Source: Rhabdaerophilum sp. SD176 (GTDB lineage Bacteria; Pseudomonadota; Alphaproteobacteria; Rhizobiales; Beijerinckiaceae). Taken from it: a DNA stretch of 64,000 bases. Position numbers and translations under genes: made by a program. The stretch spans positions 372,001 to 436,000 of the forward strand of contig NZ_JARJNS010000002.1 in assembly GCF_030143245.1 (NCBI RefSeq), given 5' to 3'. The notes under the pieces are model-generated. The model ran no database searches and was not told the origin of the DNA. It was given only the letters and a program-made list of their open reading frames with translations. Of this stretch, positions 1 through 64,000 are shown in pieces. Positions within the stretch are counted from its first letter, which is position 1. Each line of letters starts with the position of its first letter.

Positions 1-170
1 ATCCGCTCGGCCGCCACGCGCATCGCCTCTGCGAGCGGGGCCAGCAATTCCTCGCGCTTGCGCATGAGATGCAGAACGGCGCGGCGGGCCGAGCGTGGCC
101 CGAGTCCGGGCATCCGCGCGAGAAGCTGGATCAGCCGTTCGATTTCCGGCCCGGCGAGGGATTGCGCCAT
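1..170 (-). CDS. recR: Recombination protein RecR, N-terminal part (cut by window edge)
   Basis: RecR works with RecF and RecO to load RecA at gaps during recombinational repair. Only the first 56 or so codons are present; the rest lies left of the window. The visible N-terminus ([20 protein letters not shown]) runs into the [15 protein letters not shown] stretch, which is the helix-hairpin-helix DNA-binding motif that opens RecR. The ATG at 168-170 lies 10 nt beyond the ybaB stop codon. The order dnaX-ybaB-recR in one leftward operon is a widespread bacterial arrangement and supports the call. The zinc finger and Toprim domains cannot be checked here. Confidence 0.9.
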
Positions 171-180
171 CGATATCTCG

Positions 181-504
181 TCAGAAGGGCAGCTTGAAGC
201 CGGGCGGGAGCGGCAGGCCCCCCATCAGGCCCTGCGTCTTCTCGGCGATCACCGATTCCATCTTGGCGCGCGCATCCTGATGCGCGGCAACGACGAGATC
301 TTCCAGGATTTCCTTCTCGCCCGGCACGAGGAGCGAGGGATCGATGGCGATGCCCTTCATCGAGCCCTTGGCATTGAGCGTGATCTCGACGAGGCCGGCC
401 CCGGCGCGGCCGGTAATCTCGGTCGCCTCGAGTTCGGCCTGCATGGCCTCCATCTTGGCCTTGAGGCCGCCCATCTCCTTCATCATGCCCATAAGATCAC
501 GCAT
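181..504 (-). CDS. ybaB: YbaB/EbfC nucleoid-associated protein
   Basis: This 107-residue protein belongs to the YbaB/EbfC family of small dimeric DNA-binding proteins, which associate with the nucleoid. The sequence opens [20 protein letters not shown], a Met-rich amphipathic helix typical of the family, and contains the conserved [20 protein letters not shown] core and a Pro/Gly-rich C-terminus ([13 protein letters not shown]). The length is normal. It lies between dnaX and recR and is probably cotranscribed with both. Its function in alphaproteobacteria is only loosely defined. Confidence 0.93.
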
Positions 505-566
505 GAAAAACTCCCTGTCCTGTCATCGGGGGATTGCCAGCAGAGCTGGGCCATTGGACGAATAAC

Positions 567-2357
567 TCAAAGATCGTCATCGGTGATTTCGGCTTCCCGA
601 TCAAGCGCATCGGGTTCGGCCGGCGGCAGGCTTTCCTCGGCCGGCTCCCGGATGCCCACGATCTCGGTGCCCGGAAAGCGGTTGAGGATGGCCCGGATTG
701 TCGGCAGCGCCATGACGCCCTGCCGCGTCTCGGCCTCGGCGGCCTCGGCTTCCTCGTGCAACGTCTTCGGAAGGTTGCCGGCCGGCATGTCCGAGACGAC
801 CGAAACCATCCAGCGGCGGCCGGTCCAGTCGAGCAGGACCTTGTGAAGCCGGTTCGGCAGGTCCGGCTCGGCCAGCGGCAGGAGGACGAGATCGATCTTG
901 CCCGGTTCGAAATATGTCACCCGGACATGGCGCTCCAGCGCTGTCATCATCCGGATATCGCGGTTCTGGCGAGCCAAAGCCACGAGATCGGTCAGGCTGG
1001 CCGGAAGTGGCCGTCCGTCCGCCACGGGGGCTGCGACGGCCTCGACCGGCAAAGCCGGGGCGGCATTGTCGGCCACGAGGCGCGGCAGGCTGGCACCGGG
1101 TCCGCCGGAGGACGGGGCTGGACTGCCCGAGGGCGGTGCTGCCGGCACGGTGCCCGCTGCGATCGTGCCATTGCGCAGGTCGCGGATCATGTCGCCCGGG
1201 CTCGGCAGGTCTGCGGCATAGGCGAGGCGGACCAAAACCATTTCCGCCGCCATGCGGGGGCGGGACGAGGCCTGCACCTCGCCGAGGCCCTTCAGGATGA
1301 TCTGCCAGGCCATGGTCAGCGCGCGAATCGGCACCTGCTTCGAGAAGGCGAGGCCGCGCTGCCGCTCGGTTTCCGAGAGAGCCGGATCGCGCGCCGCTTC
1401 CGGCACAAGTTTCAGCCGGGTGACGACATGCACGAATTCGCCGAGATCGGTGAGGATGGCGAGCGGTTCGGCCCCTTCGTTGAACTGGCTCTCGAATTCA
1501 ACCAGCGCGCGCGAGATATCGCCGGACATGACCGCCTCGAACAGGTCGATCACGCGCGTGCGATCGGCCAGGCCGAGCGAGGCGCGGACCTCCTCCGCCC
1601 GGACCGTGCCGCTGCCATGGGCAATGGCCTGGTCGAGCAGGGAGAGCGCGTCGCGCATCGAGCCTTCGGAGGCGCGGGCGAGCAGCATCAGCGCCTCGTC
1701 CTCGACGGTGACGCCTTCCTTCGCGATGATGGTCTCGAGATACTCCATCATCACAGGGATCTCGATGCGGCGCAGATCAAAGCGCTGGCAGCGCGAGAGC
1801 ACCGTCACCGGCACCTTGCGGATCTCGGTTGTCGCGAAGAGGAATTTCACATGCGGCGGCGGCTCCTCCAGCGTCTTGAGCAGGCCGTTGAAGGCCGCCT
1901 TCGACAGCATGTGGACTTCGTCGATGATGTAGACCTTGGTGCGTGCGGAAACGGGCTTGTAGCGCGCGGCCTCGATGATCTCGCGGATATTGTCGATCGA
2001 GGTGTTGGAGGCCGCATCCATCTCGATCACGTCGACATGGCGGCTCTCGATGATCGCCTGGCAGTGGATGCCCGGCTCCGGCATGTCGATTGTCGGCACC
2101 TTGATCGTGTCTGTCTCGTAGTTCAGCGCCCGCGCAAGAATTCGGGCGGTGGTCGTCTTGCCGACCCCGCGGACCCCGGTGAAGATATAAGCCTGATGGA
2201 TGCGCTTCGTCGTGAACGCGTTCGAGAGCGTCCGGACCATCGCTTCCTGGCCGATCAGGTCCGCGAAGCTCTGCGGCCGGTATTTCCGGGCGAGGACGCG
2301 ATAGGCGCTGTCGGGCAGCAGGCTCTCGGGGGAAGCGGGTTCCGGGCTGTCAGCCAT
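567..2357 (-). CDS. dnaX: DNA polymerase III subunit gamma/tau (DnaX)
   Basis: DnaX is the AAA+ motor of the clamp loader. It binds ATP, opens the sliding clamp with delta and delta', and tethers the polymerase cores. Of 596 residues, roughly 16-370 form the AAA+ and lid domains: the Walker A motif GVRGVGKT is at 61-68, followed by a DEVH Walker B motif and the SRC sensor region. The C-terminal third is Pro/Ala-rich, as in tau. Where most DnaX proteins carry four zinc-binding cysteines, about residues 79-100 show only Cys99; I recall the same loss in other rhizobial DnaX proteins. No A-rich slippery frameshift site was noticed, so a separate gamma form is not predicted. The SRP RNA gene lies upstream on the same strand. 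Confidence 0.95.
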   Translation of the reverse strand: MADSPEPASPESLLPDSAYRVLARKYRPQSFADLIGQEAMVRTLSNAFTTKRIHQAYIFTGVRGVGKTTTARILARALNYETDTIKVPTIDMPEPGIHCQAIIESRHVDVIEMDAASNTSIDNIREIIEAARYKPVSARTKVYIIDEVHMLSKAAFNGLLKTLEEPPPHVKFLFATTEIRKVPVTVLSRCQRFDLRRIEIPVMMEYLETIIAKEGVTVEDEALMLLARASEGSMRDALSLLDQAIAHGSGTVRAEEVRASLGLADRTRVIDLFEAVMSGDISRALVEFESQFNEGAEPLAILTDLGEFVHVVTRLKLVPEAARDPALSETERQRGLAFSKQVPIRALTMAWQIILKGLGEVQASSRPRMAAEMVLVRLAYAADLPSPGDMIRDLRNGTIAAGTVPAAPPSGSPAPSSGGPGASLPRLVADNAAPALPVEAVAAPVADGRPLPASLTDLVALARQNRDIRMMTALERHVRVTYFEPGKIDLVLLPLAEPDLPNRLHKVLLDWTGRRWMVSVVSDMPAGNLPKTLHEEAEAAEAETRQGVMALPTIRAILNRFPGTEIVGIREPAEESLPPAEPDALDREAEITDDDL

Positions 2358-2440
2358 GTCGAACAGCCATGTCGAAAACGGCCTCTTCCCTCTGGCCCCG
2401 CAATGGAAAGGCCGTGCGGTGCTCGCGCGGCGTGGTCGGT

Positions 2441-2535
2441 GGGAGGCTGGAACAATGACCCGCCCGGTCTCGTTAGGGCTGCTTCCTTCCGGACCTGACC
2501 CGGTTGGCGAGGGATGCGTCCATCGCCAACCTCCC
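2441..2535 (-). ncRNA. ffs: Bacterial small SRP RNA (4.5S-type)
   Basis: The complement of 2481-2500 reads GGTCAGGTCCGGAAGGAAGC, the universally conserved tip loop of SRP RNA that binds the M domain of Ffh. The proposed 5' end (GGGAGGTTGG, complement of 2526-2535) pairs with the proposed 3' end (CCAGCCTCCC, complement of 2441-2450) with one G-U pair. This closes a single long hairpin of about 95 nt, the usual size for Gram-negative small SRP RNA. The RNA scaffolds Ffh-FtsY for co-translational membrane targeting. It is encoded just upstream of dnaX on the same strand and fills most of the roughly 300 bp gap between dnaX and the HIT gene. The ends are inferred from pairing only. Confidence 0.95.
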
Positions 2536-2661
2536 GCTCGCTATATCGGACATCTCGCTTCCGAAAACAAGGGCGCTGTGGGGAGGCGGGCCGTGCAACG
2601 AAGCGGATGCATTCAGGTTCGACTCGTCCTAGAAAAGCGGCAACGTTCGAAAGGATCCTTC

Positions 2662-3084
2662 ATGCCGGAAGCCGGTTTCACACTCGACCCCCGCCTCGAG
2701 GCCACCGGGCTGGTACTCGGCGATCTGCCACTGAGCCGCGTCTTCCTTGTCGATGATGCGCGCTTCCCGTGGCTGATGCTGGTGCCGCGGCGCGCCGGAA
2801 TCGTTGAAATTCTTGATCTGATCGAAGCTGATCGTCAAAAATTATTTGACGAAATCCTGCGTGTTTCGGAGGCCGTCCGGGCGCATTTCCGGCCCGACAA
2901 GCTGAATATCGGCGCGCTTGGGAATGTCGTTCCGCAGTTGCATGTGCATGTCGTCGCGCGGTTCGCGTCCGATCCGGCCTGGCCCGGGCCGATCTGGGGC
3001 CATGGCGAGCGGGTGCCCTATCCGGCGCATATGGCCGGGCCACTCATGGACAGGCTCGCCAAAGCATTGGGTTTTCAAGGATAA
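2662..3084 (+). CDS. HIT domain protein
   Basis: This 140-residue protein is of the histidine-triad family, small nucleotide hydrolases or transferases. The triad region is NVVPQLHVHVVARF, so the first His of the usual HxHxHxx motif is Gln while the catalytic central pair HVH is kept. A WPGPIWG motif follows. I recall both features from many alphaproteobacterial HIT proteins. The ATG at 2662 was chosen because the downstream protein (MPEAGFTLDPRL) matches a normal HIT start. The stop lies 5 nt before nudC, so the two nucleotide-hydrolase-type genes probably form an operon. The substrate is unknown. Confidence 0.85.
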   Translation: MPEAGFTLDPRLEATGLVLGDLPLSRVFLVDDARFPWLMLVPRRAGIVEILDLIEADRQKLFDEILRVSEAVRAHFRPDKLNIGALGNVVPQLHVHVVARFASDPAWPGPIWGHGERVPYPAHMAGPLMDRLAKALGFQG

Positions 3085-3089
3085 TTCCG

Positions 3090-4082
3090 ATGAGTGATGG
3101 CAAGGCCGGGCGTCGCCCGGAGATCGAGGCCCTGTTCTCGCCGCTGATGGAGCTGAAGCCGCCGCCGGGGCTCGGCTTCGCGCATGGTACGCTCGACCGG
3201 TCGGCGCAATTGCGCACCCGACCCGACCTTGTCGAGGCGCTGAGGCAGACGCCAGAGGCCCGATTTTACGTTTTTTGCGGCGATAATGCCGTGCTGAGAC
3301 GCGAAAACGACCTCGGAATCGCGCTTTTCGCTTCGGAAGAACTGCCCTTTCCGGGGCAACATCAGGAGATGGTGTTTCTCGGCCGCGAGGGCGAGGCCGG
3401 CCGCTTCGCGGTACTGATCGCACCCGATGCCGAGGAAGCCCTTAAGGAAAAAGCGGAATTCCTGCTGATCGGCCTGCGCGCGCTGGCGCTGGATGGGCGC
3501 CTCCCGGCTGATCAGATGGGCGCGATCGCGCAGGGCAAGGCGATGCTGCACTGGCACGCAACCCATCGCTTCTGTTCGAAATGCGGCCAGCCCTCCGCCC
3601 TTGCCGAGCAGGGCTGGAAGCGGATCTGCACCGCCTGCTCGGCCGAACATTTCCCGCGGACGGACCCGGTGGTGATCATGCTGACGGTGGATGGCGACCG
3701 CTGCCTGCTCGGCCGCTCGGCCCGGTTCCCGCCGGGCTGGTATTCGACGCTGGCCGGCTTTGTCGAGCCAGGCGAGACGATCGAGGATGCGGTGCGCCGC
3801 GAAACCTTTGAAGAGGCGGGCATTCTCGGCGGTCGGGTGACGATCATGGCGAACCAGCCCTGGCCCTTCCCGGCCAGCCTGATGATCGGCGCCTATGTCG
3901 AGGCCCGCTCGACAACCATCGCCATCGATCTCGACGAACTGGAGGATTGCCGCTGGTTCGACCGCGACGAGGTACGGCAGATGATCGCCGGAACGCATCC
4001 CGAAGGGCTTGGCGTGCCGGCGAAAATGTCGATTGCCAGCCATCTGATCCGGCATTTTGTGGAGGATGCCGCCGGCGCCTGA
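3090..4082 (+). CDS. nudC: NAD(+) diphosphatase NudC
   Basis: NudC hydrolyses NAD(H) to NMN(H) and AMP, and in E. coli it also removes NAD caps from RNA. The 330-residue protein has the expected order: an N-terminal NUDIX-like domain, a four-Cys zinc ribbon (Cys162, Cys165, Cys180, Cys183), and a catalytic NUDIX domain with the Nudix box at about 223-245 (GFVEPGETIEDAVRRETFEE). The NudC signature SQPWPFPxS appears as NQPWPFPAS shortly after the box, with Ser replaced by Asn at its first position. It starts 5 nt after the HIT stop codon and converges on pheA. Confidence 0.93.
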   Translation: MSDGKAGRRPEIEALFSPLMELKPPPGLGFAHGTLDRSAQLRTRPDLVEALRQTPEARFYVFCGDNAVLRRENDLGIALFASEELPFPGQHQEMVFLGREGEAGRFAVLIAPDAEEALKEKAEFLLIGLRALALDGRLPADQMGAIAQGKAMLHWHATHRFCSKCGQPSALAEQGWKRICTACSAEHFPRTDPVVIMLTVDGDRCLLGRSARFPPGWYSTLAGFVEPGETIEDAVRRETFEEAGILGGRVTIMANQPWPFPASLMIGAYVEARSTTIAIDLDELEDCRWFDRDEVRQMIAGTHPEGLGVPAKMSIASHLIRHFVEDAAGA

Positions 4083-4099
4083 GGGCCGGCAGCGCAAGC

Positions 4100-4954
4100 T
4101 CACTCCGCCGCCGGCACGACCTTGGCACGGTAGGGATGCGCGGGATAGGTGCCGAGGATGCGCAGTTCCTTGGAAAAGAACTCGAGTTCCTCCAGCGCGC
4201 GCTTGAGGGCCGGGTCTTCGGGATGGCCCTCGACATCGGCATAGAACTGGGTGGCCGTGAACTGGCCCTCCATCATGTAGCTTTCGAGCTTCACCATGTT
4301 GACGCCGTTGGTCGCGAAACCACCCATCGCCTTGTAAAGCGCGGCGGGAACGTTGCGTACGCGGAAGACAAAGCTGGTCATGACCGGGCCGGAATCCGGC
4401 GCGGCATCCTTGGCCTCGCGCGAGAGAATGATGAAGCGCGTGGTGTTGTGGTCCTCGTCCTGGATATCCTCGGCTAGAATATTCAGGCCATAGACCTTCG
4501 CGGCGAGACGCGGTGCGATGGCGGCGCGGGTAATGTCCTGCATTTCCGCGACCTGCCGGGCCGAGCCGGCGGTATCGGCGGCGACGATCGCCTTGAGGTT
4601 GAGCTTTTTCAGCATCCGCCGGCATTGGCCGAGGGCCATGACATGGCTCTGCGCGGCCTTCAGCGTGGCGAGGCTCGCGCCTTCGATGGCCATGAGATGG
4701 AAATGGATGGGCAGGAAATGCTCGCCGATGATGTGGAAGCCGGAGGTCGGCAGCAGATGGTGGATATCACCCACGCGGCCGGCGATCGAATTATCGATCG
4801 GGATCATCGCAAGATCAGCCGCGCCATCGGCGAGGGCGGCGAAGGCATCCTCGAAAGTGGCGCAGGGCAGGGCCTCCCAATCGGGATAGACCTCGTTGCA
4901 GGCGATCTCGGAATTCGCTCCGCGCTCGCCCTGGAAGGAAATCACCTTCGCCAT
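4100..4954 (-). CDS. pheA: Prephenate dehydratase
   Basis: This enzyme converts prephenate to phenylpyruvate in phenylalanine synthesis. The 284-residue product has an N-terminal dehydratase domain (FQGERGANSEIAC near the start, IPIDNSIAGRVGDIHHLL) with the catalytic TTRF motif (HNTTRFIIL). It ends in a C-terminal ACT regulatory domain (GFATNGVNMVKLESY), where phenylalanine binds in the family. No chorismate mutase domain is fused. The ATG at 4952-4954 gives MAKVISFQGERG, the normal N-terminus; a longer in-frame extension overlaps kdsB and is unlikely. It lies 22 nt downstream of kdsB and is likely cotranscribed with it. Confidence 0.94.
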   Translation of the reverse strand: MAKVISFQGERGANSEIACNEVYPDWEALPCATFEDAFAALADGAADLAMIPIDNSIAGRVGDIHHLLPTSGFHIIGEHFLPIHFHLMAIEGASLATLKAAQSHVMALGQCRRMLKKLNLKAIVAADTAGSARQVAEMQDITRAAIAPRLAAKVYGLNILAEDIQDEDHNTTRFIILSREAKDAAPDSGPVMTSFVFRVRNVPAALYKAMGGFATNGVNMVKLESYMMEGQFTATQFYADVEGHPEDPALKRALEELEFFSKELRILGTYPAHPYRAKVVPAAE

Positions 4955-4976
4955 TCCTGCTGCTCCCAAGGCCCGT

Positions 4977-5714
4977 TCAATGGCCGCCGGCCAGCATGGC
5001 CCGGGCCCGTTCCAGATCCTCCTGCGTGTCCACCCCGAGAGGCACCGTGTCAACCCGGATGATGTCGATCCGCATCCCCGCCTCGATCGCACGAAGCTGT
5101 TCCAGTTTTTCGCGCTGTTCGAGCGGCGAGGGCGGCATCGCGACGAAGCGTGCCAGCGCCCGGCGCCGATACGCGTAAAGGCCGATATGGTGGAGCAGGT
5201 CGCCCTCGCCCCAGGGGGCAGTGGCGCGGGTGAAATAGAGAGCCCGCAGCCGGCGGGCTGCTACGGGCGTGCCGATGGCCTTGACCACATGCGTAGCCGT
5301 CCTCTCTTCCTCGCGCACGATGACCGAGGCGAGGGTGGCGATATCGACAGCGGGATCGGAGAGGGGGATCAGCGAATCCGCGATGATGCGCGGATCAATG
5401 GTTGGCAGGTCGCCCTGGACATTGACCACCGCATCGTGCCGGCCCTCGGGGTCGAAAAGCTCGACGGCCTCGAAAATGCGGTCGGATCCGGAGGGATGAT
5501 CGGCGCGCGTCATGATGGCAATGCCGCCGACGCCCTCGATCGCGGCGGCGATTTCCGGTGCATCCGTCGCTACCACCACTGGGCCAATGCCGGCCTCCTC
5601 GGCGCGGCGCCAGACATGCACGATCATCGGGGCATCGCCGATCATGGCGAGCGGCTTGCCGGGCAGGCGGGTGGCAGCGAGGCGGGCAGGGATGACGACG
5701 ACGGGATCGGACAT
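4977..5714 (-). CDS. kdsB: 3-deoxy-manno-octulosonate cytidylyltransferase
   Basis: KdsB activates Kdo as CMP-Kdo for lipid A-core assembly. The 245-residue protein starts [20 protein letters not shown], the nucleotide-binding signature of the family, and contains HPSGSDRI and [13 protein letters not shown] (the QGD motif for CTP and Mg binding). The start at 5714 was preferred over a longer in-frame start because the nucleotide-binding motif must lie at the N-terminus. It heads a leftward kdsB-pheA pair and diverges from a cytochrome c gene, an arrangement I recall from other rhizobial genomes. Confidence 0.94.
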
Positions 5715-5767
5715 TGAAGCGCTAACCGGCTGTGAAGGACGGGAAAAAAAGTAGCAAACGGAAGGCA

Positions 5768-5796
5768 CTTATACGGGTTGCCTTTCCCTATTGAAA
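5768..5796 (-). promoter_or_regulatory. Possible sigma-70-type promoter of kdsB
   Basis: On the minus strand, TTTCAA (complement of 5791-5796) and TATAAG (complement of 5768-5773) are separated by exactly 17 nt and lie about 55 nt upstream of the kdsB ATG. The -10 box matches consensus in 5 of 6 bases, but the -35 box in only 3 of 6. Confidence 0.35.
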
Positions 5797-5875
5797 GCGG
5801 GTAATCAGCCAGTGAATTTGGTGGCGCTGCCTCGCGCGCGGTGGCAACGTCCGGAGAGACCCAGAGGTTGCAGGC

Positions 5876-6421
5876 ATGGATGCGAACGAAGTCAACAAGG
5901 TAGCCGGTGCCATTCTCGGCATGCTCACGCTGGCCATGGGCATCGGCTTCCTCTCGAGCGGCCTGATGGCTCCGAAGCCGCCGGCGAAGGCGGGCTACGA
6001 GTTGCCGGACAACAGCGCCACTGCGAGCAGCGCGGCCGCCCCGGCCGCCGCGCAGGCCGAGCCGATTGCCACCCGTCTCGCCACGGCCGACCTCGCCAAG
6101 GGCGAGACGGCAGCCAAGAAATGCGTGAGCTGCCACCAGTTCCAGAAAGACGGCAAGAACGGCCAGGGCCCCGCGCTCTGGGGCATCGTCAACAAGGCCA
6201 AGGGTGCCGCGGCCGGCTTCAATTACTCGGCCGGCCTGAAGGACATGGCGTCCAAGGGCGGCAAGTGGGATTATGAAGCGCTCGATGCCTTCCTGACCAA
6301 CCCGAAGGCCTATGTCGCGGGGACCTCGATGGGCTTTGCCGGTATCAATCGTGCTGATGAGCGCGCCAACATCATCTTCTATCTGCGCAGCCTTGCCGAG
6401 ACGCCTGCCGCGTTGCCCTGA
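5876..6421 (+). CDS. Membrane-anchored cytochrome c (CycM/c552-like)
   Basis: This 181-residue protein has an uncleaved N-terminal membrane anchor (about residues 9-31), an Ala/Pro-rich linker, and a class I cytochrome c domain. The haem-binding site is Cys83-Val-Ser-Cys86-His87, and a downstream TSMGF motif supplies the likely axial Met. The architecture matches CycM (cytochrome c552), which in Bradyrhizobium and Paracoccus carries electrons from the bc1 complex to aa3-type oxidase. It diverges from kdsB and is followed by its own terminator, so it is probably monocistronic. Confidence 0.85.
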   Translation: MDANEVNKVAGAILGMLTLAMGIGFLSSGLMAPKPPAKAGYELPDNSATASSAAAPAAAQAEPIATRLATADLAKGETAAKKCVSCHQFQKDGKNGQGPALWGIVNKAKGAAAGFNYSAGLKDMASKGGKWDYEALDAFLTNPKAYVAGTSMGFAGINRADERANIIFYLRSLAETPAALP

Positions 6422-6446
6422 ACAGCCTTGCGCATTCCGCCTGAGC

Positions 6447-6472
6447 AAGGGGCCGGATTTCGGCCCCTTTTT
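6447..6472 (+). terminator. Rho-independent terminator after the cytochrome c gene
   Basis: A perfect 9-bp stem (AAGGGGCCG pairing with CGGCCCCTT) with a 5-nt loop is followed by a short T tract. It begins 26 nt past the cytochrome stop codon. Confidence 0.8.
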
Positions 6473-6587
6473 GCTGTCTTCCTGAAAATCACGCCGAATC
6501 CGGGGCTTGGTGCTGGCCTTCCAGCCGCGCTGCGTCATATTCCCGGCATGGGCTCGGTGGGTGATTCGATCACAAGGGGAGACGAGC

Positions 6588-8498
6588 ATGACGCATGAGT
6601 TCCGGTTCCTGTCGCGTCCGACGCGACGCGGTGCCCTCGCGCTCGGGGCCTTTGCCGGGATCTCGACGCTGCTGCCGCGCAGCCCGCTGAATGCGCAGGA
6701 AGCAGCGGAACTCGGGCCCCCCAGCCATGGCCTGTCGATTTTCGGCGATCTGAAATATCCGGCCGATTTCAAGCATTTCGCCTATGTGAACCCGCAGGCG
6801 CCAAAGGGCGGCGAGATCGCGCTGCAGGTTTCCTCCACCGCCGGCAACCAGAATTTCACGACCTTCAACACGCTGAACATCTATTCCCAACGTGGCGACG
6901 GCGCCGCCGGGATGGGGTTGATCTTCGACAGCCTGATGGCCGGCTCCTCGGACGAGGAAGATGCGCTGTACGGCCTTGTGGCACGCAGCGTCCGCCGCTC
7001 GGCCGACGGGCAGGTCTACCGGTTCCAGCTGCGCCCCGAGGCGCGGTTTCATGACGGCTCGCCGATCACGGCGGCGGATGTCGTGTTCACGCTGGAAACG
7101 CTGAAGAGCGCCAAGGCCTATGCCACCTACCGGCTGATCCTGCAGAAGGTGACGGGCGCGTCCGCCCTCTCGCCGCAGGAGGTGGAGATCCGATTCACCC
7201 CCGATCGTTCGCGCGAATTGCCGCTGATCGTGGCTGGCCTGTCGATCTTCTCGAAAGCCTATTATGCCAACCGCGATTTCGACTCCGCCACGCTGGAGAG
7301 CCCGCTTGGCTCCGGCAGCTACCGGGTCGACCGGATCGAGCAGGGCCGTGCGATAAGTTTCCGCCGTGTGGCGGATTACTGGGGCAAGGATCTGCCGGTC
7401 GCCGTGGGCCAGGCGAATTTCGATACGGTGCGCTACGAGTATTTCCGTGACCGCGAGGCGGCGTTTCAGGCCTTCACCGCCGGGGTCTACACGTTCCGGG
7501 ACGAGTTCACCTCGGTGATCTGGTCGACGCGCTATGATTTCCCCGCCATCCGCGAGGGGCGCGTGAAGCGGGATACAGCCGTCGATGGCCGCCCCTCGGG
7601 CACGCAGGGCTGGTTCCTCAATACGCGCCGGCCGCAATTCCGGGATCCGCGCATCCGCGAGGCGATCGGGCTCGCCTTCGATTTCGAGTGGATGAACCAG
7701 AACCTGATGTACGGGCTCTACAAGCGGACGACTTCGTTCTTCGAGAATTCACCGCTCAAGGCCGTCGGCAAGCCCGGGCCGGAGGAACTGGCCCTGCTGG
7801 AACCTTTCCGCGGCAAGGTGCCGGACGAGGTGTTCGGCGAGCCGCATGTGCCGCCGGTTTCGGATGGTTCCGGGCAGGACCGTACGCTTCTCCGGCAGGC
7901 GCAGCAGTTGCTGCAGCAGGCCGGAGCGAAGCGCGGCGATGACGGCATCCTGCGGCTTGCGGACGGCACACGCCTGACGCTGGAATTCCTGGAGTTCGAT
8001 GGCGGCCTGACCAAGCATGTCGAGGCATTCGGCAAGAATCTCCGCCTGCTCGGCATTGGCTTTTCCATCCGGCAGGTCGATCCGTCGCAATACCAGCGGC
8101 GGGTGCAGGATTACGATTACGACGTCGTCTCGGCGCGGTTCGTCATGTCGCTCACGCCGGGCGAGACGCTCAACACCCTGTTCGGCTCGCAGGCGGCGCG
8201 GACACCCTCCTCGCGCAACCTCTCGGGCATTGCCGACCCGTCAGTCGATGCGATGATCGCCAAGGTGATCGCGGCGAAATCGAAGGCCGATATCACCCAT
8301 GCCGCCCGCGCGCTCGACCGGCTGCTGCGCGCCGGCCGCTACTGGGTGCCGGCCTGGTATGCTGCCGAGCACAAATTCGCCTATTGGGACATGTATTCCG
8401 CGCCCGGGCCGATTCCACCGCTGGCGGGCGGGGCTTCTTCCACCGCGCTGGCGACCTGGTGGTACGATGCCGACAAGGCGAAGCGGATCGGCAAGTAA
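6588..8498 (+). CDS. yejA: ABC transporter extracellular substrate-binding protein, YejA family
   Basis: This is the periplasmic binding protein of a Yej-type oligopeptide ABC importer. In E. coli YejABEF takes up microcin C and peptides; related alphaproteobacterial systems take up muropeptides. The 636-residue product has an N-terminal export signal with a twin arginine ([15 protein letters not shown]), then the family-5 binding fold ([47 protein letters not shown]). The ATG at 6588 places the signal correctly; an upstream in-frame start would add a non-signal leader. Its stop overlaps the yejB start (TAATG), so translation is probably coupled. Confidence 0.9.
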
Positions 8499-9598
8499 TG
8501 GCGGCCTATATCCTCCGACGCCTTGCCCTGATGGTGCCCACCCTGCTCGGCATCATGCTGCTGTCCTTCATCATCATCCAGTTCGCGCCGGGCGGGCCGG
8601 TCGAGAAGATCATCGCGCAGCTGCAGGGCCAGGATTCGGGCGCGAGCGGCCGGGTCGGCGGCGGCACGGGCGGTGATATTTCCGGAGCGGCCAGCGCGGC
8701 GGCGGATGCCAGCTCGACCTATCGCGGGGCGCAGGGCCTTGACCCGGCCTTCATCAAGGAACTGGAGAAGCAGTTCGGCTTCGACAAGCCGGCCCATGAG
8801 CGCTTCGCCAAGATGATCTGGGATTATGCCCGGTTCGATTTCGGCCGGTCCTTTTTCCGTGATGCCTCGGTCATCCAGCTGATCAAGGAGAAGCTGCCGG
8901 TCTCGATCTCGCTCGGCCTCTGGATGACCCTGATCGCCTATGCGATTTCCATCCCGCTCGGGATCCGCAAGGCGGTGAAGGATGGCTCGGCTTTCGATGT
9001 CTGGACCTCCGGCGTGATCGTGATCGGATATGCCATTCCGAGCTTCCTGTTCGCGGTGCTGCTGGTGGTGCTGTTTGCCGGCGGCTCGTTCTTCCAGTTC
9101 TTCCCCTTGCGCGGGCTGACCTCGCCGAATTTCGAGGAACTGAGCCTCGGCGGAAAGATCCTCGATTATTTCTGGCATCTCGCCCTGCCGCTGACGGCGA
9201 TGGTGATCTCGCAATTTGCCACGCTGACGCTGCTGACCAAGAATTCCTTCCTTGACGAGATCCGGAAGCAATATGTGCTGACGGCCCGCATGAAGGGGCT
9301 GTCGGAACGCGGCGTGCTCTATGGCCATGTTTTCCGCAATGCGATGCTGATCGTGATCGCCGGCTTCCCCGGTGCTTTCATCCATGCCTTCTTCACCGGC
9401 TCGCTGCTGATCGAGAACATTTTCTCGCTGGACGGGCTCGGCCTGCTGGCCTTTTCGGCCACGCTCGACCGCGATTACCCGGTGGTCTTCGCCACGCTCT
9501 ATATCTTCTCGCTGCTGGGCCTTGTCATCACGCTGGTCACGGATCTGACCTACACGCTGATCGACCCGCGCATCGATTTCGAGGCGCGTGATGTCTGA
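8498..9598 (+). CDS. yejB: ABC transporter permease YejB
   Basis: First membrane subunit of the Yej importer, 366 residues. It opens [20 protein letters not shown], the classic first segment of DppB/OppB-type permeases. After a low-complexity Gly/Ala/Ser-rich periplasmic stretch (about residues 45-75) come the other transmembrane helices and the EAA-type loop that contacts the ATPase ([24 protein letters not shown]). The ATG overlaps the yejA stop by one base, and the 3' end overlaps yejE by 8 nt. Confidence 0.92.
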
Positions 9599-10769
9599 GC
9601 AGGCGCTCCGGGATGACGGCCTGGCGGCCGGGGCACGGGCGCCCGAGGCGCCGCCGCTGCCGCCCCAGCGGGGCTTCATCCGACTTTCGCCGCTGAACCA
9701 GCGCCGGTTGCAGAGTTTCCGCGCCAACCGCAGGGGCTACTGGTCGTTCTGGATCTTCATGGTCCTGTTCGTGCTTTCGCTTTTCGCGGAATTCATCGCG
9801 AATGACCGGCCCGTCCTCGCCCGCTACAAGGGCGAATGGCTGTTTCCTGTCCTGGTGGATTATCCGGAGGAGAAATTCGGCGGGTTCCTGGCTGTGACGG
9901 ATTACCGCGATCCGGTGATCGCCGATGAGATCAACGCGCATGGCTTCATGCTGTTCCCGCCGATCCGGTTCCATCATCGCACGATCCAGCGCGACCTTCC
10001 GGTGGCTGCCCCCGCGCCGCCGACATGGATGCTCACCGATGCCCAATGTGCCACGGTGGCGAAAAAGCGCGGCGGCACGGGCTGCAAGGATATCGAATGG
10101 AACTGGCTCGGCACGGATGATCGCGGCCGTGACGTTGTCGCCCGGCTGATCTACGGCTTCCGCATCTCGGTGCTGTTCGGGCTGATCCTGACACTGGCCT
10201 CCTCGGTGATCGGCATCGCGGCGGGCGCGGTGCAGGGCTATTTCGGCGGCAAGGTGGATCTCTTCTTCCAGCGGTTCATCGAGATCTGGACATCGATGCC
10301 GCTGCTCTTCCTGCTGATCATCCTTTCGGCCGTGATCACGCCCAGCTTCCTCGTGCTGCTGACCATCCTGCTGCTGTTCAAATGGACCTCACTGGTCGGT
10401 GTCGTCCGGGCCGAGTTCCTGCGGGCCCGGAATTTCGAATATGTAAAGGCCGCGCGGGCTCTGGGCCTGTCCGACCGCCAGATCATGATGCGGCACATGC
10501 TGCCCAATGCCATGGTTGCCACGCTGACCTACATGCCCTTCGTGCTCAATGCCTCGATCACCACGTTGACCTCGCTGGACTTTCTCGGCTTCGGCCTGCC
10601 GCCCGGTTCGCCTTCCCTTGGCGAGCTGCTCCAGCAGGGCAAGGCCAACCTGCAGGCGCCGTGGCTCGGCCTGTCCGGCTTCGCCGTGATCGCGCTGATG
10701 CTCTCGCTGCTGATCTTCATCGGCGAGGCTGTGCGCGATGCGTTCGATCCGCGGAAGAGTTTCGCATGA
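9591..10769 (+). CDS. yejE: ABC transporter permease YejE
   Basis: Second permease of the Yej importer, 392 residues. A hydrophilic N-terminus is followed by one helix near residues 45-65 and a long periplasmic domain. The permease core then follows ([19 protein letters not shown], the DppC/OppC signature) with its EAA loop ([20 protein letters not shown]). A GTG codon three bases upstream could also initiate, but ATG at 9591 is the better start. The gene ends in an ATGA overlap with yejF. Confidence 0.92.
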
Positions 10770-12379
10770 CCGGCGCGCGGCTCGTCACGGTGCAGGACCT
10801 CTCGGTCGCCTTCCGGCAGGGCGGAAAGGACAGCCTTGCTGTCGACCGCGTTTCTTTCGAGATCCATCGCGGCGAAACGCTCGCATTGGTGGGTGAATCC
10901 GGTTCCGGCAAATCGGTCACTGCACTCTCGCTGGTGCGGCTGCTGAATTACCCGGCGGCGCATCATCCCGGCGGGTCGATCCTGTTCGAGGGTGAGCCGG
11001 GCCCGGTCGATATCCTCAAGGCCGAGGAAGCCATGCTGCGGAAGATCCGCGGCAATGCCATCTCGATGGTTTTCCAGGAGCCGATGACCTCGCTCAACCC
11101 GCTCCATACGATCGAGCGGCAGATCGGCGAGATCCTGAGCCTGCATCGCGGCCTGTCGGGCGAGGCTGCCCGTCGGCGCATTCTCGATCTGCTCAACAAG
11201 GTCGGGATCCGCGATCCGGAAAGCCGGCTCGGTGCCTATCCGCATGAGCTTTCCGGTGGCCAGCGCCAGCGAGTGATGATTGCGATGGCGCTCGCCAACG
11301 AGCCGGACCTGCTGATCGCGGACGAGCCGACCACGGCTCTCGATGTGACCGTGCAGGCCAAGATCCTCGACCTGCTGCGCGACCTGCAGCGCGAGACCGG
11401 TATGGCGATGCTGTTCATCACGCATGATCTCGGCATCGTCCGCCGGATCGCCCATCGCGTGGCCATCATGCGGCGCGGGCAGATCGTCGAGCAGGGCGTT
11501 GTCGATGATGTGTTCTCGGGGCCGAAGCATCCCTACACGCAGGCCCTGCTGGCGGCCGAACCGAAAGGCGAGCCGGCCATGCCCCATGGCGAGGCGCCGG
11601 TTGTTGTCGAAGTGCGCGATCTGAAGGTCCATTTTCCGATCCGGACCGGCCTGATGAAGCGCGTGACAGGCCATGTGAAGGCGGTGGACGGGATTAACCT
11701 CACGATCCGTGCCGGCGAGACCTTGGGCATCGTGGGCGAATCCGGGTCGGGCAAGACGACGCTCGGACAGGCGATCCTGCGCCTGATCCGCTCCGAGGGC
11801 GCCATCCGTGTGCTCGGCCGGGATGTGCAGGGTGTCGGCTTCAAGGCGATGCGGCCGATGCGCCGCGACATGCAGATTGTTTTCCAGGACCCTTATGGTT
11901 CGCTCTCGCCCCGCATGTCCGTGGCGGAGATCGTGGCCGAGGGGCTGCATATCCAGCAGCCGGGGCTGAGTGACGAGGCGGCGCGGGGCATCGTGGCCCG
12001 GGCGCTGCATGATGTCGGGCTCGATCCCGCTGCCATGGACCGTTATCCGCACGAGTTCTCCGGCGGCCAGCGCCAGCGCATCGCTATTGCCCGTGCCATG
12101 GCGCTCGATCCGAAATTCGTCGTGCTCGACGAGCCGACCTCCGCGCTCGACATGAGCGTCCAGGCGCAGATCGTCGATCTGCTGCGCGAATTGCAGGTCA
12201 AGCGAAAGCTCGCCTATCTCTTCATCAGCCATGACCTGAAGGTGGTGCGGGCCCTGTCCAGTCATGTCATCGTCATGCAGAACGGGCAGGTGGTCGAGCA
12301 GGGGCCGGCTGCGGAACTCTTCGCCCGCCCGCGCACCGAGTATACCCGCACGTTGTTCGCCGCAGCCCTTCATCGTTAG
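10766..12379 (+). CDS. yejF: Dual-domain ABC transporter ATP-binding protein YejF
   Basis: This is the energy-coupling subunit of the Yej importer. It carries two complete ATPase domains in 537 residues, where Dpp/Opp systems use two separate proteins. The first domain has Walker A GESGSGKS, signature [14 protein letters not shown] and Walker B LLIADEP. The second repeats [22 protein letters not shown] and FVVLDEP. The start overlaps yejE by 4 nt. It completes the operon yejA-B-E-F with no intergenic gaps, which argues for fixed stoichiometry. Confidence 0.94.
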
Positions 12380-12460
12380 GCTGGTTATCAAGGTTATGCC
12401 GTTGCTGAAAATTCAGGATTTCTCCTGTAGAGAACGGCCAGGCCACAAACAGGATCTTGC

Positions 12461-13987
12461 ATGTTCTCCTTTCCCAAGCCGCTGACGGCTATCGAGCCGA
12501 ACACCCGTGCCTTCGAATCGACTCCGCTCGTGAAGCCGACCGGTTTCCGGGAATATGACGCACGCTGGTGGTTCGGGCATCCGGCCTCGCCCAAGGCGCC
12601 GGAGATCAACCTCATGGGCATCCAGGCTCTCGGGATGGGGATCGGAACCTTTCTCAAGGAACGCGGTGTCGAGCGTCGCATCGTTGTCGGCCATGATTTC
12701 CGGGGCTATTCCGCCTCGATCAAGCTGGCCTTGGTGGCCGGCCTGATGGCCTCGGGCTGCAAGGTGGTCGATATCGGCCTCGCCCTCTCGCCGATGGCCT
12801 ATTTCGCGCAATTCGCGCTGGACGTGCCGGCTGTGGCGATGGTCACGGCCTCGCATAACGACAATGGCTGGACCGGCGTGAAGATGGGCTGCAACCGGCC
12901 CGTCACATTTGGCCCGGATGAAATGAGCCGGCTCAAGGAAATTGTTCTGGCCGGTGCGTTCGCGCTTGATGGCGGCGGCAGCTACACCTTCCATGACAAT
13001 TTCTATGATCTCTACTTCAAGGATCTCACCAGCCGCCCGAAGATCGGCCGCAAGCTCAAGGTCGTTGCGGCCTGCGGCAACGGGACGGCCGGCGCCTTCG
13101 CACCGCAGGTGCTCGAAGCGCTGGGCTGCGAGGTCATCCCGCTGGATACGAAGCTCGACCATACGTTCCCGCGCTACAACCCGAACCCCGAGGACATGGA
13201 GATGCTCCATGCCATCGCGCATGCGGTGAAGGAGCACGGCGCGGATGTCGGCCTTGGCTTCGATGGCGATGGCGATCGCTGCGGCGTGGTCGACAACGAG
13301 GGCAACGAGATCTTCGCCGACAAGATCGGGGTGATGCTGGCGCGCGACCTCTCGACGCTGCATCCCGGCTCGACCTTCGTGGTCGATGTGAAGTCGACCG
13401 GGCTTTTCCACACGGATCCGGAGTTGATCCGCCTCGGTGCGAAAACTGATTACTGGAAGACCGGCCATTCGCATATCAAGAAGCGCGTGACCGAGCTCAA
13501 GGCTCTGGCAGGGTTCGAGAAATCCGGCCATTTCTTCTTCAATGCGCCGGTCGGGCGTGGCTATGATGACGGCATTGTCACGGCCATTGCCGTGATCGAC
13601 ATGCTCGATCGCAATCCCGGCCGCTCGATGGCCGACCTCTACCGCGCCGTGCCGAAAACCTGGGGCTCGCCGACCATGTCGCCGCATTGCGACGACGAGA
13701 TCAAATACGACGTTGTCGACCGTGTCGTGGCGCGCATCCAGGCGATGGCCGCGAAAGGCGAGACGATTACCGGCCAGCCGATCCGCGATGTCGTGACCGT
13801 GAATGGCGTCCGCGTGACGGCCGAGGACGGCACCTGGGGGCTCGTGCGGGCTTCGTCGAACAAGCCGGAACTGGTGGTCGTGGTCGAAAGCCCGGTCTCG
13901 GAAGCGCGCATGCGCGAGATGTTCAAGGCGATGGACACGATCCTGCGCGAGAACCCGGAAGTGGGGGCCTATAACCAGACGATCTGA
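12461..13987 (+). CDS. Phosphomannomutase/phosphoglucomutase
   Basis: This enzyme interconverts hexose 1- and 6-phosphates (mannose and/or glucose) to feed nucleotide-sugar and cell-surface polysaccharide synthesis. The 508-residue alpha-D-phosphohexomutase has the phosphoserine loop TASHNDNGWTG with Ser131 as catalytic residue. It also has the Mg loop DGDGDRCG starting at about Asp268, and the sugar and phosphate-binding C-terminal regions (GHSHIKKR; RASSNKPEL). It is closest to the bacterial ManB/ExoC/AlgC group, but which sugar is preferred cannot be read from sequence. The gene stands alone with a terminator immediately after it. Confidence 0.88.
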   Translation: MFSFPKPLTAIEPNTRAFESTPLVKPTGFREYDARWWFGHPASPKAPEINLMGIQALGMGIGTFLKERGVERRIVVGHDFRGYSASIKLALVAGLMASGCKVVDIGLALSPMAYFAQFALDVPAVAMVTASHNDNGWTGVKMGCNRPVTFGPDEMSRLKEIVLAGAFALDGGGSYTFHDNFYDLYFKDLTSRPKIGRKLKVVAACGNGTAGAFAPQVLEALGCEVIPLDTKLDHTFPRYNPNPEDMEMLHAIAHAVKEHGADVGLGFDGDGDRCGVVDNEGNEIFADKIGVMLARDLSTLHPGSTFVVDVKSTGLFHTDPELIRLGAKTDYWKTGHSHIKKRVTELKALAGFEKSGHFFFNAPVGRGYDDGIVTAIAVIDMLDRNPGRSMADLYRAVPKTWGSPTMSPHCDDEIKYDVVDRVVARIQAMAAKGETITGQPIRDVVTVNGVRVTAEDGTWGLVRASSNKPELVVVVESPVSEARMREMFKAMDTILRENPEVGAYNQTI

Positions 13988-13996
13988 AGGCTGCTT

Positions 13997-14026
13997 GGGA
14001 TGGCGCCCGAGGGCGCCATCCCTTTT
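13997..14026 (+). terminator. Rho-independent terminator after the phosphohexomutase gene
   Basis: An 11-bp perfect GC-rich stem (GGGATGGCGCC pairing with GGCGCCATCCC) with a 4-nt loop is followed by TTTT. It sits between two convergent genes but has a T tract only on the rightward side. Confidence 0.82.
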
Positions 14027-14031
14027 GTCGG

Positions 14032-14640
14032 CTACAGAACGAGTCCGAAGCGGCGGATTTCCGCTCCGAGATCGATACCATCCGTGACATGGATCGTGGC
14101 GAAGCCGAGTGCTGCCGCTCCGGCAATGTTCTTCGCGCTGTCATCCATGAAGAGGCAGGTCTGCGCTTCGAGCCCATGCGTGGCAAGGAAGGCCCTGTAG
14201 ATGGCCGGATCCGGCTTCAGCACGCCGAGTTCAGCCGAGACAATCGTTCCGGTGAAGCGGCCAAGGAACGGGAAGCGCACTTTCGCCTCGGCGAAGGTAT
14301 CGGCGGCGAAATTGGTGATGGCGTAGCAGGGAATTCCGCGTGCCAAGGCCGCTTCCAGTACGGCGACATTCGCATCGATCGGACCGGGGACCATTTCGTG
14401 CCAGTGGCGGCGGAAGGCGCGGATCAGCTCGGCCTTGTCCGGATGCACGGCAATCCGTTCCGCCTCGGCATCCGGCCACGGCCGGCCGCGATCCTGCTCC
14501 AGGTTCCATTCCGGCGGCAGGATCTCCGTCAGGAAGTGGCGCCGCTCTTCCGGGTCCGGAATCAGCCGGCGATAGGGGATTTCCGAATCCCAGCGGATCA
14601 GAACATTGCCGATGTCGAAGACGAGGTTGGTGGGCTTCAT
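14032..14640 (-). CDS. HAD-family phosphatase (YihX-like)
   Basis: This 202-residue protein is a haloacid dehalogenase superfamily hydrolase. Motif I is VFDIGNVLIRWD (nucleophile Asp at residue 9). Motif II/III elements are AITNFA and a conserved Lys in GVLKPDPAIY, and motif IV is FMDDSAKNI. Having Gly, not Asp, two residues after the nucleophile matches the E. coli YihX group of sugar-phosphate phosphatases (YihX acts on alpha-glucose 1-phosphate). The neighbouring phosphohexomutase makes a sugar-phosphate substrate plausible, but this is inference. Confidence 0.8.
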   Translation of the reverse strand: MKPTNLVFDIGNVLIRWDSEIPYRRLIPDPEERRHFLTEILPPEWNLEQDRGRPWPDAEAERIAVHPDKAELIRAFRRHWHEMVPGPIDANVAVLEAALARGIPCYAITNFAADTFAEAKVRFPFLGRFTGTIVSAELGVLKPDPAIYRAFLATHGLEAQTCLFMDDSAKNIAGAAALGFATIHVTDGIDLGAEIRRFGLVL

Positions 14641-14754
14641 GCAGGGACTCCGGTGCAGGCTTTGCCGTAGTCACGGGTTGTGAACCCTTTTCGCTCATAT
14701 TTTGTGAAGGCTGGCCTTCTGTTTCAGGGCCGGCATGAGCGAGTGAGTTCTGTC

Positions 14755-15006
14755 ATGCGTCTGCTTCGCTTGCCCCTGGCCGGAGGGTTGTTCGGCCTCC
14801 TTGTGCTGCACCCCGCCTTTGCGGCCGGTTTCGCTATCGACCCCGACCCGCGTTCGCCGACCCTTGGCGAGATCCTCGACAGCGAGGAACGGGCACGCCT
14901 GCCCGCCGCGCCGGCGCGTCCGGTGCGGACGCAGCCCTATGTTCCACCGGGCGCGGCCACGGTCTGGGCCCCGGGCGTACGAATGCGCGGCGGGCGGACG
15001 CGCTGA
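14755..15006 (+). CDS. Small secreted protein of unknown function
   Basis: This 83-residue product starts MRLLRLPLAGGLFGLLVLHP and has a clear signal peptide ending near AFAAG. The mature part of about 60 residues is rich in Pro, Arg and Ala and lacks Cys. I do not recognise the family. The ATG at 14755 was chosen because it places the signal peptide at the N-terminus. It probably sits in the periplasm or envelope. Confidence 0.55.
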   Translation: MRLLRLPLAGGLFGLLVLHPAFAAGFAIDPDPRSPTLGEILDSEERARLPAAPARPVRTQPYVPPGAATVWAPGVRMRGGRTR

Positions 15007-15105
15007 CAGGGCACGACCCGCGATACCCTTGGCAAAGCGTTGCCCCGCTGGAATAGGATAGGGCATCCACCGGGTCCAACCGCCCGGGCTGCCAGAGGAT
15101 TGTCC

Positions 15106-16554
15106 ATGCCGTCAGCATTTCTCGACCAGCTTCGCGCCGTTGTCGGCGAGGCGCATGTCATCGTCGACGAGGCGGCGATGCAGCCGGCCCTGACGGAACT
15201 GCGCGGCCTGCACAGGGGCCATGCGCTGGCCGTCATCCGTCCGGGTTCGACAGCCGAGGTTTCCCGCGTGATGCAACTCGCCGATACGGCCGGGATCCCG
15301 GTTGTGGCGCAGGGCGGCAATACCGGGCTGGTCGGCGGCGGCGTGCCCTTCGGCGGGATCGTGCTGTCGCTGGCGCGCCTCAAGGCGATCCGTGCCGTCG
15401 ATCCGGTCAATGCGACGATGATTGTCGAGGCCGGCGTCGTGCTGCAGGCGGTGCAGGAGGCGGCGCAGGTGGCAGGCATGCTCTTCCCGCTTTCGCTGGC
15501 CTCGGAGGGGTCCTGCACGATCGGCGGCAACATCGCCACCAATGCCGGCGGGACGGCTGTCCTGCGCTATGGCAATACGCGGGATCTCATTCTGGGGCTC
15601 GAGGTCGTGCTGCCGAATGGCGAGATCTGGAACGGGCTCAGCGGCCTCCGCAAGGACAATGCCGGCTATGACCTGAAGCATCTCTTCATCGGGTCCGAAG
15701 GCACGCTCGGCATCGTCACCGCGGCGGTTGTCAAGTTGTTCCCGGCGCCGCAATCCCGCGCGACGGCCTTCCTCGCCGCACCCGATCCGGACGCGGTGGT
15801 GAAGCTGTTCCATCGCCTGCGCGGGCGGGCGGGGGAACGGCTGACCACGTTCGAGATCCTGCCGCGGTTCGGGCTTGATGTGGTGCTCCGTCATGCCCCG
15901 AATGTGCGTGACCCCTTCGCCGCAGCCTATCCGTTCTATGCGCTGGTCGAGCTGACCTCTCCGGAGGTTGAAGCGGGGCTCGAACCGCTCCTGCTCGAGA
16001 CGCTCGAGGCAGGCATGGAGGCGGGCGAGGTGCTCGATGCGACCCTCGCGGCCAGCGCGGCGCAGGCGGCGGATTTCTGGCGGCTGCGCGAGCAGCTCTC
16101 GGAATGCCAGCGCCATGAGGGCGGGTCGATCAAGCATGATGTCTCGGTGCCGATCTCGCGGGTTGCGGATTTCCTGACCGAGACCAGTGCCGCCTGCGAG
16201 GCTGCGATGCCGGGTATCCGCGTCTGCGCCTTCGGCCATATCGGCGATGGCAATATCCATTTCAATCTGAGCCAGCCTTTGGGCATGGACAAGACGGCCT
16301 TTCTTGGCACGTGGCACCGCTTCAACCGCCTCGTGCATGATGCCGTGGCGGCGCGCGGGGGCTCTATTGCCGCGGAACATGGTGTCGGGCTGATCAAACG
16401 GGACGAGCTGCCTCAATACAAGGATCCGGTGGCGCTCGCGCTGATGGCCACGCTCAAGCGGGCGCTCGATCCGAAGAACCTGCTCAATCCCGGCAAGGTG
16501 ATCGCGCTCGGCAACGATCTGCCGGCCTTCACGCCCGGCCGGCCTGCGGCCTGA
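15106..16554 (+). CDS. FAD-linked D-2-hydroxyacid dehydrogenase (GlcD/D-lactate dehydrogenase family)
   Basis: This 482-residue flavoprotein of the VAO/PCMH type oxidises D-2-hydroxyacids. The FAD-binding domain (about 40-220) carries the signature GGNTGLVGG and GSEGTLGIVT. The C-terminal FAD-oxidase domain has GHIGDGNIHFN and AAEHGVGLIKRD, which include the metal and substrate-binding His and Glu residues of D-lactate and D-2-hydroxyglutarate dehydrogenases. The exact substrate is not predictable. Its last 26 nt overlap the 3' end of the convergent xdhC gene. Confidence 0.85.
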   Translation: MPSAFLDQLRAVVGEAHVIVDEAAMQPALTELRGLHRGHALAVIRPGSTAEVSRVMQLADTAGIPVVAQGGNTGLVGGGVPFGGIVLSLARLKAIRAVDPVNATMIVEAGVVLQAVQEAAQVAGMLFPLSLASEGSCTIGGNIATNAGGTAVLRYGNTRDLILGLEVVLPNGEIWNGLSGLRKDNAGYDLKHLFIGSEGTLGIVTAAVVKLFPAPQSRATAFLAAPDPDAVVKLFHRLRGRAGERLTTFEILPRFGLDVVLRHAPNVRDPFAAAYPFYALVELTSPEVEAGLEPLLLETLEAGMEAGEVLDATLAASAAQAADFWRLREQLSECQRHEGGSIKHDVSVPISRVADFLTETSAACEAAMPGIRVCAFGHIGDGNIHFNLSQPLGMDKTAFLGTWHRFNRLVHDAVAARGGSIAAEHGVGLIKRDELPQYKDPVALALMATLKRALDPKNLLNPGKVIALGNDLPAFTPGRPAA

Positions 16555-17506
16555 ACGCATCGCTCGGCTGCGCGAGCGAAAGAGCGGCTTTCCGCTGCAG
16601 CAATTCCACCGCGATGCCCGCCGCGATGACGGCGGGATGCTTGCTGCCGAGATCGGTGCGTCCGACGGGGCAGATCATCCGGGCAATGGCCTGAGGCTCC
16701 AGTCCGAGCCGGCCGAGCTGGCTCGTGAAACGGGCGCGTTTGGTCGCGCTGCCGATCACGCCGCAATAGGGCAGGTCCGGCCGGTCGAGGGCTGCCGCCA
16801 TCAGGTCAAGGTCGAGTGCGTGGCTATGCGTCATCACGAGGATGAAGGCGCCGGGCGGCGCGGCGGCGATCTCGGCGACGGGCGTCGGCGTCGCAACCGC
16901 CACGGTATTGGCGGGGCGATGGGAGGGGAAGAGTTCGGGCCGTGTATCGATCCAGCGGATGGCAAAGGGCAAAGGCGCCAGCGCGAGGACCAGCGCGCGG
17001 CCGACATGGCCGGCGCCGAAGAGCAGCAGCGGCTGCGCCGGTTCCGCCGGTGCTTCGAGAACCGCACCAGCCGGCACAGGCAAGGCCGGGTCCTGCCCCT
17101 CGCGCAGCAGGATGCCGCGCGCATCCGGCCGGGCTGCGATGACCATTGCAGGGTCCTGCCGGAATGCGGCCACCAGCGGCTCGAGCCAGGCCAGATCGGT
17201 GCGGGCAAGAACCTCGATCCGCAGGGTGACATGGCCGCCGCAGCATTGGCCCATATCCGGACCCAAGGCGAAGCCGCGGGTCTGCGCGTGGCCTTCAGGG
17301 TGGCGCTGCATCGCCTGCTGCGCCAGCGCGATGGCCTGCCATTCCAGCGTGCCGCCGCCGATCGTGCCGGCGATGCGCCCATCGGCGCGCACCATCATGC
17401 GGGTCCCGGCCTCGCGCGGGCTTGACCCGCGAACAGCGTCAATGGTGACGAGGGCCAGTTGCCCGTCTTGGGCCAAAGTCGCGGCGATGCGTGCCCAATC
17501 CGCCAT
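16529..17506 (-). CDS. xdhC: Xanthine dehydrogenase accessory protein XdhC
   Basis: XdhC binds molybdenum cofactor and supports its sulfuration and insertion into the XDH large subunit. The 325-residue protein has the CoxI/XdhC N-terminal domain with GTIGGGTLEW and the conserved QCCGG motif (likely cofactor-binding cysteines). A C-terminal Rossmann-like domain follows (LLLFGAGHVGRAL; VMTHSHALDLDL; YCGVIGSATKRARF). The start at 17506 overlaps the xdhB stop by one base. The 3' end overlaps the convergent FAD-dehydrogenase gene by 26 nt. Confidence 0.93.
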   Translation of the reverse strand: MADWARIAATLAQDGQLALVTIDAVRGSSPREAGTRMMVRADGRIAGTIGGGTLEWQAIALAQQAMQRHPEGHAQTRGFALGPDMGQCCGGHVTLRIEVLARTDLAWLEPLVAAFRQDPAMVIAARPDARGILLREGQDPALPVPAGAVLEAPAEPAQPLLLFGAGHVGRALVLALAPLPFAIRWIDTRPELFPSHRPANTVAVATPTPVAEIAAAPPGAFILVMTHSHALDLDLMAAALDRPDLPYCGVIGSATKRARFTSQLGRLGLEPQAIARMICPVGRTDLGSKHPAVIAAGIAVELLQRKAALSLAQPSDAFRPQAGRA

Positions 17507-19842
17507 CAGCGCTGGCTCCATTGATGGTCGATCGCGTCGAGGATCGCTTCGGGCGTGGCCGGCGCGCGCAGTTGAGTCGGATGGCCGGGCTTCACTGCAT
17601 GGATTGCATCGGCAATGGCCGAGAAGGCGGAAATGGCCAGCATGACCGGCGGCTCCCCCACCGCCTTGGAGCGATAGATCGACTCCTCGCGGTTCTCCTC
17701 CTGCCAGAGATCGACGCGGAACCGGGCCGGGATGTCCGAGGCGACCGGGATCTTGTAGGTCGAGGGCGCATGGGTGCGCAGGCGGCCCTCGCGGTCGAAG
17801 ACGAGTTCCTCGGTTGTCAGCCAGCCGAGGCCCTGCACGAAGCCGCCCTCGATCTGGCCGATATCGATGGCCGGGTTCAGCGAGCGGCCGCAATCATGGA
17901 GGATGTCCACCGCCTCGAGCCGCATCTCGCCGGTGGTGGTGTCGACCAGCACTTCCGAGCAGGCGGCGCCATAGGCGAAATAGAAGAAGGGGCGGCCGGT
18001 CTTGCTGGCCCGGTCCCAGGTGATGCCGGGGGTGCGGTAATAGCCGGTCGAGGAGAGCGAGATCCGTTCGAGCACGCAGGCCTTGGCCAGTTCGGCGAAG
18101 CTCATCGAGGCCTCGCCGGCAAAGACGCGGCCATGCCGGAAGCGGACCCGTTCGGGCCGGTCACCGAGGCGCCGCGCCGCTTCCCCGGCCATCCGGTCGC
18201 GGATGGTCCGGGCGGCGATCCGGGCCGCCATGGCATTGAGATCCGAACCGGAGGAGGCGGCGGTCGGGCCGGTATTTGGCACCTTGGCCGTGTTGGTGGC
18301 GGTGATCTTCACCCGGTCGAGCGGCAGGCCGAATTCATCCGCCACGACCTGCGCCACCTTCACGAACAGGCCCTGACCCATTTCCGTGCCGCCATGATTC
18401 AGCATGACCGAGCCATCGGAATAGACATGGACCAGCGCGCCGGCCTGGTTGAGATGCTTGAGCGTGAAGGAGATGCCGAACTTGACCGGCGTCAGCGCGA
18501 GGCCGCGCTTGAGGATGGGCGACTGGGCGTTGAAGGCGGCCACCTCGCGCCGGCGCTCGCGGTAGCGGCTTGTGGTCTCCAGCGTCTCGATCAGCGGCAG
18601 CATCGTCGCGTGATCAAAGACCTCCATGCCATAGGGCGTGACGAGATGGCCGGGGCGGTAGAGGTTGTCCTTGCGCAGATCGAGCGGGTCGCGCCCGAGC
18701 CGGCGCGCGATCGCATCCATGATTGCCTCGATGGCGAGCATGCCCTGCGGCCCGCCAAAGCCACGGAAGGCCGTGTTCGAAACCGTGTTGGTTTTCAGCC
18801 GGCGCGAGGCAATGCGCGAGGCCGGGATGAAATAGGCATTGTCGGTGTGGAACATGGTCCGGTCGACGACGCCGAGCGAGAGATCGGCCGAATAGCCGCA
18901 GCGGGCATCATGGCGGATATCGAGCGCGCGGATCAGGCCGGTTTCATCGAAACCGACGGCATAGGCGGAGAGGAAGTCATGCCGCTTGCCGGTCAGGGCG
19001 AAATCATCGTCACGGTCCAGCCGCAGCTTGCACGGCCGGCCGGTAAGCTGTGCCGCGAAGGCGGCGAGGGCGGCCCAGTGGCTGGCCTGGCTTTCCTTGC
19101 CGCCGAAGCCGCCGCCCATGCGCCGGCATTCCACCGTGACCGCATGATCGGCCGTGCCCATGACGCGGGCGACGATATGCTGGACCTCGCTCGGATGCTG
19201 CGTCGAGGAATGGACGAACATGTCGCCATCCTCGCCGGGAATGGCAAAGGCGATCTGGCCCTCGAGGTAGAAATGCTCCTGCCCGCCGATTTCCAGCTCG
19301 CCCTCGAGCCGGTGCGGGGCCTCGGCGAGGGCGGCATCGGCATCGCCACGCTGCCACGCATAGTCGGGCAGCACCGTGCCGCCGGACTGCCGGGCATCCG
19401 CCACAGAGACGACAGGGGACTCGGCGCGTGTCTCGTAGCGCGCCAGCCGGCTCGCCAGCCGGGCTGCCTTCCGGGAGGTGGCCGCGACGAGGAAGACCGG
19501 CTGGCCATGGAAGCTGATCTCCCGCGCGGCCAGCATCGGTTCGTCGCCGAGAGCCGGCGAAACATCGTTCTTGCCCCGGATATCCTCCGCCGTCAGCACG
19601 GCGACGATGCCCGGCGCCGCTTGCACCGCCGAGAGATCGATCGACAGGATCTCGCCCGCAGCGATCGGCGCCATGCCGATGGCGAGATGCAATGTTCCCT
19701 CCGGTTCGAGGATATCGTCGATGTAAGGCGCATTGCCCTGGACATGCCGAAGCGCGCTGTCATGCGGCAGCGGCTGGTGCACCACTTCCAGCAGGGCGGG
19801 CGTGCCCTCCTGCGGCGTTCCGTCGAGCGATGTCTCAGACAT
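17506..19842 (-). CDS. xdhB: Xanthine dehydrogenase molybdopterin-binding subunit
   Basis: This catalytic large subunit oxidises hypoxanthine and xanthine to urate at the Mo centre. The 778-residue protein shows the aldehyde oxidase/xanthine dehydrogenase fold: GRVMGTADH-like and RRMGGGFGGKESQ cofactor segments, RGFGGPQGMLAIE, NHGGTEMGQG, and the C-terminal VGEPPVML motif containing the catalytic Glu. It is arranged as the bacterial two-polypeptide type, with XdhA carrying Fe-S and FAD. It overlaps xdhA by 8 nt and xdhC by 1 nt, so the three subunits are probably translated together. Confidence 0.94.
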   Translation of the reverse strand: MSETSLDGTPQEGTPALLEVVHQPLPHDSALRHVQGNAPYIDDILEPEGTLHLAIGMAPIAAGEILSIDLSAVQAAPGIVAVLTAEDIRGKNDVSPALGDEPMLAAREISFHGQPVFLVAATSRKAARLASRLARYETRAESPVVSVADARQSGGTVLPDYAWQRGDADAALAEAPHRLEGELEIGGQEHFYLEGQIAFAIPGEDGDMFVHSSTQHPSEVQHIVARVMGTADHAVTVECRRMGGGFGGKESQASHWAALAAFAAQLTGRPCKLRLDRDDDFALTGKRHDFLSAYAVGFDETGLIRALDIRHDARCGYSADLSLGVVDRTMFHTDNAYFIPASRIASRRLKTNTVSNTAFRGFGGPQGMLAIEAIMDAIARRLGRDPLDLRKDNLYRPGHLVTPYGMEVFDHATMLPLIETLETTSRYRERRREVAAFNAQSPILKRGLALTPVKFGISFTLKHLNQAGALVHVYSDGSVMLNHGGTEMGQGLFVKVAQVVADEFGLPLDRVKITATNTAKVPNTGPTAASSGSDLNAMAARIAARTIRDRMAGEAARRLGDRPERVRFRHGRVFAGEASMSFAELAKACVLERISLSSTGYYRTPGITWDRASKTGRPFFYFAYGAACSEVLVDTTTGEMRLEAVDILHDCGRSLNPAIDIGQIEGGFVQGLGWLTTEELVFDREGRLRTHAPSTYKIPVASDIPARFRVDLWQEENREESIYRSKAVGEPPVMLAISAFSAIADAIHAVKPGHPTQLRAPATPEAILDAIDHQWSQR

Positions 19843-21316
19843 GGGCCGCCTCCGTGACGGGGCCGCGTGGCTGGATCCGCGTCAGGCTGCGTGCGCCGCC
19901 GATTTCGGTCAGGGCCTTGCCGAGCAGGGCGCGGGCCACGCGGGAGCGGTAGGCGGCCGTGGCGCGCATGTCGCTGATGGGTTGGTAATCCTCGGCAAGG
20001 GCCCGGAGCGCGACCGCCCATTCGGCCGGGGCGGCGATCGGCAGGCCGACCAGCGCGGCTTCAGCCTTCGCTGCGCGGCGCGGTGTCGCTGCCATGCCGC
20101 CGAAGGCAATGCGCGCCGAGACGATGCGGCGCTCGGCATCCAGTTCGATCCGGAAGGCGCCCATGACGGTGGAGATATCCTCGTCGGTGCGCTTCGAGAT
20201 CTTGAAGCAGCGGAAATGGCTGCCGGGCCCCGGCCTGGTGATCGTGAGGCCGCTGATCCATTCGCCGGGCCGGCGGTCCTGTTTCCCGTAGGCGATGAAG
20301 AAATCCTCGAGCGGCAGGTCGCGGCTCTCGGCGCCGTGCCGGAGATGGAGGGTGCAGCCGAGGGCGACCAGGGCGGGGGCGAGATCCCCGATCGGCGAGC
20401 CATTGGCGATGTTCCCGCCGATTGTGCCAGAGGCCCGCACCTGCCGCGAGGCAAAGCGCTTCATCAGCTGATCGAGATCGGGGTCGATCCGGGCGAGCGC
20501 GGGCATCGCCGCAGTATGGGTGACGCCGGCGCCGAGGAAGAGGGTCGTCTCATCCTCGGCGATGGTCTTCAGGGCCTCGATGCGGTTGAGAGCGATGACC
20601 TTTGGCAGGTCTTGCAGCTTCTTGGTGATCCAGAGACCGACATCGGTGGCGCCGCTGACCAAAGTGGCTTCGGGATGGCTGGCCGCCATCTCCGCGAAGG
20701 TATCGAGCTGGGCCGGGGCCGCAAAAAACCGGTCATCATGGCCGAGAATCAGATCCCTCCCGTCAGCCAGTACCTGCAGGGCGGCTGCCTTGCCGGCAAC
20801 TCCGATGCCGGGGTCGTCGGGGACAGGATCAGCCAGCGCCTCTGCCGCCGCATCGAAAATCGGGCGGTAGCCGGTGCAGCGGCAGAGATTGCCGGCGAGG
20901 CATTCGGCAATGGTCTCGCGGGAGACCGGGCGGGGTTCGGCCAGATAGGCGGCGACAAGGCTCATCACGATGCCCGGCGTGCAGAAGCCGCATTGCGCGC
21001 CGTGATGCCGCACCATGGCCTGCTGGACCGGGTGCAGCGCGCCGCCCTTGGCCAGGTCCTCGACCGTGAGGACCTCGCAGCCATCGACCATGCCGAGCAG
21101 GAGGATGCAGGCATTGACCGGCTGGTAGCGCACCGCGCCATCCTGCCACCGGGCCAGGATGATTGTGCAGGCCCCGCAATCGCCCTCGTTGCAGCCTTCC
21201 TTGGTGCCGGTGGCGTGGCGGGCCTCGCGCAGCCACTCGAGCAGCATGCGCGTTGGGTCGATCTCATTCAGTTCGACCAGCGAACCCCGGAAGATGAAAC
21301 GAAGGTTGCGACGCAT
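19835..21316 (-). CDS. xdhA: Xanthine dehydrogenase small subunit (2Fe-2S and FAD)
   Basis: This 493-residue electron-transfer subunit passes electrons from the Mo site to NAD. The N-terminal domain holds the plant-type 2Fe-2S cluster (EGCNEGDCGACT), and the next domain holds the second cluster (CGFCTPGIV and LCRCTGYRPI). Then come the FAD domain (GGNIANGSPIGDLAPAL) and the C-terminal flavoprotein domain. The ATG at 21314-21316 gives MRRNLRFIFRGSLVEL, a normal start; a start 12 codons upstream is possible but adds no recognisable sequence. It heads the xdhABC operon and diverges from a TctC gene. Confidence 0.93.
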   Translation of the reverse strand: MRRNLRFIFRGSLVELNEIDPTRMLLEWLREARHATGTKEGCNEGDCGACTIILARWQDGAVRYQPVNACILLLGMVDGCEVLTVEDLAKGGALHPVQQAMVRHHGAQCGFCTPGIVMSLVAAYLAEPRPVSRETIAECLAGNLCRCTGYRPIFDAAAEALADPVPDDPGIGVAGKAAALQVLADGRDLILGHDDRFFAAPAQLDTFAEMAASHPEATLVSGATDVGLWITKKLQDLPKVIALNRIEALKTIAEDETTLFLGAGVTHTAAMPALARIDPDLDQLMKRFASRQVRASGTIGGNIANGSPIGDLAPALVALGCTLHLRHGAESRDLPLEDFFIAYGKQDRRPGEWISGLTITRPGPGSHFRCFKISKRTDEDISTVMGAFRIELDAERRIVSARIAFGGMAATPRRAAKAEAALVGLPIAAPAEWAVALRALAEDYQPISDMRATAAYRSRVARALLGKALTEIGGARSLTRIQPRGPVTEAAHV

Positions 21317-21332
21317 GGGACCCGGAACAGTT

Positions 21333-21357
21333 GAAGCACGAAACACTTGCATGCTTC
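21333..21357. promoter_or_regulatory. Inverted repeat in the xdhA / tctC divergent intergenic region
   Basis: The arms GAAGCA (21333-21338) and TGCTTC (21352-21357) are perfect inverted repeats separated by 13 nt, in the 135-bp gap between two divergent genes. It may be an operator, but no regulator gene is adjacent and the match could be chance. Confidence 0.25.
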
Positions 21358-21451
21358 ATCGGCTTTGCCGAAACTTCAAGTCTCAGCGCGGACCCGCTCC
21401 ATCCGAGAGACCAGAAAAGGCAACGGGCCGCCGGCGATATCGGAGGAAATG

Positions 21452-22450
21452 ATGCATAGAAAACCAGCTTTCACGCGTGTTCGGCCCGCTCTCATGCGAA
21501 TCATGGCGGTGCTTTTCGGTGGGATCGTGGCTCAGGGCGCCGCCCAGGCCTTCCCGACCAAGCCCATCACCATCGTGGTACCGTTTGCCGCCGGTGGTCC
21601 CAGCGACACGATCGCGCGCCTATTCGCCGCATCGATGAGCCAGAAGATCGGCGGTCAGGTTATCGTCGAGAACGTGGCCGGTGCCGGTTCGACGGTCGGC
21701 ATCGGGCGGGTGGCCAAGGCCGATCCTGACGGGCATACCCTGCTGCTCTCGCATATCAGCCACGCAACGACCGCCACGCTCTATCGGAAGCTGTCCTATG
21801 ATCCGATCAAGGCCTTCGCACCTGTCGGCATGGTCACCGACGGTGCCTTCGTCCTTGTCAGCCGCAAGGATTTCGGCACCGACACGCTGCCGCAGCTCTT
21901 CGCGAGGCTGAAGGCTGACGGGGACAAGATCACCTACGCGCATGCGGGCGTCGGCTCCGGATCCCATCTTTGCGGGTTGATGCTGATGGGGCAGCTCGGC
22001 GTCAAGATGACGCAGATTCCCTATCGTGGAACCGGCCCGGCGATGAATGATCTCGTCTCCGGCAAGGTCGATGTCCTATGCGACCAGATCACCTCCGCCC
22101 TGCCGCAAATCCAGGGCAAGGCGATCAAGGCCTACGCTGTCACCTCGACAGAAAAGGTGAAGGGGCTCGACCTGCCGACCCTCGCGGCTTCCGGACTGCC
22201 GGGCTTCCGCGCCACGGTCTGGCACGGGCTCTATGCTCCGGCCGGGACACCGGCGCCGGTGATCGGCCAGATCAACAAGGCCCTCAGGGAAGCCCTGAAG
22301 GACCCTGTGATCCTGCAGCGGCTCGCACAGCTCTCTACCGATCCGGCCACCGAGGCACAGGCGGATCCGGCCTTCCTCGGCAAGCATCTCGTTTCGGAGA
22401 TCGCCGCGTGGAAGAAGATCATCGACACAGCCGGTGTCTACGCGGATTGA
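21452..22450 (+). CDS. Tripartite tricarboxylate transporter substrate-binding protein (TctC/Bug family)
   Basis: This 332-residue periplasmic binding protein has a signal sequence ending near AAQA and the family opening FPTKPITIVVPFAAGGPSDTIARL. GAGSTVGIGRVAKADPDGHTLL and IPYRGTGPAMNDLVSGKVDV follow, all typical of TctC/Bug proteins that bind carboxylates. A GGAGG ribosome site lies at 21442-21446; the second of two tandem ATGs (21452) has the better spacing. No TctA or TctB membrane genes are nearby, so it is an orphan in this window. In Roseovarius sulfolactate uptake a TTT transporter (SlcHFG) is used, so a sulfolactate role is possible given the neighbouring operon. Confidence 0.85.
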   Translation: MHRKPAFTRVRPALMRIMAVLFGGIVAQGAAQAFPTKPITIVVPFAAGGPSDTIARLFAASMSQKIGGQVIVENVAGAGSTVGIGRVAKADPDGHTLLLSHISHATTATLYRKLSYDPIKAFAPVGMVTDGAFVLVSRKDFGTDTLPQLFARLKADGDKITYAHAGVGSGSHLCGLMLMGQLGVKMTQIPYRGTGPAMNDLVSGKVDVLCDQITSALPQIQGKAIKAYAVTSTEKVKGLDLPTLAASGLPGFRATVWHGLYAPAGTPAPVIGQINKALREALKDPVILQRLAQLSTDPATEAQADPAFLGKHLVSEIAAWKKIIDTAGVYAD

Positions 22451-22453
22451 GGC

Positions 22454-22485
22454 AAAAGGCCGGGAGCGGGCCAGCCCGCTCCCGG
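22454..22485 (-). terminator. Terminator at the end of the sulfolactate operon
   Basis: An 11-bp perfect stem (CCGGGAGCGGG at 22460-22470 pairing with 22475-22485) with a 4-nt loop lies immediately after the yitT-like stop. On the minus strand it is followed by CCTTTT, so it fits leftward termination. It also lies just past the end of the rightward tctC gene. Confidence 0.7.
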
Positions 22486-22486
22486 T

Positions 22487-23110
22487 TCACGACATGCCGA
22501 GATAACGCCCGGGCTTGTGGTTGATTGCCAGGATCAGGTTGACGACCACGGCGCCGAGGATCGAGAGCGCGATCCCGGCGGGATTCAGCACGAAAAAGGC
22601 GGCTGCGAGGATCATCATGTCGAGGCCGAGCTGGACATAGCCGGCACGCCAGCCGAGACGCTCCTGCAGGAACATGGCGAGCACGTTGATCCCGCCTAGC
22701 GCCGTACGATGCCGGAACAGCATCAGCAGCCCGTTGCCCATCAGCCCGCCGCCAAGGATCGTGGCAAAGACCGGATCCAGCCGGGCGAAGTCGATCCAGT
22801 CCTGCAGCCAGCGGGCATAGAGCGAGACAAGCGTGACCGCGAGGAAGGTGCGGGCGGCGAAGCGCCAGCCCATCCGCCAGGTCGCCAGCGCATAGAAGGG
22901 CAGGTTCAGCAGCGAGAAGACCAGCCAGAAGCCGAGGCCGGTGGCATGGTGGATCAGCAGGCCGAGGCCGGCCGTCCCGCCGGTGACGAGCATCGCCTTC
23001 TCGTAGAAGGCGATGCCGACCGCGACGAAGAGCGTGGCCATGGCGATGGCCAGCGCGTCTTCGTAAAGCGCGTGCCGGATGACCGGCAGCGCCCCGGTCT
23101 CCTCCCGCAT
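22487..23110 (-). CDS. YitT-family membrane protein
   Basis: This 207-residue integral membrane protein of the YitT/DUF161 type has about five or six hydrophobic segments. Family-like features are the opening EDALAIAMATLFVAVGIAFYEKA, a Gly-rich segment (TGGTAGLGLLIHHATG) and HRTALGGINVLAMFLQER. The biochemical role of the family is not established. Its start codon overlaps the stop of the aldehyde dehydrogenase by one base, and a terminator follows, so it is the last gene of the sulfolactate operon. That position suggests a transport function linked to sulfonate or sulfite, which is inference only. Confidence 0.8.
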   Translation of the reverse strand: MREETGALPVIRHALYEDALAIAMATLFVAVGIAFYEKAMLVTGGTAGLGLLIHHATGLGFWLVFSLLNLPFYALATWRMGWRFAARTFLAVTLVSLYARWLQDWIDFARLDPVFATILGGGLMGNGLLMLFRHRTALGGINVLAMFLQERLGWRAGYVQLGLDMMILAAAFFVLNPAGIALSILGAVVVNLILAINHKPGRYLGMS

Positions 23111-24561
23111 CAGGCGATCCCGCCGAGGCAGACATACTTCATGTCGAGATAATCCTCGAGGCCATGGCGGGAGCCCTCGCGGCCGACGCCGCTTTCCTTC
23201 ACGCCGCCGAAGGGTGCGACCTCGGTGGTGATCAGTCCCTCGTTCACACCGACCATCCCGTATTTCAGCGCTTCCGAAACGCGGAAGGCCCGGGCGAGAT
23301 CGCGCGTGTAGAAATAGGCGGCGAGGCCGTATTCCGTGGCATTGGCGAGGCTGACGACTTCCGCCTCCGTCTCGAAGCGGAAGATCGGGGCGAGCGGGCC
23401 GAAGGTTTCCTCGGTCGCGACGCGCGCATCCTGCGGCACATTCTTGACGACGGTCGGCTCGAAGAAGGTGCCGCCGAGCGCATGGCTCTTGCCGCCGGTG
23501 ACGACCTCGCCGCCGCGGGCGAGAATGTCATCGAGATGGGCCTTCACCTTGGTGAGGGCGCGGGTATCGATCAGCGGGCCGATCTGCACGCCGCTCTCGA
23601 ACCCGCTGCCGACGCGCATCTTCGCCACTTCCTCGGCGAAGCGGCGGGCGAAGGCATCATGGATGCCCGCCTGCACATAGAAGCGGTTGGTGCAGACGCA
23701 GGTCTGGCCGGCATTGCGATACTTGGCCTGAAGCGCGCCCTGCACCGCGCGGTCGAGATCGGCATCGTCGAACACGATGAAGGGCGCATTGCCGCCGAGT
23801 TCCATCGAGATGCGCTTCATCGTGCCGGCGCTTTGCTGGGCGAGGAGCTTGCCGACCGGCGTCGAGCCGGTGAAGGTGATCTTGCGGACGAGCGGATTGG
23901 ATGTCAGTTCCGCACCGATTTCGGGCGCATCGCCAGTGACGATGTTGACCACCCCGGCCGGGATGCCGGCCTCGGCGCAGAGCACGCCCCAGGCTAGGCC
24001 GGAATAGGGGGTGAGGTCCGCCGGCTTGATCACGATGGTGCAGCCCGCCGCGAGGGCGGCGCCGAGCTTGCGGCCGATCATCGAGGAGGGGAAGTTCCAC
24101 GGCGTGATCGCCCCGACCACGCCCACAGGTTCCCGCGTGACGAGGATGCGCCGGTCGGCCCAGGGCGAGGGCACGACCTCACCATAAGCGCGGCGGGCTT
24201 CCTCGGCGAACCATTGCACATAGGCGGCAGAACTGCCGATCTCGCCGCGCGCCTCGGCCAGTGGCTTGCCCTGTTCCTGCGTAAGCAGATGGGCGAGCGC
24301 TTCGCTGTTCTGGCGGATCAGCTCGGCCAGTTTCTGCAGGAGGGCGGCGCGCTCGGCAGCGGTTTTTGCACGCCAGGCCGGGAAAGTGGCATGGGCCGCC
24401 TCGATGGCGCGGCGTGTTTCTGCCTTCCCGGCATTCGGGATGGTGCCGATCGTCTCGCCGGTGGCGGGATCGGTGACGGCGATCGTCCGGCCGGAATCAG
24501 CCGCGATCCACTGGCCATCCACGAGAATGGCCTGCTTCTTGAATTCGAGTTTGGTCAGCAT
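23110..24561 (-). CDS. NAD(P)-dependent aldehyde dehydrogenase, succinate-semialdehyde/sulfolactaldehyde dehydrogenase type
   Basis: This 483-residue aldehyde dehydrogenase is closest to the GabD family. It has PWNFPSSMIGRKLG for cofactor binding, the general base Glu254 in SMELGGNAPF, and the nucleophile Cys288 in GQTCVCTNRF. The second Cys290 is typical of GabD. Plain succinate-semialdehyde dehydrogenase is the default name. However, sulfolactaldehyde dehydrogenases of the sulfo-Entner-Doudoroff pathway belong to this same family, and the gene sits inside an operon with SuyAB, SlcC and ComC. I therefore favour oxidation of 3-sulfolactaldehyde to sulfolactate, by context. It ends in a one-base overlap with yitT. 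Confidence 0.85.
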   Translation of the reverse strand: MLTKLEFKKQAILVDGQWIAADSGRTIAVTDPATGETIGTIPNAGKAETRRAIEAAHATFPAWRAKTAAERAALLQKLAELIRQNSEALAHLLTQEQGKPLAEARGEIGSSAAYVQWFAEEARRAYGEVVPSPWADRRILVTREPVGVVGAITPWNFPSSMIGRKLGAALAAGCTIVIKPADLTPYSGLAWGVLCAEAGIPAGVVNIVTGDAPEIGAELTSNPLVRKITFTGSTPVGKLLAQQSAGTMKRISMELGGNAPFIVFDDADLDRAVQGALQAKYRNAGQTCVCTNRFYVQAGIHDAFARRFAEEVAKMRVGSGFESGVQIGPLIDTRALTKVKAHLDDILARGGEVVTGGKSHALGGTFFEPTVVKNVPQDARVATEETFGPLAPIFRFETEAEVVSLANATEYGLAAYFYTRDLARAFRVSEALKYGMVGVNEGLITTEVAPFGGVKESGVGREGSRHGLEDYLDMKYVCLGGIA

Positions 24562-24615
24562 GTCGATCTCCTGCCAGCCGCCCGGCGGTGGCGAAATGAT
24601 CCCCTCACGCTTCCC

Positions 24616-25614
24616 TTACAGCGCCTCGATCTCCGAGACGAGGGCCTCTGCGACGGCCAAACCGCTTTTTTGTGCCTTGGCGCGCAAGGTCAGCCGCCGC
24701 GAGCCGGGCAGGCGAGCGCCGGGCTGGCTGCGGATCTGCTCGGCCAGGCGGGCGAAATGGGCGAGCGTGCCCTCGCCACCGAACAACGCCGGATCGAAGG
24801 CGAGAAGCAGCTGGCCGGTGGCCGGCGGATCGCCCTTGTCATCGAGGAAGGAGGAGGCATCGGCGGCGAAGCGGGCGCCGGTCAGGCCGGCAGCGAGCAA
24901 TTCGATCATCAGCGCCAGCGCGGTGCCCTTGGCATCGCCGAGCGGCAGCATCGTGCCCTTGAGTGCAGCCTCGGCATCGGTGGTCGGCCGGCCCTCGGCA
25001 TCCAGCGCCCAGCCCTCGGGAATAGGCTGGCCCTTCTGTTTTGCCGCGAGGATGTTGCCGCGCGCCACCTTGGAGAGCGAGAGATCAACCACGATCGGCG
25101 GTTCGCCCGGCAGCGGACAGGCAAGGGCGAGCGGGTTGGTGCCGAAGGTCGCACGGCTCCCGCCCCAGGGCGCCATGGCGGCAGGGGTATTGGCGAAGAG
25201 CATCGCAACGAGGCCCTTCTCCGCGAGACGTTCCACCGGCGCGCCGGCCACGCCGCAATGATGCGAGCGCCGGATGGCGGCAGCGGCGAGGCCCATCATC
25301 GGGGCATGTTCGGCCAGCATCGCCTCCGCCAGCGCCAAAGCGGGATAGGCAAAGCCGAAGCCTACATCGATCCGGCCCAGCGCCGGCGTGACCATTTCGA
25401 GCCGGGGCTCCGCATCACCGCGGATCTTGCCGTTGCGGGCCTGCGCGGCATAGCTGGGCACGCGCGATAGGCCATGGCCCTTGAGCCCGTCGGCCTCGGC
25501 CGCCACAAGGGCGCGCGCCACGCAATGGGCTGTTTCCGGCCGCGTGTTGCAGCGGATGAAGGCCGAGGCGGCGAGGGCCTCGGCTTGCTCAAGGGTGAGG
25601 ATGCGCTCGGACAT
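24616..25614 (-). CDS. comC: Ldh-family NAD(P)-dependent oxidoreductase, probable (R)-3-sulfolactate dehydrogenase (ComC)
   Basis: This 332-residue protein belongs to the malate/L-lactate dehydrogenase family (type 2, not Rossmann), which includes ComC. It shows the family landmarks LKGHGLSRVPSYAAQARNGKI, the catalytic-region IRRSHHCGVAGAPVERLAEKG, PWGGSRATFGTNPLALACP and a lysine-rich SKVARGNILAAKQKGQ segment. ComC interconverts sulfopyruvate and (R)-sulfolactate. Together with SlcC it can convert (S)- to (R)-sulfolactate, the form SuyAB cleaves. The assignment to sulfolactate rests on adjacency to slcC and suyAB; malate or lactate activity cannot be excluded from sequence alone. Confidence 0.8.
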   Translation of the reverse strand: MSERILTLEQAEALAASAFIRCNTRPETAHCVARALVAAEADGLKGHGLSRVPSYAAQARNGKIRGDAEPRLEMVTPALGRIDVGFGFAYPALALAEAMLAEHAPMMGLAAAAIRRSHHCGVAGAPVERLAEKGLVAMLFANTPAAMAPWGGSRATFGTNPLALACPLPGEPPIVVDLSLSKVARGNILAAKQKGQPIPEGWALDAEGRPTTDAEAALKGTMLPLGDAKGTALALMIELLAAGLTGARFAADASSFLDDKGDPPATGQLLLAFDPALFGGEGTLAHFARLAEQIRSQPGARLPGSRRLTLRAKAQKSGLAVAEALVSEIEAL

Positions 25615-25652
25615 GGCAGATTCCTTGCGGAGGCACTGGGGCGTGACCCGGC

Positions 25653-26591
25653 TCAGCCGGCCTTCCCGTTCTCCAGATGGTCGAGGATGCGCGTGGCGAT
25701 GAGGTCGGAGACGCGCCGGTTCGATTCCTGCGTGACGCCGGCAATATGCGGCGTCAGGATCAGGTTCGGGCAGCCGGAAAAGACAGCACCGCGCTGTGCC
25801 GTCAGCGGCTCTTCGTCGAAGACATCGAGCGCCGCGCCGCCCAGCCGCCCTTCGCGCAGGGCTGCGGCAAGGGCGGGTTCATCGACGACGCCGCCCCGTG
25901 CCGCGTTGAGCAGGATCGCATCCGGCCGCATCCGGCGCAGGCGCAGGTCGTCGATCAGGTTGCGGGTCTCGTCCGTCAGCGGAACATGGAGGGAGATCAC
26001 ATCCGCCTCGCGCAGCAGGGGTTCAAGCCCGTGCCGGCGGGCCATGGACCAGCACGGATCGGTGTCGGACAGGAAAGGATCATAAGCGATGACTTCCATG
26101 CCGAGGGCCCGTGCCCGCTGCGCCACCTCGCGGGCAATGGCACCGAACCCGACCAGCCCCATCACCCGGCCCGAGGCCTCGCGGCCCATCAGCCGCTGGC
26201 GCGGCCAGGTGCCGGCGATCACCTCTGCTGTGGCGGCATAGGCGCCGCGCAGCAGGATCAGCGTGGAGGCGATAACCCATTCCGCCACGGCAAGGTCGTT
26301 CGCGCCGGTTGCGGGATAAACCGCGATGCCACGGTCCTTGCAGGCGGCGACATCGATATTGTCGAGCCCGACGCCGAGCCGACCGACCGCCTCGAGATTC
26401 GGGCCTGCCGCCAGCAAAGCCGGACGGACCTGCGTGCGGTTGCGGACGATCAGGGCGCGGGCGGAGGGCAGCAGCCCGGCCAGTCTGGCGGGATCATCGA
26501 CGAGGGCCGGATCGTAGAGCGTGTCGTGGCGGTCGGACAGCCGCGCGACGGCCGCCTCGTCCATGAATTCGGTGACAATGATCGTGCTCAC
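25653..26591 (-). CDS. slcC: D-isomer-type 2-hydroxyacid dehydrogenase, probable (S)-sulfolactate dehydrogenase (SlcC)
   Basis: This 312-residue protein has the two-domain fold of D-2-hydroxyacid dehydrogenases. It shows the NAD-binding loop MGLVGFGAIAREVAQ, catalytic Arg in NAARGGVVDE, Glu in FDEEPL and His in LTPHIAGVTQES. SlcC oxidises (S)-3-sulfolactate to sulfopyruvate. It sits between comC and the exporter gene and shares a 4-nt ATGA overlap with the exporter, in an operon that also carries suyAB. The substrate call is from context and recalled similarity to SlcC proteins. Confidence 0.78.
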   Translation of the reverse strand: MSTIIVTEFMDEAAVARLSDRHDTLYDPALVDDPARLAGLLPSARALIVRNRTQVRPALLAAGPNLEAVGRLGVGLDNIDVAACKDRGIAVYPATGANDLAVAEWVIASTLILLRGAYAATAEVIAGTWPRQRLMGREASGRVMGLVGFGAIAREVAQRARALGMEVIAYDPFLSDTDPCWSMARRHGLEPLLREADVISLHVPLTDETRNLIDDLRLRRMRPDAILLNAARGGVVDEPALAAALREGRLGGAALDVFDEEPLTAQRGAVFSGCPNLILTPHIAGVTQESNRRVSDLIATRILDHLENGKAG

Positions 26592-27643
26592 AGGACCCTC
26601 ATCGCGAAAATGCCGGCAAGGGCCAGCGCCAGGATGATCAAGGTGGCGCCGAGGAATACGGCGAGGTGGCGCCAGCCCGTGGCCATGACGGCACCGGCAG
26701 AGGTGCCAAGGCCGAGCGCGGCGATGGCGATCATCATCAGCCAGCCGGAAAGCGAGGATAGCACGCTCTTGACGCTTGCATACTGTGCCGCGAGCGCGGT
26801 GCCCGGCATGACCGAATTGACGACCACCAGCGCGAGGAAGACCAGCGCGAAGCCCGGCAGCGGCACTTTCGCCTTCGTCCCGCCATCCCCGCCTTCCTGC
26901 CGCATCAACACCCAGCCGATGCCCAGGACGACGGGCAGGAGCAGGAAGACACGGAAGAGCTTGATGATCACGGCATTGTTACCGACGGGCTCGGACATGG
27001 CGTAGCCGGCGCCGACGACCTGGGCCATGTCATGGATGGTCAGGCCGAGGAAGAGGCCGGTCTCCCGGACATCAAGGCCGAGTGCGACCGCGAGCGGCGG
27101 ATAGGCGATCATCACGACAGTCGAGAGTGCATTCGCCATCACCACCGTGAAGGCAATGTCGGCAGCCTTCTGCTTGTAATCCGGAACCACGGTGGCGGTC
27201 GCCAGAGTCGCCGAAGCGCCGCAGACCGCACAGGCAGCGCCGGCCAGCGCACCATAGCCGCGTGCCAGCCCGAGCAGACGCGCCAGCATCATCGCGCCGG
27301 CAACCGTGCAGGCCATGGCCAGGATGGCAAGCAGGGCGGCAGGCCAGCCGAGGCCGGCAATGTCGGACAGCGCGATGCGCAGGCCAAGCAGGGCGATGGC
27401 ATAGCGGAGCAGGCGTTTCACGGCGAGGTCGAAACCCGCCTTGAAGACAGGATTCCGGGCGATCGGGTTCAGGAGAATCCCGATCACCAGCGCCAGCACC
27501 ATGCCCGGAAGGCTGGCGCCGAAGGTGCGGCGGAGCCAGGGTTCGAGGGCCATGGCGGCCAGAGCCACGGCCAGAGCGAGCGCCAGGCCTGGCAACCAGG
27601 CCGCCGGGCGCGGGGCGCCCGGCGATACCGTTGCTTCAGGCAT
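26588..27643 (-). CDS. YeiH/PSE-family membrane exporter, probable sulfite/sulfate exporter (SuyZ-like)
   Basis: This 351-residue polytopic membrane protein (about ten segments) belongs to the YeiH putative sulfate exporter family. Family motifs include LPGMVLALVIGILLNP, ALLGLRIALSDI, the Cys-containing GAACAVCGASATLATA and TIHDMAQVVGAGYAMSEPVG. Desulfonation by SuyAB releases sulfite, which is toxic, and sulfonate-degrading clusters commonly encode an exporter for sulfite or sulfate. The gene begins 3 nt after suyB ends and overlaps slcC by 4 nt, so it is almost certainly coexpressed. Which anion is moved is inference. Confidence 0.8.
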   Translation of the reverse strand: MPEATVSPGAPRPAAWLPGLALALAVALAAMALEPWLRRTFGASLPGMVLALVIGILLNPIARNPVFKAGFDLAVKRLLRYAIALLGLRIALSDIAGLGWPAALLAILAMACTVAGAMMLARLLGLARGYGALAGAACAVCGASATLATATVVPDYKQKAADIAFTVVMANALSTVVMIAYPPLAVALGLDVRETGLFLGLTIHDMAQVVGAGYAMSEPVGNNAVIIKLFRVFLLLPVVLGIGWVLMRQEGGDGGTKAKVPLPGFALVFLALVVVNSVMPGTALAAQYASVKSVLSSLSGWLMMIAIAALGLGTSAGAVMATGWRHLAVFLGATLIILALALAGIFAMRVL

Positions 27644-27646
27644 GCG

Positions 27647-28939
27647 TCAGGCCGAGCGATAGAGCTTGGTCATGACGAATTCCCGATGGCCGAGCGCTTC
27701 GGCGGCCGTCAGGCGACCATTCGCGGTGCGGATGATCGAGGCGATCAGCGCGTCACCCGCTTCCGGGATCGTGAGATCACGCCGGAGGATACCGGAGACA
27801 TCGACATCCATATGCTCCGGCATGGTGCGCATGGTCTTCGGGTTGCCGGTGATCTTGATCACGGGGATGATCGGATTGCCGATGACATTGCCCTGCCCGG
27901 TCGGGAAGGTGTGCACGACATAGCCACCTGCGGCCATCAGGGTCACGCATTCCGCCGCGGCGGAGGACGTGTCCATGAAATAGAGGCCGGGCCCTTTCGC
28001 CGGTGCCTCGGCCGGGTCGAGGATGTCGATATACTTGCACTCACGGCCGATCTTCTCGAGATTGCCGAGCGCCTTTTCCTCGATGGTCGTCAGGCCGCCG
28101 GCAATGTTGCCCTTGGTCGGCTGGCTGTCGGAGAGGTCGGAGGTCTTGTGGGCCTCGATGACATCGTCCTGATAGGCCTTCCACATCTTGTACCAGCGCT
28201 CGCCGACTTCAGGCGTCGCCGCGCGGGCCTTGCAGAGATGCTCGGCACCGGTGATCTCTGACGTCTCGCCGAAGACGCCGTAGATGCCCTTGGGGATCAG
28301 CTTGTCATACATGTTGCCGACAGTCGGGCAGGAGGAGAGCCCGGTCGTGGTGTCGCTCTCGCCGCATTTGGTCGAGACCCACAATTCGGAGATGTCGCAT
28401 TTCTCGCGCTGGAGCTCGCTGGCCCATTGCACGAATTCCTTGGCGACATAGGAGGCCTTTGCGATGACCGCGATATCGCCATGGCCTTCGATGCCGAAGC
28501 CGACAACCGGCTTGCCGGTCTTGGCAATGCCCTCGACAACAACCTTGGTCCAGCTGTCCTCGATGCCGATGACGATGACGGCGGCAACATTCGGGTTGGA
28601 GCCGGTGCCGATCAGCGTGCGGAAATGCAGGTCAAGATCGGCGCCGAATTGCAGGCGGCCATAGGCATGCGGCAGGGCCATCGTGCCCTTGATGTTGTTC
28701 GCCACGGCCTCGCAGGCCGCATTCGAGAGGTCATCCAGCGGCAGCAGGACGACGTGGTTCCGGACGCCGACGCGACCATTCTCGCGGCGCCAGCCGTAGA
28801 AATGGTCCATCGCGGCATCGGCCCGGCGCTTCCGGCGCATCGGCGCCTTGAAGGACGGGGCTTCGATCCAGCGGCCCTTGACGGGCTTGAGCTTGTTCCG
28901 GTTCAGGGAGAAATTCGCAACGATCGGGGCGCTTGCCAT
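27647..28939 (-). CDS. suyB: (R)-sulfolactate sulfo-lyase large subunit
   Basis: SuyAB cleaves (R)-3-sulfolactate to pyruvate and sulfite. The 430-residue large subunit is related to the C-terminal part of altronate/galactarate dehydratases. It has the recalled SuyB hallmarks [59 protein letters not shown] (Cys192) and [16 protein letters not shown]. Compared with UxaA-type enzymes, the LPLDDLSN and GESDTT segments point to SuyB. The first 45 or so residues (Arg/Lys-rich, [14 protein letters not shown]) form an extension ahead of the conserved fold. A good AGGAG ribosome site precedes the ATG at 28937-28939. The gap to suyA is 13 nt. Confidence 0.87.
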
Positions 28940-28952
28940 GTCGGTTCTCCTG

Positions 28953-29240
28953 TCACCAGCGCTTGGTCTTGACGTTATGCACGTGGACATGTTCGCCCTT
29001 GGCGATATCCGCCACGGCCTTGCCGATGTCCTGTCCGTATTTCCAGATCGTGTCGCCCTTGCGGATATCCTTCAACGCCACCTTGTGGCCGATCGGGATG
29101 TCGGCCCGGGAAGCCACCGAGAAGCTGGAATTGTCGGCCGTCACCACGGCCAGCATCTCGGTGCCGGCCTTGAGGTTTTCGACAACGACAACGCCCACGG
29201 TGTCCTTGTGTTCATGGACAAGCAGATGGGGAATGGTCAT
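28953..29240 (-). CDS. suyA: (R)-sulfolactate sulfo-lyase small subunit
   Basis: This 95-residue SAF-domain protein corresponds to the N-terminal domain of altronate dehydratase, here encoded separately as in SuyAB. It opens [20 protein letters not shown] and contains [23 protein letters not shown]. The DIPxGHKxAL segment is the family signature, and [14 protein letters not shown] closes the protein. It is the first gene of the leftward operon. The mapped promoter elements lie about 100 nt upstream, leaving a 5' leader of roughly 90 nt. Confidence 0.88.
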
Positions 29241-29331
29241 GGCTCTATGCCTTCCTCGCGATACGCCCTCGGGCGCTTGGGGGGATGGTGGCGTGCCGGC
29301 ACCGTGACGGATCAGGGCTACGAACGCTCAG

Positions 29332-29356
29332 GTCTTGTATAAGACATAAGACTTGT
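29332..29356. promoter_or_regulatory. Putative GntR/HutC operator between suyA and the regulator gene
   Basis: GTCTTGTATAAGAC (29332-29345) is an inverted repeat with 5-bp arms (GTCTT/AAGAC) around GTAT. It is followed by a second AAGACTTGTTA half-type repeat (29348 onward), so AAGAC recurs with a 7-nt period. HutC-type GntR regulators bind palindromes with a TGTATA-like centre. The site overlaps predicted promoter elements for both the sulfolactate operon and the regulator. Confidence 0.55.
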
Positions 29357-29367
29357 TAGAGTGTCAA
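29339..29367 (-). promoter_or_regulatory. Predicted promoter of the suyA operon
   Basis: On the minus strand a perfect -35 box TTGACA (complement of 29362-29367) is spaced 17 nt from TCTTAT (complement of 29339-29344), a 4 of 6 match to the -10 consensus. The -10 box lies inside the inverted repeat, so bound regulator would occlude RNA polymerase. A rightward -10-like TATAAG (29338-29343) may serve the regulator gene. Confidence 0.5.
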
Positions 29368-29369
29368 TC

Positions 29370-30119
29370 ATGAACGAGAAGACAAATTCTCCGGACGAGG
29401 CTCGCGGGACGCCGGGGTTCCTGCCGCTCTACCGGCAGGTCAAGTCCCTGCTCGTCCGCCGGATCGCCGAGCGCTTCTGGCAGCCGGGGGAAATCCTGCC
29501 CTCCGAGATGCAGATCGCGGCGGAACTCGGCGTCAGCCAGGGCACGGTCCGCAAGGCGCTCGACGAGATGACCGCCGACCGCCTGCTCGTGCGCCGGCAG
29601 GGGCGGGGCACTTTCGTTGCCCGGCATGACGAGAGCCGGATCCTGTTCCAGTTCTTCAAGATCGTGCCCGAGACCGGGATTCCCGTCTTTCCCGAAAGCC
29701 ATCTCCGCCGTGTCGAGACCGCGCCGGCGAGCCCCGAGGAAGTGGCGCGCCTGGCGCTCAGGCCCGGTGACAACGTGATCCGGATCGCACGGATCCGCTC
29801 GCTCAACGGCCGGCCGACCATTTCAGAATATCTCGCCCTGCCGCTGGAGCGGTTCCCCGGCCTTGTGAGCCAATCGGATATCCCCAACAATCTCTACGAT
29901 CATTTCGCATCGGATTACGGCATCACGATTGCGGGCGGCGACGAATCGCTCCGTGCCATGGCGGCGCCGGCAGAGGATGCCGCGCTGCTCGGCATTCCGG
30001 AGGGAACGCCGATCCTCGCCATCGACCGGGTGGCGCTGGATCTCGACGGCAAGCCGGTGGAATGGCGTTATTCGCTCTGCGATACACGCCATTGCCACTA
30101 TGTGAGCGGCCTCAGATAG
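29370..30119 (+). CDS. GntR-family transcriptional regulator, HutC/UTRA type
   Basis: This 249-residue regulator has an N-terminal winged helix-turn-helix (PLYRQVKSLLVRRIAERFWQ, PSEMQIAAELGVSQGTVRKA, DRLLVRRQGRGTFVARH) and a C-terminal UTRA ligand-binding domain of HutC type. It is divergent from suyA across a repeat-containing gap, so it most likely controls the sulfolactate operon and perhaps itself. The ligand may be a pathway metabolite such as sulfolactate. Start choice: ATG at 29370; a GTG three codons upstream is also in frame. Its 3' end overlaps the convergent kinase gene by 8 nt. Confidence 0.9.
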   Translation: MNEKTNSPDEARGTPGFLPLYRQVKSLLVRRIAERFWQPGEILPSEMQIAAELGVSQGTVRKALDEMTADRLLVRRQGRGTFVARHDESRILFQFFKIVPETGIPVFPESHLRRVETAPASPEEVARLALRPGDNVIRIARIRSLNGRPTISEYLALPLERFPGLVSQSDIPNNLYDHFASDYGITIAGGDESLRAMAAPAEDAALLGIPEGTPILAIDRVALDLDGKPVEWRYSLCDTRHCHYVSGLR

Positions 30120-31029
30120 AAACGAGGCGCCTCGGCGCCGGCAGGTTGGGCAGGGCAGCCTCGACCTCCTGGCGCGCCGGCGCGCCGGAACTGCCGCCGG
30201 GCCTCAGGCATTTCAGCGCCGCGGTGACATTCGCCCACTGGATGGCATCCAGCAGGTCGAGCCGTTCGGTCAGCGCCCAGGCAAAAGCACCATGCCAGAC
30301 ATCGCCGGCGCCGAGCGTATCGACCGCGCGGATATCCAGCGAGGGGATGTGCCAGAGGCCGTCGGGGAGCAGCGCGAGCACGCCATCGCCGCCATCCGTG
30401 ACCGCGAGGAAGCTCTCGCTTTCGCGCCGGATGGCCAGCAGGCCCTGGTGGAGATCCGGCATGCCGGTGGCCTCCCGCAACCCGATTGCGGAAAAGATCA
30501 CATGGCTTGCCCGCGCCAGCAGGCTGCGATCCTGCGGCGCGCGGTCGCCGTCGAACACAGCCGGGATCCCGGCCTGCCGTGCGAGATCGAACAGATGGCC
30601 GGCTCCCGTTTCCCAGCGGGTATCGCCCAGAACGGCTGCGGTTCCGGCCGGCAGGGAAGGGGGCAGCCAGTCCGGGCGGTCCGGCATGCGGGGATCGAGA
30701 TAATTGACGATCGTCCGGTCCCCGCCGGGTTCAATGATGATGCTCGACCTCGACGTCACGTAGCCGGTCATGGGCGGGGAGAATGAGTCGTCGATGCTGA
30801 ATTCGGCCAGTTTCTGCCGCACGATCTGGCCGCTGGCATCGTCGCCGATCCGCGCGATCAGGCAGGCCTTTCCGCCCAGCCGGGCGATCGCAAGGGCAGC
30901 ATTGGCGGCATTGCCGCCCATCACGCTGTCGGACCGGATGGCGCGGTGTTTCTCGCCAGGTTTCAGCGCGAGCGGGATTGTCATCACCTCATCGAGCACC
31001 ACGATGCCGATGGTCATCAGGCTGCGCAT
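30112..31029 (-). CDS. PfkB-family sugar kinase resembling sulfofructose kinase YihV
   Basis: This 305-residue ribokinase-family protein has the N-terminal GG motif (VMGGNAANAALAIARLGG) and the C-terminal anion-hole/catalytic motif DTLGAGDVWHGAF. It lines up without gaps over its first 140 residues with my recollection of E. coli YihV, the sulfofructose kinase of sulfoglycolysis. Shared positions are Lys27, Asn109 (GGDRTIVNY) and Arg138 (GDTRW). I recall Asn109 and Arg138 as sulfonate-binding in YihV. The ending ALKCLRPGGSSGAP also matches YihV-like ALKCTRPGG. It lies tail-to-tail with the regulator and head-to-head with an ABC sugar-binding protein gene. Sulfofructose kinase is my preferred hypothesis; another sugar kinase activity remains possible. 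Confidence 0.75.
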   Translation of the reverse strand: MRSLMTIGIVVLDEVMTIPLALKPGEKHRAIRSDSVMGGNAANAALAIARLGGKACLIARIGDDASGQIVRQKLAEFSIDDSFSPPMTGYVTSRSSIIIEPGGDRTIVNYLDPRMPDRPDWLPPSLPAGTAAVLGDTRWETGAGHLFDLARQAGIPAVFDGDRAPQDRSLLARASHVIFSAIGLREATGMPDLHQGLLAIRRESESFLAVTDGGDGVLALLPDGLWHIPSLDIRAVDTLGAGDVWHGAFAWALTERLDLLDAIQWANVTAALKCLRPGGSSGAPARQEVEAALPNLPAPRRLVSI

Positions 31030-31123
31030 CGCTGGTCCTTCCTCGCTTGCAGGCATCCGGCATCCGGGCCCGGCATTGAACAGGCTCGGGAATCCTGCCA
31101 TCACCCATCCGGGAGGTTGTCGC

Positions 31124-32425
31124 ATGCGGAAGGACGAAACGGAAGCATCGGCCCGGCGAGGATCGGGGACAGGCCGTCCCGCCCGCCTGCTGGGCGGCTT
31201 CCTTTTTCTCTGGCTGGCCTCGACTTTGCCGGCTCCGGCTCAGACCAATCTCAAGGTCTTCGCGGCCAATTTCCCGAAGATCGATGTGCTGCGCGCGCTT
31301 GCCAATGCCTATGGCCAGACGCGCCCGGGCGTCACGATCGAGATCGAAACCGGCGGTGCCACGCTGGGCAGCCAGCAGCAGGCGCTCAATGCCCTGCTCG
31401 GTGCCCGCGATGCCAGTGTTGATCTGGTTTTGGTCGATGTTCTCCGTGTGCCGCAATGGACATCGGGCCAATGGCTCGAGCCGCTGGACGCCCCGTTCGG
31501 CCCCGAGCGCGAAGCGTTCCTCGCGCGGCTGTTTCCGGCCTACCGGCAGGCGGCCCTTGCCGGCGGGCGGCTGATGGTGGTGCCGTATTCGGCGGATGCG
31601 CAGGCGTTGTTCGTGCGCACTGACCTTCTCGAGAAGCACGGCCTTGCGGTTCCTGCGACCCAGGCAGCGCTTCGCGAGGCGGCAACGCGGATCCTTGCCG
31701 CCGAGAACCAGCCGACCCTGCGTGCGATCGATCTCTCCTCGGCACCGGTCGAGAGCAGCGTCTGCACCGCGGCGATGGCGCTGTGGGGGAGCGGGCATGA
31801 TCTTGTCACCGAAGGCAAGCCGGCTTTGCTGACTGACCCTGCCCTCCGCGGCCTGCGGGGATTCCAGGCGCTCAAGGATGCAAAGCTCCTGGCCATCCCG
31901 CCTGGCGAGGGCCATCCGGAACGCGTTCGCCTTGCCATGCAGGCTGGCTCGCTCGTTTTCGGTCACGGCTGGAGCTATGCCTGGCAACGGATGCAGACCG
32001 ACATCGACAGTGTCGTGGCCGGCAAGGTGCGGGTGGTGCCGGTTCCCGGCGAGACGGAGGATCGCGCTTCGAGCTGCGCCGGCGGCTGGATGGTGGGCGT
32101 GACCGCCTTTTCCGGCCAGAAGGCCGAGGCTTTGGCTTTCCTTCGCTATCTCGCCTCGCCCGAAGCCGCGCGGCTGCAGGCCGAACTCGGAGATTTGCCT
32201 GCCCAGAGCGGCCCCTATCTGGACGCGACGATTGTGGCGTCGCGGCCTTTCCTCGGCCAGATGGGGCCCGTGCTGGCCGTGGCGCGCCTGCGGCCGCAAA
32301 GCACGCGCTATTCCGAAGTGTCGGAGATTGTCCGGACCAACCTTTCGGCCTTCATGGCGGGGTCGAAGACCGCCGAAGCCGCCTTGCAGGACATGCAGGC
32401 CCGGCTTTCGCTGATCTTCCGGTAA
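31124..32425 (+). CDS. ABC transporter extracellular solute-binding protein, family 1 (sugar type)
   Basis: This 433-residue protein has an N-terminal signal (hydrophobic LLGGFLFLWLASTLPAPAQ, cleavage after PAQ) and a family-1 binding fold. The ligand-binding features are VFAANFPKIDVLRALANAYG, DLVLVDVLRVPQW, LMVVPYSADAQALFVRTDLLEKHGL, and the C-terminal GGWMVGVTAFSGQKAEALAFLRYLAS. It resembles trehalose/maltose/SQGro-type binding proteins. No permease or ATPase genes lie nearby, so it is an orphan here. GGGAGG at 31111-31116 supports the ATG at 31124. Being divergent from a YihV-like kinase, it may bind a sulfosugar, which is inference. Confidence 0.85.
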   Translation: MRKDETEASARRGSGTGRPARLLGGFLFLWLASTLPAPAQTNLKVFAANFPKIDVLRALANAYGQTRPGVTIEIETGGATLGSQQQALNALLGARDASVDLVLVDVLRVPQWTSGQWLEPLDAPFGPEREAFLARLFPAYRQAALAGGRLMVVPYSADAQALFVRTDLLEKHGLAVPATQAALREAATRILAAENQPTLRAIDLSSAPVESSVCTAAMALWGSGHDLVTEGKPALLTDPALRGLRGFQALKDAKLLAIPPGEGHPERVRLAMQAGSLVFGHGWSYAWQRMQTDIDSVVAGKVRVVPVPGETEDRASSCAGGWMVGVTAFSGQKAEALAFLRYLASPEAARLQAELGDLPAQSGPYLDATIVASRPFLGQMGPVLAVARLRPQSTRYSEVSEIVRTNLSAFMAGSKTAEAALQDMQARLSLIFR

Positions 32426-32442
32426 TCGGGGCGACCCGGAGC

Positions 32443-33222
32443 TCAGCCCCGCGGGCGATAGGGCGCAAACCAGCCGAGGCCGGCTTCGGTGCCGCCCGCC
32501 GGACGGTATTCACAGCCGATGAAGCCGTCATAGCCGAGCCGGTCGAGTTCGGTGAAGATGGCGGCATCGTTCAGCTCGCCGCTGCCGGGCTCGTTGCGCA
32601 GCGGGATGCTCGCTGTCTGGATATGGCCGATGATCGGAGCCATCTCTCGCAGGCGCATGATCATATCGCCATGCAGGATCTGGCAGTGGTAGATGTCGAA
32701 TTGCAGCTTGACGTTCGGCAGGCCGAGCTGGCGGATCAAGACTGCGGCCCGGCCGAAATCGTCGAGCAGGTAGCCCGGAACGTCGCGCCGGTTCAGCGGT
32801 TCGAGCAGCACGTCGATCCCCATCGGCGCGAAGAAGGCGGCGGCCTCGCGGATGCCGGCCTCGTAGCGCGCCATGGCCGCCGGGTCCTCCGGAGAGGCGA
32901 GTCCGGCCATCATGTGGACGCGGCGCACACCGGTTGCCTCGGCATAGGCCCGAGCGGTCACCAGCCCCTGCCGGAACTCATCCTCGCGGCCCGCCAAAGC
33001 GGCTATGCCGCGCTCGCCGCCCGCCCAGTCGCCCGGGGGCAGGTTGAACAAGGCCAGCGTCAGGCCGTGCCGACGCAGTTCGGCGGCAACAGCCTCGGGC
33101 GGAAATTCGTAGGGAAAAAGGAACTCCACGGCCTCGAAGCCCGCTGCCGCTGCCCGGCCGAAACGCTCGAGGAACGGTACCTCGTTGAACATCATGGTGA
33201 GGTTGGCAGCAAAGCGCGGCAT
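32443..33222 (-). CDS. Hydroxypyruvate isomerase family protein (Hyi/OtnI-like)
   Basis: This 259-residue TIM-barrel protein of the xylose-isomerase-like/AP endonuclease 2 fold has Hyi landmarks. These are MPRFAANLTMMFNEVPFLER, FNLPPGDWAGGERGIAAL, LLEPLNRRDVPGYLL (catalytic/metal Glu), LQFDIYHCQILHGD, GHIQTASIPLRNEPGSGELN and GCEYRPAGGT. The enzyme family isomerises hydroxypyruvate and tartronate semialdehyde, or 2-oxotetronates (OtnI). AAGGAG precedes the ATG. It diverges from a TPP enzyme gene, which recalls the gcl-hyi pairing, but that neighbour does not look like Gcl. Confidence 0.83.
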   Translation of the reverse strand: MPRFAANLTMMFNEVPFLERFGRAAAAGFEAVEFLFPYEFPPEAVAAELRRHGLTLALFNLPPGDWAGGERGIAALAGREDEFRQGLVTARAYAEATGVRRVHMMAGLASPEDPAAMARYEAGIREAAAFFAPMGIDVLLEPLNRRDVPGYLLDDFGRAAVLIRQLGLPNVKLQFDIYHCQILHGDMIMRLREMAPIIGHIQTASIPLRNEPGSGELNDAAIFTELDRLGYDGFIGCEYRPAGGTEAGLGWFAPYRPRG

Positions 33223-33324
33223 GGGAATCTCCTTATGCCCTGTTTTCCCGCGCCGGACGCGTTCACGCAATTGCGAAATGCGGGTGATGCCGGCATCAGG
33301 CAAGGAGAGGACAGGGAGAATGCC

Positions 33325-34953
33325 ATGCCGTCCGGAGCCGATATTCTTGCAGCCCGCCTTGCCCGGCAGGGTTGCCGCCACGCCTTCGGCATGCCCGGCG
33401 GCGAAGTGCTGGCGCTGATCGAGGGGCTGGAAGCGGCCGGCATCCGCTTCGTGCTGACCAAACACGAGAATGCCGCCGGCTTCATGGCCGAGGGCTACTG
33501 GCATCGCCAGAGCCTCATCGATCCCGCTGCGCCGATGGCGCCGGGCATCCTTGTCGCGACCTTGGGGCCGGGGGCTGCCAATGCAGTCAATGTTGTCGCC
33601 AACGCGCTGCAGGACCGTGTCCCGCTGATTGTGCTGACGGGGCGCGTCGACGCCGCCGAAGCTGAAAGCTACACCCATCAGGTCTTCGATCATCAGGCCC
33701 TGTTCCGGCCGATCACCAAGGCCAGCCTCTCGGCGAGCCGCGGCGCCGTGCATCGGGTCATTGACCGCGCGGTGCAGATCGCCACCAGCGGCCAGCCGGG
33801 GCCGGTCCATGTCGATGTGCCTATCGCCGTGGCCGAAGGCGAGGAACCGGCGGATGCGTTCTTCCGGCCGGCGGCGGCGCCGGGCCTGCCGGTCCCGGCC
33901 GATCTCGACCGCGCCCGCGCCATGCTCGCCGCTGCGCGCCGGCCGATCGTCCTCGCCGGTGTCGATGCCGTGAACCATCATGCCGGCGCGGCGCTTCGGG
34001 GTTTCATCGAGGCGCTCGGTGCGCCGCTGGTCACCAGCTACAAGGCCAAGGGGCTGGTGGATGAACGGCACCCGCTTGTTCTCGGTGGGGCCGGCCTGTC
34101 ACCCAAGGCCGACCGCCTCCTCCTGCCGGCCCTGGCCGAGGCGGATTGCATCGTGCTGGCCGGCTATGATCCGATCGAGATGCGCATCAACTGGCGTGAT
34201 CCGTTCCCGGCAGGCGTGCCGGTGATCGACATTTCCGCCACCCTGCCACAGCACCAGATGCACCGCGCCGATCTCGCGCTGGTCGGGGATGTCGGCCTCG
34301 TGCTGTCGGGGCTCACGCCGGCAGCAGGCGCGGCCCGCGATGTCAGCGTAGCGCGGGCCCAACCCTTGCGGGAGGCGTTGGCGACGGCCTTCCCCGACGC
34401 GCCCGATTGGGGGCCGCATGCGGTTTTCCACACGATCCGGGCGCTGGCGCCGGAGAACACCCTTGCCAGCGCCGATTCGGGCGCGCACCGGATCCTGCTC
34501 AGCCAGATCTGGCGCTGCCATGCTCCGCGCGATCTCGTCCAATCCTCGGCGCTTTGCACCATGGGTTGCGCCCTGCCGCTCGCGCTCGGCATGCAGATGG
34601 CCGAACCGGACCGGCCTGTCATCGCCTTTGTCGGGGATGCCGGACTGGAAATGGGCATAGGCGAACTTGCCACCGCGCGGGATCTCGGCCTGCCGGTCAT
34701 CGTGGTGGTGCTGCAGGACGAACGGCTCGCGCTAATCGATCTCAAGCAGCGGGCCTCGGGCCGCAAGGAAGCCGGGGTGCGCTTCGGCGGCACGGATTTC
34801 GCGGCTGTCGCTGCGGGATTTGGCGGTGCGGGTGTGGCCGTGGATTCCCGCGACGCACTGGCCGCCGCCTTCACCGCAGCGCTGGCGCGGCGCGACCGGT
34901 TCAGCCTCATTGCCGCCCGCATTGCGCCGGATGCTTATCAGGGAGCCTTCTGA
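33325..34953 (+). CDS. Thiamine diphosphate-dependent enzyme, acetolactate-synthase-like, substrate unknown
   Basis: This 542-residue protein has the three TPP-enzyme domains. The N-terminal PYR domain has the cofactor-activating Glu48 (LTKHENAAGFMAEGYWH) and LGPGAANAVNVVANA. The middle domain contains the DRARAMLAAARRPIVLAG start. The C-terminal PP domain has GDAGLEMGIGEL and, about 27 residues on, LQDERLALID where GDG...NN is usual. Glu48 argues against glyoxylate carboligase, which has Val there. The altered PP motif (GDA, Asp for Asn) sets it apart from standard acetolactate synthase. It diverges from hyi and lies one base before opgC. A decarboxylase or carboligase acting on a C3 2-oxoacid is plausible. 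Confidence 0.75.
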   Translation: MPSGADILAARLARQGCRHAFGMPGGEVLALIEGLEAAGIRFVLTKHENAAGFMAEGYWHRQSLIDPAAPMAPGILVATLGPGAANAVNVVANALQDRVPLIVLTGRVDAAEAESYTHQVFDHQALFRPITKASLSASRGAVHRVIDRAVQIATSGQPGPVHVDVPIAVAEGEEPADAFFRPAAAPGLPVPADLDRARAMLAAARRPIVLAGVDAVNHHAGAALRGFIEALGAPLVTSYKAKGLVDERHPLVLGGAGLSPKADRLLLPALAEADCIVLAGYDPIEMRINWRDPFPAGVPVIDISATLPQHQMHRADLALVGDVGLVLSGLTPAAGAARDVSVARAQPLREALATAFPDAPDWGPHAVFHTIRALAPENTLASADSGAHRILLSQIWRCHAPRDLVQSSALCTMGCALPLALGMQMAEPDRPVIAFVGDAGLEMGIGELATARDLGLPVIVVVLQDERLALIDLKQRASGRKEAGVRFGGTDFAAVAAGFGGAGVAVDSRDALAAAFTAALARRDRFSLIAARIAPDAYQGAF

Positions 34954-34954
34954 C

Positions 34955-36133
34955 ATGACGCCCTCGATCCTTGACCCAGGCCAGCGCGATGTCCGGCTCG
35001 ATTTCTTCCGGGGGCTGGCGATGTTCATCATCTTCATCGCCCATATGCCCGGCAATTCCTGGTTCCTGTTCATTCCGGCGCGGTTCGGCTTTTCCTCGGC
35101 CGGCGAACTTTTCGTCTTTTGCTCCGGCCTCGCATCGGCCTACGCGTTCGGCCGCGTCTTCGAACGCAAGGGTGCGTTGGCCGGTCTGCAGCGCGTCGCC
35201 TTCCGGATCTGGCAGGTCTACTGGGCGCATATCGGGCTTGCGCTGGTGATGATCACGCTCAGCCTGGCCGCCGCGCGCCTGACCGGCATCGATTATGCTC
35301 GCCAGCTCGGGCTGGACTGGTTCCTCGCGCAGCCGGCCGATGGTCTGATGGGCCTTGTCTCACTCGGCTTCACGCCGGCTTTTCTCGATATCCTGCCCAT
35401 GTATCTCGTGCTGCTGGCGATGCTGCCGGCCATGGCCCTGCTCGGCCGCCTTTCGCACTGGCTGCCGCTCGGCCTGATGGCGGGCCTCTGGCTGCTGGTG
35501 CAGGCCACTGGCTTCAACCTCCCGGGTGGGCAATCCCCCGGCATGGTCTGGTTCTTCAATCCCTTGGCGTGGCAGGCGATGTTCTTTACCGGCTTCGCCT
35601 TCGGCATGGGTTGGCTCAAGGCGCCCGCCCTCGAACGGGGTTGGCTGTTCCGGCTTTGCCTTGTGTTCCTGATCGTCTCCGTCCCGCTGAATTTCTGGGC
35701 CTTTACGGAGAATGTCGCTGTGCTCGGCGCAATCCATGACGCGCTGGTGCCGCAGGATGGCAAGACCAATCTCGTCCTGCCGCTCTACCTCCATTTCCTC
35801 GCCAGCGCCTATGTCGTGCTGGTGCTCGTGGAGCCCTATCGCAACCGGCTTCACCGCGCGGCGCCAATCGTGCTGGTCGGCCAGCAGGCGCTGGCGACCT
35901 TCATGGCCGGGATTGTCCTGGCCTGGCTCGGCGGCATGGTGCTGGACGCGACCGGGCGGGGGGTGATGGCAACTGCGCTGGCCAATCTCGCAGGCTTTGC
36001 CGGGCTGCTTGCGGTGGCGGCTCTGGCCCGCCGCTACAAGGGTGGCGACGGGAAGGCCGCGCGGCAGAAGGCAGAGCCGCGCGACGCCGCCCGGCCGGTG
36101 CCGCCTGCCGCTTATCCCCATCCGGCCGAGTGA
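34955..36133 (+). CDS. opgC: OpgC family membrane acyltransferase-like protein
   Basis: OpgC adds succinyl groups to periplasmic glucans. The 392-residue protein has about ten transmembrane segments and the family opening RDVRLDFFRGLAMFIIFIAHMPGN, followed by FGFSSAGELFVFCSGLASAYAFG. The C-terminal 35 residues are hydrophilic and Pro/Ala-rich. No glucan synthase genes are in this window. The ATG lies one base after the upstream stop codon, which implies translational coupling to the TPP enzyme gene, an unexpected partner. Confidence 0.85.
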   Translation: MTPSILDPGQRDVRLDFFRGLAMFIIFIAHMPGNSWFLFIPARFGFSSAGELFVFCSGLASAYAFGRVFERKGALAGLQRVAFRIWQVYWAHIGLALVMITLSLAAARLTGIDYARQLGLDWFLAQPADGLMGLVSLGFTPAFLDILPMYLVLLAMLPAMALLGRLSHWLPLGLMAGLWLLVQATGFNLPGGQSPGMVWFFNPLAWQAMFFTGFAFGMGWLKAPALERGWLFRLCLVFLIVSVPLNFWAFTENVAVLGAIHDALVPQDGKTNLVLPLYLHFLASAYVVLVLVEPYRNRLHRAAPIVLVGQQALATFMAGIVLAWLGGMVLDATGRGVMATALANLAGFAGLLAVAALARRYKGGDGKAARQKAEPRDAARPVPPAAYPHPAE

Positions 36134-36136
36134 GCC

Positions 36137-37315
36137 TCAATCCAGCCGGAAGATCGGGCGCAGATATGTGCCGGCGACATTGCCGGCAAAGGCAAAGGCC
36201 AGCCAGACCCAGCCATGCAGGCTGCCGGAGGCGATACCCGAGAAGAACGCGCCGATATTGCAGCCCGTACCCAACCGGGCGCCGATGCCGAGCAGCAATC
36301 CGCCGATCACGGCAGCGGCAAGCGACCGCGGCGGAATGGCAAGAACCGGCCGGAACTTGCCGGCAAGCATCGCGGCGACCATCGCGCCGAGGATGAGCCC
36401 GAAATCCATGACCGAGACCGGATCAGAGAATATCGAGGCCGCGAGAGCGGCTTCCTGGCCCTGCCAGTAGGGCCAGCTGGCCGGTGCAAATCCGATCAGG
36501 CCAGCCAGTTTCGAACCCCAGAGCGCGAAGGCGCTGGTGATGCCCCAGGGCCAACCCCAGGTGAGCAGCACAAGGACATTGACCAACGCGAGCGCCAGTG
36601 CGCCGGCGACAAGCGACCATGGGCCCGTCAACCATTGCGTTGTCGGCGCGGTGATCGGGGCGGCCACGCCATGATGCGCCATTTCGACCCGCCGGACCAG
36701 CAGGAAAAGGCCTGCCAGCACGGCGAGCACAAGCGCCAGGCCGGGCAGGGAACCAAAAGTGCCAATGACGGAAACCGGCGGCAGGGCAGGCCAGGCCATC
36801 CAGCTGCCGGAAGAAGCTGTCGCCAGCGTGCTGCCGAGAATGAAGAAGGCCAGCGTGATGACCATCCGGGTCGAGCCGCCGCCGATGGTGAACAGCGTGC
36901 CCGAGCCGCAGCCGCCGCCGAGTTGCATCCCGATGCCAAACAGAAACGCGCCGGTGACCAGGGCCAGCCCGATCGGAAAGACGAAACCGCCGACCGGCCG
37001 TCCGAACGCCGTGCCGGCGCCGATCAGCGGGAAGAAGACGAGGCAGGTCACGGCCAGCATCACCAGTTGCGCGCGCAGGCCGGCGCTGTGCCGCTGGAGG
37101 ATGAAGCGGCGCCAGGCGGCGGTGAAGCCGAAGCTGGCGTGATAAAGGGCAAGGCCCGCGAAAACACCGATTGCGCCCATGGCGACGACAATGCCGCCGC
37201 CCTGCACGGCCGAAAGGGTGAAGAGCAGGGCAAGCGGCAGGGCGACAAGAAGCGCCTGCCGGGCATGCCTGCCAGCCGGCAAGGCGAAGGCGGATGAGGC
37301 CATGGGATGCTCCAT
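36137..37315 (-). CDS. YeeE/YedE-family sulfur-compound transporter
   Basis: This 392-residue polytopic membrane protein (about ten segments) is of the YeeE/YedE family; characterised members (TsuA) import thiosulfate. It carries two internally related halves, each with the key Cys motif: MQLGGGCGSGTLFTIGGGS and GARLGTGCNIGAFFSG. Either MEHP (37315) or MASS (37303) could be the start. A TusA gene lies 1.5 kb upstream on the same strand; YeeE and TusA (YeeD) are classic partners, but here a TPR gene on the opposite strand separates them. Confidence 0.88.
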   Translation of the reverse strand: MEHPMASSAFALPAGRHARQALLVALPLALLFTLSAVQGGGIVVAMGAIGVFAGLALYHASFGFTAAWRRFILQRHSAGLRAQLVMLAVTCLVFFPLIGAGTAFGRPVGGFVFPIGLALVTGAFLFGIGMQLGGGCGSGTLFTIGGGSTRMVITLAFFILGSTLATASSGSWMAWPALPPVSVIGTFGSLPGLALVLAVLAGLFLLVRRVEMAHHGVAAPITAPTTQWLTGPWSLVAGALALALVNVLVLLTWGWPWGITSAFALWGSKLAGLIGFAPASWPYWQGQEAALAASIFSDPVSVMDFGLILGAMVAAMLAGKFRPVLAIPPRSLAAAVIGGLLLGIGARLGTGCNIGAFFSGIASGSLHGWVWLAFAFAGNVAGTYLRPIFRLD

Positions 37316-37485
37316 TTTGTTCTCTTTAGCCTCCGTTTTGTTCTTTGAGAAGGATTTATGCGGTCTTTTCCGCAGTCTCACAAAGCCTTGATCCAGCCGC
37401 GAGCGCTTGTGTGAAGCCTGCAGATCCGCGGCGAGGCATGGTGACCGTGCGAGGGCAGGCGCCCTCTGGATCCGGGGAGAATGCG

Positions 37486-38862
37486 ATGTCGGGCATCAGG
37501 CAGATCGAAATGCGCGGCGAAAGCCTGAGCTGCGAACGGGCGCTTACGCAGGCTTTCCTCGCCCATGGCCGCGAAACGCCGGCCCTCCTCCAGCAATGGC
37601 TGGACAACGAGCCCGCTTCGTGGCGGGCCCACGCGACCAAGGCGATGATGCTGACGCTTCTGGCGAAGCGCGAGTTGCGCGCTCCGGCGCAGGACATCTC
37701 GGCGCAGGCGGTGGATCTGTTGCCGCCCTGTCCGTCCGCTGCCGAGCGGGCTTTCGTCGAGGCTGCTTCCGCTGCGGCACATGGTGCATGGTGGGCCGCG
37801 ATTGACCAGCTCGAAGCCGTAATCCGCGACAATCCCGCGGATACGCTGGCGATCAAGCTGTCGCATGCCTTCCGGTTCATGCTCGGCGACAAGCCTGGCA
37901 TGCTGCGTTCCATCGAGCGGGCCTTGCGGGCGCTTCCGGAGGATCACCCTGATGCCGGCTTCATGCTGGGCTGCCATGCTTTCGCGCTGGAGGAGAACGG
38001 CCAGTATGCAACCGCAGAACGGGTGGGCCGGCGCGCCGTGGCCATGGAGGCCCGCGATGCCTGGGGGCTTCATGCCGTCAGCCATGTCCATGAGATGACC
38101 GGGCGCGTGGAAGACGGAATCCGCTGGATCGAGGGGAGGGATCATGTTTTCGGGGCATGCAACAATTTCGGCGGCCATCTCTTCTGGCATCTGGCGCTGT
38201 TCAAGCTGGAAAAGGGGCAGATTGGCGACGTCCTCGCCCTGTATGACGAGAAGATCCGCTCCGAGAAGACGGATGATTTCCGCGATATCGCCAATGCCGC
38301 CTCGCTGCTGAGCCGCCTCGGCCATGAAGGCGTCGATGTCGGATCCCGCTGGGAGGAACTGGCCGACAAGGCCGAGGCGCGGCTCGATGACCGCTCGCTG
38401 GTTTTTGCGGATCTGCATTACCTGCTGGCGCTGCTCGGGGCGGGTCGACAGGAGGCTGCGGCCCGGTTGGCAGATTCGTTGGCCGGCACAGCGCCGGCCC
38501 ATGCCTCGCAGGGGCTTGCCGCGCGGCAGGCGGGGCGTCTTGTCGCCCGGGGATTGATCGCGTTCCGAAACGGCCGCACGGGCGAGGCGCTGGACCATTT
38601 GCTGCCCGCACGTGCAAGCCTCGTGCTGATCGGCGGGAGTGACGCCCAGCGAGACGTGTTCGAGCAAGTGCTCATCGAGAGCGCGCTGCGCTCCGGCGAG
38701 AGCCAGCTTGCCCGGTCGATCCTGTCGAAGCGGCTGGCCGAACGCGGCGGGCAGAACCGTTTCGCCAGCGAAAGGCTTGGCCGGCTGATGCAGGCCGAGA
38801 CGCGTCCGCGCGGCATCCTTGCGGTAGCGGCGGCCCTGGCTTTCGCCCAGCCGGCACATTGA
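37486..38862 (+). CDS. Tetratricopeptide repeat protein, TTC38-like
   Basis: This 458-residue soluble protein is made of helical repeats. It resembles the TTC38 family, seen in GCHAFALEENGQYATAERVGRRAVAMEARDAWGLHAVSHVHEMTGRVEDGIRW followed in separate blocks by GHLFWHLALFKLEKGQ and ADLHYLLALLGAGR. No signal peptide or membrane segment is visible. The function of this family is unknown. The start at 37486 has a GGGGAGA ribosome site; an ATG at 37438 is an in-frame alternative. It lies between yeeE and tusA on the opposite strand. Confidence 0.75.
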   Translation: MSGIRQIEMRGESLSCERALTQAFLAHGRETPALLQQWLDNEPASWRAHATKAMMLTLLAKRELRAPAQDISAQAVDLLPPCPSAAERAFVEAASAAAHGAWWAAIDQLEAVIRDNPADTLAIKLSHAFRFMLGDKPGMLRSIERALRALPEDHPDAGFMLGCHAFALEENGQYATAERVGRRAVAMEARDAWGLHAVSHVHEMTGRVEDGIRWIEGRDHVFGACNNFGGHLFWHLALFKLEKGQIGDVLALYDEKIRSEKTDDFRDIANAASLLSRLGHEGVDVGSRWEELADKAEARLDDRSLVFADLHYLLALLGAGRQEAAARLADSLAGTAPAHASQGLAARQAGRLVARGLIAFRNGRTGEALDHLLPARASLVLIGGSDAQRDVFEQVLIESALRSGESQLARSILSKRLAERGGQNRFASERLGRLMQAETRPRGILAVAAALAFAQPAH

Positions 38863-38871
38863 AGGCGCGGT

Positions 38872-39096
38872 TCAGGCCTTCTCGATTTCGAAGACGAGGC
38901 GATCCGGCTCGCGCCGGCTCGAGAGCAGCCTGTCTCCGGTTTCGCGGATGAGATTCGGGATATCGATTTCGGCCAGCGGGTCATTGGCTGTCACGACAAG
39001 GCGCGTGCCCGGCGGGAGGCCCTTCAGCGCCTTGCGCGTCTTGAGGGCCGGCAGAGGGCATTTCAGCCCCATCAGGTCGAGTGTCGTTCCGCCCAC
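38872..39096 (-). CDS. tusA: TusA-family sulfurtransferase
   Basis: This 74-residue sulfur carrier has the strictly conserved CPxP motif (LDLMGLKCPLPALKTRKAL), whose Cys carries persulfide sulfur in tRNA thiolation and molybdenum cofactor supply. The start is predicted at the GTG at 39094-39096, with a GGGGG-type ribosome site about 8 nt upstream; an ATG eight codons later would leave too short a first strand. It is close to a YeeE transporter and to the formate dehydrogenase/FdhD island, which suggests it feeds sulfur to cofactor maturation (inference). Confidence 0.85.
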   Translation of the reverse strand: MGGTTLDLMGLKCPLPALKTRKALKGLPPGTRLVVTANDPLAEIDIPNLIRETGDRLLSSRREPDRLVFEIEKA

Positions 39097-39159
39097 GCAA
39101 TAGCCCCCTGTGGCAAGTTGGATCTTCCCGTTCCGAAACCCCTTCGCATATGTTGAGGC

Positions 39160-40446
39160 ATGTCGTCGACGTCGAGAGGCCTCGCCTCGTTTTTCCTGCT
39201 GATCGCCGCCGCTCTTGCCGGCAGCACGGCGCCTGCCTGGGCAGTGGATCTCCGCGGCCATGGCGGCCCCGTTCGCGCCATTGCCATGGGGTCAGGGGAT
39301 GTCGTAACCGGCAGTTTCGACACCACCATCATCCGGTGGGACCTTGCCACGGGGCGGGCGCTTCTCGTGCACCGCTTCCATGACGGGGCGGTGAATACGG
39401 TCCTCCGGTTGCCGGATGGCGGTTTCGCGACGGCAGGCGAAGATCGCCGGATCGCAATCTGGCGCGCAGGCGAGAGCCAGCCGCACCGGGTTCTCGAAGG
39501 CCATACCGGGCCAATTGCCGGTCTTGCCCTGTCGCCGGATGGTCAGCAACTGGCCTCCGCCAGCTGGGACGGGACGGTGCGGCTCTGGCCGCTGGCCGGT
39601 GGCGAGGCGCAGCGGGTCGAGGGGCATCGCGGGCCGGTCAATGCTGTGGCCTACTTGCCGGACCGGACGCTGGTCACCGCCGGGTATGACGGGCTGGTCC
39701 GCATCCTCCGCCCGGGCGGCAGCCCGCTGCAGGTGGAGATCGGCCTGCCGGTGAACACACTGGCCATTCTCGGTGGTGAAATTCTGGCCGCGGGAGCGGA
39801 CGGGCAGCTGCGCTTCATCGATGCGGCCAGTGGCGCCTTCGAGGCCATGCCCGTTGTCGAGGTGCCGATTGTTGCGGTGGCGGTCGAGCCGAAGGCGGAT
39901 CTCGTGGCTGTTGCCGGCTTCCGCGGCGCGCTGGTGATGATCGAGCGTGGCTCGCGCAAGGTGTTCCGGCGGATGGCGGGCCCGGCCTTTCCGCTCTGGT
40001 CGCTTGCCTTCTCGGCCGATGGGCGGGAAATCCTGACCGGCGGTGCCGACCGGCTTGTCCGCCGCTGGCTGGTCGCGACGGGCGAGCCGGTCAATCCGGT
40101 GCTGGCGGACCAGACTGATGCCCTGATCCAGCGCTTCGCCTATCATCGCGGCGCCGAAGTGTTCAAGGCCTGTATTGCCTGCCATACGCTGACGCCGGAT
40201 GATGGAAACCGGGCCGGGCCGACCTTGCACGGCGTGATTGGCCGCCGGATCGGGACAGCGCCGGGCTATGTCTATTCGCCGGCCCTGACCGCGATGGATA
40301 TTGTCTGGAGCCGCGAGACCATCGCCAAGCTTTTCACCGTGGGGCCGATGGCCTATACGCCGGGCACGAAAATGCCCGAGCAGCAGGTGCGTGATCCTGC
40401 CGACCTCGAGGCGCTTGTCGACTTCATCGAGAAGGCGTCGCGCTAG
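39160..40446 (+). CDS. WD40-repeat protein fused to a C-terminal cytochrome c domain
   Basis: This 428-residue protein has a signal peptide (SFFLLIAAALAGSTAPAWA), about seven WD40 blades (for example VLEGHTGPIAGLALSPDGQQ and the GHxGPVxAVxY repeats, residues about 30-315), and a class I cytochrome c domain. The haem site is CIACH near residue 340, followed by GPTLHGVIGRRIG and an axial Met in GTKMPEQ. It should be periplasmic and redox active. The function is unknown. It converges on the ferredoxin gene of the formate dehydrogenase island, so it may be an electron carrier or sensor for it. Confidence 0.83.
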   Translation: MSSTSRGLASFFLLIAAALAGSTAPAWAVDLRGHGGPVRAIAMGSGDVVTGSFDTTIIRWDLATGRALLVHRFHDGAVNTVLRLPDGGFATAGEDRRIAIWRAGESQPHRVLEGHTGPIAGLALSPDGQQLASASWDGTVRLWPLAGGEAQRVEGHRGPVNAVAYLPDRTLVTAGYDGLVRILRPGGSPLQVEIGLPVNTLAILGGEILAAGADGQLRFIDAASGAFEAMPVVEVPIVAVAVEPKADLVAVAGFRGALVMIERGSRKVFRRMAGPAFPLWSLAFSADGREILTGGADRLVRRWLVATGEPVNPVLADQTDALIQRFAYHRGAEVFKACIACHTLTPDDGNRAGPTLHGVIGRRIGTAPGYVYSPALTAMDIVWSRETIAKLFTVGPMAYTPGTKMPEQQVRDPADLEALVDFIEKASR

Positions 40447-40453
40447 CCCCGGT

Positions 40454-42520
40454 TCAGGATTTTTCCTCATCTTCCGGATGGGTTCGGAAATAGTCCTCCG
40501 TGGTGCGGACGCGCGGACGCTCGGGCCCGGCATAGGGGTCAAAGCCCTGCAGGGTGGCGGTCTCGATGCGGCAATCGTCGCAATAGCCGATCAGCTTCAA
40601 CCGGTCGGCGTTCGGGCCGGAGAACATCCAGTGCTTGCCGCCAAGCTTGGTCTTGATCTTCTCGATGGTCGAACGCGTGCCAAAAAGCTTGCCGCATTTG
40701 TCGCAGGGATAGGGCTCCTCCTGCTTCAGCGAGACCGGGGCGGCGTTGATCCGCGTGAAATCGAGTTGCGGCACCAGGGAGATGACCTTTTCCGGGCAGG
40801 TGGCCTGGCAGAGGCCACATTGCACGCAGAGATCCTCCTGGAAGCGCAGTTCAGGCCGGTCGGGATTGGCGCTCAGCGCATCGACAGGGCAGGTCGACAC
40901 GCAGGACAGACAGAGCGTGCACCCTTCCGCATCGACCTCGACCTTGCCGAAGCCGGCGCCCTTCGCCAGCGGCACGATGGCGGGTTGCTCCGGCGCGACG
41001 GCGTGCCATTCCCGCAGGGCAAGCATGGTCAGCGGGCGCTTCGCCCCGAGCGGCAGGAAGCTGGCCTTGCCCGCCTTGCTGCCGGCCGGCAGGGCACGCA
41101 GGCCCGCCAGCAGGGCATCGGGATCATCGGTGCCGAGTACGGCGAAGGCTTCCGGCGCATGGCCCAGGGCGGGAAGCAGAGCTGACAGCGTCTCGCCAAG
41201 CCGGACCAGCGGGGTGATGTCATGCTTGGGCTTCGCTTGCGTCAGCACCGCGATGGCGGCGGCGCCATAGGCGAAACTGCCAGCGACTTCCGCCAGATCG
41301 AGCTGTGTCACCTCGTTGAGCGCGAGGGGGATGACGCGGGCGGGCAGGCCATCGCCGAACCGGGCAAGGGCGTCGATCATCGGTTCGCCATGGTCCGCAT
41401 CGTGGAACAGCAGAACCGCATCGCGGCCGCCAGCCTGATCATAGGCGCGGAGCATGGTCCGCACCTTTTTCAGCACGTAATCCGTCGCTGGCAGCGCATA
41501 GCTCGCCGCACCGGTCGGGCAGACCGAGGCGCAGCCGCCGCAGCCGGCGCAGATCTGCGGATCGATCGCCACATGGTCGCCGGCCGGGCTGATGGCACCG
41601 GTCGGGCAGATTTCGATACAGCGCGTGCAACCCGTGATGGTCGAGCGCGAATGGGCGCAGAGCCCGGAATCGAAGGTAATGTATTTCGGCTTGTCGAACG
41701 TGCCGACGAGGTCCCGCGCGCGGCTCACCAGCCTGTCGAGCCCGACCGGATCCCGCGGGTCAGCGCGGAGATAACCATCGCGCAGGTCATCCGCCGAGAA
41801 AAGCGGCCGATCGCCGGTGACATCGATGATGAGGTCGCAGGTCGAGCGGGCCTGGTCGCGCGGATCGCCGAAAGCCAGCGCCGCGCGGGAGGAGGCCAGC
41901 GACAGGGCGAAATCATCAACGACCAGCTGGAAGGCGCCGAGATGGCCGCTGGCCTGTCGGATGCGGCCGCGCGCGATCGGGAATTCCCGCTTCGTCGGCG
42001 GTGCGACATCTTTCGGGCTGCGGAGAATGACGGTCACGTCGAGGGTATCGGCAAGGCGCCGCGCGACGTCGATAGCCGTGGCATCGGTTCCGTAGACAAG
42101 GGTGACCCCCTGGCTCTCGAGCGTGACGAAGGGCAGGGCGGGCGGCTCGAGCAGGGCACCGGCCAGCAGGGCCGCCATTTTCGGCCCGGCCGCCGCGGCC
42201 TCGGTCGACCAGCCGCCGGCATTGCGGATATCGAGATAGGTCTGGCTGCCGGAATAGCCGGCATCCTCGAGCACGCCGCGAAGGGTGGCCTCCTCCTGCC
42301 GGCAGGCAAGAACCAGCGATCGGGCGCCGCCAGCCAGCCGGGCGAGCCGGTCCTGTTCGCCGCCGCAGAGATTCGAGCAGGCCACGATCGAGCCCTCGGC
42401 CACGCCCAGCCCGGCTGCCATGGCCGCGAGATCGGGCGTGAAGGTCTTTTCGCAGGAGCAGACGACGATCTGCGGCGTCTTGCCGTCCGAGAGCGTGCCT
42501 TCGGGTGCGCTGGGGGGCAT
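40454..42520 (-). CDS. Multi-cluster 4Fe-4S ferredoxin-type protein of the formate dehydrogenase region
   Basis: This 688-residue cytoplasmic protein has two bis-ferredoxin regions. One pair of Cys clusters is CTRCIEICPTGAI and CAGCGGCASVCPTGAA; the other is CTLCLSCVSTCPVDAL and CVQCGLCQATCPEKVI. The N-terminus contains extra Cys motifs (VVCSCEKTF, CSNLCGGEQ) resembling heterodisulfide-reductase-type modules. Near the C-terminus there is a CDKCGKLF/YCDDCRIE zinc-ribbon-like set. The start at 42520 was chosen from the MPPSAPEG opening. I recall such proteins next to alphaproteobacterial formate dehydrogenase genes. It may ferry electrons for formate oxidation or cofactor assembly; the function is not established. 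Confidence 0.72.
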   Translation of the reverse strand: MPPSAPEGTLSDGKTPQIVVCSCEKTFTPDLAAMAAGLGVAEGSIVACSNLCGGEQDRLARLAGGARSLVLACRQEEATLRGVLEDAGYSGSQTYLDIRNAGGWSTEAAAAGPKMAALLAGALLEPPALPFVTLESQGVTLVYGTDATAIDVARRLADTLDVTVILRSPKDVAPPTKREFPIARGRIRQASGHLGAFQLVVDDFALSLASSRAALAFGDPRDQARSTCDLIIDVTGDRPLFSADDLRDGYLRADPRDPVGLDRLVSRARDLVGTFDKPKYITFDSGLCAHSRSTITGCTRCIEICPTGAISPAGDHVAIDPQICAGCGGCASVCPTGAASYALPATDYVLKKVRTMLRAYDQAGGRDAVLLFHDADHGEPMIDALARFGDGLPARVIPLALNEVTQLDLAEVAGSFAYGAAAIAVLTQAKPKHDITPLVRLGETLSALLPALGHAPEAFAVLGTDDPDALLAGLRALPAGSKAGKASFLPLGAKRPLTMLALREWHAVAPEQPAIVPLAKGAGFGKVEVDAEGCTLCLSCVSTCPVDALSANPDRPELRFQEDLCVQCGLCQATCPEKVISLVPQLDFTRINAAPVSLKQEEPYPCDKCGKLFGTRSTIEKIKTKLGGKHWMFSGPNADRLKLIGYCDDCRIETATLQGFDPYAGPERPRVRTTEDYFRTHPEDEEKS

Positions 42521-42682
42521 GCGATGCCGGCTCCTCTCCGGTCGGGCATCCTGAATGCCCGCTCTTGTCTTTTTTGGAATGTCTTCAAATAAGAATGTCT
42601 CGCCGGAAGCAAGGGGGATCTGCCGGGTGCTCCAGATCCCTGGCGGGTCTTCCGGCATCATTACGGCCTCGAAAGCTGGACC

Positions 42683-43426
42683 ATGGATGATATCGCACGG
42701 TTTCCTCCCCTGATTTCCCCGATCCGCCTCCGCGAGCGCGAAGATGCGTTTCAGGCCGCTGTCACCGGCGCGCAGGCAACGGGCGACGCCCATCGCGGGG
42801 CGGGGAGCCTTTATTATGTGGGCCGGTTCGAGCTGATCGAGTTGGCTTTGGTGCTCGAACCCGAGGAACCATTATGGCTGGCACGGAAAATCTTCTTTGC
42901 CGGAATGAATGCCCTGGCCGAGGCGCTCTCGGTGCTTTCGCCGCCGGAAAAGCCGATCACGATCCGCTATCCCGGCTCGCTCTATTTCGATGGCGCGCTG
43001 GTCGGCGGGGGGCGGCTCGGCCATCCGCCGGGGGCGGATGAGCAGGCCCCGCCCGACTGGCTGGTCTTCGGGGCGATGGTACGGGCTGGCGGTGTCCGCG
43101 AACTCGGGGTTGGCCTTGCGCCCGAAATCACCACGCTGGATGACGAGGGCTTCGAGGCGTGGAACCCGCCGGAATTCGCGGCCTCGTTCTCGCGGCATTT
43201 CCTCGTCGAGGTCGATTCCTGGCAGGAACGCGGCTTCTCCGGGATCGGGCCGCGCTACCTCTCCTTCCTCGAGAAGGATGATGCGAAGGCGCGGCGCGGC
43301 ATTGACGAGAATGGCGACCTGCTGATCCAGGGGACCGGCGGCGAGGCGAAAGCGCGGGAAAAGCTGGCTCCGGCGCTTGCGCGGCCGGACTGGTTCGACC
43401 CGCTGCTCAACGAACCGCGGGGCTGA
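42683..43426 (+). CDS. Biotin/lipoate-protein-ligase-like protein (DUF4444 type), probably catalytically dead
   Basis: This 247-residue protein looks like the biotin/lipoate A/B ligase fold: PITIRYPGSLYFDGALVGGGRLG aligns with the BirA segment that normally reads KWPNDLxxDGKKxAGIL. Here the catalytic Lys is Arg95 and the PND is Pro-Gly-Ser, so normal ligase activity is unlikely. The C-terminal third matches DUF4444-like sequence (GIGPRYLSFLEKDDAKARRGIDENGDLLI). It is the first gene of a rightward run leading to fdhABC and diverges from the ferredoxin gene. A role in formate dehydrogenase maturation is inferred from position. Confidence 0.7.
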   Translation: MDDIARFPPLISPIRLREREDAFQAAVTGAQATGDAHRGAGSLYYVGRFELIELALVLEPEEPLWLARKIFFAGMNALAEALSVLSPPEKPITIRYPGSLYFDGALVGGGRLGHPPGADEQAPPDWLVFGAMVRAGGVRELGVGLAPEITTLDDEGFEAWNPPEFAASFSRHFLVEVDSWQERGFSGIGPRYLSFLEKDDAKARRGIDENGDLLIQGTGGEAKAREKLAPALARPDWFDPLLNEPRG

Positions 43427-43427
43427 C

Positions 43428-43973
43428 ATGCCGAAGCTGCTGCGCACGATCCGCCTCGATCCTTCCGACGCTTTCGTCTTCACACGGGCGGCCGAGCCCG
43501 GCGAATGGGCGGTGCCGGGTACGTTCCTGTTCTGGGAGCAACCGGTGGACGGGTTGCTCGGCAAGGAGCGCGCGGCGTTCCGCTCTGGCCTGCTGGGCGC
43601 GGAAAGTTTCGGCTGGTCGACTTTGGCGACGATCGTCGAGGCGACCGATCTCGAACGTGCGCTCTTGGTCCGCCAGCTTGCCGAGCAACTCGTCGCGCGA
43701 TGCGGTGCGCCCGACCTTGCGGCCGCCCTGCCGGCCGCGGAAAGCGAGGTCGCCTATGCGGAAGAACTGGCCGCTCCCGGGCCCGGCGTGCTTGTGGCGA
43801 TCCACCGGGTAGTTGAGAATGGCGAGATCGTCGAACGGTTCCGGACGTTGCTGCCGGGGACAGATGAACGCCATTCGCGGGCCTTCAGTTTCATGGAGGT
43901 GCCTGACGAGATGCCAGACGAACAACTCGACCTTGCCGGCATGGTGGATGCCAAGGGAATGGACAAGACATGA
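43428..43973 (+). CDS. Conserved protein of the formate dehydrogenase locus (DUF6505-like)
   Basis: This 181-residue soluble protein opens MPKLLRTIRLDPSDAFVFTR and contains EWAVPGTFLFWEQP and ERALLVRQLAEQLVARCGAPDLAAA. I recognise it as an uncharacterised protein that travels with alphaproteobacterial formate dehydrogenase genes; the DUF6505 label is from memory. No catalytic motif or signal peptide is visible. The start lies one base after the ligase-like stop, and the end overlaps the next gene by 4 nt, so it is tightly coexpressed. Confidence 0.7.
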   Translation: MPKLLRTIRLDPSDAFVFTRAAEPGEWAVPGTFLFWEQPVDGLLGKERAAFRSGLLGAESFGWSTLATIVEATDLERALLVRQLAEQLVARCGAPDLAAALPAAESEVAYAEELAAPGPGVLVAIHRVVENGEIVERFRTLLPGTDERHSRAFSFMEVPDEMPDEQLDLAGMVDAKGMDKT

Positions 43974-44986
43974 TTCCGGAACGGCCTGATTTCTGGGTGG
44001 CGAGCGGCCATCACCTCGTTGACCGGATCGAGGGCGGCGGCCTTGTGGCAACGGATGCGTTTCTGCAAGCCTATCTCGCGCGGCCCGAACTGGTGCCGCC
44101 GGCCGAGGCCTGTCCGGTCGAGCGGGGCCTGCATGCCAGCCTGCTCCAGACGCCGCGCCAGGCGGTGGCGGCGGACGAGATCGCGCTGATCGCCGATCCG
44201 GATGCACGTGAGAATCTCGGGCTGTTCCTCGCCTTCCGGGACCGGATTCTCGCCGCGCCGACCCTGGAAGCAGCCTATCTTTCGCTGGTCCGGGGTGACC
44301 TCTCCGGCATCCCGCCACTCTTCCTCCAGCAACTGGTGCATCTTGTGGCCCGGAATGCGTTCGACGCGGAGGAGGATGCCCATGTGTTGCGGGCTGCCGA
44401 ATGCTTCTGGCGTACCCAGCGTGTGACGATCCATGAAGGCTCGGTGCTGCTCGCAGATCAGGAGGCGATCGAGCAACATGAGCACGCGCGGGATCATTCG
44501 CCCCTGCTCTCGATGCTCGGCGGGCCCGCCGTGTCGGAACTCGAGGTGCTCTCCCCCGAGAACGCCTCGCGCTATCACGGCCGCAGCGATGCGCATGATC
44601 TTGTCTTCGACCTGACCAATCCGACGCATGGCCGGCCGGCCCTTGCCCGGGCAATGACAGGCTGGATCCGGCATCTGCTCGGGGTCGAGATCGCCTTCAC
44701 GCCAGTCGATGCGTTTTCCGAGGAGCGCTTCGCCTGGTTCATCGCCCTCGATGCCGAGGGCACGGCCATCGGCAACCGCGTCTGGAACGGCGAGACCCTG
44801 AGCGATGACCAGCGGGCGCGGCTTCTCGCGCTGTTCACCTTCACATTGCCTGACCATGCCCGGATCCGCCCTGACAAGAGAGGCCGCAAGGCCTTTGCCC
44901 TGCTCGGATCGACTGCGGATCGGCTTGTCCGGATCAAGCCACAGAACCTGATTGCCGGCCTGCCCCTGGCGCCGGATGCCGGTTGA
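43970..44986 (+). CDS. Conserved protein of the formate dehydrogenase locus (DUF6352-like)
   Basis: This 338-residue soluble protein starts MIPERPDFWVASGHHLVDRI and is mostly helical, with the conserved segments AYLARPELVPPAEACPVERGLHASL in two blocks and WRTQRVTIHEGSVLLADQEAIE. The DUF6352 label is recalled from other formate dehydrogenase loci. No enzyme motif is seen. An ATGA overlap links it to the preceding gene, and DUF3305 starts 11 nt after it. It is likely an assembly or quality-control factor, which is inference. Confidence 0.7.
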   Translation: MIPERPDFWVASGHHLVDRIEGGGLVATDAFLQAYLARPELVPPAEACPVERGLHASLLQTPRQAVAADEIALIADPDARENLGLFLAFRDRILAAPTLEAAYLSLVRGDLSGIPPLFLQQLVHLVARNAFDAEEDAHVLRAAECFWRTQRVTIHEGSVLLADQEAIEQHEHARDHSPLLSMLGGPAVSELEVLSPENASRYHGRSDAHDLVFDLTNPTHGRPALARAMTGWIRHLLGVEIAFTPVDAFSEERFAWFIALDAEGTAIGNRVWNGETLSDDQRARLLALFTFTLPDHARIRPDKRGRKAFALLGSTADRLVRIKPQNLIAGLPLAPDAG

Positions 44987-44997
44987 GGAGGCAAGCG

Positions 44998-45495
44998 ATG
45001 GCCGAGGACAGCATTGCCGTGGGCGTCATCGTCGAGAAGCGGAAAGCGGCAAGCCCGTGGATCGACCATACCTGGTCGCCGGTGGCGGTCCTGCCCGGAC
45101 TGCCGGAGGCCGCGCCGATGACGCTGATCGAGACCCTGCCGGATGGCGAGCGCTATTATGCCGGCGCGGCACGCATCACCCTCGCCTCGGTGGATACGGC
45201 GAATTATCGCGACAACATGATGAGCGGCGCCCCCAAGCTCTGGGTGGCCATGCGCGAGGATCATCCCGATGCAGGGCTCATACTGGTTGCCGTAACAGCT
45301 GATCCGGCCGAGGGCGAGGCGCATACGGAGACCGGCACGAATATCGTCGATACCGTGCCGATGGTGCCGGAAATCGCCCATTTCGTGGCGCAGTTCGTTG
45401 ATATGCATCATGTCGAACGGGAATTTTTCAAGCGCAAGCGTGACCGGGCCGATCCGGATCGGCTGGCGCGCCGCCCGATGGGCAAGGAAGGCTAG
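44998..45495 (+). CDS. DUF3305 domain protein
   Basis: This 165-residue protein is of the DUF3305 type, found next to DUF3306 genes in formate dehydrogenase loci. The sequence has VGVIVEKRKAASPWIDHTWSP, LYVAM-like KLWVAMREDHPD and a basic C-terminus (KRKRDRADPDRLARRP). A strong GAGGAGG ribosome site lies just upstream of the ATG at 44998. It has no signal peptide or cofactor motif. The gap to DUF3306 is 3 nt. Confidence 0.82.
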   Translation: MAEDSIAVGVIVEKRKAASPWIDHTWSPVAVLPGLPEAAPMTLIETLPDGERYYAGAARITLASVDTANYRDNMMSGAPKLWVAMREDHPDAGLILVAVTADPAEGEAHTETGTNIVDTVPMVPEIAHFVAQFVDMHHVEREFFKRKRDRADPDRLARRPMGKEG

Positions 45496-45498
45496 GCC

Positions 45499-46155
45499 AT
45501 GAGCCAGGGCGAAGGATTTCTCAGCCGCTGGTCGCGGCGGAAGCTGAAGCCGGAGCCGGAGGCCGGCGCTTCGGTTCCGGATGACCCGTCATCGGTGCCT
45601 GCCGCGGTAGAGGGCGAGCCCATGCTTTCCGCAGAGGCAGAGCCCGAATTCGATGTCTCGACGCTGACGCCCCTCGAGGCTCTGACCTCCGAGAGCGATT
45701 TCACCCAGTTCCTGCAGAAGGGCGTGCCGGAAGCGCTCCGCAACGCTGCCCTGCGCAAGATGTGGGTGCTTGACCCGGTGCTGAGCGCGCCGGATCGCTT
45801 CGCTGAATATGCGTGGGATTTCAATGATCCCACGGCGATGCCTGGATTCGGCCCGATGGAGGCCGGGTTTGATCCCGCTTCCATGTTGCGGCGGATCATG
45901 GGCGAGAAGGATCCGGAGGTGCCGGTGGAAGACGGGGCGGCCGGGTTGCCGGCCGACATCCCGGCCGCGAATCAGGACGAAGCGCGCCTCGAATCGCCCG
46001 AGCCGGTTCCCTTGGCTGATTCACCGGCTGCGGGGCAAATTGTCGCGATTCCGGAGGATTCCGGTGAATACTCGATGGTTGCCAAGGAAACTGTCGATGA
46101 GACCCCTGAAACTATCGCGCCTCGCCGGCGCCATGGTGGCGCGCTGCCAAACTGA
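45499..46155 (+). CDS. DUF3306 domain protein
   Basis: This 218-residue acidic protein starts GEGFLSRWSRRKL, a recurrent DUF3306 opening. The conserved core FTQFLQKGVPEALRNAALRKMWVLDP...AEYAWDFNDP lies at about residues 70-115 (written here as separate motifs). Both flanks are low-complexity, rich in Glu, Pro and Ala. Its partner DUF3305 is immediately upstream. The family function is unknown, but it is tied to formate dehydrogenase clusters. It ends 92 nt before the HTH-TorD gene. Confidence 0.82.
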   Translation: MSQGEGFLSRWSRRKLKPEPEAGASVPDDPSSVPAAVEGEPMLSAEAEPEFDVSTLTPLEALTSESDFTQFLQKGVPEALRNAALRKMWVLDPVLSAPDRFAEYAWDFNDPTAMPGFGPMEAGFDPASMLRRIMGEKDPEVPVEDGAAGLPADIPAANQDEARLESPEPVPLADSPAAGQIVAIPEDSGEYSMVAKETVDETPETIAPRRRHGGALPN

Positions 46156-46167
46156 ATAATGAATATG

Positions 46168-46195
46168 CTTGCGCGTCATAGGACCATCCTATAAT
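46168..46195 (+). promoter_or_regulatory. Predicted promoter of the torD-fdhX-fdhABC unit
   Basis: A perfect -10 box TATAAT (46190-46195) is preceded by a -35-like CTTGCG/TTGCGC at 46168-46174, with a 15-16 nt spacer, slightly shorter than ideal. It lies about 50 nt upstream of the HTH-TorD ATG, in the only sizeable gap of the formate dehydrogenase run. Confidence 0.42.
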
Positions 46196-46247
46196 CTCGA
46201 ACCATTCCAGTTTAGAAGACGGCAAAAGCCGCAAACTCGGGTTCGGG

Positions 46248-47075
46248 ATGAGAGACGCAGGCCTTCAGGAAGCCATTCGAGCGGTTGGTGGCATTTCCGC
46301 CCTGTCGCGTCTGCTTGGCATCGCACAGCCCTCAGTTTCAATCTGGACGCGGGTTCCTGCCGAGCGGGTTGTCGCGGTCGAGAATGTCACCTCCGTTCCT
46401 CGCCACATCCTGCGCCCCGATCTCTATCCCCCTGCGGATGATGTTCCGCCGCTCGACGCGATCGACGAGGCGCGCTCGCGGCTGTATCTGCTCCTTTCGC
46501 ATCTCCTGCTGAAGGTTCCGGACGAGCGCGTGCTGATCGATCTCAGGCGGCTGCAGGGCGATGACAGTGCTCTCGGGCAGGCGCTCATGGCACTGGCCGA
46601 TGCGGCCGATGTGCCTGGCGCGGACCGGATCGCACGCGAGCATTTCGATCTCTTCATCGGTGTCGGGCGGGGCGAGCTGCTTCCCTATGCCTCGTATTAC
46701 CTGACGGGCTTCCTGTATGAGCGGCCGCTTGTGCGCGTGCGTCAGGACATGCGGCGGCTGGGTGTCGAGCGCTCGGAGGGCATGTCGGAGCCGGAGGATC
46801 ATCTCGGCTTCCTGCTGGAGACAATGGCAGGGCTCATTGCCCGTCGATTTGTTGCCGAGCCGACCGAGCAGAACCGTTTCTTCGCGCGCCATATCCAGCC
46901 CTGGGCAGAGCGGTTCTTCGCTGATCTGGCCAAGGCCGATTCCGCGAATTTCTACCGCAAGGTCGGGGCTCTCGGCCTCGAATTCATGCGGATCGAACGC
47001 GAGGCCTTCGCTCTCGATCCCAACATTTCCGAATCATCCGATGCGATCGACGCCAGCCAAGGAGCAAGCGCATGA
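46248..47075 (+). CDS. HTH (YdaS-like)-TorD fusion: putative formate dehydrogenase chaperone
   Basis: This 275-residue protein combines two modules. Residues about 3-62 match a YdaS/Cro-like helix-turn-helix: LQEAIRAVGGISALSRLLGI, QPSVSIWTRVPAERVVAVE, RHILRPDLYPP. Residues about 70-270 match the TorD/DmsD chaperone fold (ARSRLYLLLSHLLLKVP, ADRIAREHFDLFIGVGRGELLPYASYYLTGFL, PEDHLGFLLETMAGLI). TorD-type chaperones bind Tat signal peptides and help load the Mo cofactor before export. The next gene, fdhX, overlaps it by 4 nt, then fdhABC follow. The DNA-binding module suggests coupling of assembly state to transcription, which is inference. Confidence 0.83.
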   Translation: MRDAGLQEAIRAVGGISALSRLLGIAQPSVSIWTRVPAERVVAVENVTSVPRHILRPDLYPPADDVPPLDAIDEARSRLYLLLSHLLLKVPDERVLIDLRRLQGDDSALGQALMALADAADVPGADRIAREHFDLFIGVGRGELLPYASYYLTGFLYERPLVRVRQDMRRLGVERSEGMSEPEDHLGFLLETMAGLIARRFVAEPTEQNRFFARHIQPWAERFFADLAKADSANFYRKVGALGLEFMRIEREAFALDPNISESSDAIDASQGASA

Positions 47076-47284
47076 GCACGAAAAAAGACGATAATCCCGA
47101 AAAGGTTGACCGCTCCCGCCGTAGCTTCCTGCAGGCCGGCCTCGCGGGCGCCTCCGCCGCGGCGGCCGCGACCGGGGCTGCTGTCGTGCCGGCTGCGGCC
47201 AGCGAGAATGACGCCGACAAGAAGAAGGCGCGCTATCGCGAGACCGACCACGTCAAGACCTACTACGCAACCAATCGCTACTGA
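47072..47284 (+). CDS. FdhX-like small twin-arginine protein of the formate dehydrogenase locus
   Basis: This 70-residue protein consists of a twin-arginine leader (DRSRRSFLQAGLAGASAAAA) and a short polar tail ending KARYRETDHVKTYYATNRY. Small Tat-signal proteins of this type commonly sit just before the formate dehydrogenase alpha subunit gene. The function is unknown. The ATG overlaps the TorD stop, and fdhA begins 10 nt after its stop codon. Confidence 0.85.
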   Translation: MSTKKDDNPEKVDRSRRSFLQAGLAGASAAAAATGAAVVPAAASENDADKKKARYRETDHVKTYYATNRY

Positions 47285-47294
47285 GGAAAACGCC

Positions 47295-50264
47295 ATGCTG
47301 ATCAAGCGCAAGGAAGGGCAAGCCGCCCGCCAGGGCCTCGCTGCAGCTTTGGCCGCCACCGGAGCCGAACGGCTCGACCGTCGCGCATTCCTGCGCCGGT
47401 CCGGTCTGGCGGCCGGGGGGCTCGCGGCCATCGGGTCGATCGGCTTCGGCTCGGTCCGCGAGGCCCAGGCCAAGATGCCGGTTGCCGGCAAGCCGGTCGA
47501 GATGAAGAAGAACATGTGCACCCATTGTTCGGTGGGCTGCACGGTGAAGGCCGAGGTTCAGGAAGGCGTCTGGGTTGGCCAGGAGCCGGCCTGGGAAAGC
47601 CCGATCAACCGCGGCACGCATTGCGCCAAAGGCGCGGCTGTGCGCGAACTGGTCAAGGGTGAGCGCCGGATCAAGTATCCGATGAAGCTCGTCAATGGCG
47701 AATGGCAGCGTATCTCGTGGGATGTCGCTTTCGACGAGATCTCGAAGAAGATGCTCGAGATCCGCGAAAAGTCCGGCGCCGACTCGATGTGGTTCCTTGG
47801 TTCCGCGAAATTCTCGAACGAGGGGGCTTACCTGTTCCGCAAGTTCGCGGCCTATTGGGGCACGAACAACGTCGATCACCAGGCCCGTATCTGCCACTCC
47901 ACCACCGTGGCGGGCGTTGCGAACACCTGGGGCTACGGCGCGCAGACCAATTCCTACAATGATATCCGCAATGCCAAGACCATGATCATCATGGGCGGCA
48001 ACCCGGCGGAAGCGCATCCTGTTTCGCTGCAGCACGTGCTGAGCGGCAAGGAAGTCAACCGTGCCAACATGATCGTCATCGATCCCCGGATGACCCGCAC
48101 GGCCGCGCATGCGACGGAATATGTGCGGATGCGCCCGGGCACCGACATTCCGGTGATCTGGGGCATGCTCCACCACATCTTCAAGAATGGCTGGGAAGAC
48201 AAGGACTTCATCCAGCAGCGCGTCTATGGCATGGACATGGTGCGCAAGGAGGTCGAGAAGTGGACCCCGGCGGAAGTCGAGCGTGTGACCGGCATTCCGG
48301 GCGCCCAGCTCGAGCGTGTCGCCAAGACCTTCGCCACCGAGAAGCCCTCGACGCTGATCTGGTGCATGGGCGCCACGCAGAAGACGGTTGGTACCGCCAA
48401 CGTTCGCGCGTTCTGCATCCTGCTGCTGGCCACCGGCAATGTCGGTGGTATGGGCAATGGCGCCAACATCTTCCGCGGCCATTGCAACGTGCAGGGCGCG
48501 ACCGATCTTGGCCTCGATGTCACGACGCTGCCGCTCTATTACGGCCTCGATGCCGGTGCCTGGGCCCATTGGGCGCGTGTCTGGGAAACCGAGATTTCCT
48601 GGCTCCGTGGCCGCTTCGACGTCACCAAGGCGCCGGATGGCAAGGAAACCTCGATGATGAGCGTTCCCGGCATTCCGTCGACCCGGTGGTTCGACGCCGT
48701 CAGCATGCCGAAGGACCAGGTTGCCCAGCGTGACAACGTCAAGGGCCTCTTCATCATGGGCCATGGCGGCAACACCGTCACCCGTATGCCGGAAATGGTG
48801 AAGGGCCTCGAGAAGGCGGAACTGCTCGTCGTCGCCGATCCGCATCCGACCACCTTCGCCCATGTCTCGAACCGCAAGAACGGGACCTACCTGCTGCCGA
48901 TCTGCACCCAGTTCGAATGCTCTGGCTCGCGCACGGCCTCGAACCGCTCGATCCAGTGGGGCGAGAAGGTCGTCGACCCGATCTTCGAAAGCGCGAATGA
49001 TTACTGGGTGATGCACCAGTTCGCCCAGAAGCTCGGCTTCGCCGACCGGATGTTCAAGAACATCACGATGGTGAAGGGCAAGTACGGCATGGAGCCGGAA
49101 GCCGAATCGATCCTGCGCGAGATCAATCGCGGTGGCTGGTCGACCGGTTATTGCGGCCAGTCTCCGGAGCGTCTGAAGGCGCATATGAAGAACCAGGACA
49201 AGTTCGACCTGGTCTCGCTGCGCGCCCCGAAGGATGCCCCGGCGGAAGTCGCCGGCGATTATTACGGCCTGCCCTGGCCGTGCTGGGGAACGCCGGAATA
49301 CCGGCATCCGGGCACGCACCAGCTCTACAATACCAACCTGCACGTCAAGGATGGTGGCGGTACCTTCCGCGCCCGGTTCGGGGTGGAATACGAGGAGCCG
49401 CAGGCCGATGGTTCCAAGAAGAAGATCAATCTCCTCGCCGAAGGCTCCTTCTCGAAGGATTCCGAGCTGAAGGACGGCTACCCGCAATTCACCTACGGGA
49501 TGCTCAAGAAGCTCGGCTGGGACAAGGACCTCACCGAAGCGGAGAAAGCCACGATCGAGCGGATCGGCGGCAACAGCCCGGACGGCGTATCGTGGGCGAT
49601 CGATCTCTCCGGTGGCATCCAGCGGGTTGCGCTCGAGCATGGCTGTATCCCGTTCGGGAATGGCAAGGCCCGCGCCAATGCCTGGAACCTGCCGGATCCG
49701 ATCCCGGTCCATCGTGAACCGATCTACACCCCGCGCACCGATCTCGTGGCGCAATACCCGACCCGTCCGGATTTCCGTCAGTTCCGTATGCCGAATATCG
49801 GCTTCACGGTGCAGAAGGCGGCGGTCGACAAGGGCGTCGCGAAGGAGTTCCCGATCATCCTGTCGTCCGGCCGTCTGGTCGAGTACGAGGGCGGTGGGGA
49901 AGAAACCCGGTCGAACCCCTGGCTGGCCGAGTTGCAGCAGGACATGTTCGTCGAGATCAACCCGGCGGATGCGGCCGATCGCGGCATCAAGGACGGTGCC
50001 TGGGTCTGGGTGCTTGGCCCCGAGAACGGCTCGAAGGCCCGCGTCAAGGCCATGGTGACCGAACGTGTCGGCAAGGGCGTGGCCTGGATGCCGTTCCATT
50101 TCGGTGGCTGGTTCCAGGGCGAGGATCAGCGCGGCAAGTATCCGAAGGGTACGGACCCGTATGTCCTCGGGGAAAGCGTCAATGCCGTGACGACCTATGG
50201 CTACGATCCCGTCACCGGGATGCAGGAAACCAAGGTCACGCTCTGCCAGATCCGCGCCGCGTAA
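47295..50264 (+). CDS. fdhA: Formate dehydrogenase catalytic (alpha) subunit, Cys type, Tat-exported
   Basis: This 989-residue Mo/W-bis-MGD enzyme oxidises formate to CO2 in the periplasm. The Tat signal (DRRAFLRRSGLAAGG) precedes the 4Fe-4S motif Cys75-x2-Cys78-x3-Cys82 with Cys110. The metal ligand is Cys200 in ARICHSTTVAGV, so no selenocysteine is used; the partner His201 is present. Molybdopterin-binding segments follow (IIMGGNPAEAHPV, GNVGGMGNGANIFRGHCNVQGATD, and the C-terminal SGRLVEYEGGGEETRSNPW). It is the first large gene of fdhABC. The enzyme type resembles the FdhABC quinone-linked formate dehydrogenases. Confidence 0.95.
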   Translation: MLIKRKEGQAARQGLAAALAATGAERLDRRAFLRRSGLAAGGLAAIGSIGFGSVREAQAKMPVAGKPVEMKKNMCTHCSVGCTVKAEVQEGVWVGQEPAWESPINRGTHCAKGAAVRELVKGERRIKYPMKLVNGEWQRISWDVAFDEISKKMLEIREKSGADSMWFLGSAKFSNEGAYLFRKFAAYWGTNNVDHQARICHSTTVAGVANTWGYGAQTNSYNDIRNAKTMIIMGGNPAEAHPVSLQHVLSGKEVNRANMIVIDPRMTRTAAHATEYVRMRPGTDIPVIWGMLHHIFKNGWEDKDFIQQRVYGMDMVRKEVEKWTPAEVERVTGIPGAQLERVAKTFATEKPSTLIWCMGATQKTVGTANVRAFCILLLATGNVGGMGNGANIFRGHCNVQGATDLGLDVTTLPLYYGLDAGAWAHWARVWETEISWLRGRFDVTKAPDGKETSMMSVPGIPSTRWFDAVSMPKDQVAQRDNVKGLFIMGHGGNTVTRMPEMVKGLEKAELLVVADPHPTTFAHVSNRKNGTYLLPICTQFECSGSRTASNRSIQWGEKVVDPIFESANDYWVMHQFAQKLGFADRMFKNITMVKGKYGMEPEAESILREINRGGWSTGYCGQSPERLKAHMKNQDKFDLVSLRAPKDAPAEVAGDYYGLPWPCWGTPEYRHPGTHQLYNTNLHVKDGGGTFRARFGVEYEEPQADGSKKKINLLAEGSFSKDSELKDGYPQFTYGMLKKLGWDKDLTEAEKATIERIGGNSPDGVSWAIDLSGGIQRVALEHGCIPFGNGKARANAWNLPDPIPVHREPIYTPRTDLVAQYPTRPDFRQFRMPNIGFTVQKAAVDKGVAKEFPIILSSGRLVEYEGGGEETRSNPWLAELQQDMFVEINPADAADRGIKDGAWVWVLGPENGSKARVKAMVTERVGKGVAWMPFHFGGWFQGEDQRGKYPKGTDPYVLGESVNAVTTYGYDPVTGMQETKVTLCQIRAA

Positions 50265-50279
50265 GGGAGGAATTGAACA

Positions 50280-50876
50280 ATGGCTCGCATGAAATTTCTC
50301 TGCGACGCGGACCGCTGCATCGAGTGCAACGCCTGCGTGACTGCCTGCAAGAACGAGCATGAAGTGCCGTGGGGCATCAACCGCCGCCGCGTCGTAACGA
50401 TCAACGACGGCAAGCCGGGCGAACGCTCGGTTTCCATGGCCTGCATGCATTGCACCGATGCGCCCTGCGCCTCGGTCTGCCCGGTGAGCTGCTTCTACAC
50501 CACGGCGGATGCGGTGGTGCTGCACTCGAAGGATCTCTGCATCGGTTGCGGCTACTGCTTCTACGCCTGTCCGTTCGGCGCGCCGCAATATCCGAAGACC
50601 AGCAACTTCGGTTCCCGCGGCAAGATGGACAAGTGCACCTATTGCGCCGGGGGCCCGGAAGCCGATGGCAGCCAGGCCGAGCTCGACAAATACGGGCGCA
50701 ACCGTCTGGCCGAGGGCAAGCTTCCGCTCTGCGCGGAAATGTGCTCGACCAAGGCGCTGCTGGCCGGGGATGGCGACATCATCGCCCAGATCTACAAGGA
50801 ACGTGTGGCCAAACGTGGCTATGGTTCCGGCGCCTGGGGCTGGAAAGTCGCCTACAAGGAAACCGTGGCGCTCTGA
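50280..50876 (+). CDS. fdhB: Formate dehydrogenase iron-sulfur (beta) subunit
   Basis: This 198-residue electron-transfer subunit carries four 4Fe-4S clusters. Its Cys motifs are CIECNACVTACKNEH, CMHCTDAPCASVCPV, CIGCGYCFYACPFGAPQYP, and CTYCAGGPEADG with a later CAEMCSTKAL. It links FdhA to the membrane cytochrome b subunit. Soluble on its own, it is expected to travel through Tat with FdhA. The AGGGAGGA ribosome site lies 7-15 nt upstream of the ATG at 50280. Confidence 0.94.
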   Translation: MARMKFLCDADRCIECNACVTACKNEHEVPWGINRRRVVTINDGKPGERSVSMACMHCTDAPCASVCPVSCFYTTADAVVLHSKDLCIGCGYCFYACPFGAPQYPKTSNFGSRGKMDKCTYCAGGPEADGSQAELDKYGRNRLAEGKLPLCAEMCSTKALLAGDGDIIAQIYKERVAKRGYGSGAWGWKVAYKETVAL

Positions 50877-50944
50877 TCGCCGAATGCCGGTGCGCGGGGG
50901 CAACCCCGCGCTGATCCAGACCATGAGATGAGAAGGAGGCCACC

Positions 50945-51952
50945 ATGGCTTCAAAACTCTCCGCCGCGTTTCGTGCGCTCGCTTTCGGTCTCCTTGCCGT
51001 GTTCGCGGCTTCGAGCCTTCCCGCCCTCGCCCAGCAACCGACCAGCGTCAATCCGACGGCGCAGGCGGTCAAGGAAGAGCAGCTTCTCCAGGCCCTCAAG
51101 CCGGGCGCTCCGGTGGCCGGCCGCATTTCCATCCCGGACAAGCAGGCAGCCAACCTGATCCAGCCCGGCCGTGACTGGCGCGCCTTCAACCAGGAGACGC
51201 TGCCGAGGCTCGGCGCCTATTCGCTGATCGGCATCGCGATCGTGCTGGTGGCCTTCTACATGATGCGCGGCAAGATCCGGATCGATGCCGGCCTGTCGGG
51301 CATGAAGATCCTGCGCTTCGGTGCGCTGGACCGGTTCACGCACTGGCTGACCGCGACGAGCTTCATCGTGCTGGCCATTACCGGGATCAACGTCACCTTC
51401 GGCAAGATCGTTCTGGCGCCGGTGATGGGCCCCGAGGCTTTTGCGGCCTGGGCCGGTTTTGCCAAGCTCGTGCACAATTATGTCGGCTTTGCCTTCATGG
51501 CCGGTGTCCTGCTCACTTTCCTGATCTGGGTGAAGGACAATATCCCCAGCGCCGTGGACGTTCAGTGGTTTGCCGCAGGCGGTGGCCTGCTCGGCAAGGG
51601 CCATCCGCCGGCCAAGCGCTTCAATGGCGGCCAGAAGATCATCTTCTGGAGCGTCGTTGTCGGGGGTTTCCTGCTTTCCCTCTCGGGCTGGCACCTGCTC
51701 TTCCCGACAGCCGAAGCGATCGAGCATGTGCAATGGCAGGCCACGTTGCATGGCACCACGGCCTTCGTGATGATCGCCATCATCATCGCCCACATCTATA
51801 TCGGCTCCGTCGGCATGGAAGGCGCCTTCGATGCGATGGGGTCGGGCGAGGTCGATCTCAACTGGGCCAAGGAGCATCACTCGCTCTGGGTCGAGGATGT
51901 CATGAAGGGCAAGCGCCCTGCCGGCAACGCTGCGCCGCAGCCGGCTGAATGA
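50945..51952 (+). CDS. fdhC: Formate dehydrogenase cytochrome b556 (gamma) subunit
   Basis: This 335-residue membrane subunit transfers electrons to quinone. It has an N-terminal signal-like segment ending near ALAQ, a periplasmic stretch of about 65 residues, then four core transmembrane helices with haem-ligand histidines in DRFTHWLTATSFIVL, KLVHNYVGFAF, SGWHLLFP and IIIAHIYIGSVGMEGAF. The long N-terminal extension before the first core helix distinguishes FDH gamma subunits from other cytochromes b. A terminator follows immediately. Confidence 0.93.
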   Translation: MASKLSAAFRALAFGLLAVFAASSLPALAQQPTSVNPTAQAVKEEQLLQALKPGAPVAGRISIPDKQAANLIQPGRDWRAFNQETLPRLGAYSLIGIAIVLVAFYMMRGKIRIDAGLSGMKILRFGALDRFTHWLTATSFIVLAITGINVTFGKIVLAPVMGPEAFAAWAGFAKLVHNYVGFAFMAGVLLTFLIWVKDNIPSAVDVQWFAAGGGLLGKGHPPAKRFNGGQKIIFWSVVVGGFLLSLSGWHLLFPTAEAIEHVQWQATLHGTTAFVMIAIIIAHIYIGSVGMEGAFDAMGSGEVDLNWAKEHHSLWVEDVMKGKRPAGNAAPQPAE

Positions 51953-51971
51953 TCCAGCCTTTCAGAGCTTG

Positions 51972-51999
51972 AAAAAGGGCGCGATTCGCGCCCTTTTTT
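51972..51999 (+). terminator. Rho-independent terminator after fdhC
   Basis: A 12-bp perfect stem (AAAAAGGGCGCG with CGCGCCCTTTTT, loop ATT) is followed by a T run. It lies 20 nt after the fdhC stop and 16 nt before mobB, so mobB-moeA may depend on read-through or its own promoter. Confidence 0.85.
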
Positions 52000-52014
52000 C
52001 GTGAGGAGGCAGGC

Positions 52015-52530
52015 ATGCGGATCATTGGACTGGCAGGCTGGAGCGGTGCAGGCAAAACAACCCTGGTCTCGAAGCTCGTCCCGCATCTCGTCGGACAGGG
52101 TTTCCGTGTCTCGACGCTGAAACATGCCCATCACCGGTTCGAGATCGACCAGCCGGGCAAGGACAGCTACCAGCACCGCATGGCGGGGGCGACCGAAGTG
52201 CTGGTCAGTTCGGCCAACCGTTTCGCGCTGGTCCATGAATTGCGCGGTGCACCGGAATGGACCCTGCCGGAGCTGCTTGGCAAACTTGCGCCGGTCGATC
52301 TGGTGCTGGTGGAGGGCTTCAAGCGCGAGCGGCATCCGAAGATCGAGATCTTCCGCTCCGGGAACGGCAAGCCGGCCCTGCATCCCGATGATCCGCATAT
52401 TGTCGGCATCGCGACTGACCGGCCCTTCCCGTCGGTGGTGCTGCCGCAGGTCCATCTTGACGACATCGCGGCCATCGCCCATCTGGCGCTGGAAAAGGCC
52501 GCGCATGTGCGCGAGATCTTTCCGGGCTGA
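52015..52530 (+). CDS. mobB: Molybdopterin-guanine dinucleotide biosynthesis protein B
   Basis: MobB is a GTP-binding partner of MobA in converting molybdopterin to MGD. The 171-residue protein begins with a P-loop (GLAGWSGAGKTTL) and has KHAHHRFEIDQPGKDSYQHRMAGA and LVLVEGFKRERHPKIEI, all standard MobB motifs. It follows the fdhC terminator closely and precedes moeA by 30 nt, so it belongs to the cofactor supply group for FdhA. Confidence 0.93.
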   Translation: MRIIGLAGWSGAGKTTLVSKLVPHLVGQGFRVSTLKHAHHRFEIDQPGKDSYQHRMAGATEVLVSSANRFALVHELRGAPEWTLPELLGKLAPVDLVLVEGFKRERHPKIEIFRSGNGKPALHPDDPHIVGIATDRPFPSVVLPQVHLDDIAAIAHLALEKAAHVREIFPG

Positions 52531-52560
52531 TTACCCGGTCGGCCAGCGGGGAGCCCGGAT

Positions 52561-53820
52561 TTGGCGCAGCTTTCGAATGATTGTTTTGCATTCAGTGGCA
52601 CGCTGCTCCGCCTGAATGCGGCGCTCGACGATCTCGCGGCCCGCCTTGTTCCGGTGGCGGAAGTCGAGAATGCCCCGCTCGCCGATGCGCAGGGGAGAGT
52701 GCTGGCTTCTGCCCTGCTGGCACCTGTGCCGGTTCCGGGCTTCGCCAATTCCGCTGTCGATGGCTACGCAGTTCGACATGCCGATCTGCAGGCGGAAGGG
52801 CCGACGTGCCTGCCGGTCTCCGGGCGCGTCCCGGCCGGAGCGCTTGCGGTGCCGGCCTTGGTGCCCGGGCATGCCATGCGCATCTTCACCGGTGCGATGA
52901 TGCCCCCGGGTGCCGATACGGTGTACATGCAGGAAGATGTGACGCTGGATGGTGATGCGGTGATCCTGCCGCCCGGCCTGAAACCGGGCGCCAACAGCCG
53001 CGAAGCGGGCGAGGATTTCGAACCTGGCAAGCCGGTCCTGTCGCCGGGGAGCCGGCTCGATGCGCGGAGTCTTTCTGCGCTGGCGGCTCTGGGCATCGGC
53101 GTGGTGGCGGTGCGGCGGCCGCTCCGCGTTGCCGTCTTCTCGACGGGAGACGAGCTGCGCGATGCCGGGCATCCCGCGCCGCTCCCGCCGGGTGCGATCC
53201 GGGATGCGAATCGTCCCATGCTGCTGGCGCTGCTCCGCAATCGCGGGCTCGCCGCCACCGATCTCGGTATCCTGCCGGATTCACGAACCGCCATCCGAGA
53301 GGCGCTGGTTGCTGCCTCGGAGGACCATGACGTGCTGCTGACCAGCGGCGGCGTCTCTACCGGCGAAGAGGATCATGTTCGTTTCGCGGTCGAGGAGGCC
53401 GGGCGGCTCGATTTCTGGCGCCTCGCCATCAAGCCGGGCCGACCCATCGCCATGGGCCATCTCGGAAAGGCCGTCGTGCTTGGCATGCCCGGCAACCCGG
53501 CCGCGGTTCTGGTGACGTTTTCGCGCTTCGTCGGCCCCGTGCTGGACATGCTTGCCGGCGCCCGGCCCGTCCGCCCGTTGCCACGCTGGCTGCCTGCCGG
53601 GTTTTCCTATCGCAAGAAGGCCGAGCGGCTCGAATATGTCCGGGCAAGCATCATCAGGAATGCGGGTGCGCTCGAGGCCTGGCGCTTCCCGCGCGATGGT
53701 GCGGCCCTGATCTCTTCACTGATCGAGACCGACGGTCTCGTCGAGCTGGAAGAAGAAAGGCTCGCCGTTCAGCCGGGCGAGCCTGTGGCGTTCTATTCCT
53801 ATGCCGACCTGATGGTCTGA
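52561..53820 (+). CDS. moeA: Molybdopterin molybdenumtransferase MoeA
   Basis: MoeA inserts molybdate into adenylylated molybdopterin. The 419-residue product has the four-domain MoeA layout: ANSAVDGYAVRHADL (conserved Asp), RIFTGAMMPPGADTVYMQED, FSTGDELRDAG, LLTSGGVSTGEEDHVR, and KPGRPIAMGHLGKAVVLGMPGNPAA. The start is predicted at a TTG codon at 52561, which has a GGGGAG ribosome site 7 nt upstream and no better ATG nearby. Confidence 0.93.
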   Translation: MAQLSNDCFAFSGTLLRLNAALDDLAARLVPVAEVENAPLADAQGRVLASALLAPVPVPGFANSAVDGYAVRHADLQAEGPTCLPVSGRVPAGALAVPALVPGHAMRIFTGAMMPPGADTVYMQEDVTLDGDAVILPPGLKPGANSREAGEDFEPGKPVLSPGSRLDARSLSALAALGIGVVAVRRPLRVAVFSTGDELRDAGHPAPLPPGAIRDANRPMLLALLRNRGLAATDLGILPDSRTAIREALVAASEDHDVLLTSGGVSTGEEDHVRFAVEEAGRLDFWRLAIKPGRPIAMGHLGKAVVLGMPGNPAAVLVTFSRFVGPVLDMLAGARPVRPLPRWLPAGFSYRKKAERLEYVRASIIRNAGALEAWRFPRDGAALISSLIETDGLVELEEERLAVQPGEPVAFYSYADLMV

Positions 53821-53823
53821 CGA

Positions 53824-53961
53824 TCAGTTGGCCCGATCGAGACGTGCACCCGTCGTGGCATAGGCCTGATCAGCCGATTTCTGGAAATTGGCGTTCAGCA
53901 CGAAGGAAGAACCAATCGAGATGACGAGGATCGCGGCAATCGCCAGGGCGAAAGACTTCAT
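53824..53961 (-). CDS. Small single-pass membrane protein (45 aa), unknown function
   Basis: This 45-residue frame reads MKSFALAIAAILVISIGSSF and continues with a polar tail (NANFQKSADQAYATTGARLD). It has a clear AAGGAG ribosome site a few bases upstream of ATG at 53959-53961. One hydrophobic segment of about 17 residues lies at the N-terminus, which could be a membrane anchor or uncleaved signal. It lies 3 nt from the moeA stop on the opposite strand, in the leftward direction of mobA and fdhD. I recall similar short proteins near alphaproteobacterial Mo-cofactor genes, but no function is known. Confidence 0.65.
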   Translation of the reverse strand: MKSFALAIAAILVISIGSSFVLNANFQKSADQAYATTGARLDRAN

Positions 53962-54009
53962 TTTTTTCTCCTTGGTCCGGCGATCAGCCGGCGTGAAAGC
54001 ATAGGAAAC

Positions 54010-54630
54010 CTAGGGTATTTGGCCGCCTTCCACAAGCGGAAGCAAGGCTTCGGCCTGCAGCAATTCGTCCGGGGTATTCACGTTGAAGAAGGGATCATAA
54101 CCCTCATGCGGCCATTCCACGGCGGCGCAACCATATCGTCCGGTAAATCGGTCGATCTTGCGCTCGCCAGCCACCAGAGCGTCGCGAAGGTCGTCGCGGC
54201 AGGAGATCGGCCAGAGGCCAATGACGGGATGCGTCCAGCCGTCGGATGCCGCGCAGGCGAAGGCGGTTCCGGCACCCGCGCGCCCCGTCAGCAGGCGTGA
54301 CGCGAGGTTCTTCGGGATGAACGGGCAGTCGCCGGGAACGGAGAGGATATCGGTGACACCGTCTTGCCCGACAGCCCAGTCGAGACCGGCAAGGATGCCG
54401 GCAAGAGGGCCGGGATAATCCGGCAGCGCATCCGACACCACGGGAAGGGAATAGCTGGCAAACCGACCGGGGTCGGCATTCGCGTTCAACACAAGACGTC
54501 CGGCGGGTGCTGCCAGACGATCGATCACACGGTCGAGAATGGCGCGGTCTCCGAGGCGCTTCAGGGGCTTGTCACCCCCGCCCATTCGGGTCGCCCTGCC
54601 TCCGGCGAGGATGACATAGGCAAGGCTCAT
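54010..54630 (-). CDS. mobA: Molybdenum cofactor guanylyltransferase MobA
   Basis: MobA attaches GMP to Mo-molybdopterin to form the bis-MGD cofactor used by formate dehydrogenase. The 206-residue protein starts with the nucleotidyltransferase signature VILAGGRATRMGGGDKPLKRLG and has LSVPGDCPFIP and NVNTPDEL. It overlaps fdhD by 4 nt (ATGA), so the two maturation factors are coupled. Confidence 0.94.
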   Translation of the reverse strand: MSLAYVILAGGRATRMGGGDKPLKRLGDRAILDRVIDRLAAPAGRLVLNANADPGRFASYSLPVVSDALPDYPGPLAGILAGLDWAVGQDGVTDILSVPGDCPFIPKNLASRLLTGRAGAGTAFACAASDGWTHPVIGLWPISCRDDLRDALVAGERKIDRFTGRYGCAAVEWPHEGYDPFFNVNTPDELLQAEALLPLVEGGQIP

Positions 54631-55505
54631 TCTCCGGCCCCCTTCCGGCGATTGCGCGCTGATTCCTCGGGGATATAAGCCAGATCCTGATCGTAGATCA
54701 GCCTGTCCTGGCCAGAGAGTACAAGGAAGCGCTTTCCGCGCGCCCGCCCGATCAGCGTCAGCCCGGCTTTTCGTGCCAGTTCGACACCCCAGGCGGTGAA
54801 GCCGGACCGCGAGACCAGTACCGGAATTCCCATGCGGACGGTCTTGATCACCATCTCGGATGTCAGCCGGCCTGTCGTGTAAAAGATCTTGTCTGCCGGA
54901 TCGATGCCATGCCGATACATGTAGCCGGCAATCTTGTCGACGGCATTGTGGCGTCCGACATCCTCCATATAGACAAGGGGCCTGTCTTCTCGCGCAAGGA
55001 TCGAACCGTGAATGGCGCCGGATTCGAGATAGAGCGACGGTGTCTGGTTGATCTTGTGCGTCAGATGGTAAAGCCAGGATGTGCGGAGCGGCGTCTGCGG
55101 CAGGCGGGCATTCTCGATCACGTCCATCAGATCACCGAAGACGGTGCCTTGCGCGCATCCCGAGGTCTGGATCTTCTTTTTCAGCTTCTCCTCGAAATCG
55201 GTCTCTGTCGCGGTCCGGACGACCACGACATCGAGATCCTCGTCATGCTCGACCGCCGTGACTTCCGTATCCGGCGAGAGCATGTTCTGGTTCAAAAGAT
55301 AGCCGAGCGCGAGATATTCGGGGTAGTCGCCGATCGTCATCATGGTGACGATCTCGCGTGCGTTGAGAAACAGGGTCAGCGGCCGTTCGACGGTAACACG
55401 GGTCTCGATGGCGGCGCCGGTCTCGTCATGGCCTGAAACGGCCTCGGACAGGCGCGGATCGGCCGGATCAGGCCTCAGCCAGTACTCTTCTAGAAAATCC
55501 ATCAT
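54627..55505 (-). CDS. fdhD: Formate dehydrogenase accessory sulfurtransferase FdhD
   Basis: FdhD transfers sulfur from IscS to the Mo cofactor, giving the sulfido ligand that FdhA needs. The 292-residue protein shows the family core: ERPLTLFLNAREIVTMMTIGD, MEDVGRHNAVDKIAGYM, TTGRLTSEMVIKTVRMGIPVLVSRSGFTAWGVELARKAGLTLIG (as separate motifs). The usual CxxC loop is reduced to TSGCAQGTVFGD with a single Cys117, the only Cys I see in the protein. It is cotranscribed with mobA. Confidence 0.93.
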   Translation of the reverse strand: MMDFLEEYWLRPDPADPRLSEAVSGHDETGAAIETRVTVERPLTLFLNAREIVTMMTIGDYPEYLALGYLLNQNMLSPDTEVTAVEHDEDLDVVVVRTATETDFEEKLKKKIQTSGCAQGTVFGDLMDVIENARLPQTPLRTSWLYHLTHKINQTPSLYLESGAIHGSILAREDRPLVYMEDVGRHNAVDKIAGYMYRHGIDPADKIFYTTGRLTSEMVIKTVRMGIPVLVSRSGFTAWGVELARKAGLTLIGRARGKRFLVLSGQDRLIYDQDLAYIPEESARNRRKGAGE

Positions 55506-55600
55506 GCTGCATCAGATCCGCGCGAACCGGGCTGGCACCATAACGCAAGCGCCCGCGAAGGCGAGAGGGATGCCTTGACCGGATGCCGCAGCCGGATGGA

Positions 55601-56110
55601 TCAGTTGAACTGGACGATCCGGGCCGAGACGGCCCGCGCGAGGACCAAGGTCGGCACCGAGAACAGTGCATTCGGCGCACCGGACGGGCACCAGACCCGG
55701 GCAAAGCGCGTCAGGCTGATATCCATCAACATCGGAACGCGGTTCTGGTGGCCGATCGGCGGAACACAGCCCATCGGGAAGCCGGTGAACCGCAACGTGA
55801 AATCGGCGTCCGCCCGTTGGAGATTCTCGCCCACCATCGGACCGAGGATGCGGTCATTCACGCGGGTGGCGGCGGAGTGAAGGATCAGGAAGTTCTTTTT
55901 TGTCGCCTTGCCGCGCATCAGCAACGCCTGGACGATGAAATTGACCTCGCAGCCGCAGGCTTCCGCCAGCTCCTCGGGTGCGGTCATTGCGCGGGGGAGC
56001 ATCTGGAGTGTGTAGGGAATAGCAGCGCGGTCCATCGCGTCCGCCACCCGGCGGACCATGGCCGGCGCGGCCAAAACGTCGGCACCAGCCGGGGGCTGCT
56101 GCTCGCTCAT
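55601..56110 (-). CDS. YbaK/EbsC-type aminoacyl-tRNA deacylase family protein
   Basis: This 169-residue protein matches the YbaK/ProX editing-domain family that hydrolyses mischarged tRNAs. Features are LPRAMTAPEELAEACGC, a Lys-rich KATKKNFLILHSAATRVN, FPMGCVPPIGHQNRVPMLMD (the GxxPxGH-type motif) and a C-terminal SVPTLVLARAV. The ATG at 56108-56110 gives the normal N-terminus; an upstream in-frame extension of 24 codons is not conserved in character. Substrate amino acid unknown. Confidence 0.82.
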   Translation of the reverse strand: MSEQQPPAGADVLAAPAMVRRVADAMDRAAIPYTLQMLPRAMTAPEELAEACGCEVNFIVQALLMRGKATKKNFLILHSAATRVNDRILGPMVGENLQRADADFTLRFTGFPMGCVPPIGHQNRVPMLMDISLTRFARVWCPSGAPNALFSVPTLVLARAVSARIVQFN

Positions 56111-56187
56111 GAGGTCTATCGGTTGCGCGGCCGTCACGTGGTCGATCCCCAGTATCCAAAATCGGGGACAGTCTGCGCGCATTCCGG

Positions 56188-57099
56188 TTAAGGTTTTGTT
56201 CCCGAGCCGGGGATAACGGGGAAGCAGAAGCCGCCGAGATCGTCGATCTGGCTTTTCCGTCCGGCAAAGCCGCGCCGGCGCAACTCGAAGCTGCGTGTTT
56301 TCGGGTCGATCCGGATCAGGTGATATTCGGCCTTGTGCAGCGGCGTGCCGGGCACTGCCGAAGCCGAGCCGACACCGACCACGGGGACCGGCCCCGAAAC
56401 GGACTCGATCACGTTGAGCGAATGCCGGTGGTTATGGCCGTGAAGCACGAGTTCCGCGCCATGTTCGGCCAGAAGCCGTGTGAATTCCTTGTTGTCCTTC
56501 AGGCTTCGGCCGAAGCGGGAAGCGTTCCTGACCGGCGGGTGATGGATCATCAGCACGCGGAAAAGGCCAGCCTTGCGCGTTTCGTCGAGCATCGCCGCGA
56601 GGGCCTGGCGCTGGGCCCGGCCGACCTTCCCGGTCGCCATGAAGGGAAGGGTGGGAATGCCTGAATTCACCCCGATCAGGGCGATGGAACCCCGCTGGCG
56701 GAGATAGGGGAAAGCGTGGCTTTCAGCCGTGTCTCCCGACATGAAAGGGCTGAACACGGCTGCCATGGCCGGCAATGATACGCGGATATAGGCATCGTGG
56801 TTTCCGGGAACGATGCTCACGCGGTCCGGGCCGCCGAGGATTTCCGTTGTGGCCAAGGCCTGCGGGAATTCGTCTTCATGGCCGATATTGACGAGGTCGC
56901 CGGTCAGAGCGATGTGGTCTGGTGACTGCTCGAGGATATCCGCCATGATGGCGGCCAGCACATCCATGTTATGGATCGTCGCACGGGCGCTGTGCCAGTT
57001 GAGCGCGCCGGTCAGCCGCTTGTTCAGCAGCTCCCGGAAAGGGATGCGGGGAAGCGGCCCGATATGGGGATCGGAGAGATGGGCGAGGGTAAAGGTCAA
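56188..57099 (-). CDS. Metallophosphoesterase (CpdA/Icc-like)
   Basis: This 303-residue calcineurin-type phosphoesterase has the full metal-binding motif set: LSDPHIG, ALTGDLVNIG, VPGNHDAY, MIHHPPV and HGHNHRHSLN. It resembles 3',5'-cAMP phosphodiesterase CpdA and related proteins, but the substrate is uncertain. Its first 21 nt overlap the 5' end assigned to the divergent NUDIX gene. Confidence 0.87.
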   Translation of the reverse strand: MTFTLAHLSDPHIGPLPRIPFRELLNKRLTGALNWHSARATIHNMDVLAAIMADILEQSPDHIALTGDLVNIGHEDEFPQALATTEILGGPDRVSIVPGNHDAYIRVSLPAMAAVFSPFMSGDTAESHAFPYLRQRGSIALIGVNSGIPTLPFMATGKVGRAQRQALAAMLDETRKAGLFRVLMIHHPPVRNASRFGRSLKDNKEFTRLLAEHGAELVLHGHNHRHSLNVIESVSGPVPVVGVGSASAVPGTPLHKAEYHLIRIDPKTRSFELRRRGFAGRKSQIDDLGGFCFPVIPGSGTKP

Positions 57100-57663
57100 G
57101 CAGGCCTCGAAACCGGTCGCGACGCCAAGGGGCGCGTTACGTCCCTGTCGCGTGTAACCCCTTCCCCGTCAAGCCTCCAGAAGCCGAAGGGGCAGCCAAT
57201 TCCGTTCTGGAAGCGCGTTCTCCGCCGGGTCCTCCATCTCTGGTTCTATCTGTCCCGCGGGATGACGCTCGGCGTCCGGGCCATCGCGCTGGACGGGGAG
57301 GGCCGGGTCTTTCTCGTGCGGCATACCTATGTGGCCGGCTGGCATTTGCCGGGAGGTGGCGTGGAATGGGGCCAGAGCCTGCTGGACGCGCTGGCGATGG
57401 AACTCCGCGAGGAGGGTAATCTTGTCGCCGAGAGCCCGCCGGAACTGGTCGGGCTCTACTGGAACCGCCATGTCTCGCGGCGCGACCATGTGGCGGTCTA
57501 CGGGATCCGCCAGGTGCGGCAAACCGGCCCGCGCCCGCCTGACCGCGAGATTGCCGAGGCTGAGTTCTTCCCGCTGGATGCCCTGCCTGAGGGAACCACG
57601 GCGGGCACGCGTGCCCGCCTGGCCGAGTGGCTCGAAGGCAAGCCAGCCTCGCCTTTCTGGTGA
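57079..57663 (+). CDS. NUDIX hydrolase
   Basis: This protein has the Nudix box GGGVEWGQSLLDALAMELREEGNL (given here as the region near residues 90-113), preceded by WKRVLRRVLHLWFYLSRGMTLGVRAIALD. That leader is conserved in character among related alphaproteobacterial NUDIX proteins, so translation must begin upstream of about 57178. The only standard start there is ATG at 57079, which gives 194 residues but overlaps the divergent phosphoesterase gene by 21 nt; a CTG near 57145 is an alternative. The substrate is unknown. Confidence 0.78.
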   Translation: MGEGKGQAGLETGRDAKGRVTSLSRVTPSPSSLQKPKGQPIPFWKRVLRRVLHLWFYLSRGMTLGVRAIALDGEGRVFLVRHTYVAGWHLPGGGVEWGQSLLDALAMELREEGNLVAESPPELVGLYWNRHVSRRDHVAVYGIRQVRQTGPRPPDREIAEAEFFPLDALPEGTTAGTRARLAEWLEGKPASPFW

Positions 57664-57705
57664 AAGCGCTTGACGGCGGCAGCAAGTCCGGTGATCACGC
57701 GGCCC

Positions 57706-58206
57706 ATGCAGGGCCTGGAATTCATCATCACCCACCAGAAGCCGAAGGATGACGAGGCGGTCGAACGGCTGCATGCGCGCGCCTTCGGGCCGGGGCGCTA
57801 TGCGCGGACAGCGTTCCGCATCCGCGAACAGGCCGGGCAGACGGAAGGGCTTGCCTTCGTTGCGTATGTCGGATCGCTGCTGGTGGCGGCAGTCCAACTG
57901 ACGCCGATCCGGATCGGTGCGCGGCCGGCCTTCATGCTGGGCCCGCTGACGGTGGATCCGCCTTTCGAGGGCAAGGGGATCGGCCGCGCCCTGCTGGAGC
58001 GCTGCGCGCATTCCGCCCGGGCGCTGGGATCGACGCTGATCCTTCTTGTGGGCGACGAGGCCTATTACAAGCGCAGTGGCTACCGGCGCGTGCCACCGGG
58101 GCAGATCACCCTGCCCGGGCCGGTCGATCCAATGCGCCTGCTGGCACTGGAGCTCGAACCGGATGCTCTCGCCATGATGCGGGGCGAGGTGCGCGGCGGC
58201 ACCTGA
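57706..58206 (+). CDS. GNAT-family N-acetyltransferase (YhbS-like)
   Basis: This 166-residue acetyltransferase has the acetyl-CoA-binding motif A region TVDPPFEGKGIGRALLERC and the C-terminal GDEAYYKRSGYRRVPPG typical of YhbS-like proteins. The substrate is unknown. The start may be ATG at 57706, GTG at 57691 or TTG at 57670; ATG is used here because the conserved domain begins directly after it. It follows the NUDIX gene by about 40 nt and converges on the membrane-protein operon. Confidence 0.82.
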   Translation: MQGLEFIITHQKPKDDEAVERLHARAFGPGRYARTAFRIREQAGQTEGLAFVAYVGSLLVAAVQLTPIRIGARPAFMLGPLTVDPPFEGKGIGRALLERCAHSARALGSTLILLVGDEAYYKRSGYRRVPPGQITLPGPVDPMRLLALELEPDALAMMRGEVRGGT

Positions 58207-58214
58207 CGCGTTGA

Positions 58215-60320
58215 TCAGCCGCCGGCCGGGCGGCGCCGGCGCAGCCCCTCCGCCAGCCATGTTGCGAGGATCGGGATCAACAGGAGGCCGAGCCCGAGGA
58301 AACCGAGCCCCAGCGGCAGGACACTGACTCCGCGCAGGATGGAGGCCTCGGTCGGGCGCAGGCCGATATAGTCGCTGCCGCTGAAGCGCGTGCCCGAGCG
58401 GATATCGACCAGGCGGGGCAGGACAAGCGTGCTGTTCGGATAGAGGCGGCGCACCGAACCGCCGGTGGCTTCGGCGATCGGGGCGAGGTCAGAGGTGGTG
58501 CTGACAACCTGGCGGAATTCCCGGGGGTTGGGCTGGCCCGCATTCACGAAAGCAACAAGGCCGCCATTTTCCGCCCGGTAGAGCCCGGCACGCCGGATGG
58601 CGATTTCTGCACGCCAGATTCCGGGCTCGGCCTCGCTCAGCGTGACTGGCAGGGCCTCGCCCGAGGGTTCGATGATCCGCGCGTCACCCGGCGGGCCGGC
58701 AATGGTCCGCCGCTCGATCTGGATGCGGCCGGCCGCGACGGAGAGGCGCAGTGCTTCCTCCTCGAGTTCCGGTTCCTTCATCAGCCAATGCGACGTACGG
58801 CGGAGCAGGTCAAGATAGGGGCCACCACCGGCATAGCCGCGGGCCCAGAGCCAGACATGGTCGGACAGGAAGAGCCCGACGCGGCCCTTGCCCTCGCGGC
58901 GAAGTTCAAGCAACGGCAGGTTGTCGATGCCGTTGAGCAGGCTCTGGCCCTCGCGACTGCGCGCGGCGATCTGCCGGAACCAGGGCGACCAGACCGGCGT
59001 TCCCTGCGGCCCGGTTGCGCCTTCGAGGTTTCGCGTCACCGGGTGCTTGCGGCCGAGATCCGTCACTTCGGCACGATAGGCCCGTTCGACGATGGAGCCG
59101 GTGGGTTCCGCCGGCATGATCTCGCGCAGGGGCGTCGTCAGCAATCCGCCACGCGCGACGATTTCCGGCCCTACGGCGAAAAGGATCGCGCCGCCTTCGC
59201 GGACATAGCGCACCATGTTCTCGAAATAGAGCGTCGGCAGGAAGGTCTGGTTCGAATAGCGGTCGAAGATGATCAGGTCGAATTCGGAGATCTTGGTGAC
59301 GAAGAGTTCCCGCGTCGGGAAGGCGATCAGCGACAATTCGTTCGTCGGCGTTCCGTCCTGCTTTTCCGGCGGGCGGAGAATGGTGAAATGCACGAGGTCG
59401 ACATTGGGGTCGGCCTTGAGCAGGTTACGCCAGGTGCGTTCGCCGGCATGGGGTTCACCCGAGACGAGCAGAACGCGAAGCTTCTCACGCACACCGTCAA
59501 TGGGCAGTGCAAGCAGGTTGTTGAGGGGTGTCAGCTCGCCCGGAGCGGTCTCGACCGAAATCTCGAACAGGTTCATGCCCGCCCGGTCGATGCGCAGGGG
59601 CAGCCGTGCGGGCACGCCGGCAATGACGTTGCGCGTGCCGAGAACCTGCCCGTTCTGGCGGATCGTCATCCGGACCGGGCCGGCCGGCGCGCCCTGGTTC
59701 TCGACCCGGACACTGACCGTCACATCCTTCCCGACAATGCCGAAGCGCGGCGCTTCGACAAGCTCGATGCGCCGGTCGAACTCGCCGGACCGCCCGGTCA
59801 CCAGGGCATGGAGCGGCGCCGTGAAGGGCAGGCGTGCCCTGTCAGCCGGGATGTCATGCACCACGCCGTCCGTGATGGCGATCACGCCGGCGAGCCGGTC
59901 CTGCGGGATGTCCCGCGTGGCGCCGGCAATCGCATCGAAAAGGCGGGTGCCGTCGCCATTGCCCTCGCGGTCAAAGACCTCGATCAGCCGGGTCTCGGTA
60001 TTCGGCCGGTCCTTCAGCCTGTCGGTCAGCGCCTTGAGCGCGGCCTCTGTTTCCTGCTGCCGATTGCCGATCGTCTGCGAGCCGGAGCGATCCACAGCGA
60101 TGGCGACGATATCGGTCAGCCGGTCCCGCTTCTCGTTGATGATGCGCGGATCGGCGAGGCCAGCCAGCACCAGAACCAACGCTGCGAGGCGGATCCAGGC
60201 GCCGCGCTTGCCGCGCCAGACCAGAAGGGCAACCGCCACGAGCCCGACCAGCGCCAGAGCAGCAAGGAAAGGCCAGGGCAGGAAGGGCGAGAAGGCAAGG
60301 CTCCAGCGATCCGCACTCAT
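58215..60320 (-). CDS. Membrane protein with glutamine-amidotransferase-like domain, Bat-type locus
   Basis: This 701-residue protein has two N-terminal transmembrane helices (about residues 15-60), a large extracytoplasmic region with vWA-like and ThuA/glutamine amidotransferase-like segments (LLVSGEPHAGERTWRNLLKADP; FENMVRYVREGGAILFAVGPE), and one C-terminal helix (LPLGLGFLGLGLLLIPILATW). A DRSGSQTIG segment resembles a degenerate metal-ion-dependent adhesion site. It is the last gene of a leftward operon with DUF4159/BatA and DUF58 proteins and overlaps the former by 4 nt. The function of this set is unknown. Confidence 0.75.
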   Translation of the reverse strand: MSADRWSLAFSPFLPWPFLAALALVGLVAVALLVWRGKRGAWIRLAALVLVLAGLADPRIINEKRDRLTDIVAIAVDRSGSQTIGNRQQETEAALKALTDRLKDRPNTETRLIEVFDREGNGDGTRLFDAIAGATRDIPQDRLAGVIAITDGVVHDIPADRARLPFTAPLHALVTGRSGEFDRRIELVEAPRFGIVGKDVTVSVRVENQGAPAGPVRMTIRQNGQVLGTRNVIAGVPARLPLRIDRAGMNLFEISVETAPGELTPLNNLLALPIDGVREKLRVLLVSGEPHAGERTWRNLLKADPNVDLVHFTILRPPEKQDGTPTNELSLIAFPTRELFVTKISEFDLIIFDRYSNQTFLPTLYFENMVRYVREGGAILFAVGPEIVARGGLLTTPLREIMPAEPTGSIVERAYRAEVTDLGRKHPVTRNLEGATGPQGTPVWSPWFRQIAARSREGQSLLNGIDNLPLLELRREGKGRVGLFLSDHVWLWARGYAGGGPYLDLLRRTSHWLMKEPELEEEALRLSVAAGRIQIERRTIAGPPGDARIIEPSGEALPVTLSEAEPGIWRAEIAIRRAGLYRAENGGLVAFVNAGQPNPREFRQVVSTTSDLAPIAEATGGSVRRLYPNSTLVLPRLVDIRSGTRFSGSDYIGLRPTEASILRGVSVLPLGLGFLGLGLLLIPILATWLAEGLRRRRPAGG

Positions 60321-63142
60321 TGGCCGAGCCTTTCGAGCAGGGCCGGGACATGGACCTGATCGGCCTTGTAGTTGCCTGTCATCACATACATCACGATGTT
60401 GACCCCGGTACGGAAAGCCATCTCGCGCTGGCGCGGTTCACCCGGCACCAGCGGGAACATCGGGTTGCCGAGCCGATCGACAGCCCAGGCGGCCGCAAGG
60501 TCATTCGATGTGATGATAATGGGCGAGACGCGGTCTCCGGCGCGGGCGGGCGTCTTGGCATCCCGCGGGCCGGCAAGCGTTTCGACCCAGGTATCGCCGG
60601 CGGCATAGCGGCCAACGAACCGGTCCAGCAGGTAGAAGGTCTTGGTGAGAACATGATCCGGCGGGATCGGTTCAAGAGCAGGGATATCGAGCGAGGCAAG
60701 CATGGCGCGCAGGGCGCGGGTCTCGGCCGTGGGCATGCCGCCCGGGCGCTGCACGAAGGCATCGCGCGTATCGAAAATGACCGTGCCGCCCTGCTTCATG
60801 AAGGTGTCGATGGCCCGGATGGCGCGTTCCTGCGGGGCCGTCTGGCCGGCGAGGATCGGCCAGTAGATCATGGAATAAAAGACCAGTTCGTCGCGCGCCG
60901 GATCAAGACCGATCGGCTCGTCGAGCGAGATCGAGGTCCGCTGCTGGAGGATATTGCTCAGGCCGGCGAGGCCGGCACGGCTGGCCTCGTCGACCCGGGA
61001 ATCGCCGGTGATCACATAGGCAAGCCGCGGCCGGAGGCTGGAGCGGATATCTTCCTGACGGATCGAGCGAAGGTCGGGGCCCGGCACTAGCGCCGGGCTT
61101 TGGGTCTGTGCGGGACTTTGAGCCTGCCCTGGTGTCGGGGTGGCCAGCGAAAGCAGGCCAAGACCAAGCAGAATGGCCGCTGCGCGTGCAGCGAGGCGCC
61201 CGCGTCCGCGAAGGGCACCCGCAAGGCCGCCGATGAGGGCTACCGCAAGCGCGTCCGCCACGAAGAGCGCCACGGCGACCAGCATCAGCCAAGGCCGGAA
61301 ATCGAGCACCGTGCCTTCCGAGAGCGGGGTTACCCGGGCCGTGCCGAAGCGGATCGGTTCGATGGTGGTTGCCAGGGTCAGCGCGTTGACGGCGAGCCCG
61401 GCCTCGGCGGGGCCATAGAAGCCTGGCGGGTGATCCGGCGTGCCCGGCTGCGCATAGCGGGGATCGACAGGCCGCGCTGTCGGCGAGGGGCCGCCAAACT
61501 GGCCGAAACCATCCAGATTGTTGCGCGCGGCGAGGCGCTCACGCCCGGTTGTTGCGGTCCCTGCATCCGCCGCCCCGGCACTCCGGGCGATCAGCAGCGT
61601 TCGGCGCAGCATGTCGACGAAGGCGCCGGATAGCGGCAGGTTCGACCAGCTCGTATCGCCGGTGACATGGAACAGCACGATATGTCCCTTTCCGCGCGCA
61701 ATGCCGGTGACGAGCGGCGTGCCATCCTCGAGGACGGCCCAGCTGGCGCGGCTCAGTTCGGCATCGGGTTCGGCCAGCACCTGCCGCTCGACCTGAATAT
61801 CGGGGCTGGCGGCAAGGCCGAAGAAGGGGGATGCCTCGGGATAGGCACCGAGCCGGCGTGGCTTGTCCCAGGACAGGGCGCCGCCGAGGATGCGGCCGCC
61901 GCGACGAAGCTTGACCGGCAGGAGATCGTCGGAAGCGGCGGCGAGGCCCGGGCCTGCAAAGCGCATCAGCATGCCGCCATTCTCGACGAAGCGGGTGATC
62001 GAGGCCGCGGTTTCGCCGGCCAGCGTGCCGATATCGACAAGGACCAGCACATCCGGCCGTTCCTCGAGCGCGCGGGCGATCGGATCCGGCACGCCACGCG
62101 GCGGCTCGCGCAGATCGGCGAAGGGCTGCAATGCCCGGCTGACGAAATAGCGCGCCGAGACAAGCGGCTGCGCAGTATCGGTGGTCTCGCCAGAGATCAG
62201 CGCGACGCGGCGCCGCCGATGCGCGGAATCGAGCAGGTGGACGGCGCCGGCATGTTTCTCGTCGGCAATTTCGAGCCGGGTGATGTCATTGACCAGCTCG
62301 ATCGGCAGGGCCAGCCGGGCTGTCGCTTCGCGCGCCTCGGCGGCCAGCGCGAAGGTGGTATCGCCGAGCAGGCGGCCCTTGTCGTCATAGGCGCGAATCA
62401 ACCCCTGCCGGGCCTGCCCCGTGGTGGCCGGACGGCGGATCACCGCCTCGAGGCCCTCGGCGTTCTGCGTCAGGCCGGCGAGGGCAAGAACGGACGAGGA
62501 CTGCATGGCGATGATGTCGAGCCGGTTTCCGGCCGCCGCGATGAAACGGTCGATGCGCGGGGCTTCGTCTTCCTGCCGGATGCCATCGCTGATCCAGACA
62601 ATGCTGGCACTGGCACCGGCCGCAAGGGCAATGTCGAAGGCCGCCTCGCGTTGCGGGAAATAGGGTTTCGGCCGCAGCGAAAGCAGGCGGCTGAGTGCTG
62701 TGGCGGCTGTCTCCGGCTGGAGGCTCGGGCGCTCCTCGCTCGTCCCGATCACCTGGACCGGGCGGCTGGCGGCCTGTTCGATCAGGGCCTGCGCCCGCGA
62801 AATCCGGGTGGGCCAGTCGCCGGCAGCTGCCCAGCCATCGTCAACCAGGACGATGAGCGGCCCCTGGCCCGGCGCGAGCTGCAGATCCTGGCTCGGCTGC
62901 CAGCGCGGGCCGGCCACCGCCAGGATGACTGCAGCGGCTGCGAGCAGGCGCAGGACGAGCAGCCACCACGGCGTGCGGGCGGGTTCGCGTTCCTTGCCGA
63001 GAATGTCCTTCACGAGCGGCAGGGTCGGCAGAGGCAGGCGGCGCGGCGGCGGCGGTGTGATGCGGAGGAGGAACAGGATGGCCGGCAATGCGACCAGCGC
63101 GATCAGGGCCAGCGGAGCAAGGAAGGACAGCCCGGCGATCAT
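60317..63142 (-). CDS. BatA-like / DUF4159 membrane protein
   Basis: This 941-residue protein begins with the BatA N-terminal membrane module (LSFLAPLALIALVALPAILF, RITPPPPRRLPLPTLPLVKDIL), followed by vWA-like and amidotransferase-like segments, more transmembrane helices around residues 610-680, and a C-terminal DUF4159 domain (VFYSMIYWPILAGQ; FMKQGGTVIFDTRDAF; LTKTFYLLDRFVGRYA). Such genes occur with moxR and DUF58 genes in putative envelope-stress or chaperone loci. It overlaps both neighbours by 4 nt. Confidence 0.82.
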   Translation of the reverse strand: MIAGLSFLAPLALIALVALPAILFLLRITPPPPRRLPLPTLPLVKDILGKEREPARTPWWLLVLRLLAAAAVILAVAGPRWQPSQDLQLAPGQGPLIVLVDDGWAAAGDWPTRISRAQALIEQAASRPVQVIGTSEERPSLQPETAATALSRLLSLRPKPYFPQREAAFDIALAAGASASIVWISDGIRQEDEAPRIDRFIAAAGNRLDIIAMQSSSVLALAGLTQNAEGLEAVIRRPATTGQARQGLIRAYDDKGRLLGDTTFALAAEAREATARLALPIELVNDITRLEIADEKHAGAVHLLDSAHRRRRVALISGETTDTAQPLVSARYFVSRALQPFADLREPPRGVPDPIARALEERPDVLVLVDIGTLAGETAASITRFVENGGMLMRFAGPGLAAASDDLLPVKLRRGGRILGGALSWDKPRRLGAYPEASPFFGLAASPDIQVERQVLAEPDAELSRASWAVLEDGTPLVTGIARGKGHIVLFHVTGDTSWSNLPLSGAFVDMLRRTLLIARSAGAADAGTATTGRERLAARNNLDGFGQFGGPSPTARPVDPRYAQPGTPDHPPGFYGPAEAGLAVNALTLATTIEPIRFGTARVTPLSEGTVLDFRPWLMLVAVALFVADALAVALIGGLAGALRGRGRLAARAAAILLGLGLLSLATPTPGQAQSPAQTQSPALVPGPDLRSIRQEDIRSSLRPRLAYVITGDSRVDEASRAGLAGLSNILQQRTSISLDEPIGLDPARDELVFYSMIYWPILAGQTAPQERAIRAIDTFMKQGGTVIFDTRDAFVQRPGGMPTAETRALRAMLASLDIPALEPIPPDHVLTKTFYLLDRFVGRYAAGDTWVETLAGPRDAKTPARAGDRVSPIIITSNDLAAAWAVDRLGNPMFPLVPGEPRQREMAFRTGVNIVMYVMTGNYKADQVHVPALLERLGQ

Positions 63143-64000
63143 GGCGTTGCCCCCAAAGACGAATGAGCCGGCAGGACCTGCCCGCCGATCATCGCCGCAA
63201 GCGCGAGCAGGGTTTCCGCCGCAGGCCGGTGCGTCAGGTGCCGCACGAAGCCGAAGCCGTGCTTGAGGGCGATGCGGCGCATTTCCTCGTTGATCGAGGC
63301 GATCCGCTCCCGGTAGCGGAGGGCGATGTCCTGAGCCTCGCCGACGCGCCAGGTCTCTTCGGTTTCAAGGGCCTCGAACTCGAACTCGCCGGCAAAGGGG
63401 AATTCCTCCTCGACCGGATCGCGGACGAGAACGATGGTTCCCTTGGCACCGCGATGGGCGATCCGGGCGATCCGCTCGGCGAAAAGCGGCATCGGCATGA
63501 TGAAATCGCCGATCAGGATCACATGGTCGTGCCGCTTTACCGGCAGGCTTTCCGGCAGGGCTTCCATGGTCAGCGGGTCGATCCCTGACCGGTCCTGCCG
63601 CAACAGAGCTTCCGCAAGGCGCATCACGATGTTGCGCGAGGCCATCGGATGCGTGCGGCCGGGCAGGCCAACCCGTTCGCCGGCATGGACCAGCAGGTCG
63701 GCGAGGGCAAGGCCAATCAGAACGGCGCGGTCGCGCTTCGCACGGCCGGCAAGGCGCGAGCCGAAATGCATCGAGGCGGAGAAATCGATCCAGAGCCAAT
63801 GCGCCGAGGCGCTTTCCCATTCCCGTTCGCGGACATAGAGCCGGTCATCGCGGGCCGAACGCCGCCAGTCGATCCGGCTGGTGGATTCGCCGGCCACGAA
63901 GGGGCGGAATTCCCAGAATTCCTCACCGGGGCCGGGCCTCCGCCGTCCATGGATGCCGAGCTGGAGCTGGGCCGCCACATTCCGGGCTTCCACCACGAGA
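63139..64000 (-). CDS. DUF58 domain protein (5' end outside window)
   Basis: This vWA-like DUF58 protein shows the family hallmark GEEFWEFRPFVAGESTSRIDWRRSARDDRLYVRERE (as region near the N-terminus) and a domain with LWIDFSASMHFG resembling a MIDAS motif. The reading frame stays open to the right window edge, so the start codon lies outside; about 287 codons are visible. It overlaps the downstream DUF4159 gene by 4 nt. A moxR AAA+ gene is the expected upstream neighbour. Confidence 0.85.
   Translation of the reverse strand, partial: LVVEARNVAAQLQLGIHGRRRPGPGEEFWEFRPFVAGESTSRIDWRRSARDDRLYVREREWESASAHWLWIDFSASMHFGSRLAGRAKRDRAVLIGLALADLLVHAGERVGLPGRTHPMASRNIVMRLAEALLRQDRSGIDPLTMEALPESLPVKRHDHVILIGDFIMPMPLFAERIARIAHRGAKGTIVLVRDPVEEEFPFAGEFEFEALETEETWRVGEAQDIALRYRERIASINEEMRRIALKHGFGFVRHLTHRPAAETLLALAAMIGGQVLPAHSSLGATP

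Follow-up and report, generated by a model that had tools for sequence, protein, structure and literature searches.

Sulfoglycolysis is usually described as a two-tier process, in which one species excretes C3 sulfonates and another cleaves them. Sulfoquinovose, a sulfosugar of plants and algae, is produced at the gigaton scale per year (PMC13372026), and the occurrence of both halves of its breakdown within one bacterium is considered unusual (PMC12421959). Neighbourhoods of suyAB, slcC and comC are published for Paracoccus (PMC9594981, PMC12421959), and the annotation of P. versutus pTAV3 places a GntR regulator divergently from suyAB, with a YeiH-type exporter. The operon studied here lies in a stretch of 64,000 nucleotides from Rhabdaerophilum sp. 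SD176 (the window, in which all positions below are counted) and is likely to be the downstream part of a regulon split over two loci, through which a sulfosugar (most probably sulfoquinovose) would be mineralised to pyruvate and sulfite. Our best reading is a tandem hybrid sulfo-EMP and sulfolactate-sulfolyase regulon, in which the aldehyde dehydrogenase of the operon would be the link; no description of a tandem sulfo-EMP/SuyAB regulon was found in the open-access literature. It draws on gene content, homology, synteny, co-occurrence and a common operator, from which we infer every substrate and activity.

Seven genes form one leftward run on the minus strand, from suyA (28953..29240; predicted small, SAF-domain subunit of sulfolactate sulfo-lyase, 95 aa, Pfam SAF) and suyB (27647..28939; large subunit, 430 aa, Pfam GD_AH) through the genes of a YeiH/PSE-family protein (26588..27643; probable sulfite/sulfate exporter), an slcC-type D-2-hydroxyacid dehydrogenase (25653..26591; Pfam 2-Hacid_dh, probable (S)-sulfolactate dehydrogenase), a comC-type malate/L-lactate dehydrogenase (24616..25614; Pfam Ldh_2, probable (R)-sulfolactate dehydrogenase) and a GabD-like aldehyde dehydrogenase (23110..24561; candidate sulfolactaldehyde dehydrogenase) to yitT (22487..23110; YitT-family membrane protein, Pfam PF02588, 99 bits). 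The divergent gntR on the plus strand (29361..30119, with a later start possible at 29370) encodes a HutC-subfamily regulator with GntR and UTRA domains. The leftward seven-gene run and divergent regulator proposed by a sequence-only reading were confirmed, as was the close packing of the run with gaps of 3-54 nt and overlaps of 1 and 4 nt (from suyA to yitT: 13 nt, 3 nt, overlap of 4, 38 nt, 54 nt, overlap of 1). For suyB, a 447-aa ORF from 28990 begins within suyA, and translation more probably starts at Met18 (28939). A GC-rich, terminator-like hairpin after yitT (22460..22485, minus strand; 11 pairs, 10 of them GC) fits an operon ending there, and a gene for a TctC/Bug solute-binding protein (21503..22450, plus strand; Pfam TctC) converges with the operon. 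A sigma-70 scan of positions 22000-31500 gave no site. Four related loci (L003-L006) have all eight genes in the same order, with identities of 92-100%, and so does L007 (the isolate Rhabdaerophilum calidifontis), where the seven operon genes share 63-90% and gntR 54% identity; by this comparison, the conserved gene set is not due to chance.

SuyA is 68% identical to SuyA of P. versutus and 52% to that of C. pinatubonensis, and SuyB 78% and 70% to their respective counterparts, the C. pinatubonensis reference locus being that of strain HN-2 and not of the studied JMP134. Since SuyAB and the altronate/galactarate dehydratases have Pfam families in common, and the only NCBIfam match of both subunits is galactarate dehydratase, far under its cut-off, the pair might instead be subunits of such a sugar-acid dehydratase. 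This was rejected on the basis of the tree and of an identity gap, and we hold it to be very improbable. Indeed, SuyB groups with SuyB of Paracoccus and of the C. pinatubonensis hps-suyAB locus on a branch (100/100) that leaves out UxaA, GarD and an altronate-type protein encoded by SD176 itself (100/100, with very long outgroup branches), and SuyB identities drop from at least 62% directly to below 39% among the 40 of 316 plasmid matches listed. The SuyAB identity first read from the sequence, for which a placement among these dehydratases had been named as the refuting outcome, is thus upheld. Both dehydrogenase genes adjoin suyAB, as the SlcC/ComC two-component racemase requires. The best NCBIfam match of the comC-type protein is NF040650, L-sulfolactate dehydrogenase (193 bits, the cut-off of 500 not being reached), and there is no SlcC model among the NCBIfam matches of the slcC-type protein; the two names, as previously assigned, are probable and supported by family and synteny. 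Likewise, the exporter is supported by PF03601 (210 bits; TIGR00698 gave 123.6 bits, under its cut-off of 232.6), and the HutC type of the regulator by its UTRA domain.

Among 81 suyB loci, the comC-type family was found in 66, the HutC-type regulator family in 64, the slcC-type family in 60 and the TctC/Bug family in 48, followed by YitT (9/81) and the aldehyde dehydrogenase (7/81); in L119, codon-bias gene calling returned no genes, and in L120 it returned few. On these counts, the suyAB core and its regulator are common in Hyphomicrobiales and the aldehyde dehydrogenase is unusual. The gene set had been put forward as undescribed, which does not hold for the core, as suyAB-slcC-comC is in print. 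A literature search on YitT and sulfonates found no relevant link. Above all, what sets this operon apart is the adjoining sulfofructose-kinase-like gene, the unlinked sulfo-EMP-type locus and the operator common to both loci, none of which the sequence-only reading had noted.

The aldehyde dehydrogenase scores 684 bits, above cut-off, with TIGR01780 (succinate-semialdehyde dehydrogenase subfamily), and its next paralogue in the genome is at 36%. It keeps the catalytic Cys/Glu, the oxyanion Asn and Arg171/Arg289 of RlGabD, as does E. coli GabD, for which reason these active-site residues were dropped as proof of SLADH. It is 58% identical to E. coli GabD versus 55% to RlGabD and groups firmly with neither; in a tree with one reference per class and bootstrap values not settled, grouping with proven SLADH apart from SSADH was not obtained. 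An RlGabD-like protein (99.6%) groups with E. coli GabD (99/100), and the operon protein is placed elsewhere. No suyAB was found near 6 of the 7 plasmid relatives examined, nor was such an aldehyde dehydrogenase found in the locus DNA examined of L042, L050 and L055, in which kinase, aldolase, isomerase and suyAB are present.

Beside the operon, a PfkB-family kinase gene (30112..31029, minus strand) probably encodes a 6-deoxy-6-sulfofructose kinase. Its best PDB match is E. coli sulfofructose kinase 7ag6 (175 bits, the next at 143); YihV, at 37% identity, is its nearest relative of solved structure, and it is the sole close match in the genome. Divergent from it, and adjoining it in L003-L007 as well, is a gene for an ABC sugar-type solute-binding protein (31226..32425, plus strand; Pfam SBP_bac_1). 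In L007, L042, L050 and G196, the neighbours of the kinase gene are those for an aldolase, an isomerase and an SqgA-like protein, and in L055 those for an aldolase, an isomerase and a GH31 protein; in the first three of these, all four genes, that of the sulfoquinovosidase included, are clustered with suyAB. In SD176, another contig (C20) carries genes for a GH188-type sulfoquinovosidase, a fucose/arabinose-isomerase-like isomerase, a LacD/YihT-type aldolase, an ABC importer and a mutarotase, and this sugar locus contains no kinase gene. The SqgA-like protein of L007 matches the 8qc2 chain at 486 bits. The substrate and sulfonate contacts described for SqgA (K107, Y136, R166, L170, K172, E189 and H193; PMC10755693) match in identity and spacing at all seven positions in the SD176 protein and four relatives, the motifs EKP, YRY and HRFxxLxK and the E/H spacing being present in 5/5 sequences. 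A GH31 gene of SD176, found in a different ABC cluster and sharing 30% identity with the L055 GH31, was set aside as a sulfoquinovosidase on these grounds. The best of three PF00174 matches was classified as SoxC, and was accordingly discarded as a SorA/SorT-type sulfite dehydrogenase.

The aldolase is 27% identical to YihT and above cut-off for a tagatose-1,6-bisphosphate aldolase subfamily (its L007 homologue belongs to PF01791); the modelled L007 isomerase resembles arabinose isomerases (Foldseek E 1e-12, with pLDDT 63 and TM 0.4, and low confidence where the metal ligands would lie), and Fucose_iso_C scores 29.5 against a cut-off of 29.3 in the L050 isomerase and falls under it in L007 and L008. 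These affinities with tagatose-type aldolases and with arabinose and fucose isomerases would suit a two-locus pathway for a hexose other than sulfoquinovose, for instance sulfofucose via sulfotagatose and sulfotagatose-1-phosphate. Such a route was weighed in PMC12421959 for the kinase and aldolase genes of its suyAB cluster, which showed no significant rise on sulfofucose. With an SqgA-like enzyme adjacent, GH188 being defined on sulfoquinovosides (PMC10755693), and a sulfofructose kinase as best match of the kinase, we view another hexose as possible but unlikely.

With sulfoquinovose as the preferred substrate, contig C20 and the window kinase would make up the upper half and the window operon the lower half. 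The ABC importer and the GH188-type, NAD-dependent sulfoquinovosidase would provide the sugar, which mutarotase and isomerase would convert to sulfofructose. After phosphorylation by the YihV-like kinase, the LacD/YihT-type aldolase would release DHAP and sulfolactaldehyde, and the GabD-like dehydrogenase may oxidise the latter to (S)-sulfolactate. With sulfopyruvate as the intermediate, SlcC and ComC would then turn this into the (R)-enantiomer, which SuyAB would cleave to sulfite and pyruvate, and the YeiH-type protein would export sulfite or sulfate.

The C20 sugar locus also adjoins HpsN/O/P-like genes (73/61/46% to C. pinatubonensis genes; HpsP-like is our name for a gene annotated as galactitol-1-phosphate 5-dehydrogenase). 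The operon could thus serve C3 sulfonates alone, taken up or formed from dihydroxypropanesulfonate by this hpsNOP-like cluster, which would yield sulfolactate; the aldehyde dehydrogenase, closer to E. coli GabD than to RlGabD, would be an ordinary succinate-semialdehyde dehydrogenase there by chance, and the C20 sugar locus would serve another sugar. An aldolase of at least 61% identity is missing from 53 of the 68 genomes with SuyB, which fits this view and indicates that most genomes with the lower module lack this upper one. However, such an aldolase is found in 17/297 genomes of the order, and SuyB in 15 of these 17 versus 68/297 overall (Fisher p 6e-9, phylogeny ignored). This excess is left unexplained by C3 sulfonates alone, as are the common operator, the sulfofructose-kinase-like gene and the sulfonate-binding residues of SqgA, and we therefore judge that explanation rather improbable.

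The predicted operator GTCTTATGTCTTATACAAGAC lies in the suyA-gntR promoter (29332..29352, minus strand). The same operator is present at the C20 locus, and its 21-mer form occurs at these two sites and nowhere else in the genome. It lies at most 300 bp from 64 of 72 suyA genes and about 1 kb upstream of the unlinked aldolase gene in 7 of 16 other genomes, from two genera; in 6 of the 16, no site was found near the aldolase gene. A 14-mer form occurs at two places in the SD176 genome, equal to its backwards control, and is no more numerous than this control in 17 of 22 other genomes; its count was dropped as evidence, so that only the 21-mer and the site positions count. Shuffled-palindrome controls gave 15 matches in 1 of 20 and 0-2 in the other 19. 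The divergent HutC-type regulator is most likely the protein that binds GTCTTATATAAGAC, probably as a repressor of both loci that would be freed by a sulfonate intermediate. This motif is published for the HutC-subfamily regulator SdhR, whose palindrome TCTTATGTCTTATATAAGACATAAGA includes the operator found here (PMC4494728); the text examined ties SdhR to no sulfonate, 'sulfo' occurring in it 0 times, and the likeness is one of operators. We lean slightly towards a wider proposal, in which one HutC-type repressor would govern a complete pathway within one cell, taking sulfoquinovosides by way of hybrid sulfo-EMP, a GabD-like sulfolactaldehyde dehydrogenase, SlcC/ComC and SuyAB to pyruvate, DHAP and sulfite, the operator would precede both modules, clustered or split, in several Hyphomicrobiales genera, and the 'SdhR' operator would be a signature of organosulfonate regulons. 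If true, the joined regulon offers a testable single-organism sulfoglycolytic route, and the operator motif a means to look for further sulfonate genes in genomes.

Compared with described systems, the operon's aldehyde dehydrogenase belongs to the same ALDH family as RlGabD, with catalytic Cys/Glu, both proposed sulfonate-binding Arg and the W-N-F tripeptide (PMC10599462). It differs by its 55% identity and its branch, and these residues do not discriminate it from E. coli GabD. From its residue numbering, we take the RlGabD structure to be PDB 8c54. The sulfo-EMP and hybrid sulfo-EMP/EMP2 pathways (PMC9594981, PMC13372026) would share with the proposed route a PF00294 kinase, a class I aldolase (PF01791), a fucose-isomerase-type isomerase and a mutarotase (PF01263), but they excrete sulfolactate or DHPS, whereas the route proposed here would go on to cleave the product within the cell that forms it; in addition, the aldolase here would be LacD-type and theirs YihT-type. 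Extended sulfo-TAL clusters of Thermotogae and Chloroflexi likewise combine genes of sulfoglycolysis with SuyAB, but in other phyla and with a transaldolase replacing kinase and aldolase (PMC9594981). Finally, the tandem sulfofucolytic-sulfolactate sulfolyase pathway of Paracoccus wurundjeri Merri (PMC12421959) likewise takes a sulfosugar to sulfolactaldehyde and then through SlcC/ComC and SuyAB in one cell, and its cluster also has PF00294 kinase and PF01791 aldolase genes. Its upper route is of Entner-Doudoroff type, whereas the one proposed here is of sulfo-EMP type and at a separate locus. No SlaB/GabD sulfolactaldehyde dehydrogenase homologue was found for strain Merri in that study; the GabD-like protein of the present operon is a candidate for an enzyme of this kind.

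The suy operon (22487-30119, divergent gntR included) is laid out as the sequence-only reading had described it, with seven leftward genes and a HutC-type gntR that starts 120 nt away on the opposite strand. From suyA (29240) to yitT (22487) on the minus strand, the genes are separated by gaps of 13, 3, 38 and 54 nt or overlap by 4 and 1 nt, and a GC-rich terminator-like hairpin lies 3' of yitT. The families formerly named for the operon proteins were all recovered by Pfam and NCBIfam; no SuyA, SuyB or SlcC model occurs among the matches of window proteins to these libraries, and the one match to a ComC-type NCBIfam model falls below its cut-off. In a 28-protein tree, window SuyB shares a branch (support 100/100, with very long outgroup branches) with the SuyB proteins of P. 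versutus, S. mexicanum and C. pinatubonensis HN-2, the last from a hpsN-hpsO-suyAB locus; UxaA, GarD and the altronate-type protein of the window's own genome lie outside it. The assignment to SuyAB rather than to altronate/galactarate dehydratases thus withstands this check. A plasmid search with SuyB gave 13 of 316 records at 60% identity or more, the next being below 39% among the 40 of 316 listed.

A scan of species genomes for SuyB relatives returned 463 stretches, and families were counted over 81 loci (the window and the best 80 of 463), some of which are cut by contig ends so that all counts are lower bounds. The core and its regulator are common, since suyA is found in at least 72 loci, comC in 66, gntR in 64 and slcC in 60, followed by yeiH and a TctC-type binding protein (at least 48 each), the kinase (10) and yitT (9). 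Outside the window, the aldehyde dehydrogenase family (at least 7 of 81) occurs only in L003-L008. The nearest loci belong to MAGs under Beijerinckiaceae or Hyphomicrobiales (L003-L006) and to Rhabdaerophilum calidifontis (L007), an isolate. Families that repeatedly adjoin the suy operon (fam7, fam21 and fam22; 16529-21316 in the window) are xanthine-dehydrogenase-like genes (11 of 81 loci) or a gene for a 569-aa protein that looks deaminase-like by eye (28 of 81). Next to the binding protein gene, 32443-34953 holds a TIM-barrel gene (hydroxypyruvate-isomerase-like by eye) and an acetolactate-synthase-like ThDP enzyme, whose family is present also in L003-L006. Further sulfur-type genes of the window (36137-37315 and 38872-39096, minus strand; 39160-40446, plus strand) code for a YeeE/YedE-type Sulf_transp protein and a WD40-cytochrome c protein; a short protein encoded between the two looks TusA/SirA-like by eye.

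Convergent with gntR lies a PfkB kinase gene, and among PDB chains its product matches E. coli sulfofructose kinase best (175 bits, the runner-up scoring 143). At L007, L042 and L050, a homologous kinase, a LacD/DeoC-family aldolase, a fucose-isomerase-like gene and a Gfo/Idh/MocA gene precede gntR and the suy operon in this order, a TctC-type gene being inserted before gntR in two of the three. L055 has a GH31 gene instead of the Gfo/Idh/MocA gene in this arrangement. In L008 kinase, aldolase and Gfo/Idh/MocA genes are present together with an isomerase gene that was called shorter. The Gfo/Idh/MocA protein of L007 matches PDB chains 8qc2 and 8qc3 (486 and 475 bits), which we infer to be SqgA because the residue numbers published for it (available text of PMC10755693) fit in spacing and identity in 5/5 SqgA-like sequences checked, the sulfonate contacts R166, L170 and K172 included. 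A low-confidence model of the L007 isomerase (pLDDT 63, TM 0.4) has arabinose and fucose isomerases as its best structural matches.

SqgA-like, isomerase and aldolase genes are not adjacent to the window operon; they stand in a row on another contig of the same genome (C20), divergent from an ABC importer beyond which lies a mutarotase. No kinase was called at this sulfosugar locus. When the genome was searched with the L050 kinase, the window gene came first (48%, E 2e-80), followed by a full-length match elsewhere (30%, E 7e-21) and two weak partial ones. In gene content, the window and C20 loci complement each other. Adjoining the C20 sugar locus, L096:3265-12329 comprises a LacI-type regulator, its own ABC importer, an aminotransferase-like gene and HpsN-, HpsO- and HpsP-like genes (73, 61 and 46% to C. 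pinatubonensis), probably a set for DHPS degradation. A Sox-type cluster on contig C18 (L099, 72000-88000), in which SoxB and SoxC both exceed their model cut-offs, may deal with the sulfite.

The operon aldehyde dehydrogenase is the only GabD-like protein of the genome (next 36%). The catalytic and Arg residues of RlGabD are conserved in it, as they are in E. coli GabD, and it groups with neither of the two. Among seven plasmid relatives inspected (H41, H42, H44, H51-H54), only that of S. mexicanum (68%), a species listed in the sulfofucose study (available text of PMC12421959), lies near suyAB, at 13 kb and on the far side of genes resembling a sulfofucose set by eye; the stretches covered around the other six contain no suyAB. 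Genomic context makes it a candidate sulfolactaldehyde dehydrogenase.

Among 297 genomes of the order, SuyB (E up to 1e-100) was called in 68 and the aldolase (E up to 1e-60) in 29. SuyB is present in 15 of the 17 genomes with an aldolase at 61% or more and in 2 of the 12 at 55% or less (Fisher p = 6e-9 with this gap chosen post hoc as the cut, and 1e-5 over all 29; neither value allows for shared descent). In 53 of the 68 genomes with SuyB, no aldolase reaches 61%, so the lower, suyAB module often stands alone. G038 and G075 carry the aldolase together with the operator but no SuyB at E up to 1e-100. The 297 include two further genomes from the genus of the window: G260 has SuyB and the aldolase, its SqgA, isomerase and aldolase proteins being 100% identical to those of L007, and G076 has neither. 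SuyB alignments of G037, G074, G104, G026, G099, G006 and G033 contain one TAG each, possibly because they extend 5' of the start codon.

The gntR-suyA interval contains the palindrome GTCTTATATAAGAC. Of 72 suyA genes preceded by 150 bp or more of sequence, 64 have it within 300 bp upstream when up to 2 mismatches are allowed. It is likewise found there in P. versutus and S. mexicanum, with 2 mismatches and 1 mismatch respectively, whereas no site with up to 3 occurs in the C. pinatubonensis stretch. Over 1.54 Mb of loci there are 83 sites (up to 2 mismatches), 48 of them in gntR-suyA context, and 19 of 20 shuffled palindromes gave 0-2 matches, one giving 15. A second copy stands 5' of the kinase in L042 and L050. 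In the window (29332-29367, minus strand) and in the suyA promoters of L003, L008, L011 and L038, a TTGACA box is followed after 17 bp by a TCTTAT that falls within the operator. Such a placement could let the regulator cover the -10 region, as would suit a repressor. In 37 of 72 suyA promoters, the best site is preceded at 10-32 bp by a TTGACA-like box (up to 1 mismatch); a generic sigma-70 scan of the window promoter region listed no site.

In the window's own genome, the 14-mer operator alone hits two places, as many as its control. The 21-mer GTCTTATNNCTTATANAAGAC (up to 3 mismatches) hits only the window promoter and the C20 aldolase/importer promoter, with one hit for its backwards control; its zero mismatches arise by construction since the pattern was drawn from both sites, whereas the absence of further sites does not. 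The C20 site precedes the aldolase by 135 bp, which is what relocation of the kinase would predict. We checked 22 other genomes, namely all 16 whose aldolase reaches 61% and six of the 12 whose aldolase is more distant. In 17 of these 22, the genome-wide number of sites is no higher than for the backwards control, which leaves only their positions as informative. Seven of the 16 (G196, G131, G075, G038, G037, G074, G104; two genera) have a site 977-1083 bp 5' of the aldolase match, and three more have one on the aldolase contig within 3.3-7.5 kb. None is near the aldolase in six of the 16 (in G022 the contig starts 645 bp before the gene) or in the six genomes with a distant aldolase. For two of about twelve genera with such a site, a rough binomial bound is 5e-4. 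In G196 the site is directly 5' of the kinase-aldolase-isomerase-SqgA genes, away from suyAB; in G150 the kinase-aldolase-isomerase set lacks a site, and a LacI-type regulator is encoded close by. Around the aldolase locus, two copies occur in L119 (G037) and three in L120 (G075), one of the operator copies of G075 being directly 5' of a HutC-type regulator (53% identical).

SuyAB with SlcC/ComC, sulfo-EMP, GH188 and the sulfofucose tandem are in print, according to the available text of PMC9594981, PMC10755693 and PMC12421959. An undescribed core is not supported, suyAB-slcC-comC neighbourhoods of Paracoccus being reported in the first and last of these. Among the open-access papers searched, we found none that unites SlcC/ComC/SuyAB with a hybrid sulfo-EMP and a GabD-like dehydrogenase in a single regulon. 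The operator motif was published for the HutC-type regulator SdhR (available text of PMC4494728). In a different Hyphomicrobiales group (L057, L068, L081 and others; families fam26, fam28-29, fam32-34 and fam46-47), suyAB lies 3' of sdhABCD-like genes, of genes that look fumarase/tartrate-dehydratase-like by eye and, at some loci, of a TauE-like gene; at seven places the operator stands between the sdhA-like gene and suyA, which may explain the name SdhR. As far as the available text of PMC12421959 describes it, these loci look like cluster 3 of P. wurundjeri, which combines fumarate/tartrate genes with a TauE homologue and is raised on sulfofucose.
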